The position numbers and the translations under genes are program-made. A model generated the notes under the pieces. The model was not told where the DNA came from and made no database searches. It was given only the letters and a program-made list of their open reading frames with translations. A DNA stretch of 64,000 bases, taken from Rhizobium sp. N324. Lineage in GTDB: Bacteria; Pseudomonadota; Alphaproteobacteria; Rhizobiales; Rhizobiaceae. Of this stretch, positions 1-64,000 are shown piece after piece. The stretch covers positions 434,001-498,000 of the forward strand of contig NZ_CP013634.1 of assembly GCF_001664485.1 (NCBI RefSeq). The letters are read 5' to 3'. Positions within the stretch are counted from its first letter, which is position 1; every line of letters begins with the position of its first letter.

Positions 1-1838
1 TCAGCTCTGAGCCAACGCAGTCGTCTCGTTTGGCCGATGTTCTCGTCACCGGCGCTTCGATCCGCCAGTCTCCGGAGCGCAGCCTCAACCCTCTCACTTG
101 AGGCCCCGACATCAGCGCCGGGATCGAATGCTTTCCATGGCAGGAGCAAACTGGCTTCAGGATTATATCTGCCGGTGGACGGAGCATTCTCCGAAGTCTT
201 GAGGCGATTACATTGCCAACGACGTAATTCCGGCTCCCATCGGCCTTGAAAGCACCCGCCCAATTCCGCGAGACTTGAAGGGCCGGGACCAAACATCTCG
301 GTATCCGGCCAAGCGAGAAGAGCGTCCCTCGCAAACCTTGCCATCCTATGCCAGTGCTCGTCTGGTATCGGCGGGACGCCTGACTGTTGGTTTTTGGATC
401 GTGACGCGTTGTGATCCAGCACCCACCTGCCGGCTTGATGGTTGGCCCTCCGACCTTCCCGTATAACCACAAGAAGATATTCACTGTCATTATCTCGATA
501 GCAAAAGAGACCCTCGCAGCTGTCGGTAACGCTTCCACTCCCCGCAACGATTTCGCGCCACACAAGCTGTTGTTGGGTTTTTCCGTCCATCAACGAAAGT
601 GCATCCGCCTGAAATTCGAATTGCTCCCACTCCGACCTATTCAGGAGCGGTGGACTGTCATTGAAAGCATAGGGCAGATTTCTATCGTCGTGGTCGCCGC
701 CGTCGAGCGTTTCAGCGATGACAAGTCGGACGGTCCCAACGGGCCCCGCGACAGAGACGATCTTGTCGATCCTAACCCGCTTCGGACGTTGTATGCAGAT
801 CTCTTTTACACTGCCCTTACCCTCAGATTCGCGAGAATAGAGTTGAAGGCAAACCTCTTCCCATTGCCATAGGCCGTTCTCGCAAAGGTCTCGAAGGCGA
901 TCGCGAAAGGCGCGTGAAAAGGTTCCATACTCCCGCTTCAGCGCTCCAATTTGTTTTGGCCAAGCGTGGTCAAATCTAAATTCAGTTCTCCGTTTTCGGT
1001 CGATGGTTCCGATCAGCACTGTATTATCGATGCAAAACGTCCAGCCTGGCTTATAGGTGTGTGAAACAATGCGATCGGTGATGATCTCGTCGTCCATATA
1101 AAGCCATTGTATTTGCCATCCCGACTGCCACAGCGGGACCAAAAAGCGTTCCCCGGATCGCAAGTGCGGGCGTTGCGGCAAGAGGCCGACAACCAGTTCC
1201 TCAATCTCCTCTGGCCTCGCTGCAGACAAGCTTTCGTGGATCGCGACAATGTCTTCAGCATTGGCCTCTTGAGTAGCCGGGACGAAGCGCCATTGGCGGG
1301 GAGCCTCCTGCCGAATAGCCGAGGGCGTGGGCACGGTATCATTGCCGCGCGCCCCGAGATACGCCATGTCGAAGGTTCGATAGTGCTCCTCGCGCCATTG
1401 CCCCTTATGCCAACCGCCGCTGACCGCGATCAATTTCGGGCGGAGACCTGTCACCTCTCGCTGGGGCCAGCAAACCAGCGCATCGCAAATGAGCCGATCA
1501 ATCGCGATCCATTCCTGATAGCTCAATGCAGCGACACCGGACTGCTGCAAAGATCGAGAATAATCGAGGCGCCAGATTAGAGCGCGAGGCAATTGCGGAT
1601 TGAAAACATCACGCCATTGCACCAGGAGCTGCAGTGAACGGTGAGCGACATGCGCTTCGAACCGCATCCAGCGACGATCACGTAACCCTCCTCGGCCGGC
1701 CTCCTCATCTTGATTGACGAATTCGAGAAATCGGACAGAGGCTCCATCGCTTCGAACAAGGCGTTCCTCTTCCTCGAGCATGGACCACCAGCCAATCAAC
1801 GGAGTGGATTTTCGTTTCCCAAACGGAGGGATAGTCAT
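1..1838 (-). CDS. Large uncharacterised protein, 3' end beyond the window
   Basis: One minus-strand frame stays open from an ATG at 1838 to the left edge, 612 codons without a stop, so the protein is truncated by the window. An AAGG lies about 9 bases before the ATG; a second in-frame ATG is at 1781. The protein is rich in Trp, Arg and Glu, with no signal peptide or membrane segment. Residues about 107-148 and 493-534 resemble each other: both carry W at the same place, a DAL..WP core, then GG and a G.W end, which suggests an internal duplication of one domain. I do not recognise the family. It lies downstream on the same strand of a HEAT-like protein and a DUF6678-like remnant, a setting that would suit accessory or immunity-type genes, but this is inference. 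Confidence 0.72.
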   Translation of the reverse strand, partial: MTIPPFGKRKSTPLIGWWSMLEEEERLVRSDGASVRFLEFVNQDEEAGRGGLRDRRWMRFEAHVAHRSLQLLVQWRDVFNPQLPRALIWRLDYSRSLQQSGVAALSYQEWIAIDRLICDALVCWPQREVTGLRPKLIAVSGGWHKGQWREEHYRTFDMAYLGARGNDTVPTPSAIRQEAPRQWRFVPATQEANAEDIVAIHESLSAARPEEIEELVVGLLPQRPHLRSGERFLVPLWQSGWQIQWLYMDDEIITDRIVSHTYKPGWTFCIDNTVLIGTIDRKRRTEFRFDHAWPKQIGALKREYGTFSRAFRDRLRDLCENGLWQWEEVCLQLYSRESEGKGSVKEICIQRPKRVRIDKIVSVAGPVGTVRLVIAETLDGGDHDDRNLPYAFNDSPPLLNRSEWEQFEFQADALSLMDGKTQQQLVWREIVAGSGSVTDSCEGLFCYRDNDSEYLLVVIREGRRANHQAGRWVLDHNASRSKNQQSGVPPIPDEHWHRMARFARDALLAWPDTEMFGPGPSSLAELGGCFQGRWEPELRRWQCNRLKTSENAPSTGRYNPEASLLLPWKAFDPGADVGASSERVEAALRRLADRSAGDENIGQTRRLRWLRA

Positions 1839-2008
1839 TGCGAGTGCCTTGAGTAATTGCGGTCAAGAAAAACTTTTAACTGCAAGTTATGGTTTAATTC
1901 GACTCTTGCGCTCGACCGAGCAAAGTGGATCACGGATCAAGGTGAACAAACAACATAGAGACCGAACCCCGGCTGCTGCTTTTCGTATCTTTCCCCATGC
2001 GGCCGGTT

Positions 2009-2662
2009 TTATTGCCTGACTGAGAAGTCCAACTGATCGAAACTGAAACTGTCTTCCTCAGGCATGCTTTCACGAATGTTCGTAACCGATTCTCCTGCGC
2101 GAAGACGCTGAGCGATTTCGATACCTCGTGCTGCACGCTTGCGCTCCGACTCCCGCCAAAATGCGGTAGTTTCGGGATTCCTGAACTTATACGGCTTCGT
2201 TCCGGCGCCGGAGAGGACTGCTTCCGAAAAGTGCGCAAACGTCTTGCAGTCGGTTACAACCGCCCAGAAAATCGTTCGCGCTCTCACGTAGAGATCAAGG
2301 TCGAGGAGGCAAGCGACAAGACGATCGGCAATGGCTTCGTTATAGAGCTTGGAGTTCGTTACATAAGCCACAAACCTCCATCGGCAGTGGCCCACCGGGT
2401 CATTGGCTAGCTTGATAATAACGTCGGCCATACGGTCCGCTGGCGGGTCAGCTTCATCGAGATACCAAGCGCCGCGCTCTCGCTCGCCTGATTTCTCCGA
2501 TTGAAGAAGTTCGATGAGCGGCTCTAGGTCGATCCCCTTGCGCCATCGTCCAAACACGGTCCCCCATAGCGCATGATAAGCAAAGTCTTCCCCATGATCC
2601 TCTCCGTCATTTATCATTCGGAGCAGATCACCGGTGGCATATGCAGAAAAATCGGAACTCAT
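2009..2662 (-). CDS. Hypothetical HEAT-repeat-like protein (217 aa)
   Basis: This is a soluble, mostly helical protein. Residues about 45-150 show loosely repeated helix pairs (LIELLQSEKSGERERGAWYL, VIIKLANDPVGHCRWRFVAY, VACLLDLDLYVRARTIFWAV) typical of HEAT/ARM-like folds. The C-terminus is charged and has no signal peptide. It starts at an ATG at 2662 and ends 170 bases before the next gene on the same strand. Its function is unknown. Small HEAT-like proteins are often found among accessory or immunity genes, but nothing in the sequence proves that role here. Confidence 0.6.
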   Translation of the reverse strand: MSSDFSAYATGDLLRMINDGEDHGEDFAYHALWGTVFGRWRKGIDLEPLIELLQSEKSGERERGAWYLDEADPPADRMADVIIKLANDPVGHCRWRFVAYVTNSKLYNEAIADRLVACLLDLDLYVRARTIFWAVVTDCKTFAHFSEAVLSGAGTKPYKFRNPETTAFWRESERKRAARGIEIAQRLRAGESVTNIRESMPEEDSFSFDQLDFSVRQ

Positions 2663-2989
2663 CGAGAAAGCGGTGGTCGCGCCACGCGCATTTTGGTTGA
2701 TGCAAGTGTCTTATTTCTCAGCAGCAACATTCATGTCAATCCCAGCGCGAAAGATCGACTGCATTTGGGACCAAGCCGCAGCCTCCTGACAGATTGGCGA
2801 AATCTCGTTCCAGCCGACCATGAGGAGCGGTCATGGGTTGGCGAGCGAAAATCCTGATGACCGCTTCTGGCGGATATCGTTGAAAAACTCGACGTATTAG
2901 TTGTTCATTCGGCCTTTCGGTCCTTTGGGCGCTGCACTACGTCGCGATCTGCCCCGCACCGCAGCGCAGGGTATCGGTCGATGCCGCTC
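2663..2989. other. Intergenic, no supported gene
   Basis: There is no convincing coding frame between the HEAT-like gene and the IS1182-type transposase. The stretch GTTGAAAAACTC at 2879-2890 resembles the ends of some IS5/IS1182-group elements when read on the minus strand, so this may be the edge of the adjacent or an older insertion. No matching inverted copy was found beyond the transposase. Confidence 0.35.
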
Positions 2990-4369
2990 TCAGGCTGTAT
3001 TTGCGCCGGATAGCGGCGTCTGAGGCCTTAGCTTGGCAAGCCTGCGGAGGTTTTGTGCTGTTGCTGCAAGAAGGAATTCGTCTCGCGCACCGCACGGGCC
3101 TCTCAGTCTTAATCGCGCCATCCGTAGAATGCGCTTGAGGTGTGCAAAGAGTATCTCGACCTTCTTTCGGCGATGCCGCGACTGTACGTATTCAGGTGTC
3201 GCAGCGATTGCTCGGGCGACGTCTCGGGCATCTTCGTTGAGATCACGCGGCACCTTACGCATCGGCATGTTCGGGCAGCAGCGAGGCTTCAGTTCGCAGC
3301 GATCACAGTCCTTTTTGCTGGCACGGTAAAGCCGCGTCCCTTCGGCGGTGATGCCCGACCTGGGTGTCGCATAGGTTCGGTGGAATTGCTTCAGCTCCTT
3401 ACCCGCCGGGCAGATGTAGCGATCATTCTCGGCCTCCCATGAGAAGTCTGAACGAGAGAAGGTGCCATCCGTCCTTTTGGACTTGTCGAAGACAGGAATG
3501 TGCGGCGCGATCTTCTTCTCCTTGACCAGCCACGCAAGGTTGTCTGCAGAACCGTAGGCACTGTCAGCGGCGAGATACCCAGGGCGCAAGCCGAAGCGGC
3601 TCTCCGTTTGGTCGAGCATCATGCGGGATGCTCCGACCTCCGCCTGGCGAATTGCCCGTGTCGCCTCCACATCCAGGATAACGCCGTGATCTGTGTCGAT
3701 CAGATAGTTGGTGGCATAGGCGAAGAAGGCGTGGCCCTTGTGGGCACCGGTCCATTGAGCGGCTGGATCAGACGGAGAGATAAACTTCGGCGTCACTGGC
3801 GAGGCAGCTCCGAAAGCTGCATCATCAAGGACAGCCAGGTATTCCTTCACCGAACGCCCAGCGTCTTCTTTCGCTTCCCATTCCGCTCCAGCTACCGAGC
3901 GCTGCTTGTTGGCATCCGCTGCAATCAGGCTGGCATCGACGGCAAACCCGTCCGCACCGGCCAGCCCTTGCGCAAGGCAGCGCTCCACCAAGGTCTCAAA
4001 CATAAGTCGCAGGATGTCGCTCTGCCGGAACCGGCCATGGCGGTTCTTCGAAAAGCTGGAGTGGTCAGGCACCTTGCCGTCCAATCCGAGGCGGCAGAAC
4101 CAGCGATAGGCGAGATTGAGGTGGACTTCTTCACAGAGTCGCCGCTCCGAGCGGATACCCATGGAATAGCTGATGATCAGCATCCGCATCATCAGCTCGG
4201 GATCAATCGAAGGGCGACCAGTGGCGCTGTAGAAAGGCTTCAGTTGCGTTCGCACACTGTCGAGTTCGAGATGTCGGTCGATCCCGCGCAGCAGATGGTC
4301 GGTAGGAACATGATCATCGAGGCAGAAGTCGTAAAAGAGCTGCGCCGGAGCCGTCTGACATCCCATCAT
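2990..4369 (-). CDS. IS1182-family transposase, full length (459 aa)
   Basis: This is a DDE transposase of the IS1182 group. The N-terminal DUF772-type domain (LDDHVPTDHLLRGIDRHLEL, then TGRPSIDPELMMRMLIISY) is followed by a catalytic core with YLAADSAYGSADN around the second Asp, a cysteine-rich knuckle (CDRCELKPRCC) and a C-terminal segment with KVEILFAHLKRIL that should supply the Glu. It has the usual family length and no frameshift, so it may be active. I could not find convincing terminal inverted repeats, so no element borders are given. Together with the frameshifted gene next to it, it marks a mobile region. Confidence 0.88.
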   Translation of the reverse strand: MMGCQTAPAQLFYDFCLDDHVPTDHLLRGIDRHLELDSVRTQLKPFYSATGRPSIDPELMMRMLIISYSMGIRSERRLCEEVHLNLAYRWFCRLGLDGKVPDHSSFSKNRHGRFRQSDILRLMFETLVERCLAQGLAGADGFAVDASLIAADANKQRSVAGAEWEAKEDAGRSVKEYLAVLDDAAFGAASPVTPKFISPSDPAAQWTGAHKGHAFFAYATNYLIDTDHGVILDVEATRAIRQAEVGASRMMLDQTESRFGLRPGYLAADSAYGSADNLAWLVKEKKIAPHIPVFDKSKRTDGTFSRSDFSWEAENDRYICPAGKELKQFHRTYATPRSGITAEGTRLYRASKKDCDRCELKPRCCPNMPMRKVPRDLNEDARDVARAIAATPEYVQSRHRRKKVEILFAHLKRILRMARLRLRGPCGARDEFLLAATAQNLRRLAKLRPQTPLSGANTA

Positions 4370-4442
4370 CGCTCAGTCCTCCGCAAATCAATGAGAGGAT
4401 TGAATCACGCGCGCTCAGCGCAAGCAATGGGCGGCGGTCTCT

Positions 4443-4875
4443 TTACCTCACGTGCCCGACGATCCGAATTGCGTCCTCGGAAGCCTCAAGAGGAAAGCGT
4501 TTTCCGGTGCTCTCAATAACAGCCCGGATCGCATCTATGTCCTGTGGCACAAGCTTAGCCGGAAGGTTGTTATCCCTCCGGTATCTTACAACACGCCTAA
4601 ACTCGATCCATTCAATCTCGACGAGCGGGTAGACGTTAAGCGGCCACAGATCGATATAGGCGTGAGGCGGATACAGCCCCGGATGAGCCGCTATCTCGCA
4701 TTCCTTGTCGTCGCCAATGAACTTTACCGAACATGCGGCGTCGATACCCGCTGCTTCGAGCGCACTAAAAAGCGCGCGCCACTTTAGACATCAAGGACGC
4801 TGCGTAGTTTTCCGCCGCAAACTTCTTCGCCTCCAGCCGAAGCGCCATCATATCGACAGGTTGGTTCTTCCGCAT
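4443..4875 (-). pseudogene. Frameshifted DUF6678-like gene
   Basis: Two minus-strand frames join into one plausible protein. The first starts at an ATG at 4875 (MRKNQPVDMMALRLEAKKF) and runs into MSKVARAF-stop at 4765. The next frame has no start of its own, begins after a TGA at 4784 with LKWRALFSALEAAG, and continues through YPLVEIEWIEFRRV to a TAA at 4443. Joining them at the AAA of AAAGTGG gives the KWR.LF.AL and EIEWIE signature I associate with DUF6678. The reading frame is broken by one base near 4785. It could also be a sequencing error. Confidence 0.6.
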
Positions 4876-5023
4876 TCCGCATCTCCAAGCGCGTCCGAAC
4901 AAGGTTTCCTTCTTCATCCATAGCACACCGGACGAACGGCATGAAAACGATGAAGCAGCGTGCCAAGCAACTGGCGCGAAGCCGGTAACGATTTGATTCC
5001 TGCGCCTGATGTCGGCACACCCG

Positions 5024-5057
5024 CCTCGTCCTTCGAGGCCCCGGCGGGGCGCCTCAG
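5024..5057. repeat. Left part of a REP palindrome interrupted by an IS
   Basis: The sequence reads CCTCGTCCTTCGAGG then CCCCGGCGGGGCG and CCTCAG. The missing end, GATGAGG, is found at 6590-6596 just after the insertion element. Removing the IS and one CTCAG copy restores a complete alphaproteobacterial REP-type hairpin ending CCTCAGGATGAGG. Confidence 0.75.
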
Positions 5058-6584
5058 AGCTTGTGAAGCTTTTGAATCCGGCGCGTTTTTGGCCGATCTT
5101 GGCTGGCCGATGCAGTCGAGCGTCAGGCGATTGCGCGCTGCGTTCGGATGGTCGCGTGTTGGTGTCTGGGTGGTGACAGTGGCTCAGCCCTTGGCAAGCC
5201 GATGGCCTTGCAAGATATTGTTGGTGAGTGCGTAGCAGAGCACGACGGCCTGGACCTTTTCGATGCCGCGCACCGTCAATTGTCGCAGATTCCAGTTGCG
5301 CCAGCGGGCATGGACGCATTCGCAGATCGATCGGGGTTTGTACTGAGCCTTGCCCGCCTCGCTTGCCATGCGGGCCCGCCAGGCCGACACACCCGGACCG
5401 TCGCCGCGGCGCGGCAAGAAGGGATCGGTTCCGTGCTTGGACTGAGTGGGCGGACAAAAGACCTCAACCCCTTCGCCGTGCGCCCACTCGATATCTTCAG
5501 CGCTGCCAAAGCCGCCATCGGCGAGATAGCGCCGCGGCAGATGGCCGCTTAGCGCGCGCAACCGCTCCAGCATCGGCCGCATGAGGCCGCGATCGGAGCC
5601 GGCATTGGTCACCTCGAGCCCGACCACGAACTGCTCACCGGCCGTGCTCGCAACCTGCACATTATAACCCGGGCGGAAGCCGCCGTCGGCCATCTTCATC
5701 ACCCGCGCCTGTGCATCCGTGCTGGAGGCGCGCGGCTCCTTCGGCTTTTTGCCATTGCCGCGCTTTTCTTCGCGCGCCTGGCGATGGCGCTCGATCTCGT
5801 CAAGAGCGACCTGGGCTGCTCTGAGCCGCTCGCCGCGCTCGCGCGCCGCCCGCTCCCTGGCCGCCTCGATGCGCCGAGTGCTGGCATCCGAACGCGCATC
5901 GACCTCGTGCTTGAGCTGATCCACAACCGCCTCGGCAATGGAAAGATGCCGATCAAGCGTCGCTTTGCGGCCGAACGAGGCCGCACCCGCGCTTGCCCGG
6001 ACCCGCACGCCATCCTGCGCCAGACAATCGAGAGTGACGAGGCCGGCACCGGCAAGCGCCGCCAGATGCTCGGCAAGCAGCCGGTCGAGCAAATCGGCGC
6101 AACCAACCCGAAAATCCGACAGTGTGTGATAGTTCACCGAGACACCGCCGCACAGCCAGCGATAGACGTCGTGGCTCCCGCACTGCCGTTCCAGCGCCCG
6201 CGCGCTGCCGACGCCGTCGCTGCTGGCATAGAGCCACAGCGCCAGCAAAAGCCGTGGCGAAATCGGTGGATGGCCTGGCCGGTGCTCACGCGCCTTGATC
6301 CGATCTTCGAGCGTGCTCAGATCCAGTCCCTCGACATAGTTCCAAATGACCCGCACCGCATGATCCTGGCCGATCAAGCTGTCGATATCGACGGCACGCA
6401 ACTCGATCTGATCGCGCACCGGCTCACGCATGCGCGCCGCTCCGCGTCCCACCTGAGCACTTCGCCGCGCTCCATGCACCGGCAATCCTTCGAACAGGTC
6501 GTCGCCCACCATCATCCCCCAAGCAAATCAACGACCCAACAGAATCACAATCCAATCGCCTCCGCTACCAAACATTCACAGGCT
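5058..6584 (-). mobile_element. IS1182-type insertion sequence with defined ends
   Basis: The ends are imperfect inverted repeats: AGCTTGTGAAGCTTTTG at 5058 and, read inward on the minus strand from 6584, AGCCTGTGAATGTTTGG. The 5-bp direct repeat CTCAG flanks the element (5053-5057 and 6585-6589). The 1527-bp element carries one intact transposase gene. It is inserted inside a REP palindrome. Confidence 0.82.
5184..6515 (-). CDS. IS1182-type transposase (443 aa)
   Basis: This DDE transposase is the only gene of the element. The N-terminal DUF772-like region holds LIGQDHAVRVIWNYVEGLDL and HPPISPRLLLALWLYASSDG. A long charged coiled-coil-like stretch (residues about 200-265) follows, then the core with RYLADGGFGSAEDIEW and a C-terminal RGIEKVQAVVLCYALTNNI. 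It differs clearly from the transposase at 2990-4369, so two different elements entered this region. The frame is intact and starts with two adjacent ATGs at 6515. Confidence 0.88.
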   Translation of the reverse strand: MMVGDDLFEGLPVHGARRSAQVGRGAARMREPVRDQIELRAVDIDSLIGQDHAVRVIWNYVEGLDLSTLEDRIKAREHRPGHPPISPRLLLALWLYASSDGVGSARALERQCGSHDVYRWLCGGVSVNYHTLSDFRVGCADLLDRLLAEHLAALAGAGLVTLDCLAQDGVRVRASAGAASFGRKATLDRHLSIAEAVVDQLKHEVDARSDASTRRIEAARERAARERGERLRAAQVALDEIERHRQAREEKRGNGKKPKEPRASSTDAQARVMKMADGGFRPGYNVQVASTAGEQFVVGLEVTNAGSDRGLMRPMLERLRALSGHLPRRYLADGGFGSAEDIEWAHGEGVEVFCPPTQSKHGTDPFLPRRGDGPGVSAWRARMASEAGKAQYKPRSICECVHARWRNWNLRQLTVRGIEKVQAVVLCYALTNNILQGHRLAKG

Positions 6585-6701
6585 CTCAGGATGAGGCTCT
6601 CTTGAACCCCGGCGCTGCATTCTCCGACCCCCGTGATTTGTGGAATATCTGGCATCCGCCCGCCGACCCTGTCATAAATTGATGTCATCGAGGGAGGCAG
6701 G

Positions 6702-7475
6702 ATGATGCAGAAGAATGCGCCGGACTTCAGCCTTGAGGGCAAGGTGACTTTGGTGACGGGGGCGAGCCGTGGCATCGGGCGAGCTTGCGCGCTTGCCTGT
6801 GCCGCGGCAGGCTCGGATATTGTCTTGGGGGTGCGCGATGTCGCGGCGTCGGCGGGACTGGTTGCCGAACTCGAGGGGCTGGGACGGAAAGTCCTCGCTG
6901 TTGAACTGGATCTTCCCAACAAGGCCCATATCGCCCAAGCCGTCGATGCAGCGCTTGGTACATTCGGCCGGATCGATGTCCTCGTCAACAATGTCGGCGT
7001 GGCTCCCGGCAATCTCGCGGAACTCGTTGAGGAGAAGGACCTTGACGAGATCCTCGACGTCAACATCAAGGGCACCTTTCTGATGACGCAGGCAGTGGGG
7101 CGTCACATGATCAAGCGCAATGGCGGCCGGATCATCAACATCAGCTCGCAGGCCGGCACCGTGGCGCTGCGCGGCGAGGCCATCTATTGCATGAGCAAGG
7201 CGGCAATCAATCACCTGACGCGCTGCCTTGCCGCCGAATGGGCTGCCTACAATATCACCGTCAACACCGTATCGCCGACCTTCATTCACACCGATGGCAC
7301 AGCACCGTTTCTCTCCGATGCCGGAAATCGCAAAGCGACGCTCGATCACATTCCACTCGGCCGGATCGGTGAAACCGACGATGTGGTGGGCGCCGTCGTC
7401 TTCCTGGCATCGCCGGCGGCAAGCCTGATCACCGGCGCCAACCTGCTGGTGGACGGTGGATGGTCCGTCGCCTGA
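6702..7475 (+). CDS. SDR family NAD(P)-dependent oxidoreductase (257 aa)
   Basis: This is a classical short-chain dehydrogenase. It has the Rossmann motif VTGASRGIGRA near residue 18, NNVG near residue 95, the catalytic Ser in NISSQAG, YCMSK as the active-site Tyr/Lys, and a C-terminal ITGANLLVDGGW. The substrate is unknown. AGGGAGG stands before two adjacent ATGs (6702 and 6705); either can be the start. The 3' end of this gene and the sequence after it recur in broken form at 12071-12260 and 12855-13110, so it has been a target of duplication or recombination. Confidence 0.88.
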   Translation: MMQKNAPDFSLEGKVTLVTGASRGIGRACALACAAAGSDIVLGVRDVAASAGLVAELEGLGRKVLAVELDLPNKAHIAQAVDAALGTFGRIDVLVNNVGVAPGNLAELVEEKDLDEILDVNIKGTFLMTQAVGRHMIKRNGGRIINISSQAGTVALRGEAIYCMSKAAINHLTRCLAAEWAAYNITVNTVSPTFIHTDGTAPFLSDAGNRKATLDHIPLGRIGETDDVVGAVVFLASPAASLITGANLLVDGGWSVA

Positions 7476-7658
7476 GGCCGAGGCTCCTGCTCAGCAGCGC
7501 AGGTCTCATTGAGACGAAACGATAATTTTCCCCGCATGACCTGGAGAACAAGGGGTGTGTCCGCTTCGCGCCCGCATCTCGGTCGCCCATGACCGCCTCA
7601 TCCCCTCCGCACGATCGTTCGGCCGCCGAGCCTCACACAGACGATGCAAGATGGCCGA

Positions 7659-8558
7659 TTACGCCGCTGCCGAGCTGCCGATCGCCTGCCTGAGCTGGCG
7701 TATGTCGCGCACCGGGGGTACGCCGAATTGCCGGAGATATTCGCGACTGAATTGCGAGGCGCTTTCGTAACCGACTGCGAAGGCGACATCTGAGGCGGTT
7801 CGGTCACCGGAGAGCAGCAGTTGTCGCGCCTCCTGCAATCGAAGCTGCTTCTGATACTGGATCGGGCTGAGCCCTGTCAGCGCCACGAAGTGGCGGTGCA
7901 GGCTGGCGCGGCTCATGCCGCTTGCGTCGCAGAGGGCTTCGATCCGCAGCCGCGTATTGTGGTGATCGCGAATCCATTCGACCGCACGCCGGATCCGGCC
8001 GAGCGCCCCCTCGGGCCGGGCGATATGGCGCAGCAGGCGTCCCTGCGGGCCTTGCAGGAGACGATAAAGCAATTCGCGTTCCGCCATCGGCGCCAGAACC
8101 GGAATGTCGGCTGGGGTGTCGAGCAACGCCAGCAGGCGCAGCAGCGTGTCGCGCAGCGGCGGGGTCATCGGATTGATCGCGATCCCGATGCCAGGCGCAT
8201 CGGCGTCGCGCACCGGCGGCATGGTGGACGCGATCTCGGCCAGCAATGCGGGGTCGAGGACGAACGACACTGCGACATAGGGCCGGCCGCCATCGGCATC
8301 GTGGATCTGGCCGCTCAGCGGCAGATCCAGCGCGCTGACGAGATATTGCGAGGAGTCGTAGCGCAACAGATTGTCGTGGATCGCCACATCCTTCGACCCC
8401 TGCAGGATGAAGCAGATCATCGAGCGGTACAGGCACGGCGACGTGCCGGATGTCGCTTGCCCCACGCCGATCTCCAGTCGCTGGATCGGCGTAACGGTCA
8501 TCCCCGATCGCGCGTGGCGCAGGGCGAGGTCGATATGCGGCTGGAGATGCTCGGTCAT
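7659..8558 (-). CDS. AraC family transcriptional regulator
   Basis: The N-terminal half is an AraC-type ligand-binding domain (YRSMICFILQGSKDVAIHD, YDSSQYLVSALDLPLSGQI). The C-terminal about 100 residues form the two-helix-turn-helix domain: RLRIEALCDASGMSRASLHR, then LLLSGDRTASDVAFAVGYES with SQFSREYLRQFG. The start at 8558 has AGAAGG before it; a longer frame from 8606 lacks a better site. It is divergent from the SDR-GST-hydrolase genes, 170 bases away, and is the likely local regulator of them. The inducer is unknown. Confidence 0.88.
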   Translation of the reverse strand: MTEHLQPHIDLALRHARSGMTVTPIQRLEIGVGQATSGTSPCLYRSMICFILQGSKDVAIHDNLLRYDSSQYLVSALDLPLSGQIHDADGGRPYVAVSFVLDPALLAEIASTMPPVRDADAPGIGIAINPMTPPLRDTLLRLLALLDTPADIPVLAPMAERELLYRLLQGPQGRLLRHIARPEGALGRIRRAVEWIRDHHNTRLRIEALCDASGMSRASLHRHFVALTGLSPIQYQKQLRLQEARQLLLSGDRTASDVAFAVGYESASQFSREYLRQFGVPPVRDIRQLRQAIGSSAAA

Positions 8559-8728
8559 GCGCCTTCTATGGCACTGTTTTTCGAACAAGCAAAGAGCCTG
8601 AGACAATCAGGCAATAGATTGAGAGCATTGGGCGGGCGGGCGCGGCCCGCCCGGCTTATCTGGTTGGCATCGGAACGACGCCGCAGTGGTGCGGCATTCC
8701 GGCGAGACCACTCCAGGAAGGACAGACC

Positions 8729-9487
<759 letters not shown>

Positions 9488-9537
9488 CCGTTGCGCCGCC
9501 CCTTTATCCGGAATTGCCGTCAAATCGAGAGGCCATC

Positions 9538-10212
9538 ATGCCCGACCCCAGCCTGACACTCATCAGCCACCCGCTCTGCCCGTTCGTTCAACGCGCAGCG
9601 ATCGTCCTTCTCGAGAAGAGCGTGCCGTTCGAGCGGATCAACGTCGACCTCTCGGCCAAGCCCGACTGGTTCCTGGCGTTGTCGCCGACCGGCAAGGTTC
9701 CACTGCTCAAGGTGCACCAGACCGATGAGGAGGACGCTATCCTCTTCGAAAGCATGGTGATCTGCGAATATCTGGAGGAAACGCAGGGCGGCGCGGCGAT
9801 GTATCCCGACGATGCGCTGCAGCGCGCCCGGCAGCGGGCGTGGATCGAGTTCGCCACGCAGACCCTGGCCGATGGCTGGCAATTCCTCAACGCCACCGAT
9901 CCGGCGACCGCGGACGCCAAGCGGGGGGCGTTCCGCGACCGGCTCCGGAAGCTGGAGGCCGAGCTCGGGGCGGGGCCGTATTTCGCCGGCGCCGTCTTCG
10001 GCATGGTCGATGCGGTCTACGCCCCGCTCTTCCGCTATTTCGCGATCATCGATCCCGCCGTGTCGCAGGCGATCTTCGAAGGCTTGCCGCGTGTCTCGAC
10101 GTGGCGGGCGGCACTGGCGGCGCGCCCGAGCGTGGGGAATGCGGTGGTCGGGGACTATGCCGACCGCTTCCGCGCGCATCTGCGCCAGCATCAGGCTCTC
10201 CTTGCGGCCTGA
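9538..10212 (+). CDS. Glutathione S-transferase family protein
   Basis: The N-terminal thioredoxin-like domain begins LISHPLCPFVQRAAIVLLEK, with the CPF motif where GSTs carry the catalytic Ser or Cys. LSPTGKVPLLKV holds the cis-Pro and ILFESMVICEYLEE the glutathione-binding E-S pair. The C-terminal helical domain (residues about 95-215) follows. The start at 9538 is chosen because GAGAGG precedes it. A longer frame from 9514 adds eight unlikely residues. It lies 50 bases after the SDR in the same direction, so co-transcription is likely. Confidence 0.87.
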   Translation: MPDPSLTLISHPLCPFVQRAAIVLLEKSVPFERINVDLSAKPDWFLALSPTGKVPLLKVHQTDEEDAILFESMVICEYLEETQGGAAMYPDDALQRARQRAWIEFATQTLADGWQFLNATDPATADAKRGAFRDRLRKLEAELGAGPYFAGAVFGMVDAVYAPLFRYFAIIDPAVSQAIFEGLPRVSTWRAALAARPSVGNAVVGDYADRFRAHLRQHQALLAA

Positions 10213-10266
10213 CGCCGACCGCAGGGGCTAAGCACCCGAACATCATCCAAACAAAGGAACAACACC

Positions 10267-10881
10267 ATGACCGACCACGCAACCAACGAAGCCGGCGCCA
10301 GGAGCGCGCTGATCCTCATCGAATATCAGAACGACTGGCTGGCCCCCACCGGCGGCATCAACGGCCAGTTCCAGGACCGCGAGCAGATCGACACCGCGAT
10401 CGCCAATTCGAAGAAGGTCCTCGAAGAAGCCCGGCGCCGCAACATCGAGGTCATCCACGTCAGGATGGTGCTTGAACCGGCCTACCGGGTGCTGGGCGAA
10501 GGGAAGTACGGGCTGCGCAAGATGGTGCGCGACTATGGCTCGTTCCTCGGCGAGCAGACCGATTTTTTCCCGGGGTTCGAGCCTCGCGACGGCGAATATG
10601 TCATCAGCGAGCGCACCGGCGGCAGCAGCGCCTTTGCCGCCACCACGCTCGACAGCTATCTGCGCAACAACCGGATCTTCGACATCTACGTCATGGGCTT
10701 TGCCCTGCGGCAGTGCGTCGAGTCGACCGTGCGCAACGCCCATGACCTCGGCTATCACACCAACGTCATCTACGATGCGTCGGCGGCCTTCACCCGGGAG
10801 CAGCAGACCTCGTTCCTGAGCGACATCGCACCTTTCTACGCAAATGCGATCACGACGCAGGCATTCATGACGCAAGCTTAA
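10267..10881 (+). CDS. Isochorismatase-like cysteine hydrolase fold protein (204 aa)
   Basis: The fold is shown by ALILIEYQNDW near residue 14, SSAFAATTLDSYLRNN in the middle and the nucleophile region MGFALRQCVESTVRNAHDLG. The Cys of the family's Asp-Lys-Cys triad is present. The first Asp position is Glu19 (IEYQND in place of the usual IDMQND), and no Lys is visible four residues before SAF. The activity may therefore be altered; similar I-E-Y/F-Q proteins exist in the family. It is the last gene of the SDR-GST set. AAAGGA lies before the ATG. Confidence 0.82.
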   Translation: MTDHATNEAGARSALILIEYQNDWLAPTGGINGQFQDREQIDTAIANSKKVLEEARRRNIEVIHVRMVLEPAYRVLGEGKYGLRKMVRDYGSFLGEQTDFFPGFEPRDGEYVISERTGGSSAFAATTLDSYLRNNRIFDIYVMGFALRQCVESTVRNAHDLGYHTNVIYDASAAFTREQQTSFLSDIAPFYANAITTQAFMTQA

Positions 10882-11684
10882 GCCGTGGCGATGCCGAGCT
10901 CCACGGAGGTGGTGCTGGGCATCGTTCGCCCGGCCAGCCATCGCTGTTGCACGTCGCCGGCCCGGTGGCGCGCACGGCCGGCACGAGGCGAATGCGGCCG
11001 ACGCGCTCGTTTGCAGTCGAGCCTCAGCCGACACTTCCGCACCGCGCGGCCGATGTTCCTGACTTGCTGCTCGCCAGCGAAATGGAGCGGCCAATTGAGT
11101 TTGCCCTGGAGATCATCATAGGCCCTGCCCGACGCCGCCACGCCGCCAGGCTCGGCCAAATGCTCCAGCTGCGCGGCGACATTTTCGTTGAGGAGAAGCA
11201 CCTTGACGAAAAGCGGCCGGCAAGTCCTTGACGGGATGCATTGCAAAAACCGCAGCAACCTTCAGGAAGCTAAAAAACAAATAGCTTCCTGGAGTGAAGG
11301 AGGCTTGACGGTCGATAAGTGCGAGACGCGGCCAAGACACAAGATGAAGGAAGGCGAGGAATGGAAACTCGGCGTTCGACCTTTTCGACTGCCGCTCTTC
11401 TATATCCGATGTGCCGCTCACACCTTGTGTGCGCTCGATCAATGCGCGGCGGGTATCCGGATCGCGCCGCCGAAAGAAAAGGTGGCGCTCGCGGCCTACG
11501 GCAGTTTCGCCGACATCCTTGTCCTCGGCTTCGATGTTTCGGCGGAGAAGAGGGCGGCGCGGGACTTTCTCACGAGGTACGCCGGGTTACTCCGGTTTAT
11601 CTGATCGCGGCGAACGCCTAGATGTGAGATATTGAATATGCGGCAGATCACCTGATCTGCCCAATAGCTGAGGGAGGATGTCCT
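10882..11684. other. 800-bp stretch without a supported gene, probably decayed
   Basis: Several overlapping frames exist, but none shows family motifs, a clear ribosome site or consistent codon use. A short piece at about 11185-11210 (CGTTGAGGAGAAG then ACCTTGACGA) nearly matches codons in the middle of the SDR gene at 6702-7475, which hints at an SDR remnant. The frame at 11188-11604 has no recognisable domain. The last 15 bases hold the GGGAGG site of the GYD gene. Confidence 0.4.
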
Positions 11685-12017
11685 ATGCCACTGTTCATAA
11701 TCACAGGGTGCTATTCAGCCACGGCAGCGAAGGGAATGATCGCCGATCCATCGGACCGGGAAGCGGCGGCCCGTGCCATCATGGAAGCAGCAGGCGGGAA
11801 ACAGCATTCTTTCTACGTCACGACCGGGGAAACCGACTGGATGATAGTCGCGGAATTTCCCGACGGTGTTGACCTGATCCCCGCACTTCTTGTCGTCGGC
11901 GCATCGGGAGCAGTATCGAATATCAAAACCGTGCGAGCATACACGGGGGCGGAATTCAAGGCCGCCCAAGAAAAGGCGGGCAAAATCGTATCTGCCTACA
12001 AAGCCCCTGCAAGATAA
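11685..12017 (+). CDS. GYD domain-containing protein (110 aa)
   Basis: This is a small ferredoxin-like alpha/beta protein of the GYD family: an N-terminal strand PLFIITGCYS, then GETDWMIVAEFPDGVDLIPA, the family's central strand and hairpin, and VRAYTGAEFKAAQ near the end. GGGAGG lies ten bases before the ATG. The function of the family is not settled. It stands alone between decayed SDR remnants. Confidence 0.85.
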   Translation: MPLFIITGCYSATAAKGMIADPSDREAAARAIMEAAGGKQHSFYVTTGETDWMIVAEFPDGVDLIPALLVVGASGAVSNIKTVRAYTGAEFKAAQEKAGKIVSAYKAPAR

Positions 12018-12070
12018 GCAGACGCCTCGTTGGATCATTTCTGGCAGCGGATGTGCGATCCGCTGCCGAC

Positions 12071-12260
12071 AATCGCAAAGCGACGCTCGATCACATTCCT
12101 CTCGGCCGGATCGGTGAAACCGATGATGTGGTTGGCGCCGTCGTCTTCCTGGCATCGCCGGCTGCGAGCCTGATCACCGGCGCCAACCTGCTGGTGGACG
12201 GTGGATGGTCCGTCGCCTGAGGTGGAGGCTGTTGCACGGCAGCGCAGGTCTCGTCCCGCT
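12071..12260 (+). pseudogene. Second copy of an SDR 3' end (remnant)
   Basis: From AATCGCAAAGCGACGCTCGA to the TGA at 12218-12220, and on to GCAGCGCAGGTCTCGT, the sequence repeats the last about 150 bases of the SDR gene at 6702-7475 and its downstream flank with only scattered changes. The frame still reads DHIPLGRIGETDDV and ends VDGGWSVA-stop, but it has lost the nucleotide-binding and catalytic parts. It is a 3' fragment left by duplication or recombination. Confidence 0.85.
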
Positions 12261-12272
12261 GGCGATTGCTGA

Positions 12273-12719
12273 CTAGGCTCCGGCTGGTACGGGAATCATC
12301 GATCGAACTTTTTCGAGCGGATGAAAAGCCGTTCGTCCGCCCCATGAAATGAAGATTCCGGTCCTGCCCTGAAAAGCCAAGGCGTTTGTGTAATAGCAGT
12401 CGTTGGTCAGGATGTCGTACCGGGCCATCGCGTTGCGAAACGCGAAGGCCGTGCTGCCATAACCCACACCGATCGATATGAGGATACCGAGCGGCAAGGC
12501 GAGCAACGGCAACCTGCGCTGCCGAACATCCGCCAGCCAGAGGCCCGCTGCCGCGAGAATGCCTGGGATGACCGAAAAGGCGAGGAAGACGAGATCAGGT
12601 GAAGCGAGTGCTCCGAAGTCGTCGTCTACGTAAAGCGCCCGGCCAAACTCCATCACCACAGGCATGAAGAGCCCAAACGCGATAGACAGGATCAGCACAC
12701 AGATAATGCGAACACGCAC
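12273..12719 (-). CDS. Small hypothetical membrane protein (148 aa)
   Basis: Three hydrophobic segments are visible: residues about 5-24, 44-64 and 70-88. A polar tail of about 55 residues with two adjacent Tyr and one Cys (NDCYYTNALAF) follows. The start is a GTG at 12719; no stronger ATG is present in the frame. The gene ends next to the SDR remnant at 12071-12260 and runs against it. I do not recognise a family. Confidence 0.55.
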   Translation of the reverse strand: MRVRIICVLILSIAFGLFMPVVMEFGRALYVDDDFGALASPDLVFLAFSVIPGILAAAGLWLADVRQRRLPLLALPLGILISIGVGYGSTAFAFRNAMARYDILTNDCYYTNALAFQGRTGIFISWGGRTAFHPLEKVRSMIPVPAGA

Positions 12720-12854
12720 GGGTCCGTTCCCAAGCTAAGCCGGTCTTCGGCAATACGGCAATCATACGATCAATTGGCTCCGCTGCCATGGGTTTGCACG
12801 CCTGAGTTATTTCGAAGTTAATAATCCATCTATTGAGCTGCAGGACCGTTTGGC
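12720..12854. other. Intergenic, nothing recognised
   Basis: No coding frame or clear signal was seen between the membrane protein start and the third SDR 3'-end copy. Confidence 0.4.
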
Positions 12855-13110
12855 GGGATCGGTGAAACCGATGATGTGGTGGGTGCCGTGGTCTTCCTGG
12901 CATCGCCGGCTGTGAGCCTGATCACCGGTGCGAACCTGCTGGTGGCGGTGGATGGTCCGCCGCCGGCAGGTGGAGGCAGCGCAAGTCTCATCCAGAGGAA
13001 AAACGACAATTTCCTAGTTTAGGGTCACCTTACATCACCGGCAAATGCGATGGCTATCCACGATTTCTATCAGCATGACCTGGAGAATAATGGGTGTGCC
13101 CGTTTCGGGC
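12855..13110 (+). pseudogene. Third copy of the SDR 3' end and its flank (remnant)
   Basis: GGATCGGTGAAACCGATGATGTGGTGG to CTGGTGG repeats codons near the end of the SDR at 6702-7475, but a deletion in the VDGGW region destroys the frame. The downstream flank (GCAGCGCAAGTCTCATCCAG, later GCATGACCTGGAGAA and GGGTGTG.CCG) matches the flank at 7490-7565, with about 60 extra bases between the two blocks here. Copies one and three therefore share more than the gene itself. Confidence 0.8.
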
Positions 13111-13358
13111 ACTTTCCGCGGAGATAGTCCGCCGCGTGTGGCGCGAAGCGATCATCAAATTTATTGAAAGACAGCTTCGCGCCTCCTTATCAGTCGCAAT
13201 GGCAGACCTTGCCATTGCCGCAGAGCAGACTTCCGTTCGTTTTGACGTTAGTGCATCTGGACACGATTTGGGGTCATCCAATCGACACGCCAACGCTGCC
13301 CCGGTAGTGCTCCGACTTTCGCAGGCCGGCAATCACGACGAGCAGGCAAGGGATCACC
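13111..13358. other. Intergenic, nothing recognised
   Basis: Frames here overlap on both strands and lack motifs or ribosome sites. The stretch separates the third SDR remnant from the stop of the next SDR gene. Confidence 0.4.
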
Positions 13359-14150
13359 TCAGAGCGTGTCGATCAGTCCTCCGTCCACGCGCATGGAAGC
13401 CCCGGTCGTCGCGGATGCCAAAGGCGACGCCAGATAGGTTACGAGGTTGGCGATTTCCTCTACGCTTGCAGCTCGTTGGATGATCGAACTGCCACGATGC
13501 TTCTTGACGAAGTCCGCCGCGACCTCCTCGATCGGCTTGCCCGTCTTCGCACGCTCTTCGGCAAGCATCGCCTCGACACCTTCGGACAGTGTTGGGCCGG
13601 GAAGGACCGAGTTCACGGTAACGCCCGTACCAGCCATGCGCTTGGCGAGCCCGCGGGCAACCGCGATATCGGCGGTCTTGCTGACGCCGTAGTGAATCAT
13701 CTCCACCGGAATGTTAAAGCCGGATTCCGACGCGATGAAGATGACACGACCCCAGTCGACCTTCTGCATGCCTGGAAGGTAGGCACGCGAAAGCCTGACG
13801 GCCGACATGACGTTTACCTGCCAGTGGCGATCCCACACCTCGTCGTTCGCCTCGAAGAAGTCGAGCGGCTGAAAAATGCCCGCGTTGTTGATGAGGATGT
13901 CCACATGAGGAACCTTGGCGACGAGAGCGTCACACCCTTCAGCGGTTGCGACATCGGCTGCGACGGCGGTTACGGTGCCCCCGGCACCTTCGCCTTTCAG
14001 GCGTTCGGCGGCATTTGCGGTCTTTTCTTCGGACCGTCCGTTGATCACCACGTCCGCGCCAGCCCTCGCGAGCTGGCGGGCGATCGCGTAGCCGATACCT
14101 TCGGTCGATCCAGTAATAAGAGCGGTCTTGCCTGCGAGGTCGATCTGCAT
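13359..14150 (-). CDS. SDR family oxidoreductase (263 aa)
   Basis: The protein begins MQIDLAGKTALITG with TGSTEGIGYAIARQLARAGA as the Rossmann motif. It continues with NNAGIF, the catalytic FIASESG, HYGVSKTADIAVARGLAKRM with the Tyr/Lys pair, and TTGASMRVDGGL at the end. The start at 14150 has GGAG about eight bases before it; the longer frame from 14369 only adds a low-quality extension. It differs from the other SDRs in the window. Its substrate is unknown. Confidence 0.88.
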   Translation of the reverse strand: MQIDLAGKTALITGSTEGIGYAIARQLARAGADVVINGRSEEKTANAAERLKGEGAGGTVTAVAADVATAEGCDALVAKVPHVDILINNAGIFQPLDFFEANDEVWDRHWQVNVMSAVRLSRAYLPGMQKVDWGRVIFIASESGFNIPVEMIHYGVSKTADIAVARGLAKRMAGTGVTVNSVLPGPTLSEGVEAMLAEERAKTGKPIEEVAADFVKKHRGSSIIQRAASVEEIANLVTYLASPLASATTGASMRVDGGLIDTL

Positions 14151-14396
14151 CTGCTGCTCCGTGTGAGGTTGGATAGAGAACGTATGAACTGGCGGTCGGT
14201 CTCGCAACAGCCCGCGACGTCGATCCCCGATCGAATGCCTGGAAGTCGATGGTCTGCTTCGCCGTTGACCGCGTCCGAAAAGCACTATCATAGCGGTCGT
14301 CGAGCCACCGGCCGCCGTTGCTGCAAAGCGGCTATGGCGCAGTGACAACGTGGGTCGCAGTTGCGCCAAAAGCCGCCATTCCGCCCCATGCGGTGA

Positions 14397-15506
14397 CTAG
14401 ATCACGAACTCCTCCTCGTACCTCTGTGGCTCGGGAACGACCGTAACCTCCACCGGAACGATCCAATTGGCCGCGTAGCTCTCGCAGTCGGATCGCTGGA
14501 GGTCGGGCTGCACGCACCCAGCCGCATCGATCGCGCGACATCGCAGTATATATCGCCCCACGTCTTCAGGGGTCCACATGTACTCCCACAAGCGCCACGC
14601 AAAAGGACGTTCTGTTTCGAGGAGCCTTCCCTCGCGCCAGCCCCTGCCATCTCCGGTGCAGACCTGCACCTGCCGGATAGCAGCCTCTCCGCTCCAGGCG
14701 GCTCCGAAAATCCGATACGGTTGGCCGGCGACGAGACGCGCCCCCTGCACGGGACGCGCGATCTGCGCTTTGACCTCCATCTCCGCAAGGGGGACCAGCC
14801 TGGGTTCCCCGAGGCTGCGCTCCCAACGGAAATAGTCGCGCGCCTGCCAGTAGCCAAGGAACGGTTCCTCCACAACCGTGATATCAGTGATCCACTTGAC
14901 CCAAGCCATGCCGAACCAGCCACCCACGACCGCGCGTAGCGGGTAGCCGTGATCGCGCGTCAACGCCTCCTCGTTCATCGAATAGGCAAGGATCGTGCTG
15001 TCGGCGATGGCCTTCTCAAGCGGTAAACTGCGCGCAAAAGCGATGGGGCCTGGAGAAGCCGTTTTCTTGTTCGTGTCGACGACGCCGCTGTCTGCGCCGA
15101 CGAGCAGAACCTCACGTGCGGTTCGCTTGACGCCCGCCATTTCTAAAATCTCGCGCAGAGGAACACCTGTCCACGCGGCATTGCCGACGGCTCCGTTCTG
15201 CCACTGCAACCCCTCCCTCGGCGGCACATAGTAGACGCGCCCGTTGCCTGCGCACTCGACGACGGCAGTGAGAGTCGTGCTCCGCATCGCCTTGATGCTG
15301 TCGAGGTCAAGTTCGATCGGCCGCTCCACCGCCCCGCCAACGCGCAATCTCCAGTCTCGCGCATCGAGGTCCGGCGACGGGAAATGGTTTCGCACGAAGA
15401 ACAGCTCGGTTGGGATCAGCCAATCGGAGAGTGACGCAAACGGAAACTCGATGTTTGGTGGGGATTTCTGTCGAACTATTAGACTGGGTTGCTCTGGTGT
15501 CGGCAT
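14397..15506 (-). CDS. Sulfite-oxidase-type molybdopterin oxidoreductase
   Basis: This is a member of the sulfite oxidase/SoxC/YedY fold family. The molybdopterin domain holds FFVRNHFPSPDLDARDW and AVVECAGNGR with the molybdenum-ligand Cys at about residue 85, followed by GAVGNAAWTGVPLREILEMA and HGYPLRAVVGGWFGMAWVKW. The C-terminal Ig-like dimerisation domain (VQGARLVAGQPYRIFGAAWS to about residue 360) is complete. The start at 15506 has GGGGAGACGAGG before it. No twin-arginine signal is seen, so export is not evident. No haem subunit lies next to it. Confidence 0.87.
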   Translation of the reverse strand: MPTPEQPSLIVRQKSPPNIEFPFASLSDWLIPTELFFVRNHFPSPDLDARDWRLRVGGAVERPIELDLDSIKAMRSTTLTAVVECAGNGRVYYVPPREGLQWQNGAVGNAAWTGVPLREILEMAGVKRTAREVLLVGADSGVVDTNKKTASPGPIAFARSLPLEKAIADSTILAYSMNEEALTRDHGYPLRAVVGGWFGMAWVKWITDITVVEEPFLGYWQARDYFRWERSLGEPRLVPLAEMEVKAQIARPVQGARLVAGQPYRIFGAAWSGEAAIRQVQVCTGDGRGWREGRLLETERPFAWRLWEYMWTPEDVGRYILRCRAIDAAGCVQPDLQRSDCESYAANWIVPVEVTVVPEPQRYEEEFVI

Positions 15507-15700
15507 CGTCCTCGTCTCCCCTTCAAAGAGCACAACGTTGGCACTCGGTCGCACGAATTCCGGTTCGATCACACCGCCCCTCGCAGCGCGTTCCGTCTTC
15601 GGCCCCAGTCTAGCACATACCGCACGTTCCTCGGATCGACCTCGAACGGCAGCAAAGGGCCCCGAATGTTGCCCACGTCTCTTTCACGCCCGCTTGTCGT

Positions 15701-16372
15701 TCAGGCACTACCGGTGGAGAAGATCAGCAACATATTGTTGGCAGGCATCTCGATCGTCTCGCGGAGATTAAGCCCAGCGGCCTCACCCATTTGTTCAAGA
15801 TCAGCGATATCACGCACACCCCAGGATGGGTTGCGCTCCTTTAGAGCCGCGTCGAAAGCAGCGTTCGAGGGGGCGTTGTGTGTTCCGTCGCGCATGAATG
15901 GGCCGTAGAGAAGAAGAAGCCCACCAGCGTGAAGCAAACGGCCAGCTCCTGCGAACAATCCTAAGCTTGCCGCCCATGGCGCGATATGGATCATATTGAT
16001 CGACACGATGGCGTCAAAATGACCTGTTTGTTCGACGCCCCATTGCCCTGCGCACACATCAATATCCCGCGGTGCCAGCACATTCTTCAGCCCTGCAAAT
16101 TTGATCCAGTTAGACGTGCTGGTGCGGGCGTCGGCATCCGGATCGCTCGGCTGCCAAGTGAGGTCGGGCATTGCTCCCGCAAAACACACGGCGTGCTCGC
16201 CGGTCCCGCATCCAATCTCCAGCACGGCGCCACGTGTTGGAAGGACGCGTTTTAGGACCGCGAGGATCGGCGCCGAATTTCGCGCAGCGGAAGGTGAGAA
16301 CATGCGCTGGTCGGCGCTTATATCGCGCTGTTCCAGCGCAACAGGCGAACGGTCCTTCTTCTCTGGGGGCAT
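15701..16372 (-). CDS. DUF938 SAM-dependent methyltransferase-like protein (223 aa)
   Basis: The SAM-binding motif I is VLEIGCGTGEHAVCFA. QPSDPDADA follows, and FDAIVSINMIHIAPW and LLHAGGLLLLYGPF mark the later strands of a class I methyltransferase fold. This order and the opening SPSAARNSAPILAVL are typical of DUF938. The substrate is unknown. The gene is 194 bases before the sulfite-oxidase-like gene on the same strand. Confidence 0.87.
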   Translation of the reverse strand: MPPEKKDRSPVALEQRDISADQRMFSPSAARNSAPILAVLKRVLPTRGAVLEIGCGTGEHAVCFAGAMPDLTWQPSDPDADARTSTSNWIKFAGLKNVLAPRDIDVCAGQWGVEQTGHFDAIVSINMIHIAPWAASLGLFAGAGRLLHAGGLLLLYGPFMRDGTHNAPSNAAFDAALKERNPSWGVRDIADLEQMGEAAGLNLRETIEMPANNMLLIFSTGSA

Positions 16373-16576
16373 TGGCCTTGAATCCCCTTTGGGCGATGTC
16401 TGTCACCTTATAGATTGAACTCCTCCCTTGCTACGGCTTGGACGGCTTCATCAGGGCCGAAAAGATACGAATATCATTTGTTCCCGGACGACCAGTTGCC
16501 GCGAAATAACACTCCAGCGGCTTGAGTTCGATTCCGCGTATGTTGGTAACGCCGAGTTCCTTCGTCGAGGCGGTCA

Positions 16577-17461
16577 TCAGCCAAACCGTTCCACCAGGAA
16601 ATCGATCACCGTCCGCAGCATCGCTGTCGGCCGGCGGTTCGGCGCATAGACGAGGGACATCGGAACAGGTTTGTAGGACCAGTCCGGCAGCACCTGTTCA
16701 AGCCGCCCTTCGGCGATATCGGCGGCGAGCAGCAGTTCCGGCTGGAGCACGATTCCCGCGCCGCTGAGCGCGGCCATGCGCAGTGCCGCCCCCTGGTTGG
16801 TGGAAAATTTTCCGGAAATCAACACATCACGCATTTCTCCGCCCGGCCCGACCAGGTGCCAGCGGTCCTGCCTGCGCCAATAGGAGTGGCCGAGGCAGAG
16901 GTGGTTGGTCAGCGCCTCCGGCGAGGCCGGCCGGCCATGGCGGGCGAGATAATCAGGCGAGGCAGCGAGAATCCGCCGATAGGGCGTCAGCGGGCGGGCG
17001 ACCAAGCTGTCGTCAGTGAGCGGGCCGATGTGGATGCCGAGCTCGAACCCTTCGCCGACGAGGTCATGGACATTGTTGTCGAGTGATAGCTCGATGCTGA
17101 CGTCGGGATAGGCGTTCTGGTAATCGATCAGCGCCGGCACCAGGATCTGCGTCCCGAAGCTGACGGGTGCCACCACGCGAAGCCGGCCGCGCGGCGCCGA
17201 TTGCAGCTCGCTCGCCGAAGCCTCGGCCAGCGCCACTTCGGACAGCGCGCGTTTGCAGCGCTCGTAATAGAGCTGGCCGACCTCTGTCAGCTGATGGCGG
17301 CGCGTGGTGCGATGGATCAGCTTGGCCCCGAGCCGGGTCTCGATGGTCTTGATGTGCTTGGCGACCATGGCAGGCGACACTTGCGCGATCTCCGCGGTGG
17401 CCGCGAAACTGCCATTGTCGACGACCCGGACGAACATCGCCATGCCGGCCAGCTTGTCCAT
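16577..17461 (-). CDS. LysR family transcriptional regulator (294 aa)
   Basis: The N-terminal winged helix-turn-helix is clear: MAMFVRVVDNGSFAATAEIA, then QVSPAMVAKHIKTIETRLGA and LIHRTTRRHQLTEVG. The effector domain starts near residue 90 (GRLRVVAPVSFGTQILVPAL), which is the CrgA-like subgroup pattern. The gene is divergent from the small tautomerase gene, 126 bases away, and is the obvious candidate regulator of it. Confidence 0.9.
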   Translation of the reverse strand: MDKLAGMAMFVRVVDNGSFAATAEIAQVSPAMVAKHIKTIETRLGAKLIHRTTRRHQLTEVGQLYYERCKRALSEVALAEASASELQSAPRGRLRVVAPVSFGTQILVPALIDYQNAYPDVSIELSLDNNVHDLVGEGFELGIHIGPLTDDSLVARPLTPYRRILAASPDYLARHGRPASPEALTNHLCLGHSYWRRQDRWHLVGPGGEMRDVLISGKFSTNQGAALRMAALSGAGIVLQPELLLAADIAEGRLEQVLPDWSYKPVPMSLVYAPNRRPTAMLRTVIDFLVERFG

Positions 17462-17587
17462 GATTGCCTACCTCCAGGTTTCGAATGACGATACCGGGAG
17501 CTTATTTATCAACCTCAGCATTTGCAACATGGTGGTCATGCCCGCGCCAAAGGCGACGGATATTGCCAACATGACCAAGGAGAAAAC

Positions 17588-17773
17588 ATGCCCATTCTTC
17601 ACCTGCAGATGCATCCCGGCCGCACCGACGATCAGAAACGCGCCTTCGCCCGCGAGGCGACCAAGGCCGCCGTCGAAACGCTGGCGTGCCCGCCGGAATC
17701 GGTGGAAATTCTGATAACGGAGATCGCCAAAGATTCCTGGGCGGTCGGCGGCAAGCTGAAATCCGAGGCTTGA
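17588..17773 (+). CDS. 4-oxalocrotonate tautomerase family protein (61 aa)
   Basis: The mature protein would begin with Pro1 (MPILHLQMHPGRTDDQKRAF), the catalytic base of the family, and it has the usual length of about 60 residues. VEILITEIAKDSWAVGG is the C-terminal conserved strand and loop. AAGGAG lies seven bases before the ATG. A longer frame from a TTG at 17522 is rejected because it would bury the catalytic Pro. The gene is divergent from the LysR regulator. The substrate is unknown. Confidence 0.88.
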   Translation: MPILHLQMHPGRTDDQKRAFAREATKAAVETLACPPESVEILITEIAKDSWAVGGKLKSEA

Positions 17774-17850
17774 GGGAGGACCCGCAGCGTCGAAGGCTCG
17801 AAGGGCGATAGTGAAAGTCGTGCCGAGTTTGGCGAGAAGCCCGCCCCACT

Positions 17851-17942
17851 CTCCGTCGTCCTCGGCCTTGAGCCGAGGACCCACGCCCACGACTGCTGGC
17901 GGATGCGGCGTGGATGCTCGGCTCAAGGCCGAGCATGACGGA
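17851..17942. repeat. Rhizobial REP-type palindrome pair
   Basis: Two related hairpins lie back to back: GTCCTCGGCCTTGAGCCGAGGAC, then GCTCGGCTCAAGGCCGAGC. The same family with small changes occurs at 59091-59215. It sits after the tautomerase gene and may act as a transcription end. Confidence 0.7.
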
Positions 17943-18015
17943 GGGGGGGCTTAAGTCGCTGGAGATAGCTCACCTTGAGCGCAAGCGAAGGGCGATCGTG
18001 AACGGCGTGCCGTGT

Positions 18016-18238
18016 GGCCCCCTCATCCGCTCTACGGGCACCTTCTCCCCGCTGGGGAGAAGAGGGAAGCAAGACGCATCGATACTGCCAAACGAACCCA
18101 CCTACCCAAAGGCACTTCATCCAATTGAATCAATGGCGAAGCGGCGTTCTCCTTCTTCTCCCAGCGGGGGTTCGAAGGACGGGTTGAGACCCGTGGCTCA
18201 ACCCCGGGCGGTGGCCCGAAGGGTCGGATGAGGGGGCC
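18016..18238. repeat. RIME-like intergenic mosaic element
   Basis: Long imperfect inverted repeats begin GGCCCCCTCATCCG and end CGGATGAGGGGGCC. Each arm contains a CTTCTCCCC-type block (CCTTCTCCCCGCTGGGGAG at 18041). The same layout is seen at 34055, 41886 and 53171. The gap between the tautomerase and the pentapeptide gene (674 bases) holds this element, the REP pair above and no supported gene. Confidence 0.7.
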
Positions 18239-18447
18239 GCAGGCACGGCAGCAACGGCGATTAGTCTATCCATGGACGTCGGCTTCCGGCGCAACGCGGC
18301 CGAGCCGCCTTGCCGCCTTTTGGCCCGAAGCGGTCATCGACCCTCGCAATAGTCGACCGCAAAACTTCGACTTATGCGAGGGAGTTTCGCGCCGGTATTT
18401 TTCTAAAGTTTTGAGGGAAGTCGGGATTTGTGCGTTGTGCATGGCCT

Positions 18448-18828
18448 TCAGGTTTTCGCCTTTTCATAGGCCATGAGCAGATCGGTGACGAGAACGCCAT
18501 TGATCCGCATCCCAGTCAAATCGGCATCCGTTATGTCTGAATCTGCTAGCGTGACGTTGCTTATGGTCAATCGCGACAGGTTTGCATTCGTGATGGCGGC
18601 GCCAGACAGATTGACGTTGTTGAAGCGCGCATCCGCAAGGCTGATATCGTCAAAAACCGCTTCGCTTAAATTGCTGTCAGTGAATTTTGCCTTGGTCAAA
18701 ACAGCGTAAAACTGTGCGTCTGCGAGGTTTACACCATCGAAATTGGCGCCTGACATATCGGCCCGCTCGTAGTGCATTCCCTGCATCTGAGGGCCATCAA
18801 ACGGGTTGTGTTCGTGCTGATCGCTCAT
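18448..18828 (-). CDS. Pentapeptide repeat protein (126 aa)
   Basis: From about residue 28 the sequence follows the A(D/N)LXX pattern of right-handed beta-helix pentapeptide proteins: ADMSGANFDGVNLADAQF, AKFTDSNLSEAVFDDISLAD, LSGAAITNANLSRLTIS and ADSDITDADLTGM. There is no signal peptide. The start at 18828 has GGAGGAAACG before it. A possible longer frame to 18882 lacks a site. Its role is unknown; some relatives mimic DNA, but nothing shows that here. Confidence 0.88.
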   Translation of the reverse strand: MSDQHEHNPFDGPQMQGMHYERADMSGANFDGVNLADAQFYAVLTKAKFTDSNLSEAVFDDISLADARFNNVNLSGAAITNANLSRLTISNVTLADSDITDADLTGMRINGVLVTDLLMAYEKAKT

Positions 18829-19104
18829 TATCGTTTCCTCCGGCAATCCTGCTTGCCACGGAAAGAGTGCCAGATCGCGCAATCATTGACGACCGTCGAA
18901 TCTGAATCGAACGAGCCTACGTCCATTCTGGCCGTGCCGTTTGTCGCGAAAATCCCGGCAAAGGCGACACTTGTTTTCCTGCTTTTGCACGCTGGGGAAT
19001 AGACAGCTGCCACAGCCTGCGGGACGAGACTGAGAGCAGCGACACCGGACAGTCGTCTCGAAAAGGAGCTTGCGAATCAGATAAGTGTGTGCTTATGTGT
19101 TTGC

Positions 19105-19419
19105 ATGATCGAAAATGACTTTTTCCGAGCTTTGGCAGACCCGACCCGCCGTGCGATCTTTGAGAAGCTGGCGGCAGGTAGCATGAACGCCAGCGCCTTG
19201 CGCGAAGGCATGGAAATCAGCCAGCCGGCGATGTCGCAACATCTTGCGGTTCTGCGCAGTGCGAAGCTCGTGAGGGAAGAACGGCAGGGGCGTTTCGTGA
19301 ATTACGAAGTCGATCCCGACGGGTTGGCGCTCATCGCCCAGTGGCTGGCAAAATACCGCGCCTATTGGCCGGAGCGTATCGCAGCACTCAAAGTCTTGCT
19401 GAAGGACATGGATCAATGA
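19105..19419 (+). CDS. ArsR family transcriptional regulator (104 aa)
   Basis: This is a winged helix-turn-helix repressor: FFRALADPTRRAIFEKLAAG, then MEISQPAMSQHLAVLRSAKL as the recognition helix region and VREERQGRFVNYEVDP as the wing. No metal-binding Cys pair is present, so it is probably not a metal sensor. The stop overlaps the ATG of the next gene (ATGA), which makes translation coupled. ArsR genes paired with SRPBCC proteins are common in alphaproteobacteria. Confidence 0.9.
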   Translation: MIENDFFRALADPTRRAIFEKLAAGSMNASALREGMEISQPAMSQHLAVLRSAKLVREERQGRFVNYEVDPDGLALIAQWLAKYRAYWPERIAALKVLLKDMDQ

Positions 19420-19775
19420 ACGAAGCGAAGACCAAGGAACAGGATAGCGGCGTCGAGCTGGAGTTTGACTTGGGCGATCCGCCGCAAAAGGTCTGGCGTG
19501 CCGTCACCATTCCCGAACTTCGGGAAAGGTGGTTGCCGAAGGAAGCATTGGCCGATCCCGATGCGATCACCGTCACCCCCGGCCAGGAAGTCCGCTACAG
19601 GCTGCGCGACGACAGCCCGCCTTTCCTTGAAAGCACCGTGACGTTCACGATCACCCCGAATGCCACGGGCGGAACCTGCCTTCGGATCGTCCACGAACTG
19701 ACGGACGCAAGATTCGACGGAATGGCAAGAGCGCCGGCGAACAGCAACAGCCCGCCCCTCATGCTCGCCGCCTGA
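19416..19775 (+). CDS. SRPBCC/AHSA1-type protein (119 aa)
   Basis: The START-like fold is seen in ELEFDLGDPPQKVWRAVTIP, LRERWLPKEAL and FLESTVTFTITPNATGGTCL. It is shorter than most AHSA1-like proteins (about 140-160 aa), and the C-terminal helix is abbreviated. The ATG overlaps the stop of the ArsR gene, so the two form a translationally coupled pair. The ligand is unknown. Confidence 0.82.
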   Translation: MNEAKTKEQDSGVELEFDLGDPPQKVWRAVTIPELRERWLPKEALADPDAITVTPGQEVRYRLRDDSPPFLESTVTFTITPNATGGTCLRIVHELTDARFDGMARAPANSNSPPLMLAA

Positions 19776-19820
19776 CGCGGCGAGTTTGACGCTAAAATTC
19801 TGGAAGTCTGGAGGTCGCCG

Positions 19821-20432
19821 ATGCGCGAAGCGATGCAGCTCGTCCCTATGGTCGTAGAACAGTCCAGCCGGGGAGAACGATCATTCGATATTTATTCCCG
19901 GCTTTTGCGCGAGCGGATTGTCTTCCTCAATGGCGAGGTGAACGACACCGTTTCGGCCCTCGTCTGCGCCCAGCTGCTGTTTCTGGAAGCCGAAAACCCC
20001 AAAAAGCCCATCTACCTCTATATCAATTCGCCGGGCGGCGTCGTGACCAGCGGCCTCGCCATGTATGACACCATGCGCTACATCCGCGCGCCGGTTCACA
20101 CGCTCTGCATGGGCACGGCCCGCTCCATGGGATCGTTTCTGCTGATGGCGGGGGAGCCTGGCGAGCGGGCCGCCCTGCCAAATGCAAGCATCCTGATCCA
20201 CCAGCCATCCGGCGGTTTTCAGGGGCAGGCGACCGATATGCAAATTCACGCCGAGGAAATCCTGAAAACAAAGCAGCGTATGACACGGCTCTATGCGGAA
20301 CATTGCGGGCGCTCCTATGAGGATTTCGAACGCGCCATGGACCGCGACCGCTTCATGACGTCGCAAGAAGCATTGGAATGGGGCTTGATCGACAAGATCA
20401 TGCAGATCCGCGAAGCCCCGGCCGATGAGTAA
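19821..20432 (+). CDS. clpP: ATP-dependent Clp protease proteolytic subunit, ClpP3-like
   Basis: The catalytic residues are in place: Ser102 in [12 protein letters not shown], His127 in [15 protein letters not shown], and Asp176 in [18 protein letters not shown]. The usual AASMG around the Ser is ARSMG here. The length (203 aa) is normal. It would form the barrel-shaped peptidase that works with a ClpA or ClpX unfoldase, which is not encoded nearby. Rhizobia carry several clpP paralogues and this looks like an accessory one. It follows the ArsR/SRPBCC pair by 45 bases. Confidence 0.9.
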
Positions 20433-20446
20433 GGGATATGGGCGGG

Positions 20447-20758
20447 TTATCTTCGCGCGTTCGACGGCAGGTCCGCGCGTCGGGCTGCGACGCCCTGGGG
20501 GACGAGACTGAGGGCGGCGATGCCGGCCTCTTCGGCTGCGCGCAGAAGCGCTTCGCGGAATTGTTCCGGGGCGATTTTGCCGCTGATGGCGTCGACGCAG
20601 GCTTTGACGGCAGCCACATATTCCTCGCCGTCATCGAAAGGCCAGTCGTTCATCAGGAGACGCGCCGCGTCGCCCAGCGTCCATACGATCTTGCGAGATG
20701 CCGGGCCTCGCAAAGCAAAACCAACCGGCGTGAATGCTGCTGATGTATTCCAGCACAT
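20447..20758 (-). CDS. DUF982 domain-containing protein (103 aa)
   Basis: This is a small rhizobial protein with the DUF982 pattern: VWTLGDAARLLMNDWPFDDG, then EEYVAAVKACVDAISGKIAP and FREALLRAAEEAG. The family is almost confined to Rhizobiales and has no known function. It converges with clpP and the two stops lie 14 bases apart. Confidence 0.85.
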   Translation of the reverse strand: MCWNTSAAFTPVGFALRGPASRKIVWTLGDAARLLMNDWPFDDGEEYVAAVKACVDAISGKIAPEQFREALLRAAEEAGIAALSLVPQGVAARRADLPSNARR

Positions 20759-21013
20759 TGTCCTCGACCCCTCAAGGCGGGGATACTGCAGTCCCCATCT
20801 CTAATATACCCCATTTTATGAAAGTTGGAATTGAAAAGTGGAGATGGGTACCGCCTGCGCGCGAGGCTGCCGCATCAGGAAAAAGGGGCGGTCTGAGACC
20901 TTGTGTCGAGGCGCTGTGGGCTCCCGTCGACACGTGTTGCAGCGATGCGGATTACCCTGCCCCGGCATGCGCGGCAGACCGTTTTCCCGCTCGGTCTCAA
21001 CCCTTCCGATCCG
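20759..21013. other. Intergenic between DUF982 gene and the pseudokinase stop
   Basis: No gene is visible. A GAGACC...GGTCTC pairing (about 20895 and 20990) may help terminate the operon that ends at 21014. Otherwise nothing is recognised. Confidence 0.35.
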
Positions 21014-23419
21014 TCAGCGCAATTCGGCGGTGACCCGGAAGATGCCGCCGGCCGAGGCGTCGGAGCAGACGACGAAGGTCGAGCCTTCCTGCGCCATGAA
21101 CGCGACGTTGCCGCCGGCTTCGCAGGGGGTGGCGCTCCATTGCAGGAGGATGTCGCCATTATCGGGCAGTTTTTCCGGTTCCATCTTTGTCGCGCTGGCC
21201 ATCCATTCGGTTGCCGACGGCAGGTGGACGGGGGCGTTCAGCTGTTTCGACAGCCAGGCGGTGTAGTTCTGCGCTACGGCCAGCGGCACGTCGTCGGCCG
21301 GCAGCTGCGGGTTGTCGGCATAGGCCTGTGCAGAGGCGGGATCTGAATTGGCGGTGTAATAGGCCGCCATCTCGGCGCGGGTGACGGCCTTTGCCTGCAT
21401 GCAGAAGGATTTTTCGACCTTCACGGCGCCATTGGCGACGCCGAGCATGCCGCCGAGCTCCTTCATCGAGGCGGTCATCAGCCGGACATTCTCCAGCGAA
21501 TAACTGCCCGCCGGCACGGTCTCGAAGGCAAGGGTCGGCGAAACCGGGCAGAAGCCGCGCGCCGACAGCGCCTCGAGATCGGCAAGGATCGGTTTGTACG
21601 CCACGACGGCGAGCTTATAGGCCTCCGCGCTATAGCGGCCATCGGCCTCGCCGATCTTCGGCGTGAGTGCGGCAAGCGTCGGATCGGCGGCACCGGCGCG
21701 CGTAGTGATCGAGGCGCTGAGATCGGCGACCTTCTGCTTCAGGCCCGTCGCCTCGTCCTTCGACGCCATGACGTCGGCGATGATGGCGTCGAAAAGTTTG
21801 GCGGCGTCGCCATAGCCTGAGGTCGCCGCCGGCATCTGCCATTGCTCGGCCTTGGTTTTTGCCTCCGCCATCAGGCTGCTCGCCTTGGCGACGTCCGGAC
21901 TATCGCCGGCGCCGATGCGGTTGACCGTTTCGCGCTTGGCCGCCGCATCCTTTTCCGCCGCCGTCAGCGCCGTCAGCGCCTTGGCGAGATCGTCGAAAGC
22001 GGTTTTCGATGCATCGTAATTTTCGACGGCGCCGTGCATCTGCTTGGCGGCGGCGCTGTCGGCGGCGGTCTTCATCCTGGCGTCGGCCTCGGCGAAGCTC
22101 GGCGCCTTGTCGCCGCCGGCGGCCGAAGCCGACGCTTTCGCCTTCTCGGCATTCTCCTTCGAAATGGCGATCAGCGCATTGCCGAGATTGATGGCGGCAG
22201 ACTGATAGCCCGGAAGGGCTTTTTCATAATCTTCGTCCTTGAGCAGCGCATCGGCGGAGGTCAGCGCTGCCGCACCGGTGTCATAGGAAAGCTTGGCCTG
22301 GTCGCTGGCCGGGCGCTCCGGCGCCTTGGCGGCGATCGCCTTCTGCTTTCGGCTTTCGGCCTCCTTCTTCCAGGTGCCGACATCGGCGACGAGTTTCGGA
22401 TCCGGGCGCAGAAGTTTCGGAATGGTGATGGCGCCGACGCCGATGCAGATCAACAGCAGCGCTGCGATCATCGAGATTTTGACGGGCGTCCACTTTTTCG
22501 GTTTCGCCGCCTCCGGCTGCTGCGGCATGCCGCCGCGCGGATCCCAGGACATCGGCTGGATGCCCGTGGTCACCCTGGAGTATTCTCCGAGCGCATCGGC
22601 GCCGGTGCGCGGGCGCTGGGCCGGGTCGCGGCTCAGCATCCGTTCCACAAGGCTGGCGAGGCCTTCGGGAAAGCCGGGGATCAGCACGTCGAGGCGGGGA
22701 AAGACGTTGGAGGGATCGAGATGGATGTTCTTCCAGCTCTGCTCGCGCTGATGCTCGTCCTCCCAGACCATGACGCTGTCGAAGACGCTGTTATAGGTCT
22801 GGCGCGGCAGGAAGAGCTTGTAGGCGATCATGCCCATGGCGTAGATGTCGAGGGCGGCTGAAGCCGAGAAGGTGCCGCTGGCATAAATCTCCGGCGCGCC
22901 GAATTCCGGCACATAAGGCGGAATGATGTGCTCGCCGATCTTCGAGATCAGATGCAGATTGCCGATCCGGACCGACAGGCCGGAATAATCCTCGGAGACG
23001 TAGATGCATTGATCCGTCAGCGCATTGTGGGCGTAACCGGCGCCGTGCAGCGTCGCCAGGCCTTCGAGGATGTGGCGGCCGATCTCGGCGGCGCGCTCAT
23101 AGGCCACCATCTCGGTTTCGTCGAGATACTGGTGCAGCGTTTTCGACGGCCGCTTTTCGACGATGTAGAAATTGTCGTCTTCCGGCGACGGCGGGATCAG
23201 GTCCTCGATTTCGACGAAGCGGCGGGCGGTCAGCGATTTCGCCTCGTTGATGGAGGTCCAGACCCGCTCGAAACGCGCCTTATCCAATTTCAGCGCCACA
23301 TCGGGGGCGACGATGAAGACCGCATGGCCCATCCGCTTGTCCTCAGCGGGATAGACGATGAACTCGTTCTCATAGACCGGCTCGCCGATCGTGTAGCGGG
23401 CGATCAGATCACTTCTCAT
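21014..23419 (-). CDS. Membrane pseudokinase with C-terminal sulfatase-modifying-factor-like domain (801 aa)
   Basis: Residues 1-285 have a protein-kinase layout with GAPEIYAS (APE) and DIYAMGMIAYKLF (the D....G helix). The HRD loop reads AHNALTDQCIYV and the DFG position reads GNL, so catalytic Asp and metal-binding Asp are both missing: a pseudokinase. One membrane helix (about 315-336) follows, then a long Ala/Lys-rich helical region to about residue 630. The C-terminus (PAGSYSLENVR, KAVTRAEMAAYY, PADDVPLAVAQNYTAWLSKQ, HLPSATEWMASATKM) resembles a degenerate formylglycine-generating-enzyme/SUMF1 domain. The start at 23419 fits GGGGGAC better than the upstream codons. It is the last gene of the caspase-serpin operon and probably faces the periplasm with its C-terminus. 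Confidence 0.78.
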   Translation of the reverse strand: MRSDLIARYTIGEPVYENEFIVYPAEDKRMGHAVFIVAPDVALKLDKARFERVWTSINEAKSLTARRFVEIEDLIPPSPEDDNFYIVEKRPSKTLHQYLDETEMVAYERAAEIGRHILEGLATLHGAGYAHNALTDQCIYVSEDYSGLSVRIGNLHLISKIGEHIIPPYVPEFGAPEIYASGTFSASAALDIYAMGMIAYKLFLPRQTYNSVFDSVMVWEDEHQREQSWKNIHLDPSNVFPRLDVLIPGFPEGLASLVERMLSRDPAQRPRTGADALGEYSRVTTGIQPMSWDPRGGMPQQPEAAKPKKWTPVKISMIAALLLICIGVGAITIPKLLRPDPKLVADVGTWKKEAESRKQKAIAAKAPERPASDQAKLSYDTGAAALTSADALLKDEDYEKALPGYQSAAINLGNALIAISKENAEKAKASASAAGGDKAPSFAEADARMKTAADSAAAKQMHGAVENYDASKTAFDDLAKALTALTAAEKDAAAKRETVNRIGAGDSPDVAKASSLMAEAKTKAEQWQMPAATSGYGDAAKLFDAIIADVMASKDEATGLKQKVADLSASITTRAGAADPTLAALTPKIGEADGRYSAEAYKLAVVAYKPILADLEALSARGFCPVSPTLAFETVPAGSYSLENVRLMTASMKELGGMLGVANGAVKVEKSFCMQAKAVTRAEMAAYYTANSDPASAQAYADNPQLPADDVPLAVAQNYTAWLSKQLNAPVHLPSATEWMASATKMEPEKLPDNGDILLQWSATPCEAGGNVAFMAQEGSTFVVCSDASAGGIFRVTAELR

Positions 23420-23476
23420 GCACATGTCCCCCTGCAATCATTGGCATTCCATGAAACCGAATTCTATTCGCCCGCC

Positions 23477-23522
23477 AGAGCATGATGCCGAAAAATGTGA
23501 GCGGTTTTCGGCATCATGCTCT
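23477..23522. repeat. Perfect 18-bp-arm hairpin of the rhizobial GAGCATGATGCCGAAAA type
   Basis: AGAGCATGATGCCGAAAA and its exact reverse complement flank a 10-base loop (ATGTGAGCGG). It lies in the short gap between the serpin and the pseudokinase and could form an RNA stem within the operon transcript. Confidence 0.75.
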
Positions 23523-23534
23523 GACTCTTTAATG

Positions 23535-23585
23535 TAGAACAGGATTCAGATTTCAGGCCGAGAGGCCTTCAATCATCCTGTTCTA
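23535..23585. repeat. TAGAACAGGAT palindrome overlapping the serpin 3' end
   Basis: TAGAACAGGAT at one side pairs with ATCCTGTTCTA at the other, with a GGCC-GAGA-GGCC core. A related element lies at 48626-48677. Its right arm encodes the last serpin residues (LEQDD and the stop). Confidence 0.72.
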
Positions 23586-24753
23586 GTAGCGGATCGCCGA
23601 TCAGGCCGGCGGCCAGCACCAGGCCGGTCCTTGTATCCCTGAGCGCGAAGGCAAAGCGGGCATTGGCGACGACGCGAACGAGCTTGGGATCGATGCTGCG
23701 TTCCGTGATCGCTGCCGTGGCAGCTGCTGCCTCCGTGCCGTTTTCGTCAACCTTGATCATCGTCTTCTGAAGAACGCGCGACAAGCGAATGTTTTCCTTG
23801 GTGAAACCCGGGAAGGCCGAATGCTTGGCCTTTTCGGGTGTCAGTCCGATCGCGTTCAGCACCGGCATCAAATCACGCCCGTCGCTGAGGGAAAAGCGGG
23901 GCAGGAAGATTTCGCCCTTGACCGCCTCGAATTTTTCCCCCTGCAGCCAGGAGGCGAGCGCCTTCAGATCCGCGCCGCCAACGCCCTTGCCGGAGCGCGC
24001 GGCGATCACCACCATGCTGTAGCTCTCGTCCGTATAGGCAAGGTCGACGGCGGTGAATTTCTCGTCGACACGGAATTTCTGTCCGTCGCCTGTGAGATGC
24101 ATCATCGGCACCGAAACCGTCGAACCGTCCGGCCGCTGAAAGGGGCTTGCCGGGCTTTCCCTGTCGAAAGACGTTTTCCAGCGCGCCTTGAAGGACAGCG
24201 CGCCGAGGCTGACGAAACCGCCGCCCGGCGGCGCGTCCAGCATGACGGGAATGGCGCCGCGCGTCGTCTCCTTGACCCAGAGGTTGATATGCTCGACCGA
24301 CCCAGGTCCGTCGAGATCCTCGATCGAGGGTTTGACCCGGTGGCTGGCGAGCATGGAAAGCGCGTCGGGAGCGAGCATCAGCTTGTCGTCGAAGATGATG
24401 GCAACCGCGCTCGCCAAAGGCGCATCCGCGGCTGCCGGCTTTTCCGGCGTCATGGCGGCAAGCACCGTCTCCGGCCCCTTCACCTCGCCGCCGAAGCCGA
24501 GGCCCTTGGCGATCGCGGCCTTGCCTTCGGCGGAGGCGCCGAGGCTGGCAAGGCCGAGGGCTGCGGCAAGGCTTGCCGGCGACACCATGATATTGGCAGC
24601 ACCCTCCTTTGCCAGCGTGCGGCCGAGCAGTTCGGCGGCAAGCCCGGCCTGGGCTGAAAGCATCGATTTGCCGTCGCCGGCGTTGTCGGCATGGGCTGAG
24701 GCAAGCGTCAGCAGGGAAACGGCAAGGCCCGCCAGCAGAGTGGATTTCGGCAT
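23569..24753 (-). CDS. Secreted serpin (394 aa)
   Basis: A signal peptide (MPKSTLLAGLAVSLLTLASA, cut near HADN) precedes a complete serpin fold: NIMVSPASLAAALGLASLGA, INLWVKETTRGAIP, LGALSFKARWKTSF and VVANARFAFALRDTRTGLVL. The reactive-loop hinge VDENGTEAAAATAA is rich in small residues, the mark of inhibitory serpins. The loop continues ITERSIDPK, so Arg352-Ser353 is a likely cleavage pair; counting from the hinge Thr340 by the antithrombin pattern would put P1 on Ser353 instead. The trypsin-like gene lies 13 bases upstream in the same operon and has an Arg/Lys-type pocket, so it is the obvious target. The gene ends inside a repeat element. Confidence 0.88.
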   Translation of the reverse strand: MPKSTLLAGLAVSLLTLASAHADNAGDGKSMLSAQAGLAAELLGRTLAKEGAANIMVSPASLAAALGLASLGASAEGKAAIAKGLGFGGEVKGPETVLAAMTPEKPAAADAPLASAVAIIFDDKLMLAPDALSMLASHRVKPSIEDLDGPGSVEHINLWVKETTRGAIPVMLDAPPGGGFVSLGALSFKARWKTSFDRESPASPFQRPDGSTVSVPMMHLTGDGQKFRVDEKFTAVDLAYTDESYSMVVIAARSGKGVGGADLKALASWLQGEKFEAVKGEIFLPRFSLSDGRDLMPVLNAIGLTPEKAKHSAFPGFTKENIRLSRVLQKTMIKVDENGTEAAAATAAITERSIDPKLVRVVANARFAFALRDTRTGLVLAAGLIGDPLLEQDD

Positions 24754-24766
24754 GCTTCCCTCCCCT

Positions 24767-27322
24767 TCAGCGGATGCGATAGAATTTGGAATCGAACGAC
24801 CACTTGCCCTGGGCGCCGGTCTCGTCGTCGCCGACGATCCTTAAAGTGCGGGCGAGATCGTAGACATAGTTGAAGGCGGCGCGCTGGCCGACCAGCGGCG
24901 TCGGCACGTCCGGCAGGTCGAGCACCTCGATCGGCTTGTCGCTGAGAATGGCGACGACCATGCCGACGCCGGCCGGCCCCTCCACCACATATTCGAAGCC
25001 GGTATAGGGATTGCGCGCATCCGGCACGACGACCGGCCGGGTGGGATCGAGCCGGTTGTCGCCGCTCTTGGCGGTCGGTTTCAGCCCCATCGAGCGCTTG
25101 TTCGGGTAAAGTTGGGTCAGTTTGCCGGAGGCGTCGATATCGACCAGGATCAGGTAGCCTGATTTTTTGGTCGACACCCGCATCGCCACCTTGTCGCCGA
25201 TGCCGACCGAGGTGCCGGGCAGCACATCGACGGCGACACCCGCCTCATTGTCCGTCTTCAGCGTGTTCTCGACGGCGGCGACCGGGGTTTTCGCCTCCTC
25301 GCCGGTGATGACATCGCGGCCGAGCGCATCCGGCTGGCCGTAGAATTGCGGCACCGGCGTGAAGCGGCAATCCTCAGCATGCGTCCGGCAATATTCGTCG
25401 GATTTGCGTCTGACATAATCGAGCAGGGCGGCATTGCTGATAGTCGGCTTGTCGGCGGCGCGCGCCACGCCATCCTGTACACCTTCGATGAAGCGGCGGG
25501 TGAAGACGCCGACCGGCGGCTTGGCCTCGCGGTCGACCAGCGCCCACTGGCCTGAATTGACGGCCGACCAGACCATGGCGTTTTCGCCGCCGAAGGAGAA
25601 TTTCGCCTCCTTGCCCGATTTGTTCGGCGTTTCGAGTGCTGCCAGCGCCGGACCGAGGCAACGCACGTTGCCGCCGCTTGGTGCCGCCACCGCGCTGCGG
25701 CTGCCGGGCCCGACATGGCAGGCATCGATCAGCAGCGTAACGCGGCGGTCCTTGAGGCTGTTCAGCCGTGCGGCGATCTCCGTCTCGCGGATCTGGTTGG
25801 TGACCGTCAGCTTGCCGGCCTCGCGCATCAGCTTGGCGTCGGCTGCGACAAGCGTCGGGCTGGTTGTTTCCTCGGCGCCCATTTCCTCTGAACCTTGGCC
25901 GCTGAAATAGAGGAAGACCCGGCTGCCGGGCGTCGACTGGCGTACCAGCCAGTCGTCGATTTCCGCAAGGATCGCCTCGCGGCTCGCCTTGCGGTTGGTC
26001 AGCGTGTGGATCTGTTCCGGGCGGTAGGCGAGCGTCTTCACCAGGAAGAGCTGCATCGCCTTGACGTCGCTGGCGGAGCCGGTGAGTTTTGCCTCGCGCA
26101 TCTCGTAATCGTCGATGCCGATCAGCAGCGCGCGATCGCCGGGAGAGCTTTGGATGCCGGGTGTTTGGCCATCGGGGACCTGGACAGTGGGCGTCTTGAT
26201 GGCGGGCGGCTGGATGGTGGGTTCCCCGGCGGCAGGCTTGTCAGCCGGCGCGGGTTCGACGGCTGATGCGTCGGGTGTTTGGCTCGTGGCGGCAGGGGCG
26301 GTATCGCCGGCGGGCGGGGTGGTGATGGCGAGATTGGCCAGTTTCTGGCCGGATTGCCTGAGCTTGGTCCCGGGAACGGTGGTGGTCGAGGCGACCTGAT
26401 CGGCGGGCGGCATTTCGACATTCGGCACGTCGCCATCGGTCTTGGCGGCGATCCAGTCGCGGAAGGCGGCGACGCGGGTATAGACGCCGTAATGTTCGGC
26501 CTCGGCGCAGCCGGCACCCCAGCTGACGATGCCGAGCTGGATCCAGCTTTTGTCGGAACGCTGGGCCACCAGCGGCCCGCCGCTGTCGCCCTGGCAGGCA
26601 TCCTTGCCGCCTTCGGCATAACCGGCGCAGACATTGCGCTCGTCGATCGGGTTCATCCGCATCGAGCTGTCGCGATAGGCCGCACGGCAATCCTCACGCG
26701 GGACGATCGGCAGCTCGACTTCCTGCAGCTCGGTCGGCAGGTATTTGTCGTCCCAGCCGTGATCGGCCTTGGTGTAGCCCCAGCCGGTGACGACGGCCTT
26801 GTGGCCGGCCGCCTCCACCTCGTCATCGGAGGCCGAGGCGAGAATGGCCGGCCTGGAGACGGCGGGCTCGGCCAGCTTGATCAGGGCGATGTCGTTGGCA
26901 AAGACCTTGCGGTCGAAATCCTCGTGAATGACCACGTCTTCGACGGCAAGGCCGGGTTTATCCGGCCCGTCGACCGAGATCACCTTGTCGATCTTCGACT
27001 TGCCCTCGACGATCAGCAGGTCGCGGGCGAACAGATCCTGCTTGCCGGAGCGGCCGCTGGTGACGCAATGGGCGGCGGTCAATATCCAGCGCGGCGCGAT
27101 CAGCGAGCCGCCGCAATGGCCGCCGAAGCGGCCGCGCTGTTCGGGATCGGGCGCCAGGATTTTCACCTGCCAGGGCCATTCGCCCTTCTTCGCCGCCTGG
27201 CCGCCGATCACACGGCCGCCATCCTCGCCGGCAAAATCGGTATCCTGCTGCGTCAGCGCCGGCGCAGCCAGCAGCAGCACCACAGAGGCAATGGTGATGA
27301 CCCTGCTGATCGACGCGCTCAT
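24767..27322 (-). CDS. Trypsin-like protease fused to caspase-fold domain and DUF4384 (851 aa)
   Basis: A signal peptide (residues about 1-25) leads to a chymotrypsin-fold domain with zymogen site Arg37-Val38 (GGRVIGGQAAKKGEWPWQV), His85 (LTAAHC), Asp144 (NDIALIKL) and Ser247 (DACQGDSGGP). Asp241 at the S1 base predicts Arg/Lys specificity. A Pro/Thr/Ala linker (about 300-392) joins a caspase-like domain: ALLIGIDDYEM, LYFSGQGSEE and LLIDACHVGPG. Cys535 is present, but the catalytic His is Gln476, so the domain is probably inactive or altered. A DUF4384 region (GDKVAMRVSTKKSGYLILVD, LTQLYPNK) ends the protein. Its ATG overlaps the stop of the upstream caspase gene (ATGA). Confidence 0.88.
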   Translation of the reverse strand: MSASISRVITIASVVLLLAAPALTQQDTDFAGEDGGRVIGGQAAKKGEWPWQVKILAPDPEQRGRFGGHCGGSLIAPRWILTAAHCVTSGRSGKQDLFARDLLIVEGKSKIDKVISVDGPDKPGLAVEDVVIHEDFDRKVFANDIALIKLAEPAVSRPAILASASDDEVEAAGHKAVVTGWGYTKADHGWDDKYLPTELQEVELPIVPREDCRAAYRDSSMRMNPIDERNVCAGYAEGGKDACQGDSGGPLVAQRSDKSWIQLGIVSWGAGCAEAEHYGVYTRVAAFRDWIAAKTDGDVPNVEMPPADQVASTTTVPGTKLRQSGQKLANLAITTPPAGDTAPAATSQTPDASAVEPAPADKPAAGEPTIQPPAIKTPTVQVPDGQTPGIQSSPGDRALLIGIDDYEMREAKLTGSASDVKAMQLFLVKTLAYRPEQIHTLTNRKASREAILAEIDDWLVRQSTPGSRVFLYFSGQGSEEMGAEETTSPTLVAADAKLMREAGKLTVTNQIRETEIAARLNSLKDRRVTLLIDACHVGPGSRSAVAAPSGGNVRCLGPALAALETPNKSGKEAKFSFGGENAMVWSAVNSGQWALVDREAKPPVGVFTRRFIEGVQDGVARAADKPTISNAALLDYVRRKSDEYCRTHAEDCRFTPVPQFYGQPDALGRDVITGEEAKTPVAAVENTLKTDNEAGVAVDVLPGTSVGIGDKVAMRVSTKKSGYLILVDIDASGKLTQLYPNKRSMGLKPTAKSGDNRLDPTRPVVVPDARNPYTGFEYVVEGPAGVGMVVAILSDKPIEVLDLPDVPTPLVGQRAAFNYVYDLARTLRIVGDDETGAQGKWSFDSKFYRIR

Positions 27323-28935
27323 AGCTTGACTCCGGCGGAGGTATAGAGGACCGTAAATCCGACGCGGGCGCCCTTGGGCAGGACGTCGCCGAGCCGCCTG
27401 GCAATATTGCCGGCGGTGCGGCGCCTGTCGTTCTGCTTGAGGAACTCGACGAGCTCGGGCATCGGCTTTTCCGAGGTGACGGCGACGAGCAGATCGGTGC
27501 CGAAGGGGGCAACGACGGAGAGATCGAGATCGAAACTCGCCGACATCTCGGCATCGATCTCTTTCTCACCGGGATAGAGGAACTGCACGGTTCCATCGCC
27601 GGTGACGTCGAAGAGCACGAGCTTGCGGCCGGAGAGATCGGATACCGCCACGCCGACACGCTCGCCCTCCCGATGGACGGTATCGGAGGGGGTGACGCGC
27701 ACGGTCTGCGGGTTGGCCTCCGACAGCCGCTTCAGCGTGTCGAGCGCGGCCATCCGGTCGACGACGAACGGCATGTCGCCGGCGCCGATGCCGGAGGCGA
27801 CGACATCGCCGCCGGCAACCGCCTCGCGTTTTTCCGGATCGAAGATCAGTTCGGCAGCGGCGGTTTCCGTCAGCTTGAACGGCGTGACGGCCGGGTCGAT
27901 GCCCTGCAGCACCGGCTCGGCGCCGAGGGCGGCGACGCTGATCGGCGCGGGCTCGACCGGCGGCGGCGTGGATGATTTCGCTGCTTCTGCCGTCGTTCCC
28001 GCCCCTTCGTAATTATAGACGACCGCGCGGTCGAGATCGGTTCCCGGCGGGCTTTCGGTGAAGATGTTCTGCCGCTGGTCGGTGAACTGGTAGACCGACT
28101 GGCGCACATATTCGAAGAGTTCGCGGCGGCTGACGGCGCCATCGCCGTTGCGGTCGGCCGCCCCTTCGAAGGCGCGGGCGGTGGCATAGCTCAGCGCGCC
28201 GCGTTTCTGCGGGATGCCGGGAATGGAGATTTCAGGCGACTTGGTGTTGTCGTCGACGGCGGCGAGGAAGGTCAGCCGTTTGTAATCGAAGCCGGTGGAG
28301 AGCGCGTCCGCCGTCGTCGAGATCGGCGCGAGGTCGTCCTCCTCGATCGTATAGGAGGGCGCCTGGCGCCAGGTGATCTCGGCGCCGCGCGGATCGACAT
28401 CGCGGGTCATGCCGCCGGCATGGCAGGTATCGGCGATGAAGAGCACATCGGCGCCCTTGGTCTCCAAGTTGCGGATCAGCACTTTGAACTCGTCGCCGAA
28501 GATGCGTTCGCGCGATCCGGGCAGCCTTGTGTCGAAGCCGGCGAGCACATAGACCTCGTCGCGGCCGCTCGGTTTCGAGCCCTTGACGCGCTCCGGCTCG
28601 CTCGAGCCATGGCCCGCGATGCCGAGCACGACGAGATCGCCGGCGCCAGCCCGTTCCGTCACGGCCTCGATCGCATGGAAGATGCCCTCGCGGTCGGCCT
28701 CGCCGTTCTTCAACAGCGTCATGTCTTCGACACCGACCGAACGCAGCGACAGCGAAAGATCCTCGGCATCGGCGACGGCGCCGTGCAGCGGCGGAACGTT
28801 GCGGTAAAGATCGATGCCGATCAGCACCGCCCGGACGGCGCCGCGCTCCGGCGCCTCGATGGTTTTTGCCAGGGTCTCTGTCGCCGCCAGGCTGAGGAGG
28901 GCGAATGCGGCGGCCATGGAAACGGATGCGGACAT
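27319..28935 (-). CDS. Secreted caspase-family protease with EF-hand and DUF4384 (538 aa)
   Basis: A signal peptide (residues 1-24) precedes a Peptidase C14-like domain: AVLIGIDLYRNVPPLHGAVA, His109 in VLGIAGHGSS and Cys171 in IADTCHAGG, so the His-Cys dyad is intact. DRNGDGAVSRRE (261-272) matches a canonical EF-hand loop with D, N, D, S and E at positions 1, 3, 5, 9 and 12, which suggests calcium control. The C-terminal third contains a DUF4384 region (VGVAVSDLSGRKLVLFDVTG, QFLYPGEKEI). The ATG at 28935 is chosen over a TTG two codons earlier. The gene overlaps the trypsin-caspase gene by four bases and follows the OmpA gene by 22 bases. Confidence 0.87.
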   Translation of the reverse strand: MSASVSMAAAFALLSLAATETLAKTIEAPERGAVRAVLIGIDLYRNVPPLHGAVADAEDLSLSLRSVGVEDMTLLKNGEADREGIFHAIEAVTERAGAGDLVVLGIAGHGSSEPERVKGSKPSGRDEVYVLAGFDTRLPGSRERIFGDEFKVLIRNLETKGADVLFIADTCHAGGMTRDVDPRGAEITWRQAPSYTIEEDDLAPISTTADALSTGFDYKRLTFLAAVDDNTKSPEISIPGIPQKRGALSYATARAFEGAADRNGDGAVSRRELFEYVRQSVYQFTDQRQNIFTESPPGTDLDRAVVYNYEGAGTTAEAAKSSTPPPVEPAPISVAALGAEPVLQGIDPAVTPFKLTETAAAELIFDPEKREAVAGGDVVASGIGAGDMPFVVDRMAALDTLKRLSEANPQTVRVTPSDTVHREGERVGVAVSDLSGRKLVLFDVTGDGTVQFLYPGEKEIDAEMSASFDLDLSVVAPFGTDLLVAVTSEKPMPELVEFLKQNDRRRTAGNIARRLGDVLPKGARVGFTVLYTSAGVKL

Positions 28936-28957
28936 GGCCAAACTCCCCTCGCCCCGG

Positions 28958-30889
28958 CTATTCGCGACGCCATTCGACGCGGCGGTTCAGCGCATCGACA
29001 TCGTCTTCGGTGAGGTTTGCGGTTGCGGTCACGTCGACCGGCTCGGAGGCGCCGCGGCCTTCGGCATCGATCGACGCATCGATGCCGTGGCTCTTGAGGA
29101 AATCGGCCACCGCCTGGGCGCGGCGCTCGGAGAGCTTCTGATTATAGTCGTCGCCGCCGCGCCGGTCGGTGTGGCCGATCAGGATGATGCGGCCGGGCTT
29201 CTGCTCCTTCAGCGCCTCCAGCAATTCCTCGGCCGCCTCGGTGCCGATCGAGGTGAAGCTCGACTTGTCGAAGTCGAAGGTGATCGGCACGGGAATGGAG
29301 ACCGGCACGATGCCGCGGACATTTTCGGAATAGATGCCGCCGAGCACGCCGCTGCGGTGGTCTTTCTCGGCCGGGACGAAGCTGCCTTCAGGGTTGTCAC
29401 TCGTCGGATTGGCGGCCAGGATGCGGGCCTGGGCGGCGCGCTGGATGAGATCGGAGATGGTGTCGGCCGGCGGCGCCTTCGGCGTGCGGGTCTCGTTCTT
29501 GATGATTTCGATCGCCTGCTGGTAATCGGCGGCGGCATCGGCAAAGCGGCGGGCGGAGAAATAGATCTCGCCGAGCGTGGCGGAGGCCTGCCAGAGCACC
29601 TGCGGGCTGTCGGCGGCGACCAGCAGCGGCTCGTAATCGGCGACCGGCTGGTTGGCGGCCATCATCTCCTGGGCGGCGGCAAGCCTGAGGGCCGCAACGC
29701 GGCGCTGGGCATTGACCTGGAACTGGCCGCATTCGGCGCTGACGGCGATCGCATCGGCCTCGGACGCCGCCGCCGTGATATCCTTGGCGGCAACGGCGGT
29801 GTTCAGCTTGTCGAGAAGGGCAGTGCAGGCAGGCGTGTCGGCATTCGCGACTTCGATCTCTTCGCCGGCCTCGGGTTCGGCCGAGCGGCCGAGGTTGAGC
29901 TGCGGCATCTTGATGCTGAAGCCGCCTGGAAGTTTGAATTGCGGCATCTTCAGCTGCGGCATCGGCAGCTTCGGCATCTTCGCCTGGGAGGATTGGGCGG
30001 GCTGCTTATACTGGCTCGGTCGGGTGGAGGCGGTGGTGTCGGCGGGGCCGATCAGTTGCAGTTCATCGGCGGCAAGCTCCTGGCCGGGCGCCAGATTGGT
30101 GACGATCTTGTATTTCTTCGGCGGCTGCGTCGTCGCCTGCTCCACCGGTTTCGGCGTCACCTTTTTCGGGGCCACAGGCTTCGGTTTTTCCACGGCCGTG
30201 TCCGGCTTCTTGGCGACTTCCTGTTTGATCACCGGCTTCGGCTTCGGCTTCGGCGCAACCGGCGGCTTGGCCGCCTGTTCGATCGGTTTTGTGGCGGGAG
30301 CGGCTGCAACCGGCGGGGCTGCGGCGGGCGGCAGGGCCGCCGGGCTGTCGACCGTCGTCAGCATCAGCGTCTTACTGCTGATCTTGGTGCCGAGGCTGCG
30401 GGCCTCTTCCAGGCTGCGGGACACGGCATCCATGCCGCCGTCGATCGAGCGGAACATGCCGCTGCCGCTGCCGCCGAGATCGGCGAAGATGGTCAGCGGC
30501 TTGGATGAATAGAAGACCTTGATCTGCTCCTGGCCCACCGGGCCGGAGACCTGCAGCCGGGCGCCGCTGGCCGGATCCGGCACCTGCACGCGCTTGCCGG
30601 GGCCGACGAGGGCATCGGTCTGATATTTGTTCGGGAAAAGTTTGACGACGGAGCCGTTCGGCGAGACGTTGATCACCGTGACGTAGCTGTTCTCGGTCGA
30701 CTGGATGAACAGGCCGACGACTTCGCCGATGGCGTATTTGGCCTCGGCGCGATCGAAGGTGATGCTGACGGGTCCGGTCTGGACCGGCGCTTCGGTCAGT
30801 GTGCGTTCGTTCTGCGCCTCGACGGCGGGAACCACCGCAAAGAACGAGAGAAAGGTGGCTGCGGCTAGGATGGCTTTGCGGTTCGACAT
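28958..30889 (-). CDS. OmpA-family protein with N-terminal DUF4384 (643 aa)
   Basis: A signal peptide (MSNRKAILAAATFLSFFAVV to EAQ) leads to a DUF4384 region (YAIGEVVGLFIQSTENSYVT, SVVKLFPNKYQTD). A long Pro/Lys/Ala linker follows, then a short MPQL/MPQF repeat, a helical TPR-like part (ARRFADAAADYQQAIEIIKN), and a C-terminal OmpA domain (ITFDFDKSSF, IILIGHTDRRGGDDYNQKLS, RRAQAVADFL). The OmpA domain should bind peptidoglycan. AGGAGG precedes the ATG at 30889. It is the first gene of the operon with the caspase, trypsin-caspase, serpin and pseudokinase genes and probably anchors the module to the wall. Confidence 0.87.
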   Translation of the reverse strand: MSNRKAILAAATFLSFFAVVPAVEAQNERTLTEAPVQTGPVSITFDRAEAKYAIGEVVGLFIQSTENSYVTVINVSPNGSVVKLFPNKYQTDALVGPGKRVQVPDPASGARLQVSGPVGQEQIKVFYSSKPLTIFADLGGSGSGMFRSIDGGMDAVSRSLEEARSLGTKISSKTLMLTTVDSPAALPPAAAPPVAAAPATKPIEQAAKPPVAPKPKPKPVIKQEVAKKPDTAVEKPKPVAPKKVTPKPVEQATTQPPKKYKIVTNLAPGQELAADELQLIGPADTTASTRPSQYKQPAQSSQAKMPKLPMPQLKMPQFKLPGGFSIKMPQLNLGRSAEPEAGEEIEVANADTPACTALLDKLNTAVAAKDITAAASEADAIAVSAECGQFQVNAQRRVAALRLAAAQEMMAANQPVADYEPLLVAADSPQVLWQASATLGEIYFSARRFADAAADYQQAIEIIKNETRTPKAPPADTISDLIQRAAQARILAANPTSDNPEGSFVPAEKDHRSGVLGGIYSENVRGIVPVSIPVPITFDFDKSSFTSIGTEAAEELLEALKEQKPGRIILIGHTDRRGGDDYNQKLSERRAQAVADFLKSHGIDASIDAEGRGASEPVDVTATANLTEDDVDALNRRVEWRRE

Positions 30890-31100
30890 GGGAAAACCTC
30901 CTCTTCGAACAATCTCACACTGTGTTGAAGATGAGAATAGCACTGACCGGCGAAATTGGGATGGCTTTGCCTGTCTTGCTTGAGGGAGGGTTACAAATTA
31001 TTTGGAACCGGCAAGAAACCGTCCCGGAAAAGACGTGCGCAAGACTCGGGATCGGCATTACCCGCCGTCCGATGTCGTCTTTTTGACTTTGGAATGGAGC

Positions 31101-31478
31101 TTAGTTCTTGGGTTTCTGCCCGGCTGATTTCAAAATCGAGATCAGGTCGCTCATGCCCTCGGGCGAGGAATTGTAGAGCCAGAGAATATCCGGATTGTCG
31201 ACCGTGAATTCCTTACCAAGGCCCGAGCCCATGTCGCGGCCTGGCGAGGTCTCGTCTGGCAGCTTGTCCTTTCCCGGCGTCAGCCCCTTGGCTTGTTCAT
31301 GTTCGGCGATGAGTGCGGCGGCAGCAGCAAAGGCCTTTTCGTCATGCTGGCGGAGCGCCGCCAGCGAGGGGTTGCGGGCCGCCAGCGCGTCTTCCATCGG
31401 GCCGGCATGAGCAAGCTGAGACACGTGCAGCGCCAGCAGCAGGCCGATCGACAGGGGTATGAGCCGGGATTTCGTCAT
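31101..31478 (-). CDS. Small secreted hypothetical protein (125 aa)
   Basis: The protein has a clear signal peptide (MTKSRLIPLSIGLLLALHVS to AHA), then a short helical, charged mature part (NPSLAALRQHDEKAFAAAAA) and ends near PEGMSDLISILKSAGQ. No family was recognised. The start at 31478 is chosen because the signal peptide begins there. It is upstream of the OmpA gene on the same strand with a 211-base gap that may hold the operon promoter. Confidence 0.65.
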   Translation of the reverse strand: MTKSRLIPLSIGLLLALHVSQLAHAGPMEDALAARNPSLAALRQHDEKAFAAAAALIAEHEQAKGLTPGKDKLPDETSPGRDMGSGLGKEFTVDNPDILWLYNSSPEGMSDLISILKSAGQKPKN

Positions 31479-31634
31479 CGTCGTCACATCCGTCCTATGG
31501 GGCGCCATTCGCGCGACATGCTTACCGACAATAGGGAGAGGCCGGAAGGAAGGCAACGGCGCTCGGTGCCCATCGATTGGGAGGGGTGAAATCGGCTGGC
31601 CGCGCAGCGCCCGACATCGGGTCGCGGCACTTGC

Positions 31635-32225
31635 TCAGAGGATCTTCAGTTGCTGCAGGCTAAGGCGGAGATCGCGCAGCATCTCGCCGAAGATCTCCTC
31701 GATCTTGCCCGTCGACCAGACGACCATGGTGCCATAGGGCGAGCGCTTGCGCTGCATGAAGCCCGCCGTCTCGAAATCGATCAGCGTCTTGCGGCAGGTC
31801 TCGCTCGACATCACCGCCACGAGGAACCGGGCGAGATTGGACTGGTCGATGGCGCCTGATTTCTCCGCCCAGTTCTGGATCAGCCGCGGCTTGGTGTCGG
31901 CGGTAAACATCGAGGCGAGCGCGCGATCCTGCGACAGCCCGAGGCGCTGCAGCTTGGCCGGGTCGCGGGTCAGCGACACCACGTAATCATTGTGCAGATC
32001 GGCGAAGCGCTCGATATCCTCGGCCGCGCTGATGCCGAACACCTTCATCGAATAGAGGAACTCGGCCATCAGATAGGTCGGCTCGGAGCGCAGCTGCGCC
32101 AGATGCTTGTCGTCGGCGCTTTGCGAGGCGGCGCAGACGCGATCGGAGAAGCCGATCCTTGCGGCGCGCACCTGCTCCAGCAGGCTGATGTCGAGCGCCA
32201 GTTCGTCACCGTTCCATTCCAGCAT
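31635..32225 (-). CDS. Hypothetical cytoplasmic protein with a winged-helix-like C-terminus
   Basis: This is a soluble, mainly helical protein of about 196-207 residues. The C-terminal 70 residues (NLARFLVAVMSSETCRKTLI, DFETAGFMQRKRSPYGTMVV) have a helix-helix-wing look, as in MarR-type regulators. ATGs at 32258, 32231 and 32225 are in frame; AGGGA stands at good spacing before 32225. The gene is divergent from the NlpC/P60-like gene and may regulate it, but I do not recognise the family. Confidence 0.6.
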   Translation of the reverse strand: MLEWNGDELALDISLLEQVRAARIGFSDRVCAASQSADDKHLAQLRSEPTYLMAEFLYSMKVFGISAAEDIERFADLHNDYVVSLTRDPAKLQRLGLSQDRALASMFTADTKPRLIQNWAEKSGAIDQSNLARFLVAVMSSETCRKTLIDFETAGFMQRKRSPYGTMVVWSTGKIEEIFGEMLRDLRLSLQQLKIL

Positions 32226-32405
32226 AAGCATTCCCTGCCCGCAAATCTTGGAGACCATGATCTTGTACTATTCCAGGCGCAGATCTCCAAATCGTTTGGA
32301 AAGCAACGGCTTGCTGACAAGGCGCATCTATCTTACCATTTCCAAGACTTGACGGTCATAGAGGGCCGAGCCGGCCTGACATCGTCCTGTTCGGGGGTCG
32401 AGGAC

Positions 32406-34010
32406 ATGCGTAGTCTTGGGTCGCATATTCTGATTGCCGCGGCACTTGCGGTCGCTTCGCCGGTTTTTGCCAAGGACACGACGATTATCGAGCTTCGTAG
32501 CGGCGATGGCGGCCGCTCGGTCGGCATCATTTCCGCCAGCGAGGAAGTCGAGGCATCGGGACCTGCGGCGATCACCGTCGGCGACGACGGCACCATCTAT
32601 ATTCTCGACCAGAACAACGGCCGCGTGCTCGCCATCGACGCCGAGCGCTCGCAGGCCGAGCCCCAAATCCTGCCTCTGCCGGAAAATGCGACCCCGGAAG
32701 ATCTCGCCGTCGTCCACAACGAACTCTACCTCTGGTCTGATGGTGTCGTGCCGCTCGAGCGTGCCACGGAAGCCGATGGAAGGTCGCAGACGCTGCGCGC
32801 CGTCGACGGCGGCGATGCCGACGATTACACCCGCTCGGTCTTCGCCTCGATGGGCTCGGTGCCGCCGGGGCCGCTGAACAGCATCGTCGACGAGATCGGC
32901 CGCAGCACCAGCCGACCGGCGGCCCGCCCGCCGGTCGTTCAATATGTGCCGAGCCGCGGGCTCGGCGATATCGTCGCCGAGGTTTCGGCTGTAAATGACA
33001 AGGCCGAGATCCTGCTGCGGCGCAGCAGCTCGGAGGAGAATTTCCTGTCGCTGCAGCTCACCGCCGAGGGCCGCATCGGCACCGTCGAACTTCTCGACAT
33101 CGACACGACGGGCCGGCCCTATGCGCTGGTCGAGCTGGTGCCCGCCGATCAGCCGGAGCGCACCGGCATGCTGGTGGCGCGCTTCACGCCGAACGGGGTG
33201 GTGGACCGGATCTACGACCTGCCGATCGACCCCGGCACGGTGTTTTCCCGGCGTTTCGTGGCGATCGGCCCGCGCGGCGACGTGCTCTATCTCAAATCGC
33301 AGGAAAGCCGGGCGCAGGTGCTGCGGCTCGACGGCCGCGATCCCGGCCGAAAACTCGCCGTCGCGCGGCCGGCAAAACCGCTCAATGCCGGCAAGCCCGG
33401 CAAGGCGCCGAAACTGGCGATCGTGCCGAAGTCGCGCAGCGACGTCATCGAGCGGGCGATCGGCTTCGAAACCTTGAACTGGCTGGTGACGTCATCAGCC
33501 TATGGCAAGGATCCGGGCCCCGGCTGCATCAACATGAACCGGCTGCGCCGGCCGATCTATCTGATCGGCAAGCGCGGCCAGACGGTGAAGGGCGTTCCCT
33601 ATTGCTGGGGCTGCAAGACCCGGCTCGAGGATTTCATGGACGGCGTCGAAAAGGGCCAGACCGCCGGCAATGTCTGCACCAAGAGCGCGCCGCAAACCAA
33701 CATCCTCGGTGTCGACTGCTCCGGCTTCGTCAGCGACGCCTGGGGCCTGAAGATGCATGTCTCGACGCGCGCCATCCCTGATATCACCAAACGCGTCTCC
33801 GACCCCTGGTCGATGCGGCCGGGCGACGCGCTGAACAAGCCGGGTTCGCATGTGCTCTTGTTCATGCGCTTCACCGACGACCGCAAGGTCGAGGTGATGG
33901 AGGCCTCGCCCAACGCCTGCAAGGGCCGCGTCTGCCGCAACACCTATTCACTCGGCAGCCTGCTGATGCGCGGCTATCAGCCGGTGCGTTTCAAGGGGCT
34001 GGATGGGTGA
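32406..34010 (+). CDS. Secreted NlpC/P60-like peptidase with N-terminal propeller-like region (534 aa)
   Basis: A signal peptide (MRSLGSHILIAAALAVASPV, cut after FA) precedes about 300 residues with strand-rich, propeller-like motifs (ITVGDDGTIYILDQNNGRVL, FVAIGPRGDVLYLKS). The C-terminal part carries the papain-like motifs of NlpC/P60 enzymes: GVPYCWGCKTRLEDF, GVDCSGFVSDAWGL with the nucleophile Cys near residue 438, and GSHVLLFMRF with His near 481. A substrate in peptidoglycan is likely from the family, but not shown. The start at 32406 is chosen because the upstream extension of the frame has no signal and overlaps the divergent gene. Confidence 0.82.
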   Translation: MRSLGSHILIAAALAVASPVFAKDTTIIELRSGDGGRSVGIISASEEVEASGPAAITVGDDGTIYILDQNNGRVLAIDAERSQAEPQILPLPENATPEDLAVVHNELYLWSDGVVPLERATEADGRSQTLRAVDGGDADDYTRSVFASMGSVPPGPLNSIVDEIGRSTSRPAARPPVVQYVPSRGLGDIVAEVSAVNDKAEILLRRSSSEENFLSLQLTAEGRIGTVELLDIDTTGRPYALVELVPADQPERTGMLVARFTPNGVVDRIYDLPIDPGTVFSRRFVAIGPRGDVLYLKSQESRAQVLRLDGRDPGRKLAVARPAKPLNAGKPGKAPKLAIVPKSRSDVIERAIGFETLNWLVTSSAYGKDPGPGCINMNRLRRPIYLIGKRGQTVKGVPYCWGCKTRLEDFMDGVEKGQTAGNVCTKSAPQTNILGVDCSGFVSDAWGLKMHVSTRAIPDITKRVSDPWSMRPGDALNKPGSHVLLFMRFTDDRKVEVMEASPNACKGRVCRNTYSLGSLLMRGYQPVRFKGLDG

Positions 34011-34054
34011 AGGGTGTGAGTGTCGCGCCGGCGGTCCGGTTGGTGCCGGTGGCT

Positions 34055-34195
34055 GCCCCTCACCCTAACCCTCTCCCCGTAAAACGGGGAGAGGGGACGT
34101 GCCCTGTGCGACGTTGGCGAGGGACGGAGAGGCCGCGGCATACCCCCTTCTCCCGTAAAACGGGGGAGAAGGTGCCAGCAGGCGGATGAGGGGCC
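34055..34195. repeat. RIME-like element
   Basis: The arms are GCCCCTCACCCTAACC at the left and GGCGGATGAGGGGC at the right. Two inner hairpins (CTCTCCCCGT-AAAA-CGGGGAGAG and CTTCTCCCGTAAAACGGGGG) match the RIME layout seen elsewhere in the window. It lies between the convergent NlpC and ICMT-like genes and could end both transcripts. Confidence 0.72.
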
Positions 34196-34241
34196 GACCT
34201 CGCAGATATTCTGCCTCCCCTGCGCTATATCCTATGCCTTT

Positions 34242-35459
34242 TCAGAGGCGTGGCGCTGTCGGCGCCAGACGCCGTTTCGCCATCGCCAGCAGTCCATTTG
34301 CGGCGACAGTCTCGGCATAGTCCCGATAGGCGGGATCCTGGCTCAGCATGCGCTCTTCGGCGCGGGCGCGCAGTAGATAGATCAGGCTGACGACCGCCAG
34401 CATGCCGGCCCGCGCCAGTCCTTCGGCAAGACCGCTGGCGACGAAGCTCGGGGCCGCAAACAGCCACCAGGAGATGTTCTTGGAGAGATAGGCCGGATGT
34501 TTGACGAAGCGGTAGGGGCCCGAGGTGATGATGCCGCGATGGGTCAGGTTGGAAAATCGCGGCCCGAAGGCAATGGTCGCCCAGACGTAGATTATGGCGC
34601 AGGACAGCGTGGCAACGCTCCAGACGAAGTAGGCCACCGATCCCTCCCGGATCACGCTTTCCCAACCCGGTCCGGCGCCATAGGGCACGAAGGCCTGTGA
34701 AATCGCCGGGAAGAACGGCTCGTAACAGATGAGGCACACGAGCCAGCCGAGCGCCGTTGTCTCCGTCGCCCTGACATGCCATCCGAACAGCTTGAAGGTG
34801 GCGATGTAGCCGCCGGCAGCCAGGATAACGTCGAGAAGGAAGACAAGGCGCAGCAAACCTTCGAACCAGGCGGCTGAAAATGCTGGAAACAGCCAGACCG
34901 GCCTTTCGGCAAGATCGGAAAGCGCCGCTATGCCGCTGGAAAACATCAGCACGAGGAAGAAGCATTTGATCGTCAGCAGGCGCAATGCGAACAGCACGTC
35001 TTCTTCGCGAAAATCCTGCATCAGCACCGCACGCCCGACCTGATGGAGATAATCATCGGGCTCCTCGGCGACGCGATCGGTGACCGCGACGTAGAGAATG
35101 GTGGCGCCGGCAAGGGCGATGGAGATGGGAATGGTTGTGTGGCGGGCCTCGATGAACCATTGGACCGCCGACGACTGCGTGAAAAACGGAAAGACGGAAC
35201 AGGCAATGACGACCACACCCAAAAGCGCGGCGATGCCGACAAGCTTGGTTCCGATGCGCCGGCAATAAGCGGCGGGACACTCTTGCCGCCTCCCCCGCAA
35301 TGCCCAGGCCCAGCGCGCAGCCGGTGTGCCGTCGACGACGATCCACGCCGCGAGAAGACAGAGGACCGCAAGCGCCATCGCCTTGCCGGGCTCGAGCTCC
35401 AGATAGGTCGAGAGCGCAATGCCGACGACAACCCCAATAAGGGTCACAGCTTGAATCAC
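34242..35459 (-). CDS. ICMT-like integral membrane methyltransferase (405 aa)
   Basis: About nine hydrophobic segments are spread along the protein. The C-terminal quarter has the isoprenylcysteine-carboxyl-methyltransferase/PEMT signature: HRGIITSGPYRFVKHPAYLS for the cofactor pocket and RARAEERMLSQDPAYRDYAE. The N-terminal 280 residues are an extra membrane region not seen in short ICMT proteins. The start is a GTG at 35459. The substrate is unknown. It lies 14 bases after the small Ser/Gly-rich lipoprotein-like gene on the same strand. Confidence 0.8.
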   Translation of the reverse strand: MIQAVTLIGVVVGIALSTYLELEPGKAMALAVLCLLAAWIVVDGTPAARWAWALRGRRQECPAAYCRRIGTKLVGIAALLGVVVIACSVFPFFTQSSAVQWFIEARHTTIPISIALAGATILYVAVTDRVAEEPDDYLHQVGRAVLMQDFREEDVLFALRLLTIKCFFLVLMFSSGIAALSDLAERPVWLFPAFSAAWFEGLLRLVFLLDVILAAGGYIATFKLFGWHVRATETTALGWLVCLICYEPFFPAISQAFVPYGAGPGWESVIREGSVAYFVWSVATLSCAIIYVWATIAFGPRFSNLTHRGIITSGPYRFVKHPAYLSKNISWWLFAAPSFVASGLAEGLARAGMLAVVSLIYLLRARAEERMLSQDPAYRDYAETVAANGLLAMAKRRLAPTAPRL

Positions 35460-35473
35460 GAAGGATCCTGCCC

Positions 35474-35809
35474 CTACCAGGACGGGCCGCCGCTCGAAGA
35501 GTTGCCGGAGCTAGAAGAACTACCAGAACTCGATGAGCCGCCGCCCATGCCACCGGAACCAGAGCCGGAATTCGAACCGGAGTCATTGCCGGAACGGCCG
35601 AAAGATGTTTCATTGCTCTTTGCTACGACCTTCCTCACGGTGGGCGTCGTTTTCCTGGTCGGCGTGGCGTTCGGGGTATTCCTAATCGGCTCTTCACTGG
35701 CGAACAGCGTCTTGGCGCCCGGGTCGAACACACAACTCTGTAGAATTGCGGCTGAGCCCGCGATGAAGGTAGAGCACAATAAGACACGGATGATGAGCTT
35801 GCTGTTCAT
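35474..35809 (-). CDS. Small Ser/Gly-rich secreted protein, possible lipoprotein (111 aa)
   Basis: The N-terminus (MNSKLIIRVLLCSTFIAGSA, then ILQSC) is a signal peptide with a lipobox-like Leu-Gln-Ser-Cys, although Gln at that place is unusual. The C-terminal 40 residues are almost only Gly, Ser and Asn. Similar low-complexity tails occur in small exported rhizobial proteins. It sits 24 bases after the Sel1-caspase gene, so it is probably in the same transcript. The function is unknown. Confidence 0.6.
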   Translation of the reverse strand: MNSKLIIRVLLCSTFIAGSAAILQSCVFDPGAKTLFASEEPIRNTPNATPTRKTTPTVRKVVAKSNETSFGRSGNDSGSNSGSGSGGMGGGSSSSGSSSSSGNSSSGGPSW

Positions 35810-35833
35810 GTAGGGCGCCCCCGGATCGCCGTT

Positions 35834-38416
35834 TCAGAAGAGATCGTACCTCGGATTTCGTTTTACCCATGTCGCCTTGGCGAGCTTGACGAGCCTGTCA
35901 TCTATCGACTTGGATTTTGGAATTGCCTTTTGCTCCTGAGCTGTCAGCTCGGTGGCAAAGGCGGCTTCTGCGTTCTTCTTCGCGGCATTGGGCAGCCTCT
36001 TGAGTTCCGCCAAAGCCTGGTTCTTCGGATCGCCGCTGCCAGGCATGTTGATGGCGGTTGCCAGCGCAAAATAACGCGCCGCCGTCGTCAAGCCGTCAGC
36101 GCCGCTGCCTTCTTCCTTCGCCAGAATGGCGCGGTCGAGAGCCCCCCAATAGTCGCCGCGTTCGGCGCCTATCTCAAGCCACTTCACCGCTTCCGTCTTG
36201 TCTGCGGCAACGCCAACGCCGTCACGATACATGCGCCCGAGGTTCGTGGGAGCATGAGGCTGTCCGCCTTCTGCGGCCCGCGTGAAAAGGTCAAGTGCCT
36301 TTGTAAGATCCTGAGGGGCACCCTTTCCAAAGCGATAGACCAGGGCGAGATTGTTCAGGGAGTAGATGTCGTTGCGTTCAACGCCGGCCTCATAGAAACG
36401 AATACCGCGCTCGGGATCGGCTGGGACGTTTACGCCGTTCAGGAAAATATATCCGAGCTCGTTCATCGCATATGTATGGCCGAGGTCGGCGGCCTGCAGC
36501 ATCATCCGCATGCCCTCTTGCTGATTGGCCTTGGTGCCACGGCCGTAGTAGAGAGCTTTGCCGTAGCTGTGCAGGGCGAACGGATCGCCCTTGGCGGCGC
36601 CACCTTTGGCGATCTCGCTGGCCTTGGCTGCATCGCGGGGAACGGAGGCGCCGAACTCGTAAAGGCTCGACAATTCCTGAATCGCCCGGACATGCCCGGC
36701 ATCCATCGCCTTCTTGATCGTCGCAAAAGCCGTCTTGGTGTCGCGATTGGCAAGTTGAGCGCGGCCGAGCTGGTAGACGAAGCGCGCCACCTCGGGATAG
36801 GCCATTATTGCTTCGGTGCACGCCGGCAGCGCCACGTTCGGGTCGATCTCGTTCGGGAGCTTGCCTGCGGTGACGCCCTGCAGGTCGAGGGGGGCGGCGG
36901 CGGATGTGTCGCAGGCGTCGAGCGTCGGCTTGAAGGTGACGGTCGCCGGCGCCAGGTCGTCATTGGCGGCTTGCAGCGTCAGGGCGAAAGGCTGGTTTTC
37001 GGTGCCGATCTGCGGCTCGTAGGAAAGGCCCGGAAGATCGGCGGCTTCAAGCACATGGCCGAGCCCGATCACCCGGTCTCCGGCGCGCAGCGTGCCCTTG
37101 TCGGGCAGGGCCGCGACCTTGAAGGTCATTTCGGCGGCCGATGCCGGAACGACCGGCAGGCTGGCCGCGACGGGGCCGACACCGATCGTCGTGCCGACAT
37201 CGCGCGGCAGCGTTTTCAGATAGGCATCGGCATCGGCAAGCCGCACTTGCTTTTGCTGTTCGAGCTGGGCGAGCTTGGCACCGGCATCCGCCGAGACGGT
37301 GATGGCGACGACGCCCTGTGTTGCCTGACCATAGGGATCGCTGACGGTATAGCCGATCAGGCCGACGGTGCCGGCGGTGACACCCGATGAATCATAGGTG
37401 AGCGCCGTCAGCGCCGCGGCCGGCATCTTGGCGCCCTGCTCGACCGGCTTGCCGTCGAAGCTGAGCTTGCCGGTCTGCGGCAGCTGGTTGAGGGTGACGA
37501 GCAGCGCCGAGCCGGTCTCGTCATGCGGCGGGGCGATCGTCAGCTTCGTGGCGGCGGCCCCTTCCGGCACGCTCACCTGCTGCATCGCCTCAACGCTCGG
37601 CGGCGGCGGCGCCGGAATGAAATAGAAGCTGTCCATCAGCGAGGAGTTTTCCCAGGGGACCTGCTTGCCGTTGGTCATGGCGATCACGTCGCGGCGCACA
37701 TCGGTCAGCACCTGGCGGATTTCCTTGTTGGGTTCGCTGGCGCGTTTGATGAAGGATTCGGAATAGGGGCTGAGCGCACCGGTACCATCGAGCGCCACCT
37801 GGCCCGGTTCGGTGGAAAAGGCGATCAGGCTGCCGAGATCGCTGTCGATGCGGGCAAGGCCGCGGGTGGCGCCGACCGGCTCCAGTTTTTCCGCCATCCA
37901 GAATTTCTGGGCGTTGAAGGGATTGTTGCGGCAGGCATCGAGGAAGATCAGTTGCACCCGCGAATTCTGCTTGAGATGGTTGAGGATGAGGTCGAGCGGC
38001 ATGGTCTGTGTCTCGACGTCATAGGGCGTCTCCAATGTCGCATCGACCGGCACCAGGAAATTCTGCCCGCCCACCTGGATGCCGTGCCCCGAATAATAGA
38101 TCAGGCCGGCCTCGGCATTGCTGGTCGAACGCAGGAACCGGCGCACCGTATCCTCGAGCCCGATGCGGTCGACATTGACGCCGATCGTCACGTCGAAACC
38201 GGCCGCGCGCAGCGTCGTCGCCACCTCTTCGACATCATTGGCGGGATTGGGAAGCGAGGGCAGCGTCTTATAGACCGAGTTGCCGATGACCAGCGCGACG
38301 CGGCGGCCGTTTTCCCCTTCCGTCACGGCGGCATATGCGGTGGCCGTCGACAGCAGTATTGCCGCGATGGTCAGCAGATAGGCGCAGAGTCTCCGGATGT
38401 GATGAAACTTCGGCAT
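35834..38416 (-). CDS. Secreted caspase-family protein with Sel1-like repeats (860 aa)
   Basis: A signal peptide (residues about 10-30) precedes a caspase p20-like domain: ALVIGNSVYKTLPSLPNPAN, His111 in IYYSGHGIQ and Cys162 in IFLDACRNNPF, so the dyad is intact. Residues about 285-530 have two cadherin-like, strand-rich modules (LNQLPQTGKLSFDGKPVEQG, VAALPDKGTLRAGDRVIGLG), similar to each other. From about residue 560 to 780 there are Sel1/TPR repeats (AMNELGYIFLNGVNVPADPE, LALVYRFGKGAPQDLTKALD, LGRMYRDGVGVAADKTEAVK). It lacks DUF4384, so it is a separate line from the two caspase genes at 24.8-28.9 kb. It probably acts in the periplasm. Confidence 0.88.
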   Translation of the reverse strand: MPKFHHIRRLCAYLLTIAAILLSTATAYAAVTEGENGRRVALVIGNSVYKTLPSLPNPANDVEEVATTLRAAGFDVTIGVNVDRIGLEDTVRRFLRSTSNAEAGLIYYSGHGIQVGGQNFLVPVDATLETPYDVETQTMPLDLILNHLKQNSRVQLIFLDACRNNPFNAQKFWMAEKLEPVGATRGLARIDSDLGSLIAFSTEPGQVALDGTGALSPYSESFIKRASEPNKEIRQVLTDVRRDVIAMTNGKQVPWENSSLMDSFYFIPAPPPPSVEAMQQVSVPEGAAATKLTIAPPHDETGSALLVTLNQLPQTGKLSFDGKPVEQGAKMPAAALTALTYDSSGVTAGTVGLIGYTVSDPYGQATQGVVAITVSADAGAKLAQLEQQKQVRLADADAYLKTLPRDVGTTIGVGPVAASLPVVPASAAEMTFKVAALPDKGTLRAGDRVIGLGHVLEAADLPGLSYEPQIGTENQPFALTLQAANDDLAPATVTFKPTLDACDTSAAAPLDLQGVTAGKLPNEIDPNVALPACTEAIMAYPEVARFVYQLGRAQLANRDTKTAFATIKKAMDAGHVRAIQELSSLYEFGASVPRDAAKASEIAKGGAAKGDPFALHSYGKALYYGRGTKANQQEGMRMMLQAADLGHTYAMNELGYIFLNGVNVPADPERGIRFYEAGVERNDIYSLNNLALVYRFGKGAPQDLTKALDLFTRAAEGGQPHAPTNLGRMYRDGVGVAADKTEAVKWLEIGAERGDYWGALDRAILAKEEGSGADGLTTAARYFALATAINMPGSGDPKNQALAELKRLPNAAKKNAEAAFATELTAQEQKAIPKSKSIDDRLVKLAKATWVKRNPRYDLF

Positions 38417-38661
38417 GGCTCGATCGCAAACATTCTATTGTTTAAGTTCAATAAAATTTGCTGGCCTGCTGGTGCTGGGCCCCCTCCGCATTCACCGTTT
38501 GAAAATATTCCTCACTGCTAAAAAAAGCAAGCTTCGCCCGCCTCCAAGTGAATTGGAGCAGTCCCGTCAGATTGGAAGCCCGTCGGCTGCGGGAAAGACT
38601 GTCGGCGTCAGGAAATCATCCTGCGGCCGGCAGCCGATACGTCGGCGCTGGCGAAGTTTTC

Positions 38662-39939
38662 TTAAGCAGGAAACGTATAGTTGCTGATCGATGCCGGTTT
38701 CATCTCGATCGAGAAGCCCGGCAGGGTGGGCGGCATGTAGGCGGCGTTCTCGATGCGGCAGGGGTCGAGGAAGTGTTCGTGCAGATGATCGACATATTCG
38801 ATGACGCGGCCTTCCTTGGTGCCGGAGACCGCGACGTAGTCGATCATCGACAGATGCTGCACATATTCGCAGAGGCCGACGCCGCCGGCATGCGGCCAGA
38901 CCGGCAAGCCGAACTTGGCGGCGATCAGCAGCACGGAGAGAACCTCGTTTAGCCCGCCCATGCGGCAGGAATCGATCTGCACGATGTCGATCGCGCCCTC
39001 GGCGATGAACTGCTTGAACATGATGCGGTTCTGGCACATCTCGCCCGTCGCGACCTTCACCGGCGCGATCGCCTGGCGGATCTTACGGTGGCCGGCGACG
39101 TCGTCGGGGCTGGTGGGTTCCTCGATGAAGAAGGGCTTGGCCGGGGCAAGCGACTTGACCCAGTCGATCGCCTGGCCGACGTCCCAGACCTGGTTGGCGT
39201 CGATCATCAGATAACGGTCGGGACCGATCACCTCGCGGGCGATCCTCAGGCGGCGCATATCGTCTTCCAGGTCGCGGCCGACCTTCATCTTGATATGGTT
39301 GAAGCCGGCGTCGATCGCCTCCTTGCAGAGGCGGCGCAGTTTCTCGTCCTCATAACCGAGCCAGCCGGCCGAGGTGGTATAGCAGGCATAACCTTCCTTT
39401 TCGAGAATGGCGATGCGTTCGGCCTTGCCCGCTTCGGCGCGCTTGAGGATCTCGACTGCCTCCTCACGGGTCAGCACGTCGGTGAGATAGCGGTAGTCGA
39501 CGATATCGGCGATCTCTTCAGGCGACATCTCGGCGACCAGCCGCCAGACCGGTTTTCCCGCCTGTTTGGCAAGCAGATCCCAGACGGCGTTGACGACGGC
39601 GCCGGTCGCCAGATGGATGGCGCCCTTTTCCGGGCCGATCCAGCGCAGCTGGCTGTCGCTGGTCAGATGCCGCCAGAATTTGCCGGGATGGGCGAGCACC
39701 TCGGCAAGCTCGGTGCCGACGACGAGATGGCGCATCGCCTCGATCGCCATGCAGCAGATGTCGTTGCCGCGGCCGATGGTGAAGGTCAGGCCGTGGCCGG
39801 CAAGGCCGGGCGCATCGGTATCGAGAATGACATAGGCGGCCGAATAATCCGGATCGGGGTTCATCGCATCCGATCCATCCAGGCTTTGCGAGGTGGGAAA
39901 ACGGAGATCGAAGACACGAAGGTCGGTGATGCGGGTCAT
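38662..39939 (-). CDS. L-fuconate dehydratase, enolase superfamily (425 aa)
   Basis: This is a mandelate-racemase-group enzyme. The KxK base motif is in FNHIKMKVGRD, the metal ligands are in LMIDANQVW, FFIEEPTSPDD and VATGEMCQ, and the catalytic His is in VWPHAGGVG. The opening ITDLRVFDLRFPTSQSLDGS and the length of 425 residues are those of fuconate dehydratases. It would turn L-fuconate into 2-keto-3-deoxy-L-fuconate. The neighbouring dehydrogenase and fuconolactonase-like gene agree with an L-fucose pathway. GGGAGAACTACC precedes the ATG. Confidence 0.87.
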   Translation of the reverse strand: MTRITDLRVFDLRFPTSQSLDGSDAMNPDPDYSAAYVILDTDAPGLAGHGLTFTIGRGNDICCMAIEAMRHLVVGTELAEVLAHPGKFWRHLTSDSQLRWIGPEKGAIHLATGAVVNAVWDLLAKQAGKPVWRLVAEMSPEEIADIVDYRYLTDVLTREEAVEILKRAEAGKAERIAILEKEGYACYTTSAGWLGYEDEKLRRLCKEAIDAGFNHIKMKVGRDLEDDMRRLRIAREVIGPDRYLMIDANQVWDVGQAIDWVKSLAPAKPFFIEEPTSPDDVAGHRKIRQAIAPVKVATGEMCQNRIMFKQFIAEGAIDIVQIDSCRMGGLNEVLSVLLIAAKFGLPVWPHAGGVGLCEYVQHLSMIDYVAVSGTKEGRVIEYVDHLHEHFLDPCRIENAAYMPPTLPGFSIEMKPASISNYTFPA

Positions 39940-40005
39940 GGTAGTTCTCCCAATTGCAAGAGCCGGATGGCCGGCAGGGCTGCCGGCCGGCTTCCTTGGC
40001 TGAAG

Positions 40006-40740
40006 TTAGATCGTCCAGCCGCCGTCGATGGCGATCGCCTGGCCGGAGGTATAGGTGGCGCCGGCGAGATAGACGGCGAGATCGGCGATCTCTTCCGGCG
40101 AGCCGAGCCGGCCCATCGGCTGGCGGGCGATGAAGGCGGCGCGGGCCGCGTCATAATCGCCCTGGGCGCGCATGCGGTCCTGCAGCGACGGGCTTTCCAC
40201 CGTGCCGGGGCAGATGGCGTTGCAGCGGATGCCGTCAGCGACATAATCGGCGGCGACGGATTTGGTCAGTCCGATGACGGCCGCTTTGGTGACGCCGTAG
40301 GCGAAGCGGTTCGGAACGCCCTTGATGCTGGAGGCGACCGAGGCCATGTTGATGATCGACCCGTCCTTGCGCTCCAGCATGCCGGGCAGCACGGCGCGGA
40401 TGGTGCGGATCATCGCCTTGACGTTGAGGTCGAGGGCAAATTCGAAATCGGCATCCTTCATCTCCAGGATCGAGCCGGCATGAACGAAGCCGGCGCAGTT
40501 GAACAGCACGTCGACAGCGCCGATCTCGGCGACGAGAGCCTTGACCGCATCCTCTTCGAGCACATTCAGCTGATGGGTGGAAACGCCGGTTTCCGCTGCA
40601 AGCGTTGCCAGCGCGCCGGTATTGATGTCGGTCGCGTGGACCTTGGCGCCGACCGCGGCAAAGGCGATCGCCGTCGCCCGGCCAATGCCCTGGCCGGCGG
40701 CGGTGATAAGAACGGTCTTGCCGGAAAGTCTGTTTGTCAT
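40006..40740 (-). CDS. SDR, probable 2-keto-3-deoxy-L-fuconate dehydrogenase (244 aa)
   Basis: This SDR has [30 protein letters not shown], the catalytic-Ser stretch [27 protein letters not shown] for the Tyr/Lys pair, and [12 protein letters not shown] at the end. The [20 protein letters not shown] region is the pattern of DHRS6-like enzymes that act on keto-deoxy-fuconate in fucose catabolism. It lies 66 bases before the fuconate dehydratase gene in the same direction. Its substrate is inferred from context. Confidence 0.83.
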
Positions 40741-40780
40741 GTCACGGGCCTCTTCTGGAATTGTCTGTGCCGAACGATCG

Positions 40781-40814
40781 AATGCAGTTCATGTCTTAAT
40801 GCAGTTCATGTCTT
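40781..40814. repeat. Exact 17-bp tandem duplication
   Basis: AATGCAGTTCATGTCTT occurs twice in direct succession, 40 bases upstream of the minus-strand SDR start. It lies in the 314-base divergent region that also holds the IclR promoter. It may be a local slippage or an operator pair. Confidence 0.8.
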
Positions 40815-40945
40815 GGCGAAGGCTCGGGCATTCACCCGCTTCTAGTTTGCGCGCTGAGACCGCCCTCCGGCAAGATGGCGCTGGCAGCCGGCCGGGTTTC
40901 CGCGTGCTATATCTCACCCAACGTAAACTGCATCTTCAGTGATGA

Positions 40946-40965
40946 TTTGTCTGTTTATAGACAAA
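40946..40965. promoter_or_regulatory. Inverted repeat, possible IclR operator
   Basis: TTTGTCT-GTTTAT-AGACAAA is a 7-bp-arm palindrome about 90 bases before the IclR start, and a further ACAGAC follows it. The divergent fucose genes and the IclR gene share this region, so an operator for the regulator is a plausible reading. Confidence 0.5.
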
Positions 40966-41054
40966 CAGACGATCCGCCAAGGGGCAAGCGCAAACTTTTC
41001 CTTTTCGGGCCGCCGTTCTGCGTATATGCAGAATGATATTCACAGGAGGAAGGA

Positions 41055-41840
41055 ATGGAGACCGACGAGTCAGACCGCTACCGCGCTCCTGCGCTCGACA
41101 AGGGCCTCGATATCCTGGAATTGCTCGCCGGCGTCGACAGCGGCCTCACCCAGGCCGAGATCGCCAAGCGGCTCGACCGCAGCCCCAACGAATTCTACCG
41201 CATGCTCGACCGCCTGGTGCGCCGCGGTTACGTCACCCGGCTCGATGGCGACCGCTATTCGCTGACGCTGAAGCTCTTCGGTCTGGCGCAACTGCACACG
41301 CCGGTGCGCCGGCTCGCGTCTTACGCCACGCCGCTGATGCGCGATCTCGCCCAGCGCTCGCGCCAGGCCAATCACCTTGCCGTCTTCGATCGCGGCGCGG
41401 CTGTCGTCATCGCCCAGCAGGAGGCGCCGGACTATTGGGGATTCTCGATCCGCATCGGCGCCCATATCAGCCTGTTCGACACCGGTTCGGGGCACGTGCT
41501 GCTAGCCTTCCGCAGCCCGGAGGAGCGGGAGATGATGATCTCCGAGCATGTGCGCAGCCGGGCGGAGATAGAACTCGGCCCCGATTTCTACGATCGTCTC
41601 GACCAGATCCGCGAGCGCGGCTATGAGATGATGGCAAGCGCCCAGACATCCGGCGTCTATAATCTTTCCGCGCCCGTCCTCGGCCCGGACGGGCGCTGCA
41701 TCGCCGCCCTCACCTGCCCCTTCATCGCGCTCGTCAATGCGCCGGCGGCGCCCGATATCAGCCAAGCGATCATGCTGGTGCAAAAGACCGCCAACCAGCT
41801 TTCGCAGTTGGCCGGGGCCGATGTCGCCAATCCTGTTTGA
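41055..41840 (+). CDS. IclR family transcriptional regulator (261 aa)
   Basis: The N-terminal winged helix (ALDKGLDILELLAGVDSGLT, AEIAKRLDRSPNEFYRMLDR, GYVTRLDGDRYSLTLKLFGL) and the C-terminal GAF-like effector domain (GSGHVLLAFRSPEEREMM, YEMMASAQTSGVYNLSAPVL) are complete. AGGAGGAAGG precedes the ATG. It is divergent from the SDR/fuconate dehydratase pair and upstream of the fuconolactonase-like gene, so it probably controls fucose catabolism. Confidence 0.88.
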   Translation: METDESDRYRAPALDKGLDILELLAGVDSGLTQAEIAKRLDRSPNEFYRMLDRLVRRGYVTRLDGDRYSLTLKLFGLAQLHTPVRRLASYATPLMRDLAQRSRQANHLAVFDRGAAVVIAQQEAPDYWGFSIRIGAHISLFDTGSGHVLLAFRSPEEREMMISEHVRSRAEIELGPDFYDRLDQIRERGYEMMASAQTSGVYNLSAPVLGPDGRCIAALTCPFIALVNAPAAPDISQAIMLVQKTANQLSQLAGADVANPV

Positions 41841-41885
41841 TGGCTGTCCAGTTCGGCACCTCGACGCTGGAGGTCGCCGGTGGCT

Positions 41886-42060
41886 GCCCCTCATCCGGCT
41901 GCCGCCACCGACCGGGCTCGAGCCACGCGTCTCGACCCGTCCTTCGGACCCCCGTAAACGGGGCGAAGGGGATATGCCGCAGCCTCTCGCTCCCTCTCCG
42001 ACGTCTCGCAGGGCACGTCCCCTCGCCCCGTTTACGGGGAGAGGGTTAGGGTGAGGGGCA
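41886..42060. repeat. RIME-like element
   Basis: The left arm GCCCCTCATCCGGCTGCCGCC and the right arm GGTTAGGGTGAGGGGC frame inner pairs such as CCCCGTTTACGGGG. The 336-base gap between the IclR and amidohydrolase genes is mainly this element; the last 100 bases hold the ribosome site and no extra gene. Confidence 0.72.
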
Positions 42061-42176
42061 GGCCGCACGGCATAGCGCGCTAGGGACAGTCATGGACTGA
42101 CGACGAAAAATTTCTATTTGAATAATCCATTCACCAGAAATAGGCTGTCGTACAGCCTGTCTTGGAGGAGAAAAGC

Positions 42177-43013
42177 GTGCTCATCGACACCCATCTGCAC
42201 ATTATCGATCGCGCGGCACTGCCCTATCCCTGGCTTTCGCAGGTGCCCGATCTCGATCATGATTTTCTCTATGAGACCTACGCGGCCGAGGCGCGGCGCT
42301 GCGGTATTACCACGGCGCTGCATATGGAGGTCGACGTCGATCCCGCCGCGATGCAGGACGAGACCGACCACATCGCCGGCCTCGCGGGGAAGGAAGGCAG
42401 CCTGATTGCCGGCGCCATCGTCTCCTGCCGGCCGGAAGAGGAAGGCTTTGCCGCCTATCTCGAGCGGCAAAAAGCCGATCCCTTCGTCAAGGGGTTCCGC
42501 CGCGTGCTGCATGTCGTGCCCGACGACGTGTCGGAAGGTGCCCTGTTTCGCGAAAACATCCGCCGCATCGGCGGCAGCGGCCTGACCTTCGATCTCTGCA
42601 CATTGCCGCACCAGGCGGGCCGCGTCACAGCCCTCGTCGATCTCGCGCCGGATGTGCAGTTCGTGCTCGATCATTGCGGCGTGCCAGATATTCGCTCCGA
42701 TGCGTTCGAGCCGTGGAAGGCCGGTTTGTCGGAGATCGCCCGGCGGTCGAACGTCGTCTGCAAGGTCTCCGGTGTGGTTGCTTATGCCGACGCCAGGACA
42801 TGGACGGCGCAGACGCTGCGGCCCTATATCGAGCATGTGATTGCGAGTTTCGGCTGGGATCGTGTCGTCTGGGGCAGCGACTGGCCGGTCTGCACGCTCG
42901 GCGGCGGCCTGTCCACCTGGGTCGCGGCAACCCATGCCGTGCTGTCCGGCAGCAGCGAGGCGGAGCGGGCGAAGCTGCTTTTCGCCAATGCACAGCGCCT
43001 TTGGTCGCTTTGA
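42177..43013 (+). CDS. Amidohydrolase, probable L-fuconolactonase (278 aa)
   Basis: This TIM-barrel metal-dependent hydrolase of the amidohydrolase-2 type starts LIDTHLHIIDRAALPYPWL, with the HxH metal motif. VKGFRRVLHVVPDD, FVLDHCGVPDIRSDAF and DRVVWGSDWPVCTLGGG with the distal Asp follow. The start is a GTG at 42177 preceded by GGAGGAGAAAAGC; the TTG further up is part of that site. It fits the lactonase step between L-fuconolactone and L-fuconate next to fuconate dehydratase. The substrate is inferred. Confidence 0.84.
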   Translation: MLIDTHLHIIDRAALPYPWLSQVPDLDHDFLYETYAAEARRCGITTALHMEVDVDPAAMQDETDHIAGLAGKEGSLIAGAIVSCRPEEEGFAAYLERQKADPFVKGFRRVLHVVPDDVSEGALFRENIRRIGGSGLTFDLCTLPHQAGRVTALVDLAPDVQFVLDHCGVPDIRSDAFEPWKAGLSEIARRSNVVCKVSGVVAYADARTWTAQTLRPYIEHVIASFGWDRVVWGSDWPVCTLGGGLSTWVAATHAVLSGSSEAERAKLLFANAQRLWSL

Positions 43014-43216
43014 CGTCACGAAATCACGTGATGTGCTGTGCCTTGTAAAAGTGCTACTTTGGCATGTCTTTTGCTTCTGTAAGGATGAAGCGACGCAATG
43101 TTTCGGTTTGGGACGACTTACCGCCGAGCAATTGCTAGCTTTAACCAACTCAGGTAAAAGTTGTCAGACACGGATTTGGCGAATACTTGTAATCCGGTGT
43201 CCTCAGGAGGGAAAAA

Positions 43217-43621
43217 ATGAAAGAAGAACCGCATTCCGTCGACGTTCACGTCGGAAAGACCATCCGTATCCAGCGTCTGCTGAGAAAAGTTTCTCAGACG
43301 GAACTAGGCGACCGGGTTGGCGTAACGTTCCAGCAGATCCAGAAATACGAAAAGGGTTCCAATCGCGTTTCCGCCAGCATGCTGGTTGAAATCGCCGGCG
43401 CGCTGAAGGTCGATGTCAGGACGTTTTTCGACGATCTGTCGTCCCCCGATACGGCCAACGACAACCCGGCTCCCAGCGAGGAATTCATTATCTCGCGCGA
43501 AGGCGTGCTTCTCAATGCGGCGTTCTTTTCGATCAAGAACGAAGCTCTTCGCAAGAAGATCCTGAAACTCGTCCAGGCGATAGCCCACACCGAACAGGTG
43601 GAAGGCGAAGCGGCCGAATAA
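43217..43621 (+). CDS. XRE-family helix-turn-helix regulator (134 aa)
   Basis: The N-terminal Cro/C1 domain is VGKTIRIQRLLRKVSQTELG with GVTFQQIQKYEKGSNRVSAS as its recognition part. The C-terminal half (EEFIISREGVLLNAAFFSIK, LRKKILKLVQAIAHTEQ) is helical. The pattern IDVHVG..IR..R is shared with the PraR-type regulators of rhizobia, but it is not clearly that gene. AGGAGG precedes the ATG. It converges on the small gene beyond TfuA. Confidence 0.87.
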   Translation: MKEEPHSVDVHVGKTIRIQRLLRKVSQTELGDRVGVTFQQIQKYEKGSNRVSASMLVEIAGALKVDVRTFFDDLSSPDTANDNPAPSEEFIISREGVLLNAAFFSIKNEALRKKILKLVQAIAHTEQVEGEAAE

Positions 43622-43731
43622 ACCAGATCTCCTTCACGCGAATCCAACGGGCCGCATGAGGATATAGCGATCGGGATCAATTCCATCGGGCTCGATGGGG
43701 GTTGACCGAGATTGATGTCCATTGATCCGGA

Positions 43732-43998
43732 TTAATGGCGATCGATCAGGATCAGATTCTCGCTGGCGTCCTTCATTGCGATCTTGGCTTTGCTGCCGAG
43801 CAGTTTCTCGAGATTGACGTCTAGCTCCCTGTCGGGATCTATGCCGTCCCAATCGATCACGACCTGCAGCAGCGCCATGTTCGTCAGGTGCATCAGATTA
43901 CGCAGCTGAAGCTTTTCAGCCTCCTCCTTGGCTGCCGACAGCAGCCGGAAGATCCTTGAGTATTCGCTGCCGGTACCTTCGTTGCGTTGTTCAAACAT
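43732..43998 (-). CDS. Small hypothetical protein next to TfuA (88 aa)
   Basis: The protein is helical and soluble: YSRIFRLLSAAKEEAEKLQL, LRNLMHLTNMALLQVVIDWD, then KAKIAMKDASENLIL. There is no signal peptide. AGGCGGGAACG stands before the ATG. It starts 66 bases after the TfuA gene on the same strand, so it is probably the last gene of the YcaO/TfuA transcript. I do not recognise a family. Confidence 0.6.
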   Translation of the reverse strand: MFEQRNEGTGSEYSRIFRLLSAAKEEAEKLQLRNLMHLTNMALLQVVIDWDGIDPDRELDVNLEKLLGSKAKIAMKDASENLILIDRH

Positions 43999-44064
43999 CG
44001 TTCCCGCCTCTTTGGCCGTGAAACCCTACGATTCCATCACCACTGCATCTTTCCGCCGGGACCG

Positions 44065-44808
44065 TTATTCCAGCGTTACAGCAACCGCATTGCGCGTGAC
44101 TTCGGCGTGCAAGAGCTCCCAATGCGAGGTCGCGGCGAAGCGCCAGTCACGGTTGACGGGCAGGAATTCGTCCCGGCGCAGCCAATCCAGCACCAGCCGG
44201 GCGTCGCTGCGCTTGCGCTCGACGCGATGCTGACGGACAGCGGCGAGGATCTGGTCGCGGCGCGGCTTGCGGAAGTGGCACTCGTCGGCGACCTTGGCAT
44301 AGGTGCGTTCGGAAAAATGCAGGAAACGGCCGGCAAGCAGCAGTTTCTTGCGCTCGCCTGACGAGATCTCGCCATTGGCAAAGAGCGCATCAACGGTCGG
44401 CTCGAAATCGACCCATGGCACCGAAAGCGGCAGCCAGCCGAGAGCCTGCGGCGCGTGCACCAGCGCGACGGCCTCGTCGTCGAGCAGCCGCCCGGCCTCG
44501 TAATCTTCGAAGATCGAGCCGAGCCCGACCATGCCGAAGGGCGCGCATTCGGCCGCCCGCAGCGCGCCCATGCTGGCGCCGCCGGCAACGGCGACATCAT
44601 GTTCGAGCGCGAACAGAATTTCCTTGTGCCAGACCGAGGGCAGATCGCCGAAATAACCGTCGACGAGGCCGATGGCGGTGGCGCCGTCGTGAACGGCCTT
44701 CAGGATGTCACCGCAGGCGGCCGGCGGCCGGAAGTCGATGCGGGGGGACATGGCGCGCGCAGCAGTGAGATCGCTGCCAAGGCTCGGGCCGACGAACAGC
44801 ACCTTCAT
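44065..44808 (-). CDS. tfuA: TfuA domain protein (247 aa)
   Basis: The TfuA core is seen in MKVLFVGPSLGSDLTAARAM, then AIGLVDGYFGDLPSVWHKEI, LFALEHDVAVAGGASMGALR, AAECAPFGMVGLGSIFEDYE and VHAPQALGWLPLSVPWVDFE. TfuA proteins work with YcaO enzymes; in thioamide-forming systems they are thought to deliver sulfide to the peptide backbone, and tfuA was first named from the trifolitoxin locus. The ATG overlaps the YcaO stop (TCATGA on the plus strand), so translation is coupled. Confidence 0.88.
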   Translation of the reverse strand: MKVLFVGPSLGSDLTAARAMSPRIDFRPPAACGDILKAVHDGATAIGLVDGYFGDLPSVWHKEILFALEHDVAVAGGASMGALRAAECAPFGMVGLGSIFEDYEAGRLLDDEAVALVHAPQALGWLPLSVPWVDFEPTVDALFANGEISSGERKKLLLAGRFLHFSERTYAKVADECHFRKPRRDQILAAVRQHRVERKRSDARLVLDWLRRDEFLPVNRDWRFAATSHWELLHAEVTRNAVAVTLE

Positions 44809-46169
44809 GACTGGAATCCTCTCATGGTGTTGACCGCCCGCATGCCGAGCTGGATGTACTGGCCTGATATATCGACCTCCAGGCCCGGGACGATTACCCT
44901 GACGACGGAGACGGGCAGTACCCGATGCGCAAACGGCACGACGACGATCTGCTCGATACCGGTTGCCGCCAGCCGGCCGGCGATATGAGCGATGGTGTCC
45001 TGGATCGTCGCAGCGCGGGGATGACGGGCCTGGAAGGCGCGCATCCGGCCGTCGCCCTCGCAGAGCTCGACCACCTGCTGCATCGCCTCGCTGCGGTCGA
45101 GCCGCTGATAGATGCGCGGAGAGAAATCGTCGCGGCTGCCGGCAATCGCGGTCAGCCGGCTCTGCGCCGCCTCGGTGATGGCGCGCAGCGCGGCCCGCAC
45201 GGGGTCGGGGTGGCAGCCGCAGCCGCCGCAGACATGGGCCCAGCGCGCATCGACGCGGTCGGTAAGATTGCCGGGCAGAATGACGGCAAGAAAAGCCGGG
45301 ACGCCGATATCGGTGGTCATGTCGAGCAGCAGCAGCCGCATGCCGGCGCGGGCGATCCGATCGGTCATGATGTCGATAACCGCATCGCCGAAGGAGGCGG
45401 GGTCGATGCGGCTTTCCTTCAGCCGCTGCGGCGATTTCAGCTGGGTCAGGGCCCAGGCGTCGCGCTCCACCAGCTCGCAAAGCCCATGCAGGACCGCTTC
45501 GGACGGCGTGTTGCCGGAGGCGAGCCCATCGCTCGACTGCTCGAAACCCGGCGGCCTTTCGCCGCGGTGATCGAGGCCGACGAGCCACCAGGGCACGAAG
45601 ACGCTGCTGCCGGAAAGAATGTCGAGCCCGGAGCACCAGGGAAGGAGGCCTTTGCCGATCTCGTCGGGCGCGCAGCGTGCGACATTGTCGAGATCGATCA
45701 TGGCGGCATGTTCCGCCCGCATGCTCTCGACCGTCGCCAGCGTCAGGTCGGCGGGTGGGATTTCGGCGATCCTCGTCTCGATCGCTTCCATGGCGGCCGA
45801 GGTCATGGCGGCATCATTGTCGATACCCTTGCCCTGAAAGACCGAGAGCGTATGGCTGTTCGGCCGCGTCGCGAAAGCGACGGGGATGTTGAGGACGTCG
45901 AGCGCGGTCAGCAGGCCGACGCGCGTAATGCCGAACTCGCGCAGATGCGGCCTGATGGCCGCAAGTGTCTGCGCCGGCGTGACCGCGCGGTCATGATATT
46001 CGCTGACGCCGGCCGACGATCTTTCGAGGTCACCGGCGAGCGTCTCCAGAGCATTTCCGTTTTCCGTCTGGTCACGGAAATGCTCCGTCTCTTTGTTGTC
46101 ATGCAATCCCGCCCGCAAAACCGCTTCACATTTTTGCTGGAATTGCCCTAAATCGGCAAAAGCGGACAT
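44805..46169 (-). CDS. YcaO-domain protein (454 aa)
   Basis: This is an ATP-dependent YcaO cyclodehydratase/thioamide-forming enzyme. The conserved stretches are AAMEAIETRIAEI (the E..E helix), GLASGNTPSEAVLHGLCELV with the S-G-N-T and E..E..R.A ATP/Mg motif (ERDAW), and GVPAFLAVILPG with GCGCHPDPVRAALRAITEAA. A longer N-terminal helical part (1-60) may bind the leader peptide. It is coupled to TfuA and begins 14 bases after a 47-aa peptide gene. Whether it makes azolines or thioamides is not shown. Confidence 0.89.
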   Translation of the reverse strand: MSAFADLGQFQQKCEAVLRAGLHDNKETEHFRDQTENGNALETLAGDLERSSAGVSEYHDRAVTPAQTLAAIRPHLREFGITRVGLLTALDVLNIPVAFATRPNSHTLSVFQGKGIDNDAAMTSAAMEAIETRIAEIPPADLTLATVESMRAEHAAMIDLDNVARCAPDEIGKGLLPWCSGLDILSGSSVFVPWWLVGLDHRGERPPGFEQSSDGLASGNTPSEAVLHGLCELVERDAWALTQLKSPQRLKESRIDPASFGDAVIDIMTDRIARAGMRLLLLDMTTDIGVPAFLAVILPGNLTDRVDARWAHVCGGCGCHPDPVRAALRAITEAAQSRLTAIAGSRDDFSPRIYQRLDRSEAMQQVVELCEGDGRMRAFQARHPRAATIQDTIAHIAGRLAATGIEQIVVVPFAHRVLPVSVVRVIVPGLEVDISGQYIQLGMRAVNTMRGFQS

Positions 46170-46183
46170 ACCGGTCTCGTCCT

Positions 46184-46327
46184 TTAACGGAACCTCAGTG
46201 CATGCGTCAGGCTTTCGAGCGCATTGGCGGAAACGTTGAGTTCGTCCTGTTTCATCGCTGCTCTGGCAGCGGCAGAGAAGCGCAGGGACTGTGTCTGAAC
46301 TGCGGTGCTTTCAGCATTTGTCTTCAT
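46184..46327 (-). CDS. Candidate RiPP precursor peptide (47 aa)
   Basis: This small frame starts at an ATG at 46327 with GGAGA seven bases before it and ends at a TAA 14 bases before the YcaO start. The peptide begins MKTNAESTAVQTQSLRFSAA, has the middle part ARAAMKQDELNVSANALES and ends LTHALRFR. It has no Cys, four Ser/Thr in the first 15 residues and a repeated LRF motif near residues 15 and 44. Its position and spacing are those of a precursor in YcaO loci. Thioamidation needs no Cys in the core, so this would fit a TfuA system. It may instead be a leader or regulatory peptide. Confidence 0.62.
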   Translation of the reverse strand: MKTNAESTAVQTQSLRFSAAARAAMKQDELNVSANALESLTHALRFR

Positions 46328-46430
46328 GTTCCATCTCCGATTGGTTGGGCAGCGCGCTGCCGTTAACCATCGAAGGGAAACATTGCCTGCGTCATTTAAG
46401 CGTTACAGGCTTCGTTAAAAGGCGGTGTAA

Positions 46431-48362
46431 TCAGGTGAGACCGGCCAGTTGCAGGCCCTTTATCAGCGGTTCGGTAAAGGCGGGATCGCGATCGGGGACG
46501 AAATGACGGATGTCCTCGCTGCGGAAATCGGGGAAGTTTTCCAGAACCGTTTTGGCGTAGCTATGGGCCTTGCCCCTATCGCCCGACATGGCATGCGAGG
46601 CGGCGAGCAGACGGGCGGTCGCCTGTTTCGTCTTCACTGGTTCCAGCGCCTCGATCGCCTTTTCATACTCTTCGCGCATGAAGTGGATGCCGCCGAGGTT
46701 CCAGTAATAATAGTCCGGCGGCAGCGGATTGAGCTTGAAGGCGGCACGGCTGAGCTCCAGCGCCCGGTCGAAATCGCCGTCATGAGAAAGTGCGTCGGAG
46801 AAATCGGCGAGGATATCGGCGTCGTTCGGATTGAGATCCTGGGCCTGCTGGAAATATTCCAGGCTTTCGTCGAAGCGGCGGCGATAAAGCGCGACGAAGC
46901 CGAGCTCGCGATAGGCCCGGCCGCTGTTCGGGTCGGACTGCTGCGCCTGCCGGGCGGCGCCGTTCGCCTCATCGAGCAGGTCGGTGTCGCGCATGCCACG
47001 GATCAGCCATTCCATGCCGAGCGCCCGCGACACGCCGGCATGAGCGGCGGAGAAATGCTCATAGCGATTGAGCGAGGATTTGAACCATTTGCGCGCCTGG
47101 CGCAGGTGCTGCAGATCGGTCTGGGCGATCAGCCGCTTGCCTTCCAGGTAAAGGCGATAGGCTGAGGCCGGCGCTTCGCCGATCGGCATCGCCAGCTCGT
47201 GGCGCTCGATCGTGTCGGCGAGCGAAGACACGATCCGCCGCGTCAGATGCGCGAAGGATTCGCTGATCTTCTGCATCACCAGCGGCAGTTCCAGCGCCCA
47301 GATCACCTCCGATGTCGTCGTCCGCGTCAGCCGGCAGGTGGCAAAGACGTCCTCGTCGCGGCCCTGGATGGTGACATAGACCGCATAGTCGAAGCTGAGG
47401 TCGAGCGGGCCGGGCACGGCACGCGCCGGATCGATCGAGCGGCTGAGGATTTCGAGGCTGGTATGCGCCGCGATCACCTTGAAGCCGCGCTGCTGGCTGA
47501 GGCCGATGGTGACGTCTTCGAGAAGCGCCCTGCCGACACGCTCCATCAGCGGATCGGTGAAGATGCTTTCCGGCGGCAGGATGATGATGCGCGGCTGGCC
47601 GAGCAGACCGGCGAACATGGCTGATGCAGACGGGCGCTCCGGCACGGCTGCCTGCGCCGCCGGGATCACGCCGAGTTCGCGGGCGAGCGCCGTGGTGCTT
47701 TCCTCCGGCTCGGTATCGAACTCGTCCTTCAGCTGGCTTTTGCATTTCAGATAGGCCTGGCGAGCCGCAGCCGGATCGTTCATCCTGACATGGGTGCGCA
47801 TCAGGGCGCGATAGGCCGTCTCGCTGGCGGGGTCGAGTTCCAGCAGGCGCCTGGCAAGCGCCACTTGCTCGTCATCCGACCGGTCATCCGATGTTTCGAG
47901 CAGCCGGGTCAGATGGGCCGAGCGCCATTCGTCGATGCGCTGGCGTTCAAAGGTCAGCCAGTCCTCGGCGCCCTGTGTCGGCGATTTGGCGCCTTCCAGC
48001 AGTTCGCCGTTCAGCATATCGCTGTCTTCGGGGGCAAGCGGCCCTTTCTGTTTCAGGATGTGAACGTCGACCTCCCAGCCGTCCGCAAGCCCTATATGCG
48101 TTCGGGTCGCGGCAAGCAGCGGCGGAAGGTCGGCGGGAATGCTCTGCTCGATGCGCGACAGCAGCTGGCGCAGGCTGCCGGCCCGTTTTTCCGGCAGTTC
48201 CGATTGCCAGAGCTGCCGCCTGATGGTTTCGCGGTCGAGTTCGAGATTGGCTTCGGCGGCGAGCATGGCGAGGAGAAAATAAGACTTCTCCGGCAAAGGG
48301 AGTTCCCTCCCCGTTGCCAGCAGCCTCGGTCTTCCGAGCAGGCACAGCCTGTTCTTCGACAT
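46431..48362 (-). CDS. SARP/BTAD-type regulator with TPR C-terminus
   Basis: The N-terminal part (NRLCLLGRPRLLATGRELPL, KSYFLLAMLAAEANLELDRE, RAGSLRQLLSRIEQSIP) is a winged-helix of the SARP/AfsR kind. The bacterial transcriptional activation domain with TPR helices (ARRLLELDPASETAYRALMR, ARQAYLKCKSQLKDEFDTEP) follows to about residue 240. A middle domain (GLLGQPRIIILPPESIF) and C-terminal TPRs (RAYRELGFVALYRRRFDESL, YFQQAQDLNPNDADILADFS) complete it. Starts at 48362 or 48383 are both possible. It is just upstream of the peptide-YcaO-TfuA genes in the same direction and is the probable activator. Confidence 0.82.
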   Translation of the reverse strand: MSKNRLCLLGRPRLLATGRELPLPEKSYFLLAMLAAEANLELDRETIRRQLWQSELPEKRAGSLRQLLSRIEQSIPADLPPLLAATRTHIGLADGWEVDVHILKQKGPLAPEDSDMLNGELLEGAKSPTQGAEDWLTFERQRIDEWRSAHLTRLLETSDDRSDDEQVALARRLLELDPASETAYRALMRTHVRMNDPAAARQAYLKCKSQLKDEFDTEPEESTTALARELGVIPAAQAAVPERPSASAMFAGLLGQPRIIILPPESIFTDPLMERVGRALLEDVTIGLSQQRGFKVIAAHTSLEILSRSIDPARAVPGPLDLSFDYAVYVTIQGRDEDVFATCRLTRTTTSEVIWALELPLVMQKISESFAHLTRRIVSSLADTIERHELAMPIGEAPASAYRLYLEGKRLIAQTDLQHLRQARKWFKSSLNRYEHFSAAHAGVSRALGMEWLIRGMRDTDLLDEANGAARQAQQSDPNSGRAYRELGFVALYRRRFDESLEYFQQAQDLNPNDADILADFSDALSHDGDFDRALELSRAAFKLNPLPPDYYYWNLGGIHFMREEYEKAIEALEPVKTKQATARLLAASHAMSGDRGKAHSYAKTVLENFPDFRSEDIRHFVPDRDPAFTEPLIKGLQLAGLT

Positions 48363-48625
48363 CAGTCCGGATCTCCGTTGCATCCCGGTTCTCACCCCTG
48401 AAAGCCATGGCGCGCAAACGTAGCGGTCGCGAAAACATGTTAGAGCTATAAGAGCGCCGCGCATAGCGGTTTTTGCTATAAAGAGAAGAAGTTTCAGCGA
48501 ATATTTGCATTTTCGCGTGCCGCTCGCCGAGAAGATGCTTCGCCAACACTTGCCGATTAAGGTGCTGTGGACCTTCTCCGGCGGGGAGTTGTTTGAGCCG
48601 CGACTGGCCTTTATAGCCGGCAGAG

Positions 48626-48677
48626 TAGAACAGGATGATTTTAGGCCGGATCGGAGTAAAATCTGAATCCTGTTCTA
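48626..48677. repeat. TAGAACAGGAT palindrome
   Basis: TAGAACAGGATGATTTTAG and its near complement AAAATCTGAATCCTGTTCTA form an imperfect hairpin. It is the same element as at 23535-23585 and lies just after the nadC stop, so it may end the nadABC transcript. Confidence 0.75.
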
Positions 48678-48687
48678 AATTAAATAG

Positions 48688-49584
48688 TTAGAGCATCTGC
48701 GCAACCCGTTTCGAGCTTGTTTCCGTCGCGTTCGCCTCGACGAAATCGAGCCCGATATCCAGGACCGGGGCGCTATGCGTCAGCCAGCCGACGGAAATGA
48801 GGTCGACGCCGGAAGCGGCGATTGCGGCGGCCGTTGCCGGCGTCACCCGGCCGGAGGCCTCGGTGATCGCCCGGCCGGCGACGATGGCGACGGCTTGGCG
48901 CAGCTGATCCGGCGTCATATTGTCGAGCAGAACGGCATCGACGCCGGTCGCCATCGCTTCGCCCAGCTGATCAAGCGTGTCCACTTCGACCTCGATCTTC
49001 ACCAGATGACCGATGCCGGCCCGCGCTCGGCGGATCGCTTCAGTGACGCCGCCTGCGATGGCGACGTGATTGTCCTTGATCAGCACCGCGTCGTGGAGCG
49101 CAAAACGGTGGTTCATGCCGCCGCCGGCCCGCACCGCATATTTTTCCAGTGCCCTCAGCCCCGGCGTCGTCTTGCGGGTGCAGGCAACGGAGGCTTTGGT
49201 GCCGCTGATGGCGGCGGCAATCTCAGCCGTGACGGTGGCGATACCGGAGAGATGGCCGAGGAAATTCAGCGCAGTGCGCTCGGCGCTCAGCAGGCCGCGT
49301 GAGGGTCCTTCGATGGTGGCAATCACATCGCCCGGCTTGACCGCGTCGCCGTCCTGGCGATGGCGGCGCATGGCGATACCAGGGTCGACGAGGGCGAAGG
49401 CGAGTTCGGCCGCATCGAGACCGGCGATGACGCCCGGCTGGCGGGCGGCCATGACGACCGTCGAGCGGTGGTCGTGGGGGATGACCGAGGCCGAGGTGAT
49501 ATCGCCGGCAAGGCCGAGATCCTCGAGCAGGGCTGCGCGGACCAAAGGTTCGACGATCAGGCGCGGAAGCGGGACGAGGTGCAT
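48688..49584 (-). CDS. nadC: Quinolinate phosphoribosyltransferase (NadC)
   Basis: It converts quinolinate and PRPP into nicotinate mononucleotide, with loss of CO2. The N-terminal half opens LVRAALLEDLGLAGDITSAS. RTALNFLGHLSGIATVTAEI, CTRKTTPGLRALEKYAVRAG, GGGMNHRFALHDAVLIKDNH and LDNMTPDQLRQAV are the active-site strands, and ISVGWLTHSAPVLDIGLDF closes the barrel. The length (298 aa) is normal. The ATG at 49584 lies just after the nadB stop, so the genes are translationally linked. It is the third gene of nadABC. Confidence 0.95.
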   Translation of the reverse strand: MHLVPLPRLIVEPLVRAALLEDLGLAGDITSASVIPHDHRSTVVMAARQPGVIAGLDAAELAFALVDPGIAMRRHRQDGDAVKPGDVIATIEGPSRGLLSAERTALNFLGHLSGIATVTAEIAAAISGTKASVACTRKTTPGLRALEKYAVRAGGGMNHRFALHDAVLIKDNHVAIAGGVTEAIRRARAGIGHLVKIEVEVDTLDQLGEAMATGVDAVLLDNMTPDQLRQAVAIVAGRAITEASGRVTPATAAAIAASGVDLISVGWLTHSAPVLDIGLDFVEANATETSSKRVAQML

Positions 49585-49585
49585 C

Positions 49586-51121
49586 TCAAGCACTCCTGGC
49601 AAGGACATAGGGGGCGCGGGCGATTTCCAGGGCTTGGGAAAGGTGAATGCGGCACCGGTCGGCAGCCGCGAGCTTCAGCGGAAAATCAGTGCGGGCATGG
49701 GCGCCGCGCGATTCCAGCCGCAGGCTGGCAGAGACGGCGATCAGCAAGGCGACAATGGCGGGATCGGCTGCAGGCCCGTCGCCTTCGGCAATCGGCAGCA
49801 ATGCGGCGATCGCGTCCTCAAGGGCGCCGGCATTGCGCAGCACGCCGAGATGGCGCGAGACGATCGGCCGGACGAGCGATGCATCGGCGGGTGCCGGCAG
49901 TCTATCGGCAAGGATGGTGCCGACAGCGCGCGCCGGCATGGCTGCGATGTCGCGCGCCGCCCGCATGCCCATCACCGCCGCCTCCAGCAGCGAATTGCTG
50001 GCCAGCCGGTTGGCGCCATGCAGGCCGGTCGAACCCGCCTCGCCGGCAATCCAGAGTCCGGCAACCGAGCTGCGGCCATTCGCATCGGTGGCGACGCCAC
50101 CCATGTGATAGTGAACGGCCGGGCGCACCGGAATGAGATTTTTCGCCGGATCGATGCCGGCCTCGCCGCAAAGGGCCGCGATGACGGGAAAGCGGGTGGC
50201 AAAGCGGCCGCCGAGCGCATCGCGGGCATCGAGGAAGACCCGGCCGCCGCGGGCGATTTCGGCGCTGATGGCGCGCGCCACCACGTCGCGCGGCGCAAGC
50301 TCGGCGCCCGGGACGCGGGCCATGAAGCGGTCGCCGCGTTCGTTGACAAGCAGAGCCCCCTCGCCGCGCACCGCTTCGCTGACCAGCGCCAACGGCCTGC
50401 GGCGGGAATCGAGCGCCGTCGGATGGAACTGGACGAATTCCATGTCGGTGAGATCGGCGCCCGCCCTTGCCGCGAGCGCGATGCCCTGGCCGAAATTGCC
50501 CATCGGATTGGTGGTCGCGTCGTAAAGCCCGCCGATGCCGCCAGTGGCGAGCACCAGTTCCGATGTCGGCAGGATGGCGGCGCCGTTGGCGGTTGCGCAG
50601 AGCAGGCCGGCGACGTTCTCGCCGTCCATCAAAATCCGCCGCGCCTCGAAACCTTCGAGCACTGATATGGCCGGCGTCTGCTGCACTGCCCGCACCAGCG
50701 CGGCGATGATCGCGGCCCCGGAGCCGTCGCCTTCGGCATGGACGATGCGGCGGCGGCTATGGGCGGCTTCCAGCCCGAGCGAGAGCCCGCCCTTATCATT
50801 GCGGTCGAAACGCACGCCGGCTTGCTCCAGCGCGGCGATCGCCGCCGGCGCTTCGGCAATGATGCCGGCGGCAACCGTGGGATCGCAGAGCCCGTCACCG
50901 GCGGCAAGCGTGTCGGCAAGGTGCAGTTCGGCGCTGTCGTCGGCGCCCATGCTGGCGGCGATGCCGCCCTGCGCCCAGGCGCTCGACGTCTCCGTGCCAA
51001 GGGCGGCGCGGGTGACGATGACGGAGGGTTTGGGCGCCAGCGTCAGCGCGGTCATCAGCCCGGCAAGGCCGCTGCCGACGATCACCGTGCGGCCGGCGAG
51101 ATTGTGGAGAATCTCGGTCAT
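49586..51121 (-). CDS. nadB: L-aspartate oxidase (NadB)
   Basis: This FAD enzyme oxidises aspartate to iminoaspartate, the substrate of NadA. The FAD-binding motif is [37 protein letters not shown] follows, then [59 protein letters not shown] and [20 protein letters not shown]. The length (511 aa) is normal for the family. The ATG at 51121 overlaps the nadA stop by four bases. Confidence 0.95.
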
Positions 51122-52089
51122 ATCGCCAGCATCCTTTCGACGGCGCGGCGCGCGGCCACGGCAATCGCCGGATCGACCGTCACCTCGTGACGGTTTTCCT
51201 CGAGCGCCGAACGGATATTGGCAAGGGTGATCCGCTTCATATGCGGGCAGAGATTGCAGGGCCGAATGAATTCGACATCGGGATGGTGCACGGCGACATT
51301 GTCGCTCATCGAGCATTCGGTGAGCAGCACGACGCGCGCCGGCTTCCGGCTGCCGACATAATCCGACATGACGGCGGTCGAGCCGGCGAAATCGGCTTCG
51401 GCCACCACGTCGGGCGGGCATTCGGGATGGGCGAGCACCGTCACGCCGGGATGGTTTTCGCGCAGCTGGCGCACGTCGTCGGCAGTGAAGAGCTCATGCA
51501 CCTCGCAATGGCCGTGCCAGGCGATGATCTCGACATCGGTCTCGCGGGCGACGTTGCGCGCCAGATATTCGTCCGGGATCATCAGCACTTTGGGTACGCC
51601 GAGCGATTCCACCACCTGCTTGGCATTGCCCGAGGTGCAGCAGATGTCGGAGGCGGCCTTCACCGCGGCCGAGGTGTTGACATAGGTGATGATGGGGACG
51701 CCGGGATGGGCCTGGCGCAACAGGGCGATATCTTCAGGCGTGATCGAATCCGCCAGCGAACAGCCGGCGCCGAGATCCGGGATCAGCACGGTTTTCTCGG
51801 GATTCAGCAGCTTGGCGGTCTCGGCCATGAAATGCACGCCGGCCAGCACGATGACATCGGCATCGACCTCGATCGCCTTGCGGGCAAGCGCCAGGCTGTC
51901 GCCGACGATATCGGCGACGCCGTGGAAGATTTCCGGCGTCTGGTAATTATGCGCAAGAATGACGGCGTTGCGGCGGCGCTTGAGCTCGAGGATGGCGTCG
52001 ACATCGCTCTCGAACGACATCCATTCGGCTTTGGGGATGACGCGGCTGACGCGCTCATAGAGCGAGGATGCGGAAACAGGGTGATTCAT
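51118..52089 (-). CDS. nadA: Quinolinate synthase A (NadA)
   Basis: This [4Fe-4S] enzyme condenses iminoaspartate with dihydroxyacetone phosphate to quinolinate. The three cluster Cys are in [22 protein letters not shown] and [32 protein letters not shown] and [10 protein letters not shown] are substrate-site strands. The length (323 aa) is normal. AAGGAG precedes the ATG. It is the first gene of nadABC and is preceded by two palindromic operators. Confidence 0.95.
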
Positions 52090-52103
52090 GACCGGCTCCT
52101 TAT

Positions 52104-52122
52104 TATGCTCTATTTGAGCATA
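52104..52122. promoter_or_regulatory. NadQ-type operator 1
   Basis: TATGCTC-TATTT-GAGCATA is a perfect 7-bp-arm palindrome 15 bases upstream of the nadA start. It has the same half-site form as operator 2. It lies between nadQ and nadABC and is the expected place for NadQ repression. Confidence 0.75.
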
Positions 52123-52137
52123 TCATGGGCAAATAGA

Positions 52138-52156
52138 TATTCTCACCATGAGTATA
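52138..52156. promoter_or_regulatory. NadQ-type operator 2
   Basis: TATTCTC-ACCAT-GAGTATA is a near-perfect palindrome 34 bases from operator 1, centre to centre, and lies just after the nadQ stop. The two sites share the form TATnCTC-N5-GAGnATA. Confidence 0.72.
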
Positions 52157-52158
52157 TG

Positions 52159-53088
52159 TCAATTGCGGGAGAGCGGTAATTTCGTTCCGGCGAGTGCCCG
52201 TTCCTCGAGCACCGTATGGCGGAAGCGGAAGAGCTTGGCCGGCCGGCCGCCCGTTTCGCTTTCCGTGCCGCCGGTTTCCTCGACCAGTTCCTGCTGTTCG
52301 ATCAGGCGGCGGAAATTCTGCTTGTGTAGCGTCAGCCCCGCCAAGGCCTCGATGGTGCGCTGCAGCCGCAAAAGCGTGAAACTGTCCGGCATCAGCTCGA
52401 AGACGACGGGGCGGTATTTGATCTTGGCGCGCAGCCTGGCGATGCCGGTCGCCAGAATCCGACGGTGATCGGCAAACATCGCCCGGCCGAGGTTGGCTTC
52501 GGCGGCACATCCGGCTTCGGCGACGAGCCCGGCTTCATAGAGCAGTTCGTAGCGCTGCAGCGCCAGATCCTCGTTCCAGCCGCCGCCATCGAGACCGAAG
52601 GTGAAATCCGCCCGGCGATGGCGATAGTCGCGCCTGAAAGGATCGGCATCGGCCCAGTTCCTCAGGCGCGTGATGATCTCATCCAGCACGGCGGGGCGGC
52701 CCTGCCGATGGTCTTCCCAGGGAAAATAGTCGTACCAGCCGTGCCATCCCGGCCGGCCGGCGCCCGACTGCTCGTTGACGAGGCCGAGATAGCTGATCGA
52801 GATCGTCCGCCCGCCCGGAATGTCGTTGTTCCGGTCGCGGTCGGCGAAAGTATAGAGCTGTTCGAGATAACCGACGGGATGTTCGGTCTGCTCCTGCACC
52901 CATTCGCGCAGGCCCGATTGCAGGGTGCGATGGCCCATTTCGAAAGGGCCTGACGGCAGCGCATTGCCGGAGCGGATGGTCATCACACGCGGCTCGTCCC
53001 CCGTCACCGCGACGAGCACCGCAATCAATTCCGCATGCGCAAAGCCGATCGTCACAGGGGACCGAATACTCCGTTCCGAATGGGTCAT
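52159..53088 (-). CDS. nadQ: NadQ-type NAD biosynthesis regulator (309 aa)
   Basis: This COG4111-type protein has a Nudix-like N-terminal domain (IAVLVAVTGDEPRVMTIRSG, TLQSGLREWVQEQTEHPVGY, LEQLYTFADRDRNNDIPGGR, TISISYLGLVNE) and a C-terminal winged-helix region (FRRLIEQQELVEETGGTESE, GRPAKLFRFRHTVLEERALA). It is upstream of nadABC, with paired palindromes in between. In alphaproteobacteria such proteins are known as NadQ and repress de novo NAD synthesis. The start at 53088 is chosen, although AGGA stands close to the ATG. Confidence 0.83.
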   Translation of the reverse strand: MTHSERSIRSPVTIGFAHAELIAVLVAVTGDEPRVMTIRSGNALPSGPFEMGHRTLQSGLREWVQEQTEHPVGYLEQLYTFADRDRNNDIPGGRTISISYLGLVNEQSGAGRPGWHGWYDYFPWEDHRQGRPAVLDEIITRLRNWADADPFRRDYRHRRADFTFGLDGGGWNEDLALQRYELLYEAGLVAEAGCAAEANLGRAMFADHRRILATGIARLRAKIKYRPVVFELMPDSFTLLRLQRTIEALAGLTLHKQNFRRLIEQQELVEETGGTESETGGRPAKLFRFRHTVLEERALAGTKLPLSRN

Positions 53089-53170
53089 TCCTGACACAGG
53101 CGGGGACGGAAGCCAATGGAGCGGAAGCCACTTCGCGGGCCTTCCACATCTCTCTTGTCTCTTGTGAAGA

Positions 53171-53408
53171 TGCCTTTCGCTCGCGCTCAAGGCGTTCGTC
53201 GCGGGCGCTCCTCACCCCCTCATCTGCCCTGACGGGCATCTTCTCCCCGCTGGGGAGAAGGGGGAGCAAGCCGCACGGTCCTCATTCCCACATCCAAGCT
53301 TTCAAGAGGGGGGAGAGGCCGCCACACCCTCTTCTCCCCAGCGGGGAGAAGATGCCGGCAGGCAGATGAGGGGGTGAGCGAAGCGAATGCGCTGAGCGTA
53401 AGCGAAGG
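53171..53408. repeat. Long RIME-like inverted repeat
   Basis: The left arm runs from CTTTCGCTCGCGCTCAAGGC through CACCCCCTCATCTGCC and CTTCTCCCCGCTGGGGAG. The right arm is its near reverse complement, ending GCGTAAGCGAAGG. It fills the 344-base gap between nadQ and panB, where no gene is seen. Confidence 0.75.
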
Positions 53409-53432
53409 CAAAGAACAGGCGCGCACTTGCTC

Positions 53433-54245
53433 TCAACCATTCCCCGTCTCGCTCTCCAGCCGATCCAGGAAAGCCTTCAATTCCGCCTCGTCGATGCCAA
53501 CCAGATGGCTCTTTTGCGGATAGGCGCCGGTGCGGACATCCTCGGCGAATTCGGTGAAGGCGGCGATGCGTTCGCGCTGCAGCCGGTCGTGTTCGGCGGC
53601 GAAGTTGCGGTAGACCTTGGCGTGGCGCGGATAATGGTCACGATTGGCGCCGAGTACGTCGTCGGCGAAGAGATATTGGGCGTCGCAGCCGCTGCCGGCG
53701 CCCATGGAGATCATCAGCATCGAGGTGTTGCTGCTGATGGCGGCGGCGACATCGCCCGGCACGACTTCGATTTCGGCGGCGAAGGCGCCGGCCTCTTCCA
53801 GCGCCTTGGTCTGCCGCCAGATTTCGGCCGCACTGGCCGCGGTCTTGCCGACGGCACGAAAGCCGCCGGTCCAGGTCGCCTTCGACGGGATCAGTCCGAG
53901 ATGGCCGCAGACCGGGATGCCCTCATCACGCATGCGCCGGATCGTCTGCAGGCTGGCGGCGCAATAGACCGCGTCGCCGCCGGCCTTCAGTGCCGCAAAG
54001 GCGGCGCGGAGATAATCTTCCGCCGAGACATGATCGCCATATTCGAGGCCGGGGATGGCAAAGGGCGTCGGCGCGATTTCGCGAAAGACCGGGCCGAGCA
54101 GCGAGGGCGGCACCGAGACGATGTCGATCCCTGCCTTTTCGGCCGCTTCGGCCTCCTCCAGCGAGGTGACGCGCAGCATGGTGAGCTGGCGCTTGCCTTT
54201 TACCGCCAGCAGGTCGGCAACGGTGGCGCGCTTATGTTTCTTCAT
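53433..54245 (-). CDS. panB: 3-methyl-2-oxobutanoate hydroxymethyltransferase (PanB)
   Basis: This is the first enzyme of pantothenate synthesis; it adds a hydroxymethyl group from methylene-THF to 2-oxoisovalerate. The fold is a TIM barrel: LTMLRVTSLEEAEAAEKAGI, GIPVCGHLGLIPSKATWTGG, FAAEIEVVPGDVAAAISSNT and SMGAGSGCDAQYLFADDVLG. It differs from typical PanB in several motifs, so it belongs to the divergent KPHMT-like group, and another role is possible. panC is not adjacent. The start at 54245 is an ATG; a longer frame from 54266 is less likely. Confidence 0.8.
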   Translation of the reverse strand: MKKHKRATVADLLAVKGKRQLTMLRVTSLEEAEAAEKAGIDIVSVPPSLLGPVFREIAPTPFAIPGLEYGDHVSAEDYLRAAFAALKAGGDAVYCAASLQTIRRMRDEGIPVCGHLGLIPSKATWTGGFRAVGKTAASAAEIWRQTKALEEAGAFAAEIEVVPGDVAAAISSNTSMLMISMGAGSGCDAQYLFADDVLGANRDHYPRHAKVYRNFAAEHDRLQRERIAAFTEFAEDVRTGAYPQKSHLVGIDEAELKAFLDRLESETGNG

Positions 54246-54287
54246 TGTCAATTCCTGTGAGTACAACGGGTGAATATATCGGGCGGC

Positions 54288-55511
54288 TCAGGCGGCCAGC
54301 AGAGATTTCAGTTTGACGTCATTGGCTCGCAGCGCCGCCGGATCCGGATGCGCACCTGCTGCGATCAGCATTTCGGCGAGGCGGATGTCGCGCGCCACCG
54401 CGTTGCCCGGTCCGATGCCGCTCGCGGCGATCAATCGTCCGTCGGCGTCGAGATGGAACAGAATGAAGGCGCCCGCCCCGAGGTCGCGGCGCTGATGCGT
54501 GGCCGCCCCTTCGGCAAGGCCTGCTATCTGCAGCGTCATGTCGTATTGATCCGACCAGAACCACGGCACGGCGGAAACGGCTTGGTCGAGACCGAGCATG
54601 TTGGCCGCGGCCAATGTGCCCTGCTCCTGGGCGTTGCGCCAGGATTCGAGCCGCACCCGCCGGCCGCCATAAATCGCCAGCGGAAAGGAGCAGCAGTCGC
54701 CGGCGGCAAAAACATCTGGCGCCGAGGTCTGGAGATAGCGGTCGACGGCGATGCCGTTTTCGATCGTCAGGCCCGCCCTTTCGGCGATCTCGACATTCGG
54801 CCGGGCGCCGATGCCGACAAGGGCGAGATCGGCCTCGATCCTCTCGCCGCCCGACAATCTGATTATGGCTTTTCCGCCTTCCTCGTTCAGGCTCTCGATC
54901 GAGACGCCGCAGCGGATATCGACACCCTCGGCGCGGTGGCGCTCGGTCAGCAGGTGTGCGATTTCCTCAGGCACGCCGCGCTTCAGCACGCGTTCCAGCC
55001 CCTCGATGACGGTGACCTCGGCACCGAGCAGGCGGGCGGTCGCCGCCAGTTCCAGGCCGATGAAGCCGCCGCCGATGATAGCGATATGCTTCCCCAGCTT
55101 CATCACATCGCGCAGTGCCGCAGCGTCATGATGCGTCCTCAGCGCGCGAATATGGGCGCTACTTTCAGGCGCGCCGGGAAACCAACGCGCGGCGGCACCC
55201 GTTGCCAGCAGAAGCTTGTCATAGGAAAGCGTCGCCCCGTCGGAAAAGGTGACGGTCCTGGATGCCGTGTCGAAATCCCTGGCTTCCAGGCCGGTCAGCA
55301 GCCGGACGCCGCTGTCGGCGTATTTCTCCGCCGCAGCGATGAATTTCGGATCGCCTGCATCGGCACCCGCCTTCGAAAGCGGCGGCCGTTCATAGGGATG
55401 AAGGGGCTCGGCACCGACAAGCGTTATGTCGCCGTCAAAACCTTTTTCCCGCAGGGCGAAAGCGGCGCGCGCACCGCATTCGCCCGCCCCCAGGATAACG
55501 AAATGGGCCAT
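54288..55511 (-). CDS. mocF: NAD(P)H-ferredoxin reductase, MocF-like (407 aa)
   Basis: This FAD/NAD(P)-dependent reductase of the ferredoxin-reductase/rhodocoxin-reductase type starts HFVILGAGECGARAAFALRE (FAD). KLLLATGAAARWFPGAP follows, then HIAIIGGGFIGLELAATARL (NAD(P)), APDVFAAGDCCSFPLAIYGG and the reductase-C domain (SDQYDMTLQIAGLAEGAATH). It should pass electrons to the Rieske protein MocE, ten bases upstream, and then to the desaturase-type MocD. The group agrees with the rhizopine genes mocDEF of Sinorhizobium. Confidence 0.85.
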   Translation of the reverse strand: MAHFVILGAGECGARAAFALREKGFDGDITLVGAEPLHPYERPPLSKAGADAGDPKFIAAAEKYADSGVRLLTGLEARDFDTASRTVTFSDGATLSYDKLLLATGAAARWFPGAPESSAHIRALRTHHDAAALRDVMKLGKHIAIIGGGFIGLELAATARLLGAEVTVIEGLERVLKRGVPEEIAHLLTERHRAEGVDIRCGVSIESLNEEGGKAIIRLSGGERIEADLALVGIGARPNVEIAERAGLTIENGIAVDRYLQTSAPDVFAAGDCCSFPLAIYGGRRVRLESWRNAQEQGTLAAANMLGLDQAVSAVPWFWSDQYDMTLQIAGLAEGAATHQRRDLGAGAFILFHLDADGRLIAASGIGPGNAVARDIRLAEMLIAAGAHPDPAALRANDVKLKSLLAA

Positions 55512-55521
55512 GACAGCCTCC

Positions 55522-55836
55522 TCAGATCGCGATGAAGACGGCGCCGCCTTCGACCTTCACGGGATAGGTCTTGAGATTGACGCAGACCGGTGCGCCTTTG
55601 GCTTCGCCTGTCTTGTAGTTGAAGCGGCCGTTATGTTTCGGGCATTCGATGATCTCCTCCATGACAAGCCCGTCGGCGAGATGGATATGTTCATGCGTGC
55701 AGAGCCCGTCGGTGGCGTAGAATTCGTCGTCGGGGCTGCGGTAGACCGCAAAGGTGCGCCCGCCATGATCGAAGCGGATGACATCCTCTTCGTCGATCTC
55801 ATCCTTGCCGCAGACTTCGATCCAATTTCCGCTCAT
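55522..55836 (-). CDS. mocE: Rieske [2Fe-2S] ferredoxin, MocE-like (104 aa)
   Basis: A Rieske domain with both ligand pairs: Cys46/His48 in GLCTHEHIHLADG and Cys65/His68 in ECPKHNGRFNYKTGEAKGAP. The length is that of bacterial Rieske-type ferredoxins. It lies between the reductase (10 bases) and the membrane oxygenase (22 bases) on the same strand, as electron carrier of the set. Confidence 0.88.
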   Translation of the reverse strand: MSGNWIEVCGKDEIDEEDVIRFDHGGRTFAVYRSPDDEFYATDGLCTHEHIHLADGLVMEEIIECPKHNGRFNYKTGEAKGAPVCVNLKTYPVKVEGGAVFIAI

Positions 55837-55857
55837 CTTATCCTCCCTCGATCGTGA

Positions 55858-56949
55858 TTATTGCGCGGCCGGAGCCAGCTCGTTGTGGAACTCTTCGCGA
55901 TAGGGCCGCGCGGTGGCCGGCAGCTCGCGTTTCAGGAAATAATCCTCGTTGCGCAGCTGCCGCAGGAAGGCCGGGATCATCTCGCGATAGCCCGACCAGA
56001 TCGACGGATTCGGCGCCGGCAGGTCGTGTTTGATCATCGCGTGCAGCCTCGGAAGCGCGTGGTAGGGCACCATCGGGAACATGTGATGTTCGACGTGGTA
56101 GTTCATGTTCCAGTAAATGAAGCGGCTGATCGGGTTCATATAGACCGTACGGCTGTTCAGCCGGTGGTCGATGACGTTGTCGGCAAGGCCGCCATGCTGC
56201 AGCAATCCGGTCAGCACATGGTGCCAGGCGCCGTAGAGGCGGGGCAGGCCGATCAACATCAGCGGCAGGATCGAACCCATGACGAGTGCTGCGGCGATCG
56301 TGGCGAGAAAGATCGCCAGCCAGATGCGGGCGATGCGGATCGCCTTCGGCTGCTCCATCTCCGGAATGAAGGTCTTCTCAGCCGCGCTGACGACGCCGAA
56401 GGCATTGCGCGACATGTCGACGATCGCATGCCAGACATCGAGGATGCCGAGGAAATTGAGGACCAGCCGGACGAGATCGGGCGGCCGCATGACGGCGATC
56501 TCGGGATCGCGGCCGACGATAACGGTATCGGTGTGGTGGCGTGTGTGGCTCCAGCGCCAGGTCACCGGGTTGCGCATGATCATGAAGCAGGCGATCTGGT
56601 AGACGGCGTCGTTCATCCAGCGCGTCTTGAAGGCGGTGCCGTGGCCGCATTCGTGCCAGCGGCTGTCGGAGGCCGAGCCATAGAGCACGCCATAGGCAAG
56701 GAAGAAGGGCAGCGCGACCCACGAGCCCCAGAAATAGACGCCGAGCCCAGCCAAGACCAGCATGCTGCCGAGCCAGATAACCGTGTCACGGATACCAGGG
56801 GCATCCGAACGCTGCATCAGCGCCTTCATTTCCTTGCGCGGAATTTCCGTGTGGTACCATTGCGCTGCCGCCAGCCCCGTCTCGACAGCGGTGCGGCCGC
56901 TTTCGCCGAGCAGGTCGTAGTCTCGTTTCTTTGCCTGGATCGTCATCAT
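55858..56949 (-). CDS. mocD: Fatty-acid-desaturase-fold oxygenase, MocD-like (363 aa)
   Basis: This membrane di-iron enzyme has three His boxes: WHECGHG (His99/His103), WSHTRHH (His135-139) and YHVEHH near residue 285. Hydrophobic segments lie at about 57-92 and 205-240. MocD proteins are described as hydrocarbon-oxygenase-like enzymes in rhizopine breakdown. With MocE and MocF next to it the three-part electron chain is complete. The start is one of two adjacent ATGs at 56949. The exact substrate is not shown. Confidence 0.86.
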   Translation of the reverse strand: MMTIQAKKRDYDLLGESGRTAVETGLAAAQWYHTEIPRKEMKALMQRSDAPGIRDTVIWLGSMLVLAGLGVYFWGSWVALPFFLAYGVLYGSASDSRWHECGHGTAFKTRWMNDAVYQIACFMIMRNPVTWRWSHTRHHTDTVIVGRDPEIAVMRPPDLVRLVLNFLGILDVWHAIVDMSRNAFGVVSAAEKTFIPEMEQPKAIRIARIWLAIFLATIAAALVMGSILPLMLIGLPRLYGAWHHVLTGLLQHGGLADNVIDHRLNSRTVYMNPISRFIYWNMNYHVEHHMFPMVPYHALPRLHAMIKHDLPAPNPSIWSGYREMIPAFLRQLRNEDYFLKRELPATARPYREEFHNELAPAAQ

Positions 56950-57012
56950 CCGCCTCCCGTTATGCCATGCTTGGGAGGATAGGTTGACTTTGTAAGGCGC
57001 TCAATGCAGGCT

Positions 57013-57027
57013 TGATATAATCTATCA
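57013..57027. promoter_or_regulatory. Operator-like palindrome 1 of the moc/lacI divergent region
   Basis: TGATATAATCTATCA (extended: TTGATA-N5-TATCAA) lies in the 129-base region between mocD and the LacI-type gene. It differs from a second site at 57055 in only two of 15 bases. Confidence 0.65.
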
Positions 57028-57054
57028 AAAGCCATCAGAAATGGCTTGCATTCA

Positions 57055-57069
57055 TGATCGAATCTATCA
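57055..57069. promoter_or_regulatory. Operator-like palindrome 2 of the moc/lacI divergent region
   Basis: TGATCGAATCTATCA repeats site 1 with two changes at 42 bases distance, which is four helical turns, so both could be bound on the same face. It ends ten bases before the regulator start. Confidence 0.62.
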
Positions 57070-57078
57070 GGAACGCCG

Positions 57079-58107
57079 ATGCGCCGTCCGACCATCTCCG
57101 ATCTCGCCCGTGCCTCGGGCGTCAGTGTTGCCACCGTCGACCGGGTGCTCAACGGTCGCCACCGCGTGCGCGAGGAAACCGCGCGGCGGGTTTATGACGC
57201 GGCCCAGTCGATCGGCTACCATGCCGTCGGCCTCATCCGGCAACGCGTCTTCGAGGATCTGCCGCAATACAAGCTGGCGTTCCTGCTGCAAAAGCCGATG
57301 CAGCCCTTCTATCAGGCTTTTGCTCGCGAGATCGAAGTGGCGGCGCGCGCCGTGACCACCGCCCGTGTCCAGATCCAGATCGACTATCCCTCCGCTTCGA
57401 CACCGGCGGCGATCGTCGAGAAGCTCAGGGCCCTCGGCGCCCGCAATCAGGCCATCGCTCTCGTCGCTCCAGACTATCCTGCGGTGACGGCGGCAATTGA
57501 AGAACTGAGGGAAAGAGACATTCCCGTCTTTTCGCTGCTTTCCGACTTCGCCTCAGGGGTGCGCAATGCCTATATTGGCGTCAACAATCGCAAGGTCGGC
57601 CGCACCGCCGCCTGGGTGATTGCCAAGACTGCCCGTGTGCCGGGCAAGGTCGCCTGCTTCGTCGGCAGCCACCGTTTTCACGGACATGAGCTGCGTGAGA
57701 TCGGTTTTCGTTCCTATTTTCGTGAAAACGCGCCGGAATTCGACGTCATCGATACATTGATCAACCTGGATACTCCCGAAATAACCCATGAGGCGACGCT
57801 GACGCTGCTGCAGAAGCATCCCGATCTCATCGGCCTTTATGTCTGCGGCGGCGGTATGGAGGGCGCGATCTCGGCGATCCGTGAGGAAAGTCTCGCCGGC
57901 AAGATCGTCCTCGTGGTCAACGAGCTGACGCCCGACAGCAAAGCCGGGCTTGCCGACGATATCGTCGCCATGGCGATCGGCACCCCCCTGCCCGCACTGT
58001 GCAAAGAGCTGATAGGGCTAATGACGAGTGCGATCGAAAACCGCGAAACGGCTGTTCCCGGCCAGTTCTTCCTGCCCTTCGATATCCATATTTCGGAGAA
58101 CATCTGA
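57079..58107 (+). CDS. LacI family transcriptional regulator (342 aa)
   Basis: The helix-turn-helix and hinge are clear: TISDLARASGVSVATVDRVL, NGRHRVREETARRVYDAAQS, IGYHAVGLIRQ. The periplasmic-binding-protein-like domain (LAFLLQKPMQPFYQAFAREI, AYIGVNNRKVGRTAAWVIAK, GLYVCGGGMEGAISAI) follows. The VDRVLNGR start of the hinge helix is the pattern of sugar- or inositol-type regulators. It is divergent from mocDEF and 164 bases before the MocC-like gene, so it probably controls both. Confidence 0.88.
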   Translation: MRRPTISDLARASGVSVATVDRVLNGRHRVREETARRVYDAAQSIGYHAVGLIRQRVFEDLPQYKLAFLLQKPMQPFYQAFAREIEVAARAVTTARVQIQIDYPSASTPAAIVEKLRALGARNQAIALVAPDYPAVTAAIEELRERDIPVFSLLSDFASGVRNAYIGVNNRKVGRTAAWVIAKTARVPGKVACFVGSHRFHGHELREIGFRSYFRENAPEFDVIDTLINLDTPEITHEATLTLLQKHPDLIGLYVCGGGMEGAISAIREESLAGKIVLVVNELTPDSKAGLADDIVAMAIGTPLPALCKELIGLMTSAIENRETAVPGQFFLPFDIHISENI

Positions 58108-58108
58108 G

Positions 58109-58149
58109 AAATGATGGAATTCTATCATTTCGGCTGAAATTCTTTCAGC
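58109..58149. promoter_or_regulatory. Two adjacent palindromes before the MocC-like gene
   Basis: AAATGATGGAATTCTATCATTT (58109-58130) is a near-perfect palindrome whose TGAT..AAT..TATCA core resembles the sites near 57020 and 57062. GCTGAAA-TTC-TTTCAGC (58133-58149) is a perfect 7-bp-arm hairpin. They lie between the LacI-type gene and the MocC-like gene; the first may be a third operator and the second a terminator or site. Confidence 0.6.
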
Positions 58150-58270
58150 AATGAGAGCGGGCGGCAGCGATGGCCGATGGATTGCCACGGGAATTTCGAT
58201 AGAGATTCGCGGGCCCATTCACGAGGAACCGCTCCGCTTATGCCGCGGAGACGAGGAGGAACTATCCGTC

Positions 58271-59083
58271 ATGACTTCCATCCGCTTTGCGCTCAACCAT
58301 ATGGCCGCGCCGTCGCTCGCCATCGATGATTTCTTCGCGCTGACAAAGTCACTCGGCATCGACGCGGTCGAGATCCGCAACGACCTTTCCGGCAACGCCA
58401 TTCTCGACGGCACCAAACCGGAGACAATCAAGCAGGCTGCCGACCGCCACGGGCTGACGATCATCTCGATCAACGCGCTGCAGCGTTTCAACGAGTGGAA
58501 TGCCGCAAGGGCCGCTGAAGCGCAGGAACTGATCGACTATGCCAGCGCCTGCGGCGCCAAGGCGCTCGTCCTTGTTCCGAAGAACGACGGTACCGGCTGC
58601 GCCGACGGCGAACGCCAGGCCAATCTGCGCCAGTCGCTGACGGCGCTGAAGCCGATGCTCGAGAAAGCCGGCATTATCGGCCTCGTCGAGCCGCTCGGCT
58701 TCGAGATTTGCTCGCTGCGTTCGAAGACCGAGGCGGCCGAGGCAATCAAAGAACTCGGCGCGCAATCGACTTTCAAGCTCGTCCACGACACCTTCCACCA
58801 TCACCTTGCGGGCGAAGCCGCGACCTTCCCGGAGCTTGCCGGCCTCGTCCACATTTCCGGCGTCAGCGACCCCTCTGTTTCCGTTGCCGATATGCGCGAT
58901 TCCCACCGCGTGCTCGTCGATGGCGACGACCGGCTCGACAATGCCGGGCAGATCAAGGCGCTGCTGCAGGCGGGCTACCAGGGTCCGTTTTCCTTCGAGC
59001 CATTCGCAGCCGAAGTGCATGCGGTCAAAGACCCGGCCGGTGCGCTTCGCGCCAGCATGGAGTATTTGTCCGCGCGGGTTTGA
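58271..59083 (+). CDS. TIM-barrel sugar isomerase/epimerase, MocC-like (270 aa)
   Basis: The protein is of the xylose-isomerase-like TIM-barrel family: FALNHMAAPSLAIDDFFALT, LGIDAVEIRNDLSGNAILD, GLVEPLGFEICSLRSKTEAA, FKLVHDTFHHHLAGEAATFP and GPFSFEPFAAEVHAVKDP. The ligands E (VEP), H (VHDTFHH) and E (FEP) are present. Similar proteins are annotated as MocC or inosose isomerase. GAGGAGG lies before the ATG at 58271. A longer frame from 58151 is not needed. Confidence 0.82.
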   Translation: MTSIRFALNHMAAPSLAIDDFFALTKSLGIDAVEIRNDLSGNAILDGTKPETIKQAADRHGLTIISINALQRFNEWNAARAAEAQELIDYASACGAKALVLVPKNDGTGCADGERQANLRQSLTALKPMLEKAGIIGLVEPLGFEICSLRSKTEAAEAIKELGAQSTFKLVHDTFHHHLAGEAATFPELAGLVHISGVSDPSVSVADMRDSHRVLVDGDDRLDNAGQIKALLQAGYQGPFSFEPFAAEVHAVKDPAGALRASMEYLSARV

Positions 59084-59090
59084 GACAAAG

Positions 59091-59215
59091 TCCTCCGTCA
59101 TGCTCGGCCTTGTGCCGAGCATCTAACCACTGCAATTGCTCTGACAGGAAAACTTTTGTTTTCAGGTGCTTAATTGGAGTTGGGCAGATCCTCGGCACAA
59201 GGCCGAGGATGACGT
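59091..59215. repeat. REP-type palindrome pair between convergent genes
   Basis: GTCATGCTCGGCCTTGTGCCGAGCAT and, about 75 bases on, ATCCTCGGCACAAGGCCGAGGATGAC are two hairpins of the family at 17851-17942, here further apart. They sit between the stops of the MocC-like gene and cobM and may terminate both. Confidence 0.7.
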
Positions 59216-59310
59216 CGCGGGGTTTTTCAATGCTTGTCCACAACGGAGGGCGAGCACGCTCATCGTTTGATCTTCGAGGGCCGCGGCACCAGCGCGGCCA
59301 ATCTTTGAAA

Positions 59311-60069
59311 TTATTCCCGGCCTCGGAACCGGCGCTGATAGGCGGGGTCGTAGAGCGAGCTCTCGCGAAAATCCTCTGCCGCAAGCGACGGGCCGACAAA
59401 GATGATCGCCGTGCGTTCGATCGGTTCGGCCGCAACCTTCGCCTCGATATTTGAGAGCGTGCCGCGCAGGATGCGCTCGTCCGGCCAGGAGGCCTTGACG
59501 ACGATGGCGACCGGGCAATCGGCGCCGTAAAGCGGCGTCAATTCCTCCACGACCTGCTTCAGCGCGTGGATCGCCAGATGGATCGCCAGTGTGGCGCCCG
59601 TTGCGCCGAATTTGGCGAGCGTCTCGTCGTTCGGCATCGGTGACGCCCGGCCGGAAACGCGAGTGAGCACCAGGCTCTGGGCCACTGATGGGATCGTCAG
59701 CTCACGCCCGAGCGCCGAGGCGGCCGCGGCAAAGGCCGGAACACCCGGTGTCATCGTATAGGCGATGCCGTGTTTTTCAAGCCGGCGCACCTGCTCGGCA
59801 ACCGCGCTCCAGACCGAGAGATCGCCGGAATGCAGCCGGGCCACATCCTGGCCGGCGGCAGCGGCGCTGAGATATTCCGCCTCGATTTCGTCGAGCGACA
59901 TCGGCGCGGTATCGACGATACGTGCATCCGCCGGGCAATATTGCAGCAGTTCCGTCGAGACGATCGAGCCGGCATAGAGGCAGACCGGGCATTGGCCGAT
60001 GAGATCGCGGCCACGCACTGTGATCAAATCCGCAGCCCCAGGCCCCGCGCCGATGAAATGCACCGTCAT
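59311..60069 (-). CDS. cobM: Precorrin-4 C11-methyltransferase (CobM)
   Basis: This SAM-dependent tetrapyrrole methylase acts in the aerobic cobalamin route. It starts [80 protein letters not shown] and [20 protein letters not shown] are the conserved strands. The length (252 aa) is normal. It starts four bases after the cobL stop. Confidence 0.94.
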
Positions 60070-60073
60070 TGCG

Positions 60074-61306
60074 TCATCCTTTCGTCCAGCGCCATTGGGT
60101 CACCGGCATGGCCGGCCGCCAGCCGCTCATGTTGCCGACAGACCCCGCGCGCGATATTTCGATCCGTGTCAGCGAGCCGCCGCGTTTTGCGTGTTCTGAG
60201 AGCAGCACGCCTTCCATCTCCAGCGTCACGGCATTGGCGACGAGCCGCCCTTCCCGCTTCAGCGCGGCGATCGCTGCATCGATGACGCCGGGTTCGCTGC
60301 CGCCGCCACCGAGGAAGATCGCATCCGGCTCCGGCAGGCCGGCCAGCGCGCCGGGCGCTGCGCCTTCGACAACGGCGAGATGCGGCACGCCGAAGGCGGA
60401 TGCGTTGCGCGCGACGCGCGCGGCCCGCTCCGGCGACTGCTCGATGGCGATTGCCTTCAGCGATGGATTGGCCAGCATCCATTCGATGCCGATCGATCCC
60501 GAGCCCGCACCGATATCCCAGAGCAGTTCACCATGGCGCGGCGCGAGCGCGGACAGCGTCATCGCCCGGATTTCGCGTTTGGTGATCTGTCCGTCATGCT
60601 CGAACAGCGCGTCTTCGAGCCCGGCGGCGAAAGGCAGAATGCGCGCCCCCTCCCCTGCCGCGATTTGCAGGGCGCAGACGTTGAGGGAATCGATGTCCGT
60701 GAGGTCGAAATCCGCGGCCAGGGCTTGCCTTCGCCGTTCCCGTGCGCCGCCCAGCGCCTCGAGCACGGTAAGCTGCGACTGACCGAAACCATCGGCGGCA
60801 AGCAGCGCAGCCAACTCACCCGGGCCCCTCTCGTCCGAAGTCAGCGCGATGATGCGCCGCCCGGCGTGCAGATGCGGCTTGATCAGGTCGATCGGTCTGC
60901 CATGCAGCGAAATCGCCGCGACGTCCTGCAGCGGCCAGCCGAGACGCGAGGAGGCGAGGCTGAAGGCCGATGGCGCCGGGATGGTGCGCATTTCTTCCGC
61001 CGCCACATGGCGGGAAAGCGTTGCACCGACGCCGTAGAGAAACGGGTCGCCGGAGGCGAGCACGACGACGGGCGTGCCGCGCCTCTGGAGAATGGCATCG
61101 ACCGAATGCGCGAACGGGCTCTGCCAGGAAAACCTTTCGCCTGTGATCAGCGACGCGGCAAGCGCATGGTGCCGTGTTCCCCCGAAGACGGCAGGCGCGG
61201 TGGCGATCAGCCGCCTCGCCTCTTCGCCGAGCCCTTCTGGACCATCTTCGCCGATGCCGATAATAGTCAGCCAGCGCGGGCCGGAAGCAGGAGAGAGATC
61301 AGACAT
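60074..61306 (-). CDS. cobL: Precorrin-6Y C5,15-methyltransferase (CobL)
   Basis: This is a fused two-part enzyme. Residues about 1-215 are the tetrapyrrole methylase domain ([40 protein letters not shown]) and about 230-410 the CbiT-like domain ([40 protein letters not shown]), which also decarboxylates. The ATG at 61306 has GAGG before it and overlaps the ATG of the divergent cobK. The length (410 aa) is normal. Confidence 0.94.
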
Positions 61307-62075
61307 GGGAAGACCTCGCATTCTGATCCTCGGCGGCACGGGCGAGGCACGGCTGCTGGCCGAAGCGCTGGCGGCACGGGGAAACTGCGATATTCTTCTG
61401 TCGCTTGCTGGGCGTACCGAAAAACCGGCCGCGCAGCCGGTTCCGGTCCGCATCGGCGGGTTCGGTGGTGCTGTCGCGCTCGCCGATTTCCTGAAGGCGG
61501 GTGGCTATGGTCTGCTGATCGATGCCACGCATCCCTTCGCCGAGCGCATTTCCGCCAATGCCGCCTTTGCGGCCGAGGCCACTGGCATAGCTGCGATCGC
61601 TCTTCGCCGTCCCGAGTGGCAATGCCTGCCGGGCGATCGCTGGTGTGATGTGCGGAGCATTCCCGCCGCCATCGAAGCGCTCGGCCCCTCCCCTCGCCGG
61701 GTCTTCCTGGCGACCGGTCGGCAGGGTGCGCATCATGCAGAAGCGGCGCCGCAACATTTCTATCTCATCCGCAGCGTCGATCCCATCGAGCCGCCGCTGG
61801 CGATTGCCAATGTCGACTATCTCCTCGATCGCGGTCCGTTCACCGTGGAAGGCGAATGCGCTTTGCTGAAGCAGCACCGCATCGACGCCGTCATTGCCAA
61901 GAACAGCGGTGGCGCCGCCACCTATGCGAAGATCGAAGCGGCCCGCCTGCTTGGCATCGAGGTGATGATGGTGGCGCGCGCAGCGGCATCCACAATCAAA
62001 ACGGTCGGAACTGTCAAGGCGGCGCTGACGGCGGTCGATCACCTCTTCCCCCCCGCCATGAAGCGCGGCGTATAA
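61305..62075 (+). CDS. cobK: Precorrin-6A reductase (CobK)
   Basis: This NADPH-dependent enzyme reduces precorrin-6A. It begins RPRILILGGTGEARLLAEAL; LLIDATHPFAERISANAAFA, FLATGRQGAHHAEAAPQHFY, DAVIAKNSGGAATYAKIEAA and GIEVMMVARA follow in family order. It is the only plus-strand gene in the cob cluster. Its start codon overlaps that of cobL in a CATG, and its 3' end overlaps the 3' end of cobJ by 37 bases. GGAGAG lies before the ATG. Confidence 0.93.
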   Translation: MGRPRILILGGTGEARLLAEALAARGNCDILLSLAGRTEKPAAQPVPVRIGGFGGAVALADFLKAGGYGLLIDATHPFAERISANAAFAAEATGIAAIALRRPEWQCLPGDRWCDVRSIPAAIEALGPSPRRVFLATGRQGAHHAEAAPQHFYLIRSVDPIEPPLAIANVDYLLDRGPFTVEGECALLKQHRIDAVIAKNSGGAATYAKIEAARLLGIEVMMVARAAASTIKTVGTVKAALTAVDHLFPPAMKRGV

Positions 62076-62803
62076 ACGAGATCCAGCCGGCCGGGCCGCG
62101 CCACGATCCGGGTTTCGGCCGATCCGATGATGACGCAGGTCGCCATATCGGCCATCGACGCATCCGCCTGCGACAGCGGCTGCACCGCGATGCGTTCGTC
62201 CGGCCGTCCGGCCGCCCGGCCGAAAATGACCGGTGTCGCTGCCGGCAGATGGTTGCGCAACAGCTTGAAGGCTTCGCCGAGTTGCCAGGGCCGCGCCCGG
62301 CTGATCGGGTTATAAAGGGCGATGACGAAGCCTGCCCTGGCCGCCAATTCGAGACGGTTTTCTATTATATCCCAAGGCTTTAGATTGTCGGAGAGCGAGA
62401 TGGCGCAGAAGTCGTGGCCAAGCGGGGCGCCTGCTCTTGCCGCCACCGCCAGCATCGCGGTGATGCCGGGCAGGATAGTGAGATCGACGGCCCGCCAGGC
62501 TGCCGGCCCGTTGTCGACCGCCTCGCAGACGGCGGCCGCCATGGCGAAGACGCCGGGATCGCCGCCGGAGACGACGCAGACCTTGGCGCCATCCGCTGCC
62601 ATCGAAAGGGCCGCCCCTGCCCTGTCGAGTTCTTCGCGATTGTCCGAGGCATGCCGCAGCTGATCGTCGCGAAGCTGCAGCCGGTCGAGATAGGGGCCGT
62701 AACCGAAGAAATCCGTTGCCGCCTCGACGGCGGCCAGCGCTTCCGGCGTCATCTGCTCGGGATTGCCGGGACCGGTGCCGATCACGAAAAGCCGGCCGCT
62801 CAT
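62039..62803 (-). CDS. cobJ: Precorrin-3B C17-methyltransferase (CobJ)
   Basis: This SAM methylase also contracts the ring. It begins RLFVIGTGPGNPEQMTPEAL, and VVSGGDPGVFAMAAAVCEAV, ILPGITAMLAVAARAGAPLG, HDFCAISLSDNLKPWDIIEN, VIALYNPISRARPWQLGEAF and MATCVIIGSAETRIV are the family stretches. Its ATG overlaps the cobI stop (ATGA). The 3' end overlaps cobK on the other strand. Confidence 0.94.
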   Translation of the reverse strand: MSGRLFVIGTGPGNPEQMTPEALAAVEAATDFFGYGPYLDRLQLRDDQLRHASDNREELDRAGAALSMAADGAKVCVVSGGDPGVFAMAAAVCEAVDNGPAAWRAVDLTILPGITAMLAVAARAGAPLGHDFCAISLSDNLKPWDIIENRLELAARAGFVIALYNPISRARPWQLGEAFKLLRNHLPAATPVIFGRAAGRPDERIAVQPLSQADASMADMATCVIIGSAETRIVARPGRLDLVYTPRFMAGGKR

Positions 62804-63531
62804 CGGCTGTTCTCCCAGCCAGGCACAAGGACCAGCGAAAAATACGGCGCATCGCCGTCAGCTCTGTCGACGAGCTTTTCCATCGCCGCATTCGCCATGG
62901 TGCCGCGCTCGACATAGACGGCTTCCGTAAGCCGGCCGGCCGCCGCCAAGGCCCGGCGGATCTTCGGCAGATTGCGGCCGACCTTCATAATGACGGCGGC
63001 CTGCGTATCGGCAAGGCGGCGCGTCAGCTCGGCCTCGGCCATCGTACCGGGCAGTACGGAAAGCACGTCGTCACCCTGGACGATCGGCATGCCCGCCAGC
63101 GACCAGCAGCCGGACATGGCGCTGATGCCAGGGATCACCTCCGTTGGGTAGCGCTGGGAAAGCCTGACATGCAGGTGCATATAGGAACCGTAGAACAGCG
63201 GATCGCCTTCGCTGAGCACGGCGACGGTCAGCCCGGCATCGAGCTGGCCGGCGACGGCTTTCGCAGACCGGTCGTAAAATTCAGTGATCAGGCTCTGGTA
63301 ACGCTCGTCGTTCTTATCGATCTCGGTAGTGACGGGATAATAGAGCGGCAGCAGCGTCACGCCGGATTTCAGCAGTGGCTCGACGATCGCCTTGCCGTTG
63401 CCGCCCCTGCCCTGCTTGGCGAAATAGGCGATGACGTCGGCGCCTTCGATGGCGCGGACGGCTTTGAGGGTCAGAAGCTCCGGGTCGCCAGGACCGGTGC
63501 CGACGCCGATGAGACGGCCTGTTGTCGTCAT
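62800..63531 (-). CDS. cobI: Precorrin-2 C20-methyltransferase (CobI)
   Basis: This SAM methylase begins RLIGVGTGPGDPELLTLKAV; VAVLSEGDPLFYGSYMHLHV, EVIPGISAMSGCWSLAGMPI and AAVIMKVGRNLPKIRRALAA are the conserved strands. The length (243 aa) is normal. Its ATG overlaps the cobH stop by four bases, and its stop overlaps the cobJ ATG likewise, so cobH-cobI-cobJ are translated as one unit. Confidence 0.94.
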   Translation of the reverse strand: MTTTGRLIGVGTGPGDPELLTLKAVRAIEGADVIAYFAKQGRGGNGKAIVEPLLKSGVTLLPLYYPVTTEIDKNDERYQSLITEFYDRSAKAVAGQLDAGLTVAVLSEGDPLFYGSYMHLHVRLSQRYPTEVIPGISAMSGCWSLAGMPIVQGDDVLSVLPGTMAEAELTRRLADTQAAVIMKVGRNLPKIRRALAAAGRLTEAVYVERGTMANAAMEKLVDRADGDAPYFSLVLVPGWENSR

Positions 63532-64000
63532 AGGCCCGGCCTCGCCAGCGCATTGAGGGCGGCCGCCGTCATGGCGCTGCCGCCGAGCCGGCCGCGCACG
63601 ATGGCAAAGGGTACGCCATAGGAATTCTCCGCCAGCGCGTCCTTCGATTCCGCCGCGCCGACGAAGCCAACGGGCATGCCGAGGATGGCTGCGGGTTTCG
63701 GGGCGCCGTCGCGCAGGAGTTCGAGCAGATGGAAGAGCGCGGTCGGCGCATTGCCGATCGCGACAACGCTTCCGCCGAGCCGATCGAGCCAGAGATGCAT
63801 GGCCGCAGCCGAGCGGGTATTGCCGATCTCGCGCGCCAGTTCCGGCGTGGCGGGATCGCGCAGCGTGCAGATCACCTCGTTCAGCGCCGGCAGCCGTGCC
63901 CGGGTCACGCCCTGGGATACCATTTCCGCGTCGCAGAAGATCGGCGCCCCGGCTCTCAGCGCGTCGCGCGCGGCGCTGACGACATCGGCGGAGAACACAA
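63528..64000 (-). CDS. cobH: Precorrin-8X methylmutase (CobH), 5' end beyond the window
   Basis: The enzyme moves a methyl group from C11 to C12. The conserved parts seen are GAPIFCDAEMVSQGVTRARL, AIGNAPTALFHLLELLRDGA, GMPVGFVGAAESKDAL and GVPFAIVRGRLGGSAMTAAA. About 157 of roughly 210 residues are in the window; the frame is open through position 64000, so the true start lies outside. Confidence 0.92.
   Translation of the reverse strand, partial: VFSADVVSAARDALRAGAPIFCDAEMVSQGVTRARLPALNEVICTLRDPATPELAREIGNTRSAAAMHLWLDRLGGSVVAIGNAPTALFHLLELLRDGAPKPAAILGMPVGFVGAAESKDALAENSYGVPFAIVRGRLGGSAMTAAALNALARPGL

What the first reader, a model, noticed from the sequence alone, without database searches (positions are those of the whole stretch)
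21014..30889. Operon joining caspases, a trypsin, a serpin, a pseudokinase and an OmpA anchor
Five co-directional genes with gaps of 150 bases or fewer (two overlap by four bases) encode an OmpA/DUF4384 protein, a caspase with EF-hand and DUF4384, a secreted trypsin fused to a caspase fold and DUF4384, a secreted serpin, and a transmembrane pseudokinase with a degenerate SUMF1-like end. Protease, candidate inhibitor, pseudoenzymes and a wall anchor in one transcript look like a regulated envelope proteolytic cascade. I know of no described bacterial system with this set; that is a statement of my knowledge, not a search.
Basis: partly seen in the sequence, partly recalled or inferred. Interest (0 to 1): 0.92.

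Follow-up and report, generated by a model that had tools for sequence, protein, structure and literature searches.

The report
Bacterial trypsin–caspase operon with built-in serpin
Root-nodule bacteria carry a strictly conserved gene set that puts a trypsin-type protease, a caspase and a serpin inhibitor side by side; the serpin's invariant arginine bait is predicted to trap one of its own neighbour proteases, which would give bacterial serpins, whose natural targets are mostly unknown, a built-in target.

Summary
Five genes (OmpA-DUF4384, caspase, trypsin::pseudocaspase::DUF4384, serpin, pseudokinase) lie in order on the minus strand, 21014-30889. In 148 genomes of the genus the trypsin fusion and the pseudokinase occur in the same 44, the serpin in those plus one unlinked; the order is intact in all 44. 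Across them the trypsin zymogen site, triad and Asp189, the caspase His/Cys, the pseudocaspase Gln-for-His and the serpin's hinge and Arg-Ser bait are invariant. The bait loop is the serpin's most constrained part (dN/dS 0.03 against 0.17), as expected of a fixed target. Chthonobacter, another family, has all five genes; shorter trypsin-serpin or caspase-serpin sets recur in the order. The OmpA gene's orthologue (tag by count, pRL110591) is published as needed for lentil root colonisation. Best reading: an Arg-specific protease system, probably exported, with its own suicide inhibitor, an OmpA anchor and a pseudokinase reporter. Order and motifs are shown; inhibition, activation and substrate are inferred. 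The fusion's architecture was published in 2019; I found no paper on the serpin or the set. Against: a close relative lacks the serpin, and Labrys has the bait without the trypsin, so the caspase may be the target.

The parts
28958..30889 (-). OmpA-DUF4384 gene (hydrophobic leader, DUF4384 at 30497-30736, TPR-like, OmpA peptidoglycan-binding domain 29018-29281)
   Evidence: dN/dS 0.12
27319..28941 (-). Caspase (orthocaspase-like) with hydrophobic leader, intact His/Cys dyad (GHGS, DTCHAGG), one EF-hand loop and a DUF4384-like tail
   Evidence: H and C 44 of 44; GSU0716 and AtMC4 alignments; EF loop
28120..28155 (-). EF-hand loop of the caspase; ligand positions D1, N3, D5, V8, E12 invariant in 44 of 44
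24767..27322 (-). Trypsin::pseudocaspase::DUF4384 fusion with hydrophobic leader
26444..27214 (-). Trypsin domain: zymogen cleavage site R37-V38 (GRVIGG), catalytic triad, Asp189 (DACQGDSGGP); nearest solved relatives plasma kallikrein and factor XI
25283..26146 (-). Pseudocaspase domain, catalytic His replaced by Gln (GQG), Cys kept
24932..25201 (-). DUF4384 domain of the trypsin fusion
23569..24753 (-). Serpin with inhibitory hinge; leader looks like a signal peptide but is under the hydropathy cut-off used
23680..23745 (-). Serpin reactive loop; bait Arg352-Ser353 (Arg codon 23698-23700) invariant in 44 of 44; dN/dS 0.031 against 0.166 for the body
23477..23522 (.). 18-base inverted repeat between serpin and pseudokinase, where this strain has a 131-base gap (6-113 in 43 relatives)
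21014..23437 (-). Transmembrane pseudokinase: kinase fold with HRD to HNA and DFG to GNL, one TM segment (residues ~321-339), helical region, SUMF1-like end (sub-threshold)
31101..31556 (-). Small protein h151, upstream in 43 of 43 fetched relatives and in Chthonobacter and G590; probable part of the conserved block
31635..32258 (-). h207, uncharacterised protein, present in 43 of 43 fetched genus relatives and beside the module in seven loci outside the genus (30-62% identity)
32406..34010 (+). Divergent NHL-propeller protein with NlpC/P60-like end (sub-threshold Pfam 15.2 against 23 bits); found in 43 of 43 relatives (some cut), Chthonobacter and G590; candidate substrate or effector
35834..38416 (-). 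Third caspase gene (caspase + Sel1), within the fetched stretch in 37 of 43 relatives but not in the tight block

Best explanation
This is a conserved operon-like block for an arginine-specific protease system, predicted to be exported, with its own inhibitor: a trypsin zymogen is likely switched on by cleavage after Arg37, and the neighbouring serpin is predicted to shut the system off by offering Arg352 as bait. Shown: gene order, zymogen site, triad, Asp189, an intact caspase dyad, a dead trypsin-fused caspase, and an invariant serpin hinge and Arg-Ser bait. Inferred: export (three hydrophobic leaders, a weaker one on the serpin); the Ca2+-binding caspase (Asp two residues before its Cys, as in Arg/Lys-specific metacaspases; recalled) or the trypsin itself cuts Arg37; the pseudocaspase and DUF4384 domains hold the trypsin at the OmpA protein, which binds peptidoglycan; the serpin ends activity by suicide trapping of the trypsin and possibly also of the caspase; the transmembrane pseudokinase passes the extracytoplasmic state to the cytosol. 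The substrate is likely an envelope or surface protein that matters on roots, for example the divergent NHL/NlpC-P60-like protein.
For: Same 44 of 148 genus genomes for trypsin fusion and pseudokinase, serpin in these plus one; order intact in 43 of 43 fetched relatives with trypsin-serpin gaps of 11-16 bases and a 4-base caspase-trypsin overlap in 40 of 43. Motifs invariant 44 of 44. Reactive loop dN/dS 0.031 against serpin body 0.166, trypsin 0.077, pseudocaspase 0.095, pseudokinase 0.062 (a random 20 of 43 sequences per gene). Nearest solved relatives of the trypsin domain are plasma kallikrein and factor XI (1.6e-46). All five genes in Chthonobacter rhizosphaerae, another family. Of 397 genomes of the order 17 have a serpin; in 9 of 17 a trypsin match lies within 10 kb and in one more a caspase; 15 of 17 have a match to either part of the fusion protein against 62 of 380 without serpin (p 6e-10; by genus 8 of 10 against 39 of 131, p 0.002). 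One search scored only two candidates per genome, so its counts are lower bounds. All 9 linked serpins in the tree carry Arg at the bait position. Root phenotype: PMC11103875 section 21 (read whole) names the outer membrane protein pRL110591 as specifically required for lentil colonisation; by tag count from pRL110598 = L-fuconate dehydratase this is the OmpA-DUF4384 gene.
Against: No biochemistry. G590, same genus as Chthonobacter, has the block without the serpin. Of 11 order genomes with a trypsin::pseudocaspase fusion only 4 have the serpin in the locus (one locus is cut by a contig end). Two Labrys genomes scored in full have an Arg-Ser serpin and caspase genes but no similar trypsin at E 1e-10; three more genomes of that genus agree, where only two candidates were scored. 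G774 has caspase-serpin without a trypsin in the 12.5 kb read. A caspase-domain match also lies about 1 kb from the serpin in G542 and G507 and about 8 kb from it in three Labrys loci, so the caspase may be the older target. Arg bait in linked against unlinked serpins of the clade is 8 of 8 against 3 of 5, not significant (p 0.13). The loop is one residue shorter from hinge to Arg than in conserpin (C1-inhibitor is alike, recalled); by strict count Ser would be P1. The AlphaFold models were poor (mean pLDDT 45.7 and 56.0). The lentil screen had no independent replicates per plant.
Confidence: 0.52

Rival explanations
1. The serpin mainly brakes the active caspase (orthocaspase), and the trypsin is a later recruit to a caspase-OmpA-DUF4384 core.
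For: Core OmpA-caspase-caspase::DUF4384 loci without trypsin or serpin occur in six loci read (L151-L154, L158, L160). G774 has caspase-serpin with Arg bait and no trypsin in the 12.5 kb read. Two fully scored Labrys genomes have Arg-bait serpins and caspase genes and no similar trypsin, with a caspase-domain match about 8 kb from the serpin in three Labrys loci. G542 and G507 have a caspase-domain match about 1 kb downstream of the serpin. The caspase carries Asp at Cys-2 like AtMC4, so an Arg bait fits it too; plant serpins inhibit metacaspases (recalled).
Against: In 43 of 43 Rhizobium relatives the serpin gene directly follows the trypsin gene by 11-16 bases, and trypsin::DUF4384-serpin pairs also stand next to each other in G574, G542 and G507.
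Confidence: 0.28
2. The serpin is a shield against foreign proteases (plant or soil), and its place beside the trypsin is a shared-export or shared-regulation convenience.
For: Some known bacterial serpins such as miropin and siropins inhibit host proteases (PMC8233489 section 12, read whole); the carriers are root bacteria; the OmpA gene matters on lentil roots.
Against: The bait loop is the most conserved part of the serpin, whereas a shield against changing foreign proteases would be expected to vary; linkage recurs in several families.
Confidence: 0.15
3. An anti-phage or cell-death module of the caspase/trypsin kind.
For: PADLOC models for 'caspase' and a few kinase defence proteins match at domain level; trypsin-nuclease and caspase-nuclease defence pairs exist (PMC12799240, passages).
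Against: Three of the four have hydrophobic export-type leaders and the serpin a weaker one, no nuclease domain was found in the eight proteins scanned, and matches to defence kinases are far below model scores (MAD6 47 against 460 bits). The block is intact in 44 species; whether its spread follows the species tree was not tested.
Confidence: 0.05

Closest known systems
Trypsin::QC pseudo-orthocaspase::DUF4384 proteins of Alphaproteobacteria (PMC6426788, passages seen)
   Same: Same architecture: N-terminal trypsin with intact triad, QC dyad in the caspase domain, C-terminal DUF4384.
   Different: That paper's main text has no mention of serpins (0 occurrences) and, in the passages seen, no operon; it proposes a role in photosynthesis, whereas the 44 carriers here are Rhizobium (non-photosynthetic, recalled).
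Characterised bacterial serpins (miropin, siropins, chloropin; PMC8233489 section 12, PMC10090351 passages)
   Same: Serpin fold and inhibitory hinge.
   Different: Their natural targets are host proteases or unknown; here an Arg-specific protease is encoded 13 bases away and the bait is frozen.
Caspase-nuclease (canu) and trypsin-nuclease defence pairs (PMC12799240, passages)
   Same: A bacterial caspase or trypsin co-encoded with a partner it acts on.
   Different: Nuclease effector and no mention of serpins (0 occurrences); here no nuclease and export-type leaders.
Protease-inhibitor operons such as staphopain-staphostatin (recalled, no call)
   Same: Protease and dedicated inhibitor in one operon.
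   Different: Inhibitor is not a serpin; no caspase, pseudokinase or OmpA partner.
Plasma kallikrein / factor XI with C1-inhibitor (works like; kallikrein match, C1-inhibitor recalled)
   Same: Trypsin-type zymogen cut after Arg and stopped by an Arg-bait serpin with a short loop.
   Different: Eukaryotic blood system; no evidence of common descent of the circuit.

Membership tests
Inhibitory serpin | Serpin fold profile | tested here: met
   PF00079 2.7e-55; conserpin 2.7e-33
Inhibitory serpin | Hinge P17-P8 (E..G-T-E-A-A-A-A-T) | tested here: met
   every hinge position identical in at least 43 of 44
Inhibitory serpin | SDS-stable covalent trapping of a protease | not testable with these tools
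   needs purified proteins
Trypsin-type S1A zymogen protease | Activation site, His-Asp-Ser triad, Asp189 | tested here: met
   44 of 44; residue-by-residue against plasma kallikrein
Active orthocaspase/metacaspase (second gene) | His-Cys dyad, Asp at Cys-2 | tested here: met
   44 of 44; alignment to AtMC4
Pseudo-orthocaspase, QC type (trypsin fusion) | Gln for His, Cys kept, N-terminal trypsin, C-terminal DUF4384 | tested here: met
Active Ser/Thr kinase | HRD Asp and DFG Asp | tested here: not met
   HNA and GNL in 44 of 44; so filed as pseudokinase; Chthonobacter and G590 have GDL but still HNA
Formylglycine-generating (SUMF1) enzyme | Full FGE-sulfatase profile | tested here: inconclusive
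   16.9 bits against cut-off 23.3
Caspase/trypsin-nuclease defence system | Partner nuclease | tested here: not met
   no nuclease domain in the eight proteins scanned
Exported system | Signal peptide on protease, caspase, OmpA and serpin | tested here: inconclusive
   hydropathy peak at the N-terminus of three; serpin leader under the cut-off; no signal-peptide predictor at hand
One transcriptional unit | Shared mRNA across the five genes | not testable with these tools
   only spacing and conserved order

The most novel reading that the evidence does not exclude
A complete clotting-like proteolytic circuit evolved inside a bacterial envelope: a calcium-gated caspase fires a kallikrein-type trypsin zymogen held by a dead caspase at an OmpA anchor, a dedicated serpin ends the pulse by suicide trapping, and a pseudokinase receptor reports the event, tuning the surface for root colonisation.
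Probability: 0.3. Interest if true: 0.95.

Novelty: categorically new. Interest (0 to 1): 0.86.

Why it matters
[quoted passage not shown] a 2023 study says the target proteases of many prokaryotic serpins remain elusive (PMC10090351 passage). This block supplies a bacterial serpin with obvious, co-inherited candidate targets, so the question becomes a direct enzyme assay. It also offers a handle on what bacterial caspases with export-type leaders and the trypsin-pseudocaspase fusions do, in R. leguminosarum 3841 and R. etli CFN 42, which carry the block; in 3841 the OmpA member already has a root phenotype (tag matched by count).

Tried and rejected
Structure prediction of the trypsin fusion and of the pseudokinase gave low confidence (mean pLDDT 45.7 and 56.0; alignments of 16 and 8 rows), so no fold search was run on them. 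The idea that an Arg bait marks linked serpins only was tested and not supported (8 of 8 against 3 of 5, p 0.13; Labrys and a Bradyrhizobium MAG carry Arg-Ser without the block). The idea that G542 and G507 lack a caspase beside the serpin did not survive a recheck. The idea that only trypsin fusion kills the caspase domain is also not clean: 2 of 8 unfused caspase::DUF4384 relatives (L153, L160) have lost both residues. Defence-system membership was considered and rejected. A winged-helix reading of h207 was looked for; only an insignificant HTH_20 match (E 0.099 in 1 of 6 members) and no solved relative. Promoter and terminator scans were not above chance. Searching the library with guessed R. 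etli tags gave nothing. The serpin tree places eight of nine linked serpins in one group (support 93/95, under the tool's star) with unlinked ones nested; the Cohaesibacter row is too long-branched to place, so one or several recruitments cannot be told apart. A first genus-level test miscounted one genus and was redone (p 0.003 became 0.002). Novelty searches, seen as listings only: 6 papers; 3; 25 of 54 listed; 12 of 497; 0; 1; 20 of 41; 0; no listed title or abstract concerns this operon or a rhizobial serpin; subscription papers are not held. A draft serpin alignment held one row read from the wrong strand; it was dropped and rebuilt without it.
Full report
1. What is there. Five genes run on the minus strand between 30889 and 21014: OmpA-DUF4384; a caspase; a trypsin::caspase::DUF4384 fusion; a serpin; and a kinase-like transmembrane protein. 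OmpA, caspase and trypsin fusion begin with hydrophobic leaders; the serpin's leader looks like a signal peptide to the eye but did not reach the cut-off; the fifth has one transmembrane segment near residue 330 (hydropathy only, no signal-peptide predictor was at hand).

2. It is a unit. I searched all 148 held genomes of the genus. The trypsin fusion is found in 44 (43 whole, one in two pieces; four further genomes have trypsin-only matches), the serpin in 45, and the pseudokinase in 44 (searches scored the six best candidates per genome). The 44 are the same; the 45th serpin (G433) is unlinked and lacks the rest. I fetched all 43 other carriers: in 43 of 43 the order h151-ompA-casp-tryp-serpin-pkin is intact, the caspase and trypsin genes overlap by 4 bases in 40 of 43, and trypsin to serpin is 11-16 bases. 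In three strains (L064, L070, L106) the upstream neighbour h207 is pushed away by extra DNA, but none splits the five. In named records, 83 plasmids hold at least 80% of the block in one place; R. johnstonii 3841 pRL11 and R. etli CFN 42 p42e carry it annotated. 25 of 25 Rhizobium loci found through the serpin in the species collection have the same order.

3. The active sites tell the roles. In 44 of 44 sequences the trypsin has a zymogen cleavage site after Arg37 (GRVIGG), the full triad and Asp189, the mark of cleavage after Arg or Lys (numbering recalled, alignment to plasma kallikrein). The second protein's caspase keeps His and Cys in 44 of 44, with Asp two residues before Cys as in plant metacaspase-4, and has a full EF-hand loop with invariant ligands. 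The caspase inside the trypsin fusion has Gln for His in 44 of 44. The serpin has an inhibitory hinge and an Arg-Ser pair at the bait position in 44 of 44. The kinase lacks the HRD and DFG aspartates in 44 of 44.

4. Selection. Pairwise dN/dS on a random 20 of 43 sequences per gene: trypsin domain 0.077, pseudocaspase 0.095, DUF4384 0.078, pseudokinase domain 0.062, serpin body 0.166 and serpin reactive loop 0.031 (22 codons). The dead domains are kept about as strictly as live ones. The bait loop, often the fastest part of a serpin (recalled), is here the slowest, which points to one fixed target.

5. Relatives in the order. A search of 397 genomes with the trypsin fusion gave 77 with a match to some part (two candidates scored per genome, so a lower bound), and for serpins 17. 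Chthonobacter rhizosphaerae (L142/L186) has all five genes plus h151, h207 and the divergent NHL gene. G590, of the same genus, has all but the serpin. G574 has OmpA-caspase-trypsin::DUF4384-serpin; a Cohaesibacter MAG has unfused caspase, caspase::DUF4384, OmpA, serpin and trypsin within about 10 kb; G542 and G507 have trypsin::DUF4384-serpin pairs with a caspase-domain match about 1 kb on; G681 has caspase, trypsin::DUF4384, OmpA and serpin; G774 has caspase-serpin (Pfam check of some members). Six loci have only the OmpA-caspase-caspase::DUF4384 core. Of eight unfused caspase::DUF4384 proteins six keep His and Cys and two (L153, L160) have lost both; of the eight trypsin-fused relatives outside the genus one (Chthonobacter) keeps both, G590 has Gln-Cys like Rhizobium, and the six of one other family have Gln and no Cys. 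So the caspase that fused to trypsin tends to die, though not only there. By counts, 9 of 17 serpin genomes have a trypsin match within 10 kb and one more has a caspase; 15 of 17 have a match to either part of the fusion protein against 62 of 380 (p 6e-10; by genus 8 of 10 against 39 of 131, p 0.002). These counts are not corrected for kinship beyond the genus. The uncharacterised h207 is present in 43 of 43 genus relatives and beside six of the seven linked serpin loci outside the genus that I read (not G574), and in none of the eight unlinked serpin stretches tested.

6. Bait and target. All nine linked serpins in the tree carry Arg at the bait position. Unlinked ones of the same group do in 3 of 5; the difference is not significant. 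Of 14 serpins outside the order found in the same scan one has Arg in the aligned column (L204) and a few have it one or two residues off, and 0 of 14 such loci, several of them short, showed a trypsin or caspase neighbour by my profiles. Because orthocaspases also cut after positively charged residues (PMC6426788 abstract, start seen), the bait cannot tell trypsin from caspase. Two Labrys genomes scored in full and G774 speak for the caspase; direct trypsin-serpin adjacency in Rhizobium, Chthonobacter, G574, G542 and G507 speaks for the trypsin.

7. Biology. [quoted passage not shown] pooled samples, no independent replicates). The tag is matched here by count: PMC7105596 (passage) gives pRL110598 = L-fuconate dehydratase, which is WP_011655321; seven back in the consecutive accessions is WP_011655314, the OmpA-DUF4384 gene. 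I could not open the tables, so the other four genes' values are unknown, and polar effects are possible. By the same count the gene downstream of the block is pRL110586, listed at +2.3 in a praR mutant (PMC4149787 passage); the five are not named in that paper's main text (term counts). A transposon study of 3841 has no mention of caspase, serpin or trypsin in its main text (PMC5118466).

8. What is known. The fusion protein's architecture was described in 2019 (PMC6426788 passages), with a suggested role in photosynthesis that Rhizobium does not fit (recalled). No title or abstract listed or 99 concerns the serpin, the operon or the set. Serpin authors state that the targets of many prokaryotic serpins are unknown. 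I therefore rate the system as categorically new while holding the full circuit at 0.3.

Noticed in passing
31635-32258 (h207); L142:2159-2779, L141:15342-15962, L150:9579-10124, L226:12446-12982, L227:6611-7147, L228:3275-3826, L230:7286-7813: An uncharacterised ~200-residue protein without significant Pfam or solved relatives recurs beside the trypsin/serpin/caspase loci of several families (30-62% identity) and in none of eight unlinked serpin stretches tested; it may be the module's regulator.
   Followed up: partly
32406-34010: Divergently transcribed NHL-propeller protein with a DCSGF...GSHV...EASPNAC end that resembles NlpC/P60 peptidases below cut-off; conserved at 58-59% in Chthonobacter and G590.
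   Followed up: partly
L151-L154, L158, L160: An OmpA-caspase-caspase::DUF4384 core without trypsin or serpin in six loci of the order may be the ancestral caspase module; I did not search the literature for it as a locus.
   Followed up: partly
23477-23522: Perfect 18-base inverted repeat of intergenic-element type between serpin and pseudokinase, where this strain's gap is longer than in any of 43 relatives; may act as a terminator or processing site.
   Followed up: partly
35834-38416: A third caspase gene (caspase + Sel1 repeats) lies about 5 kb upstream; it is within the fetched stretch in 37 of 43 relatives.
   Followed up: partly
L002/L003, L159 (G053, G144): Another genus of the family has a stronger-scoring, unlinked serpin (7e-87); that of G053 has an Arg-Ser bait and its genome no trypsin-fusion match at E 1e-10.
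   Followed up: partly
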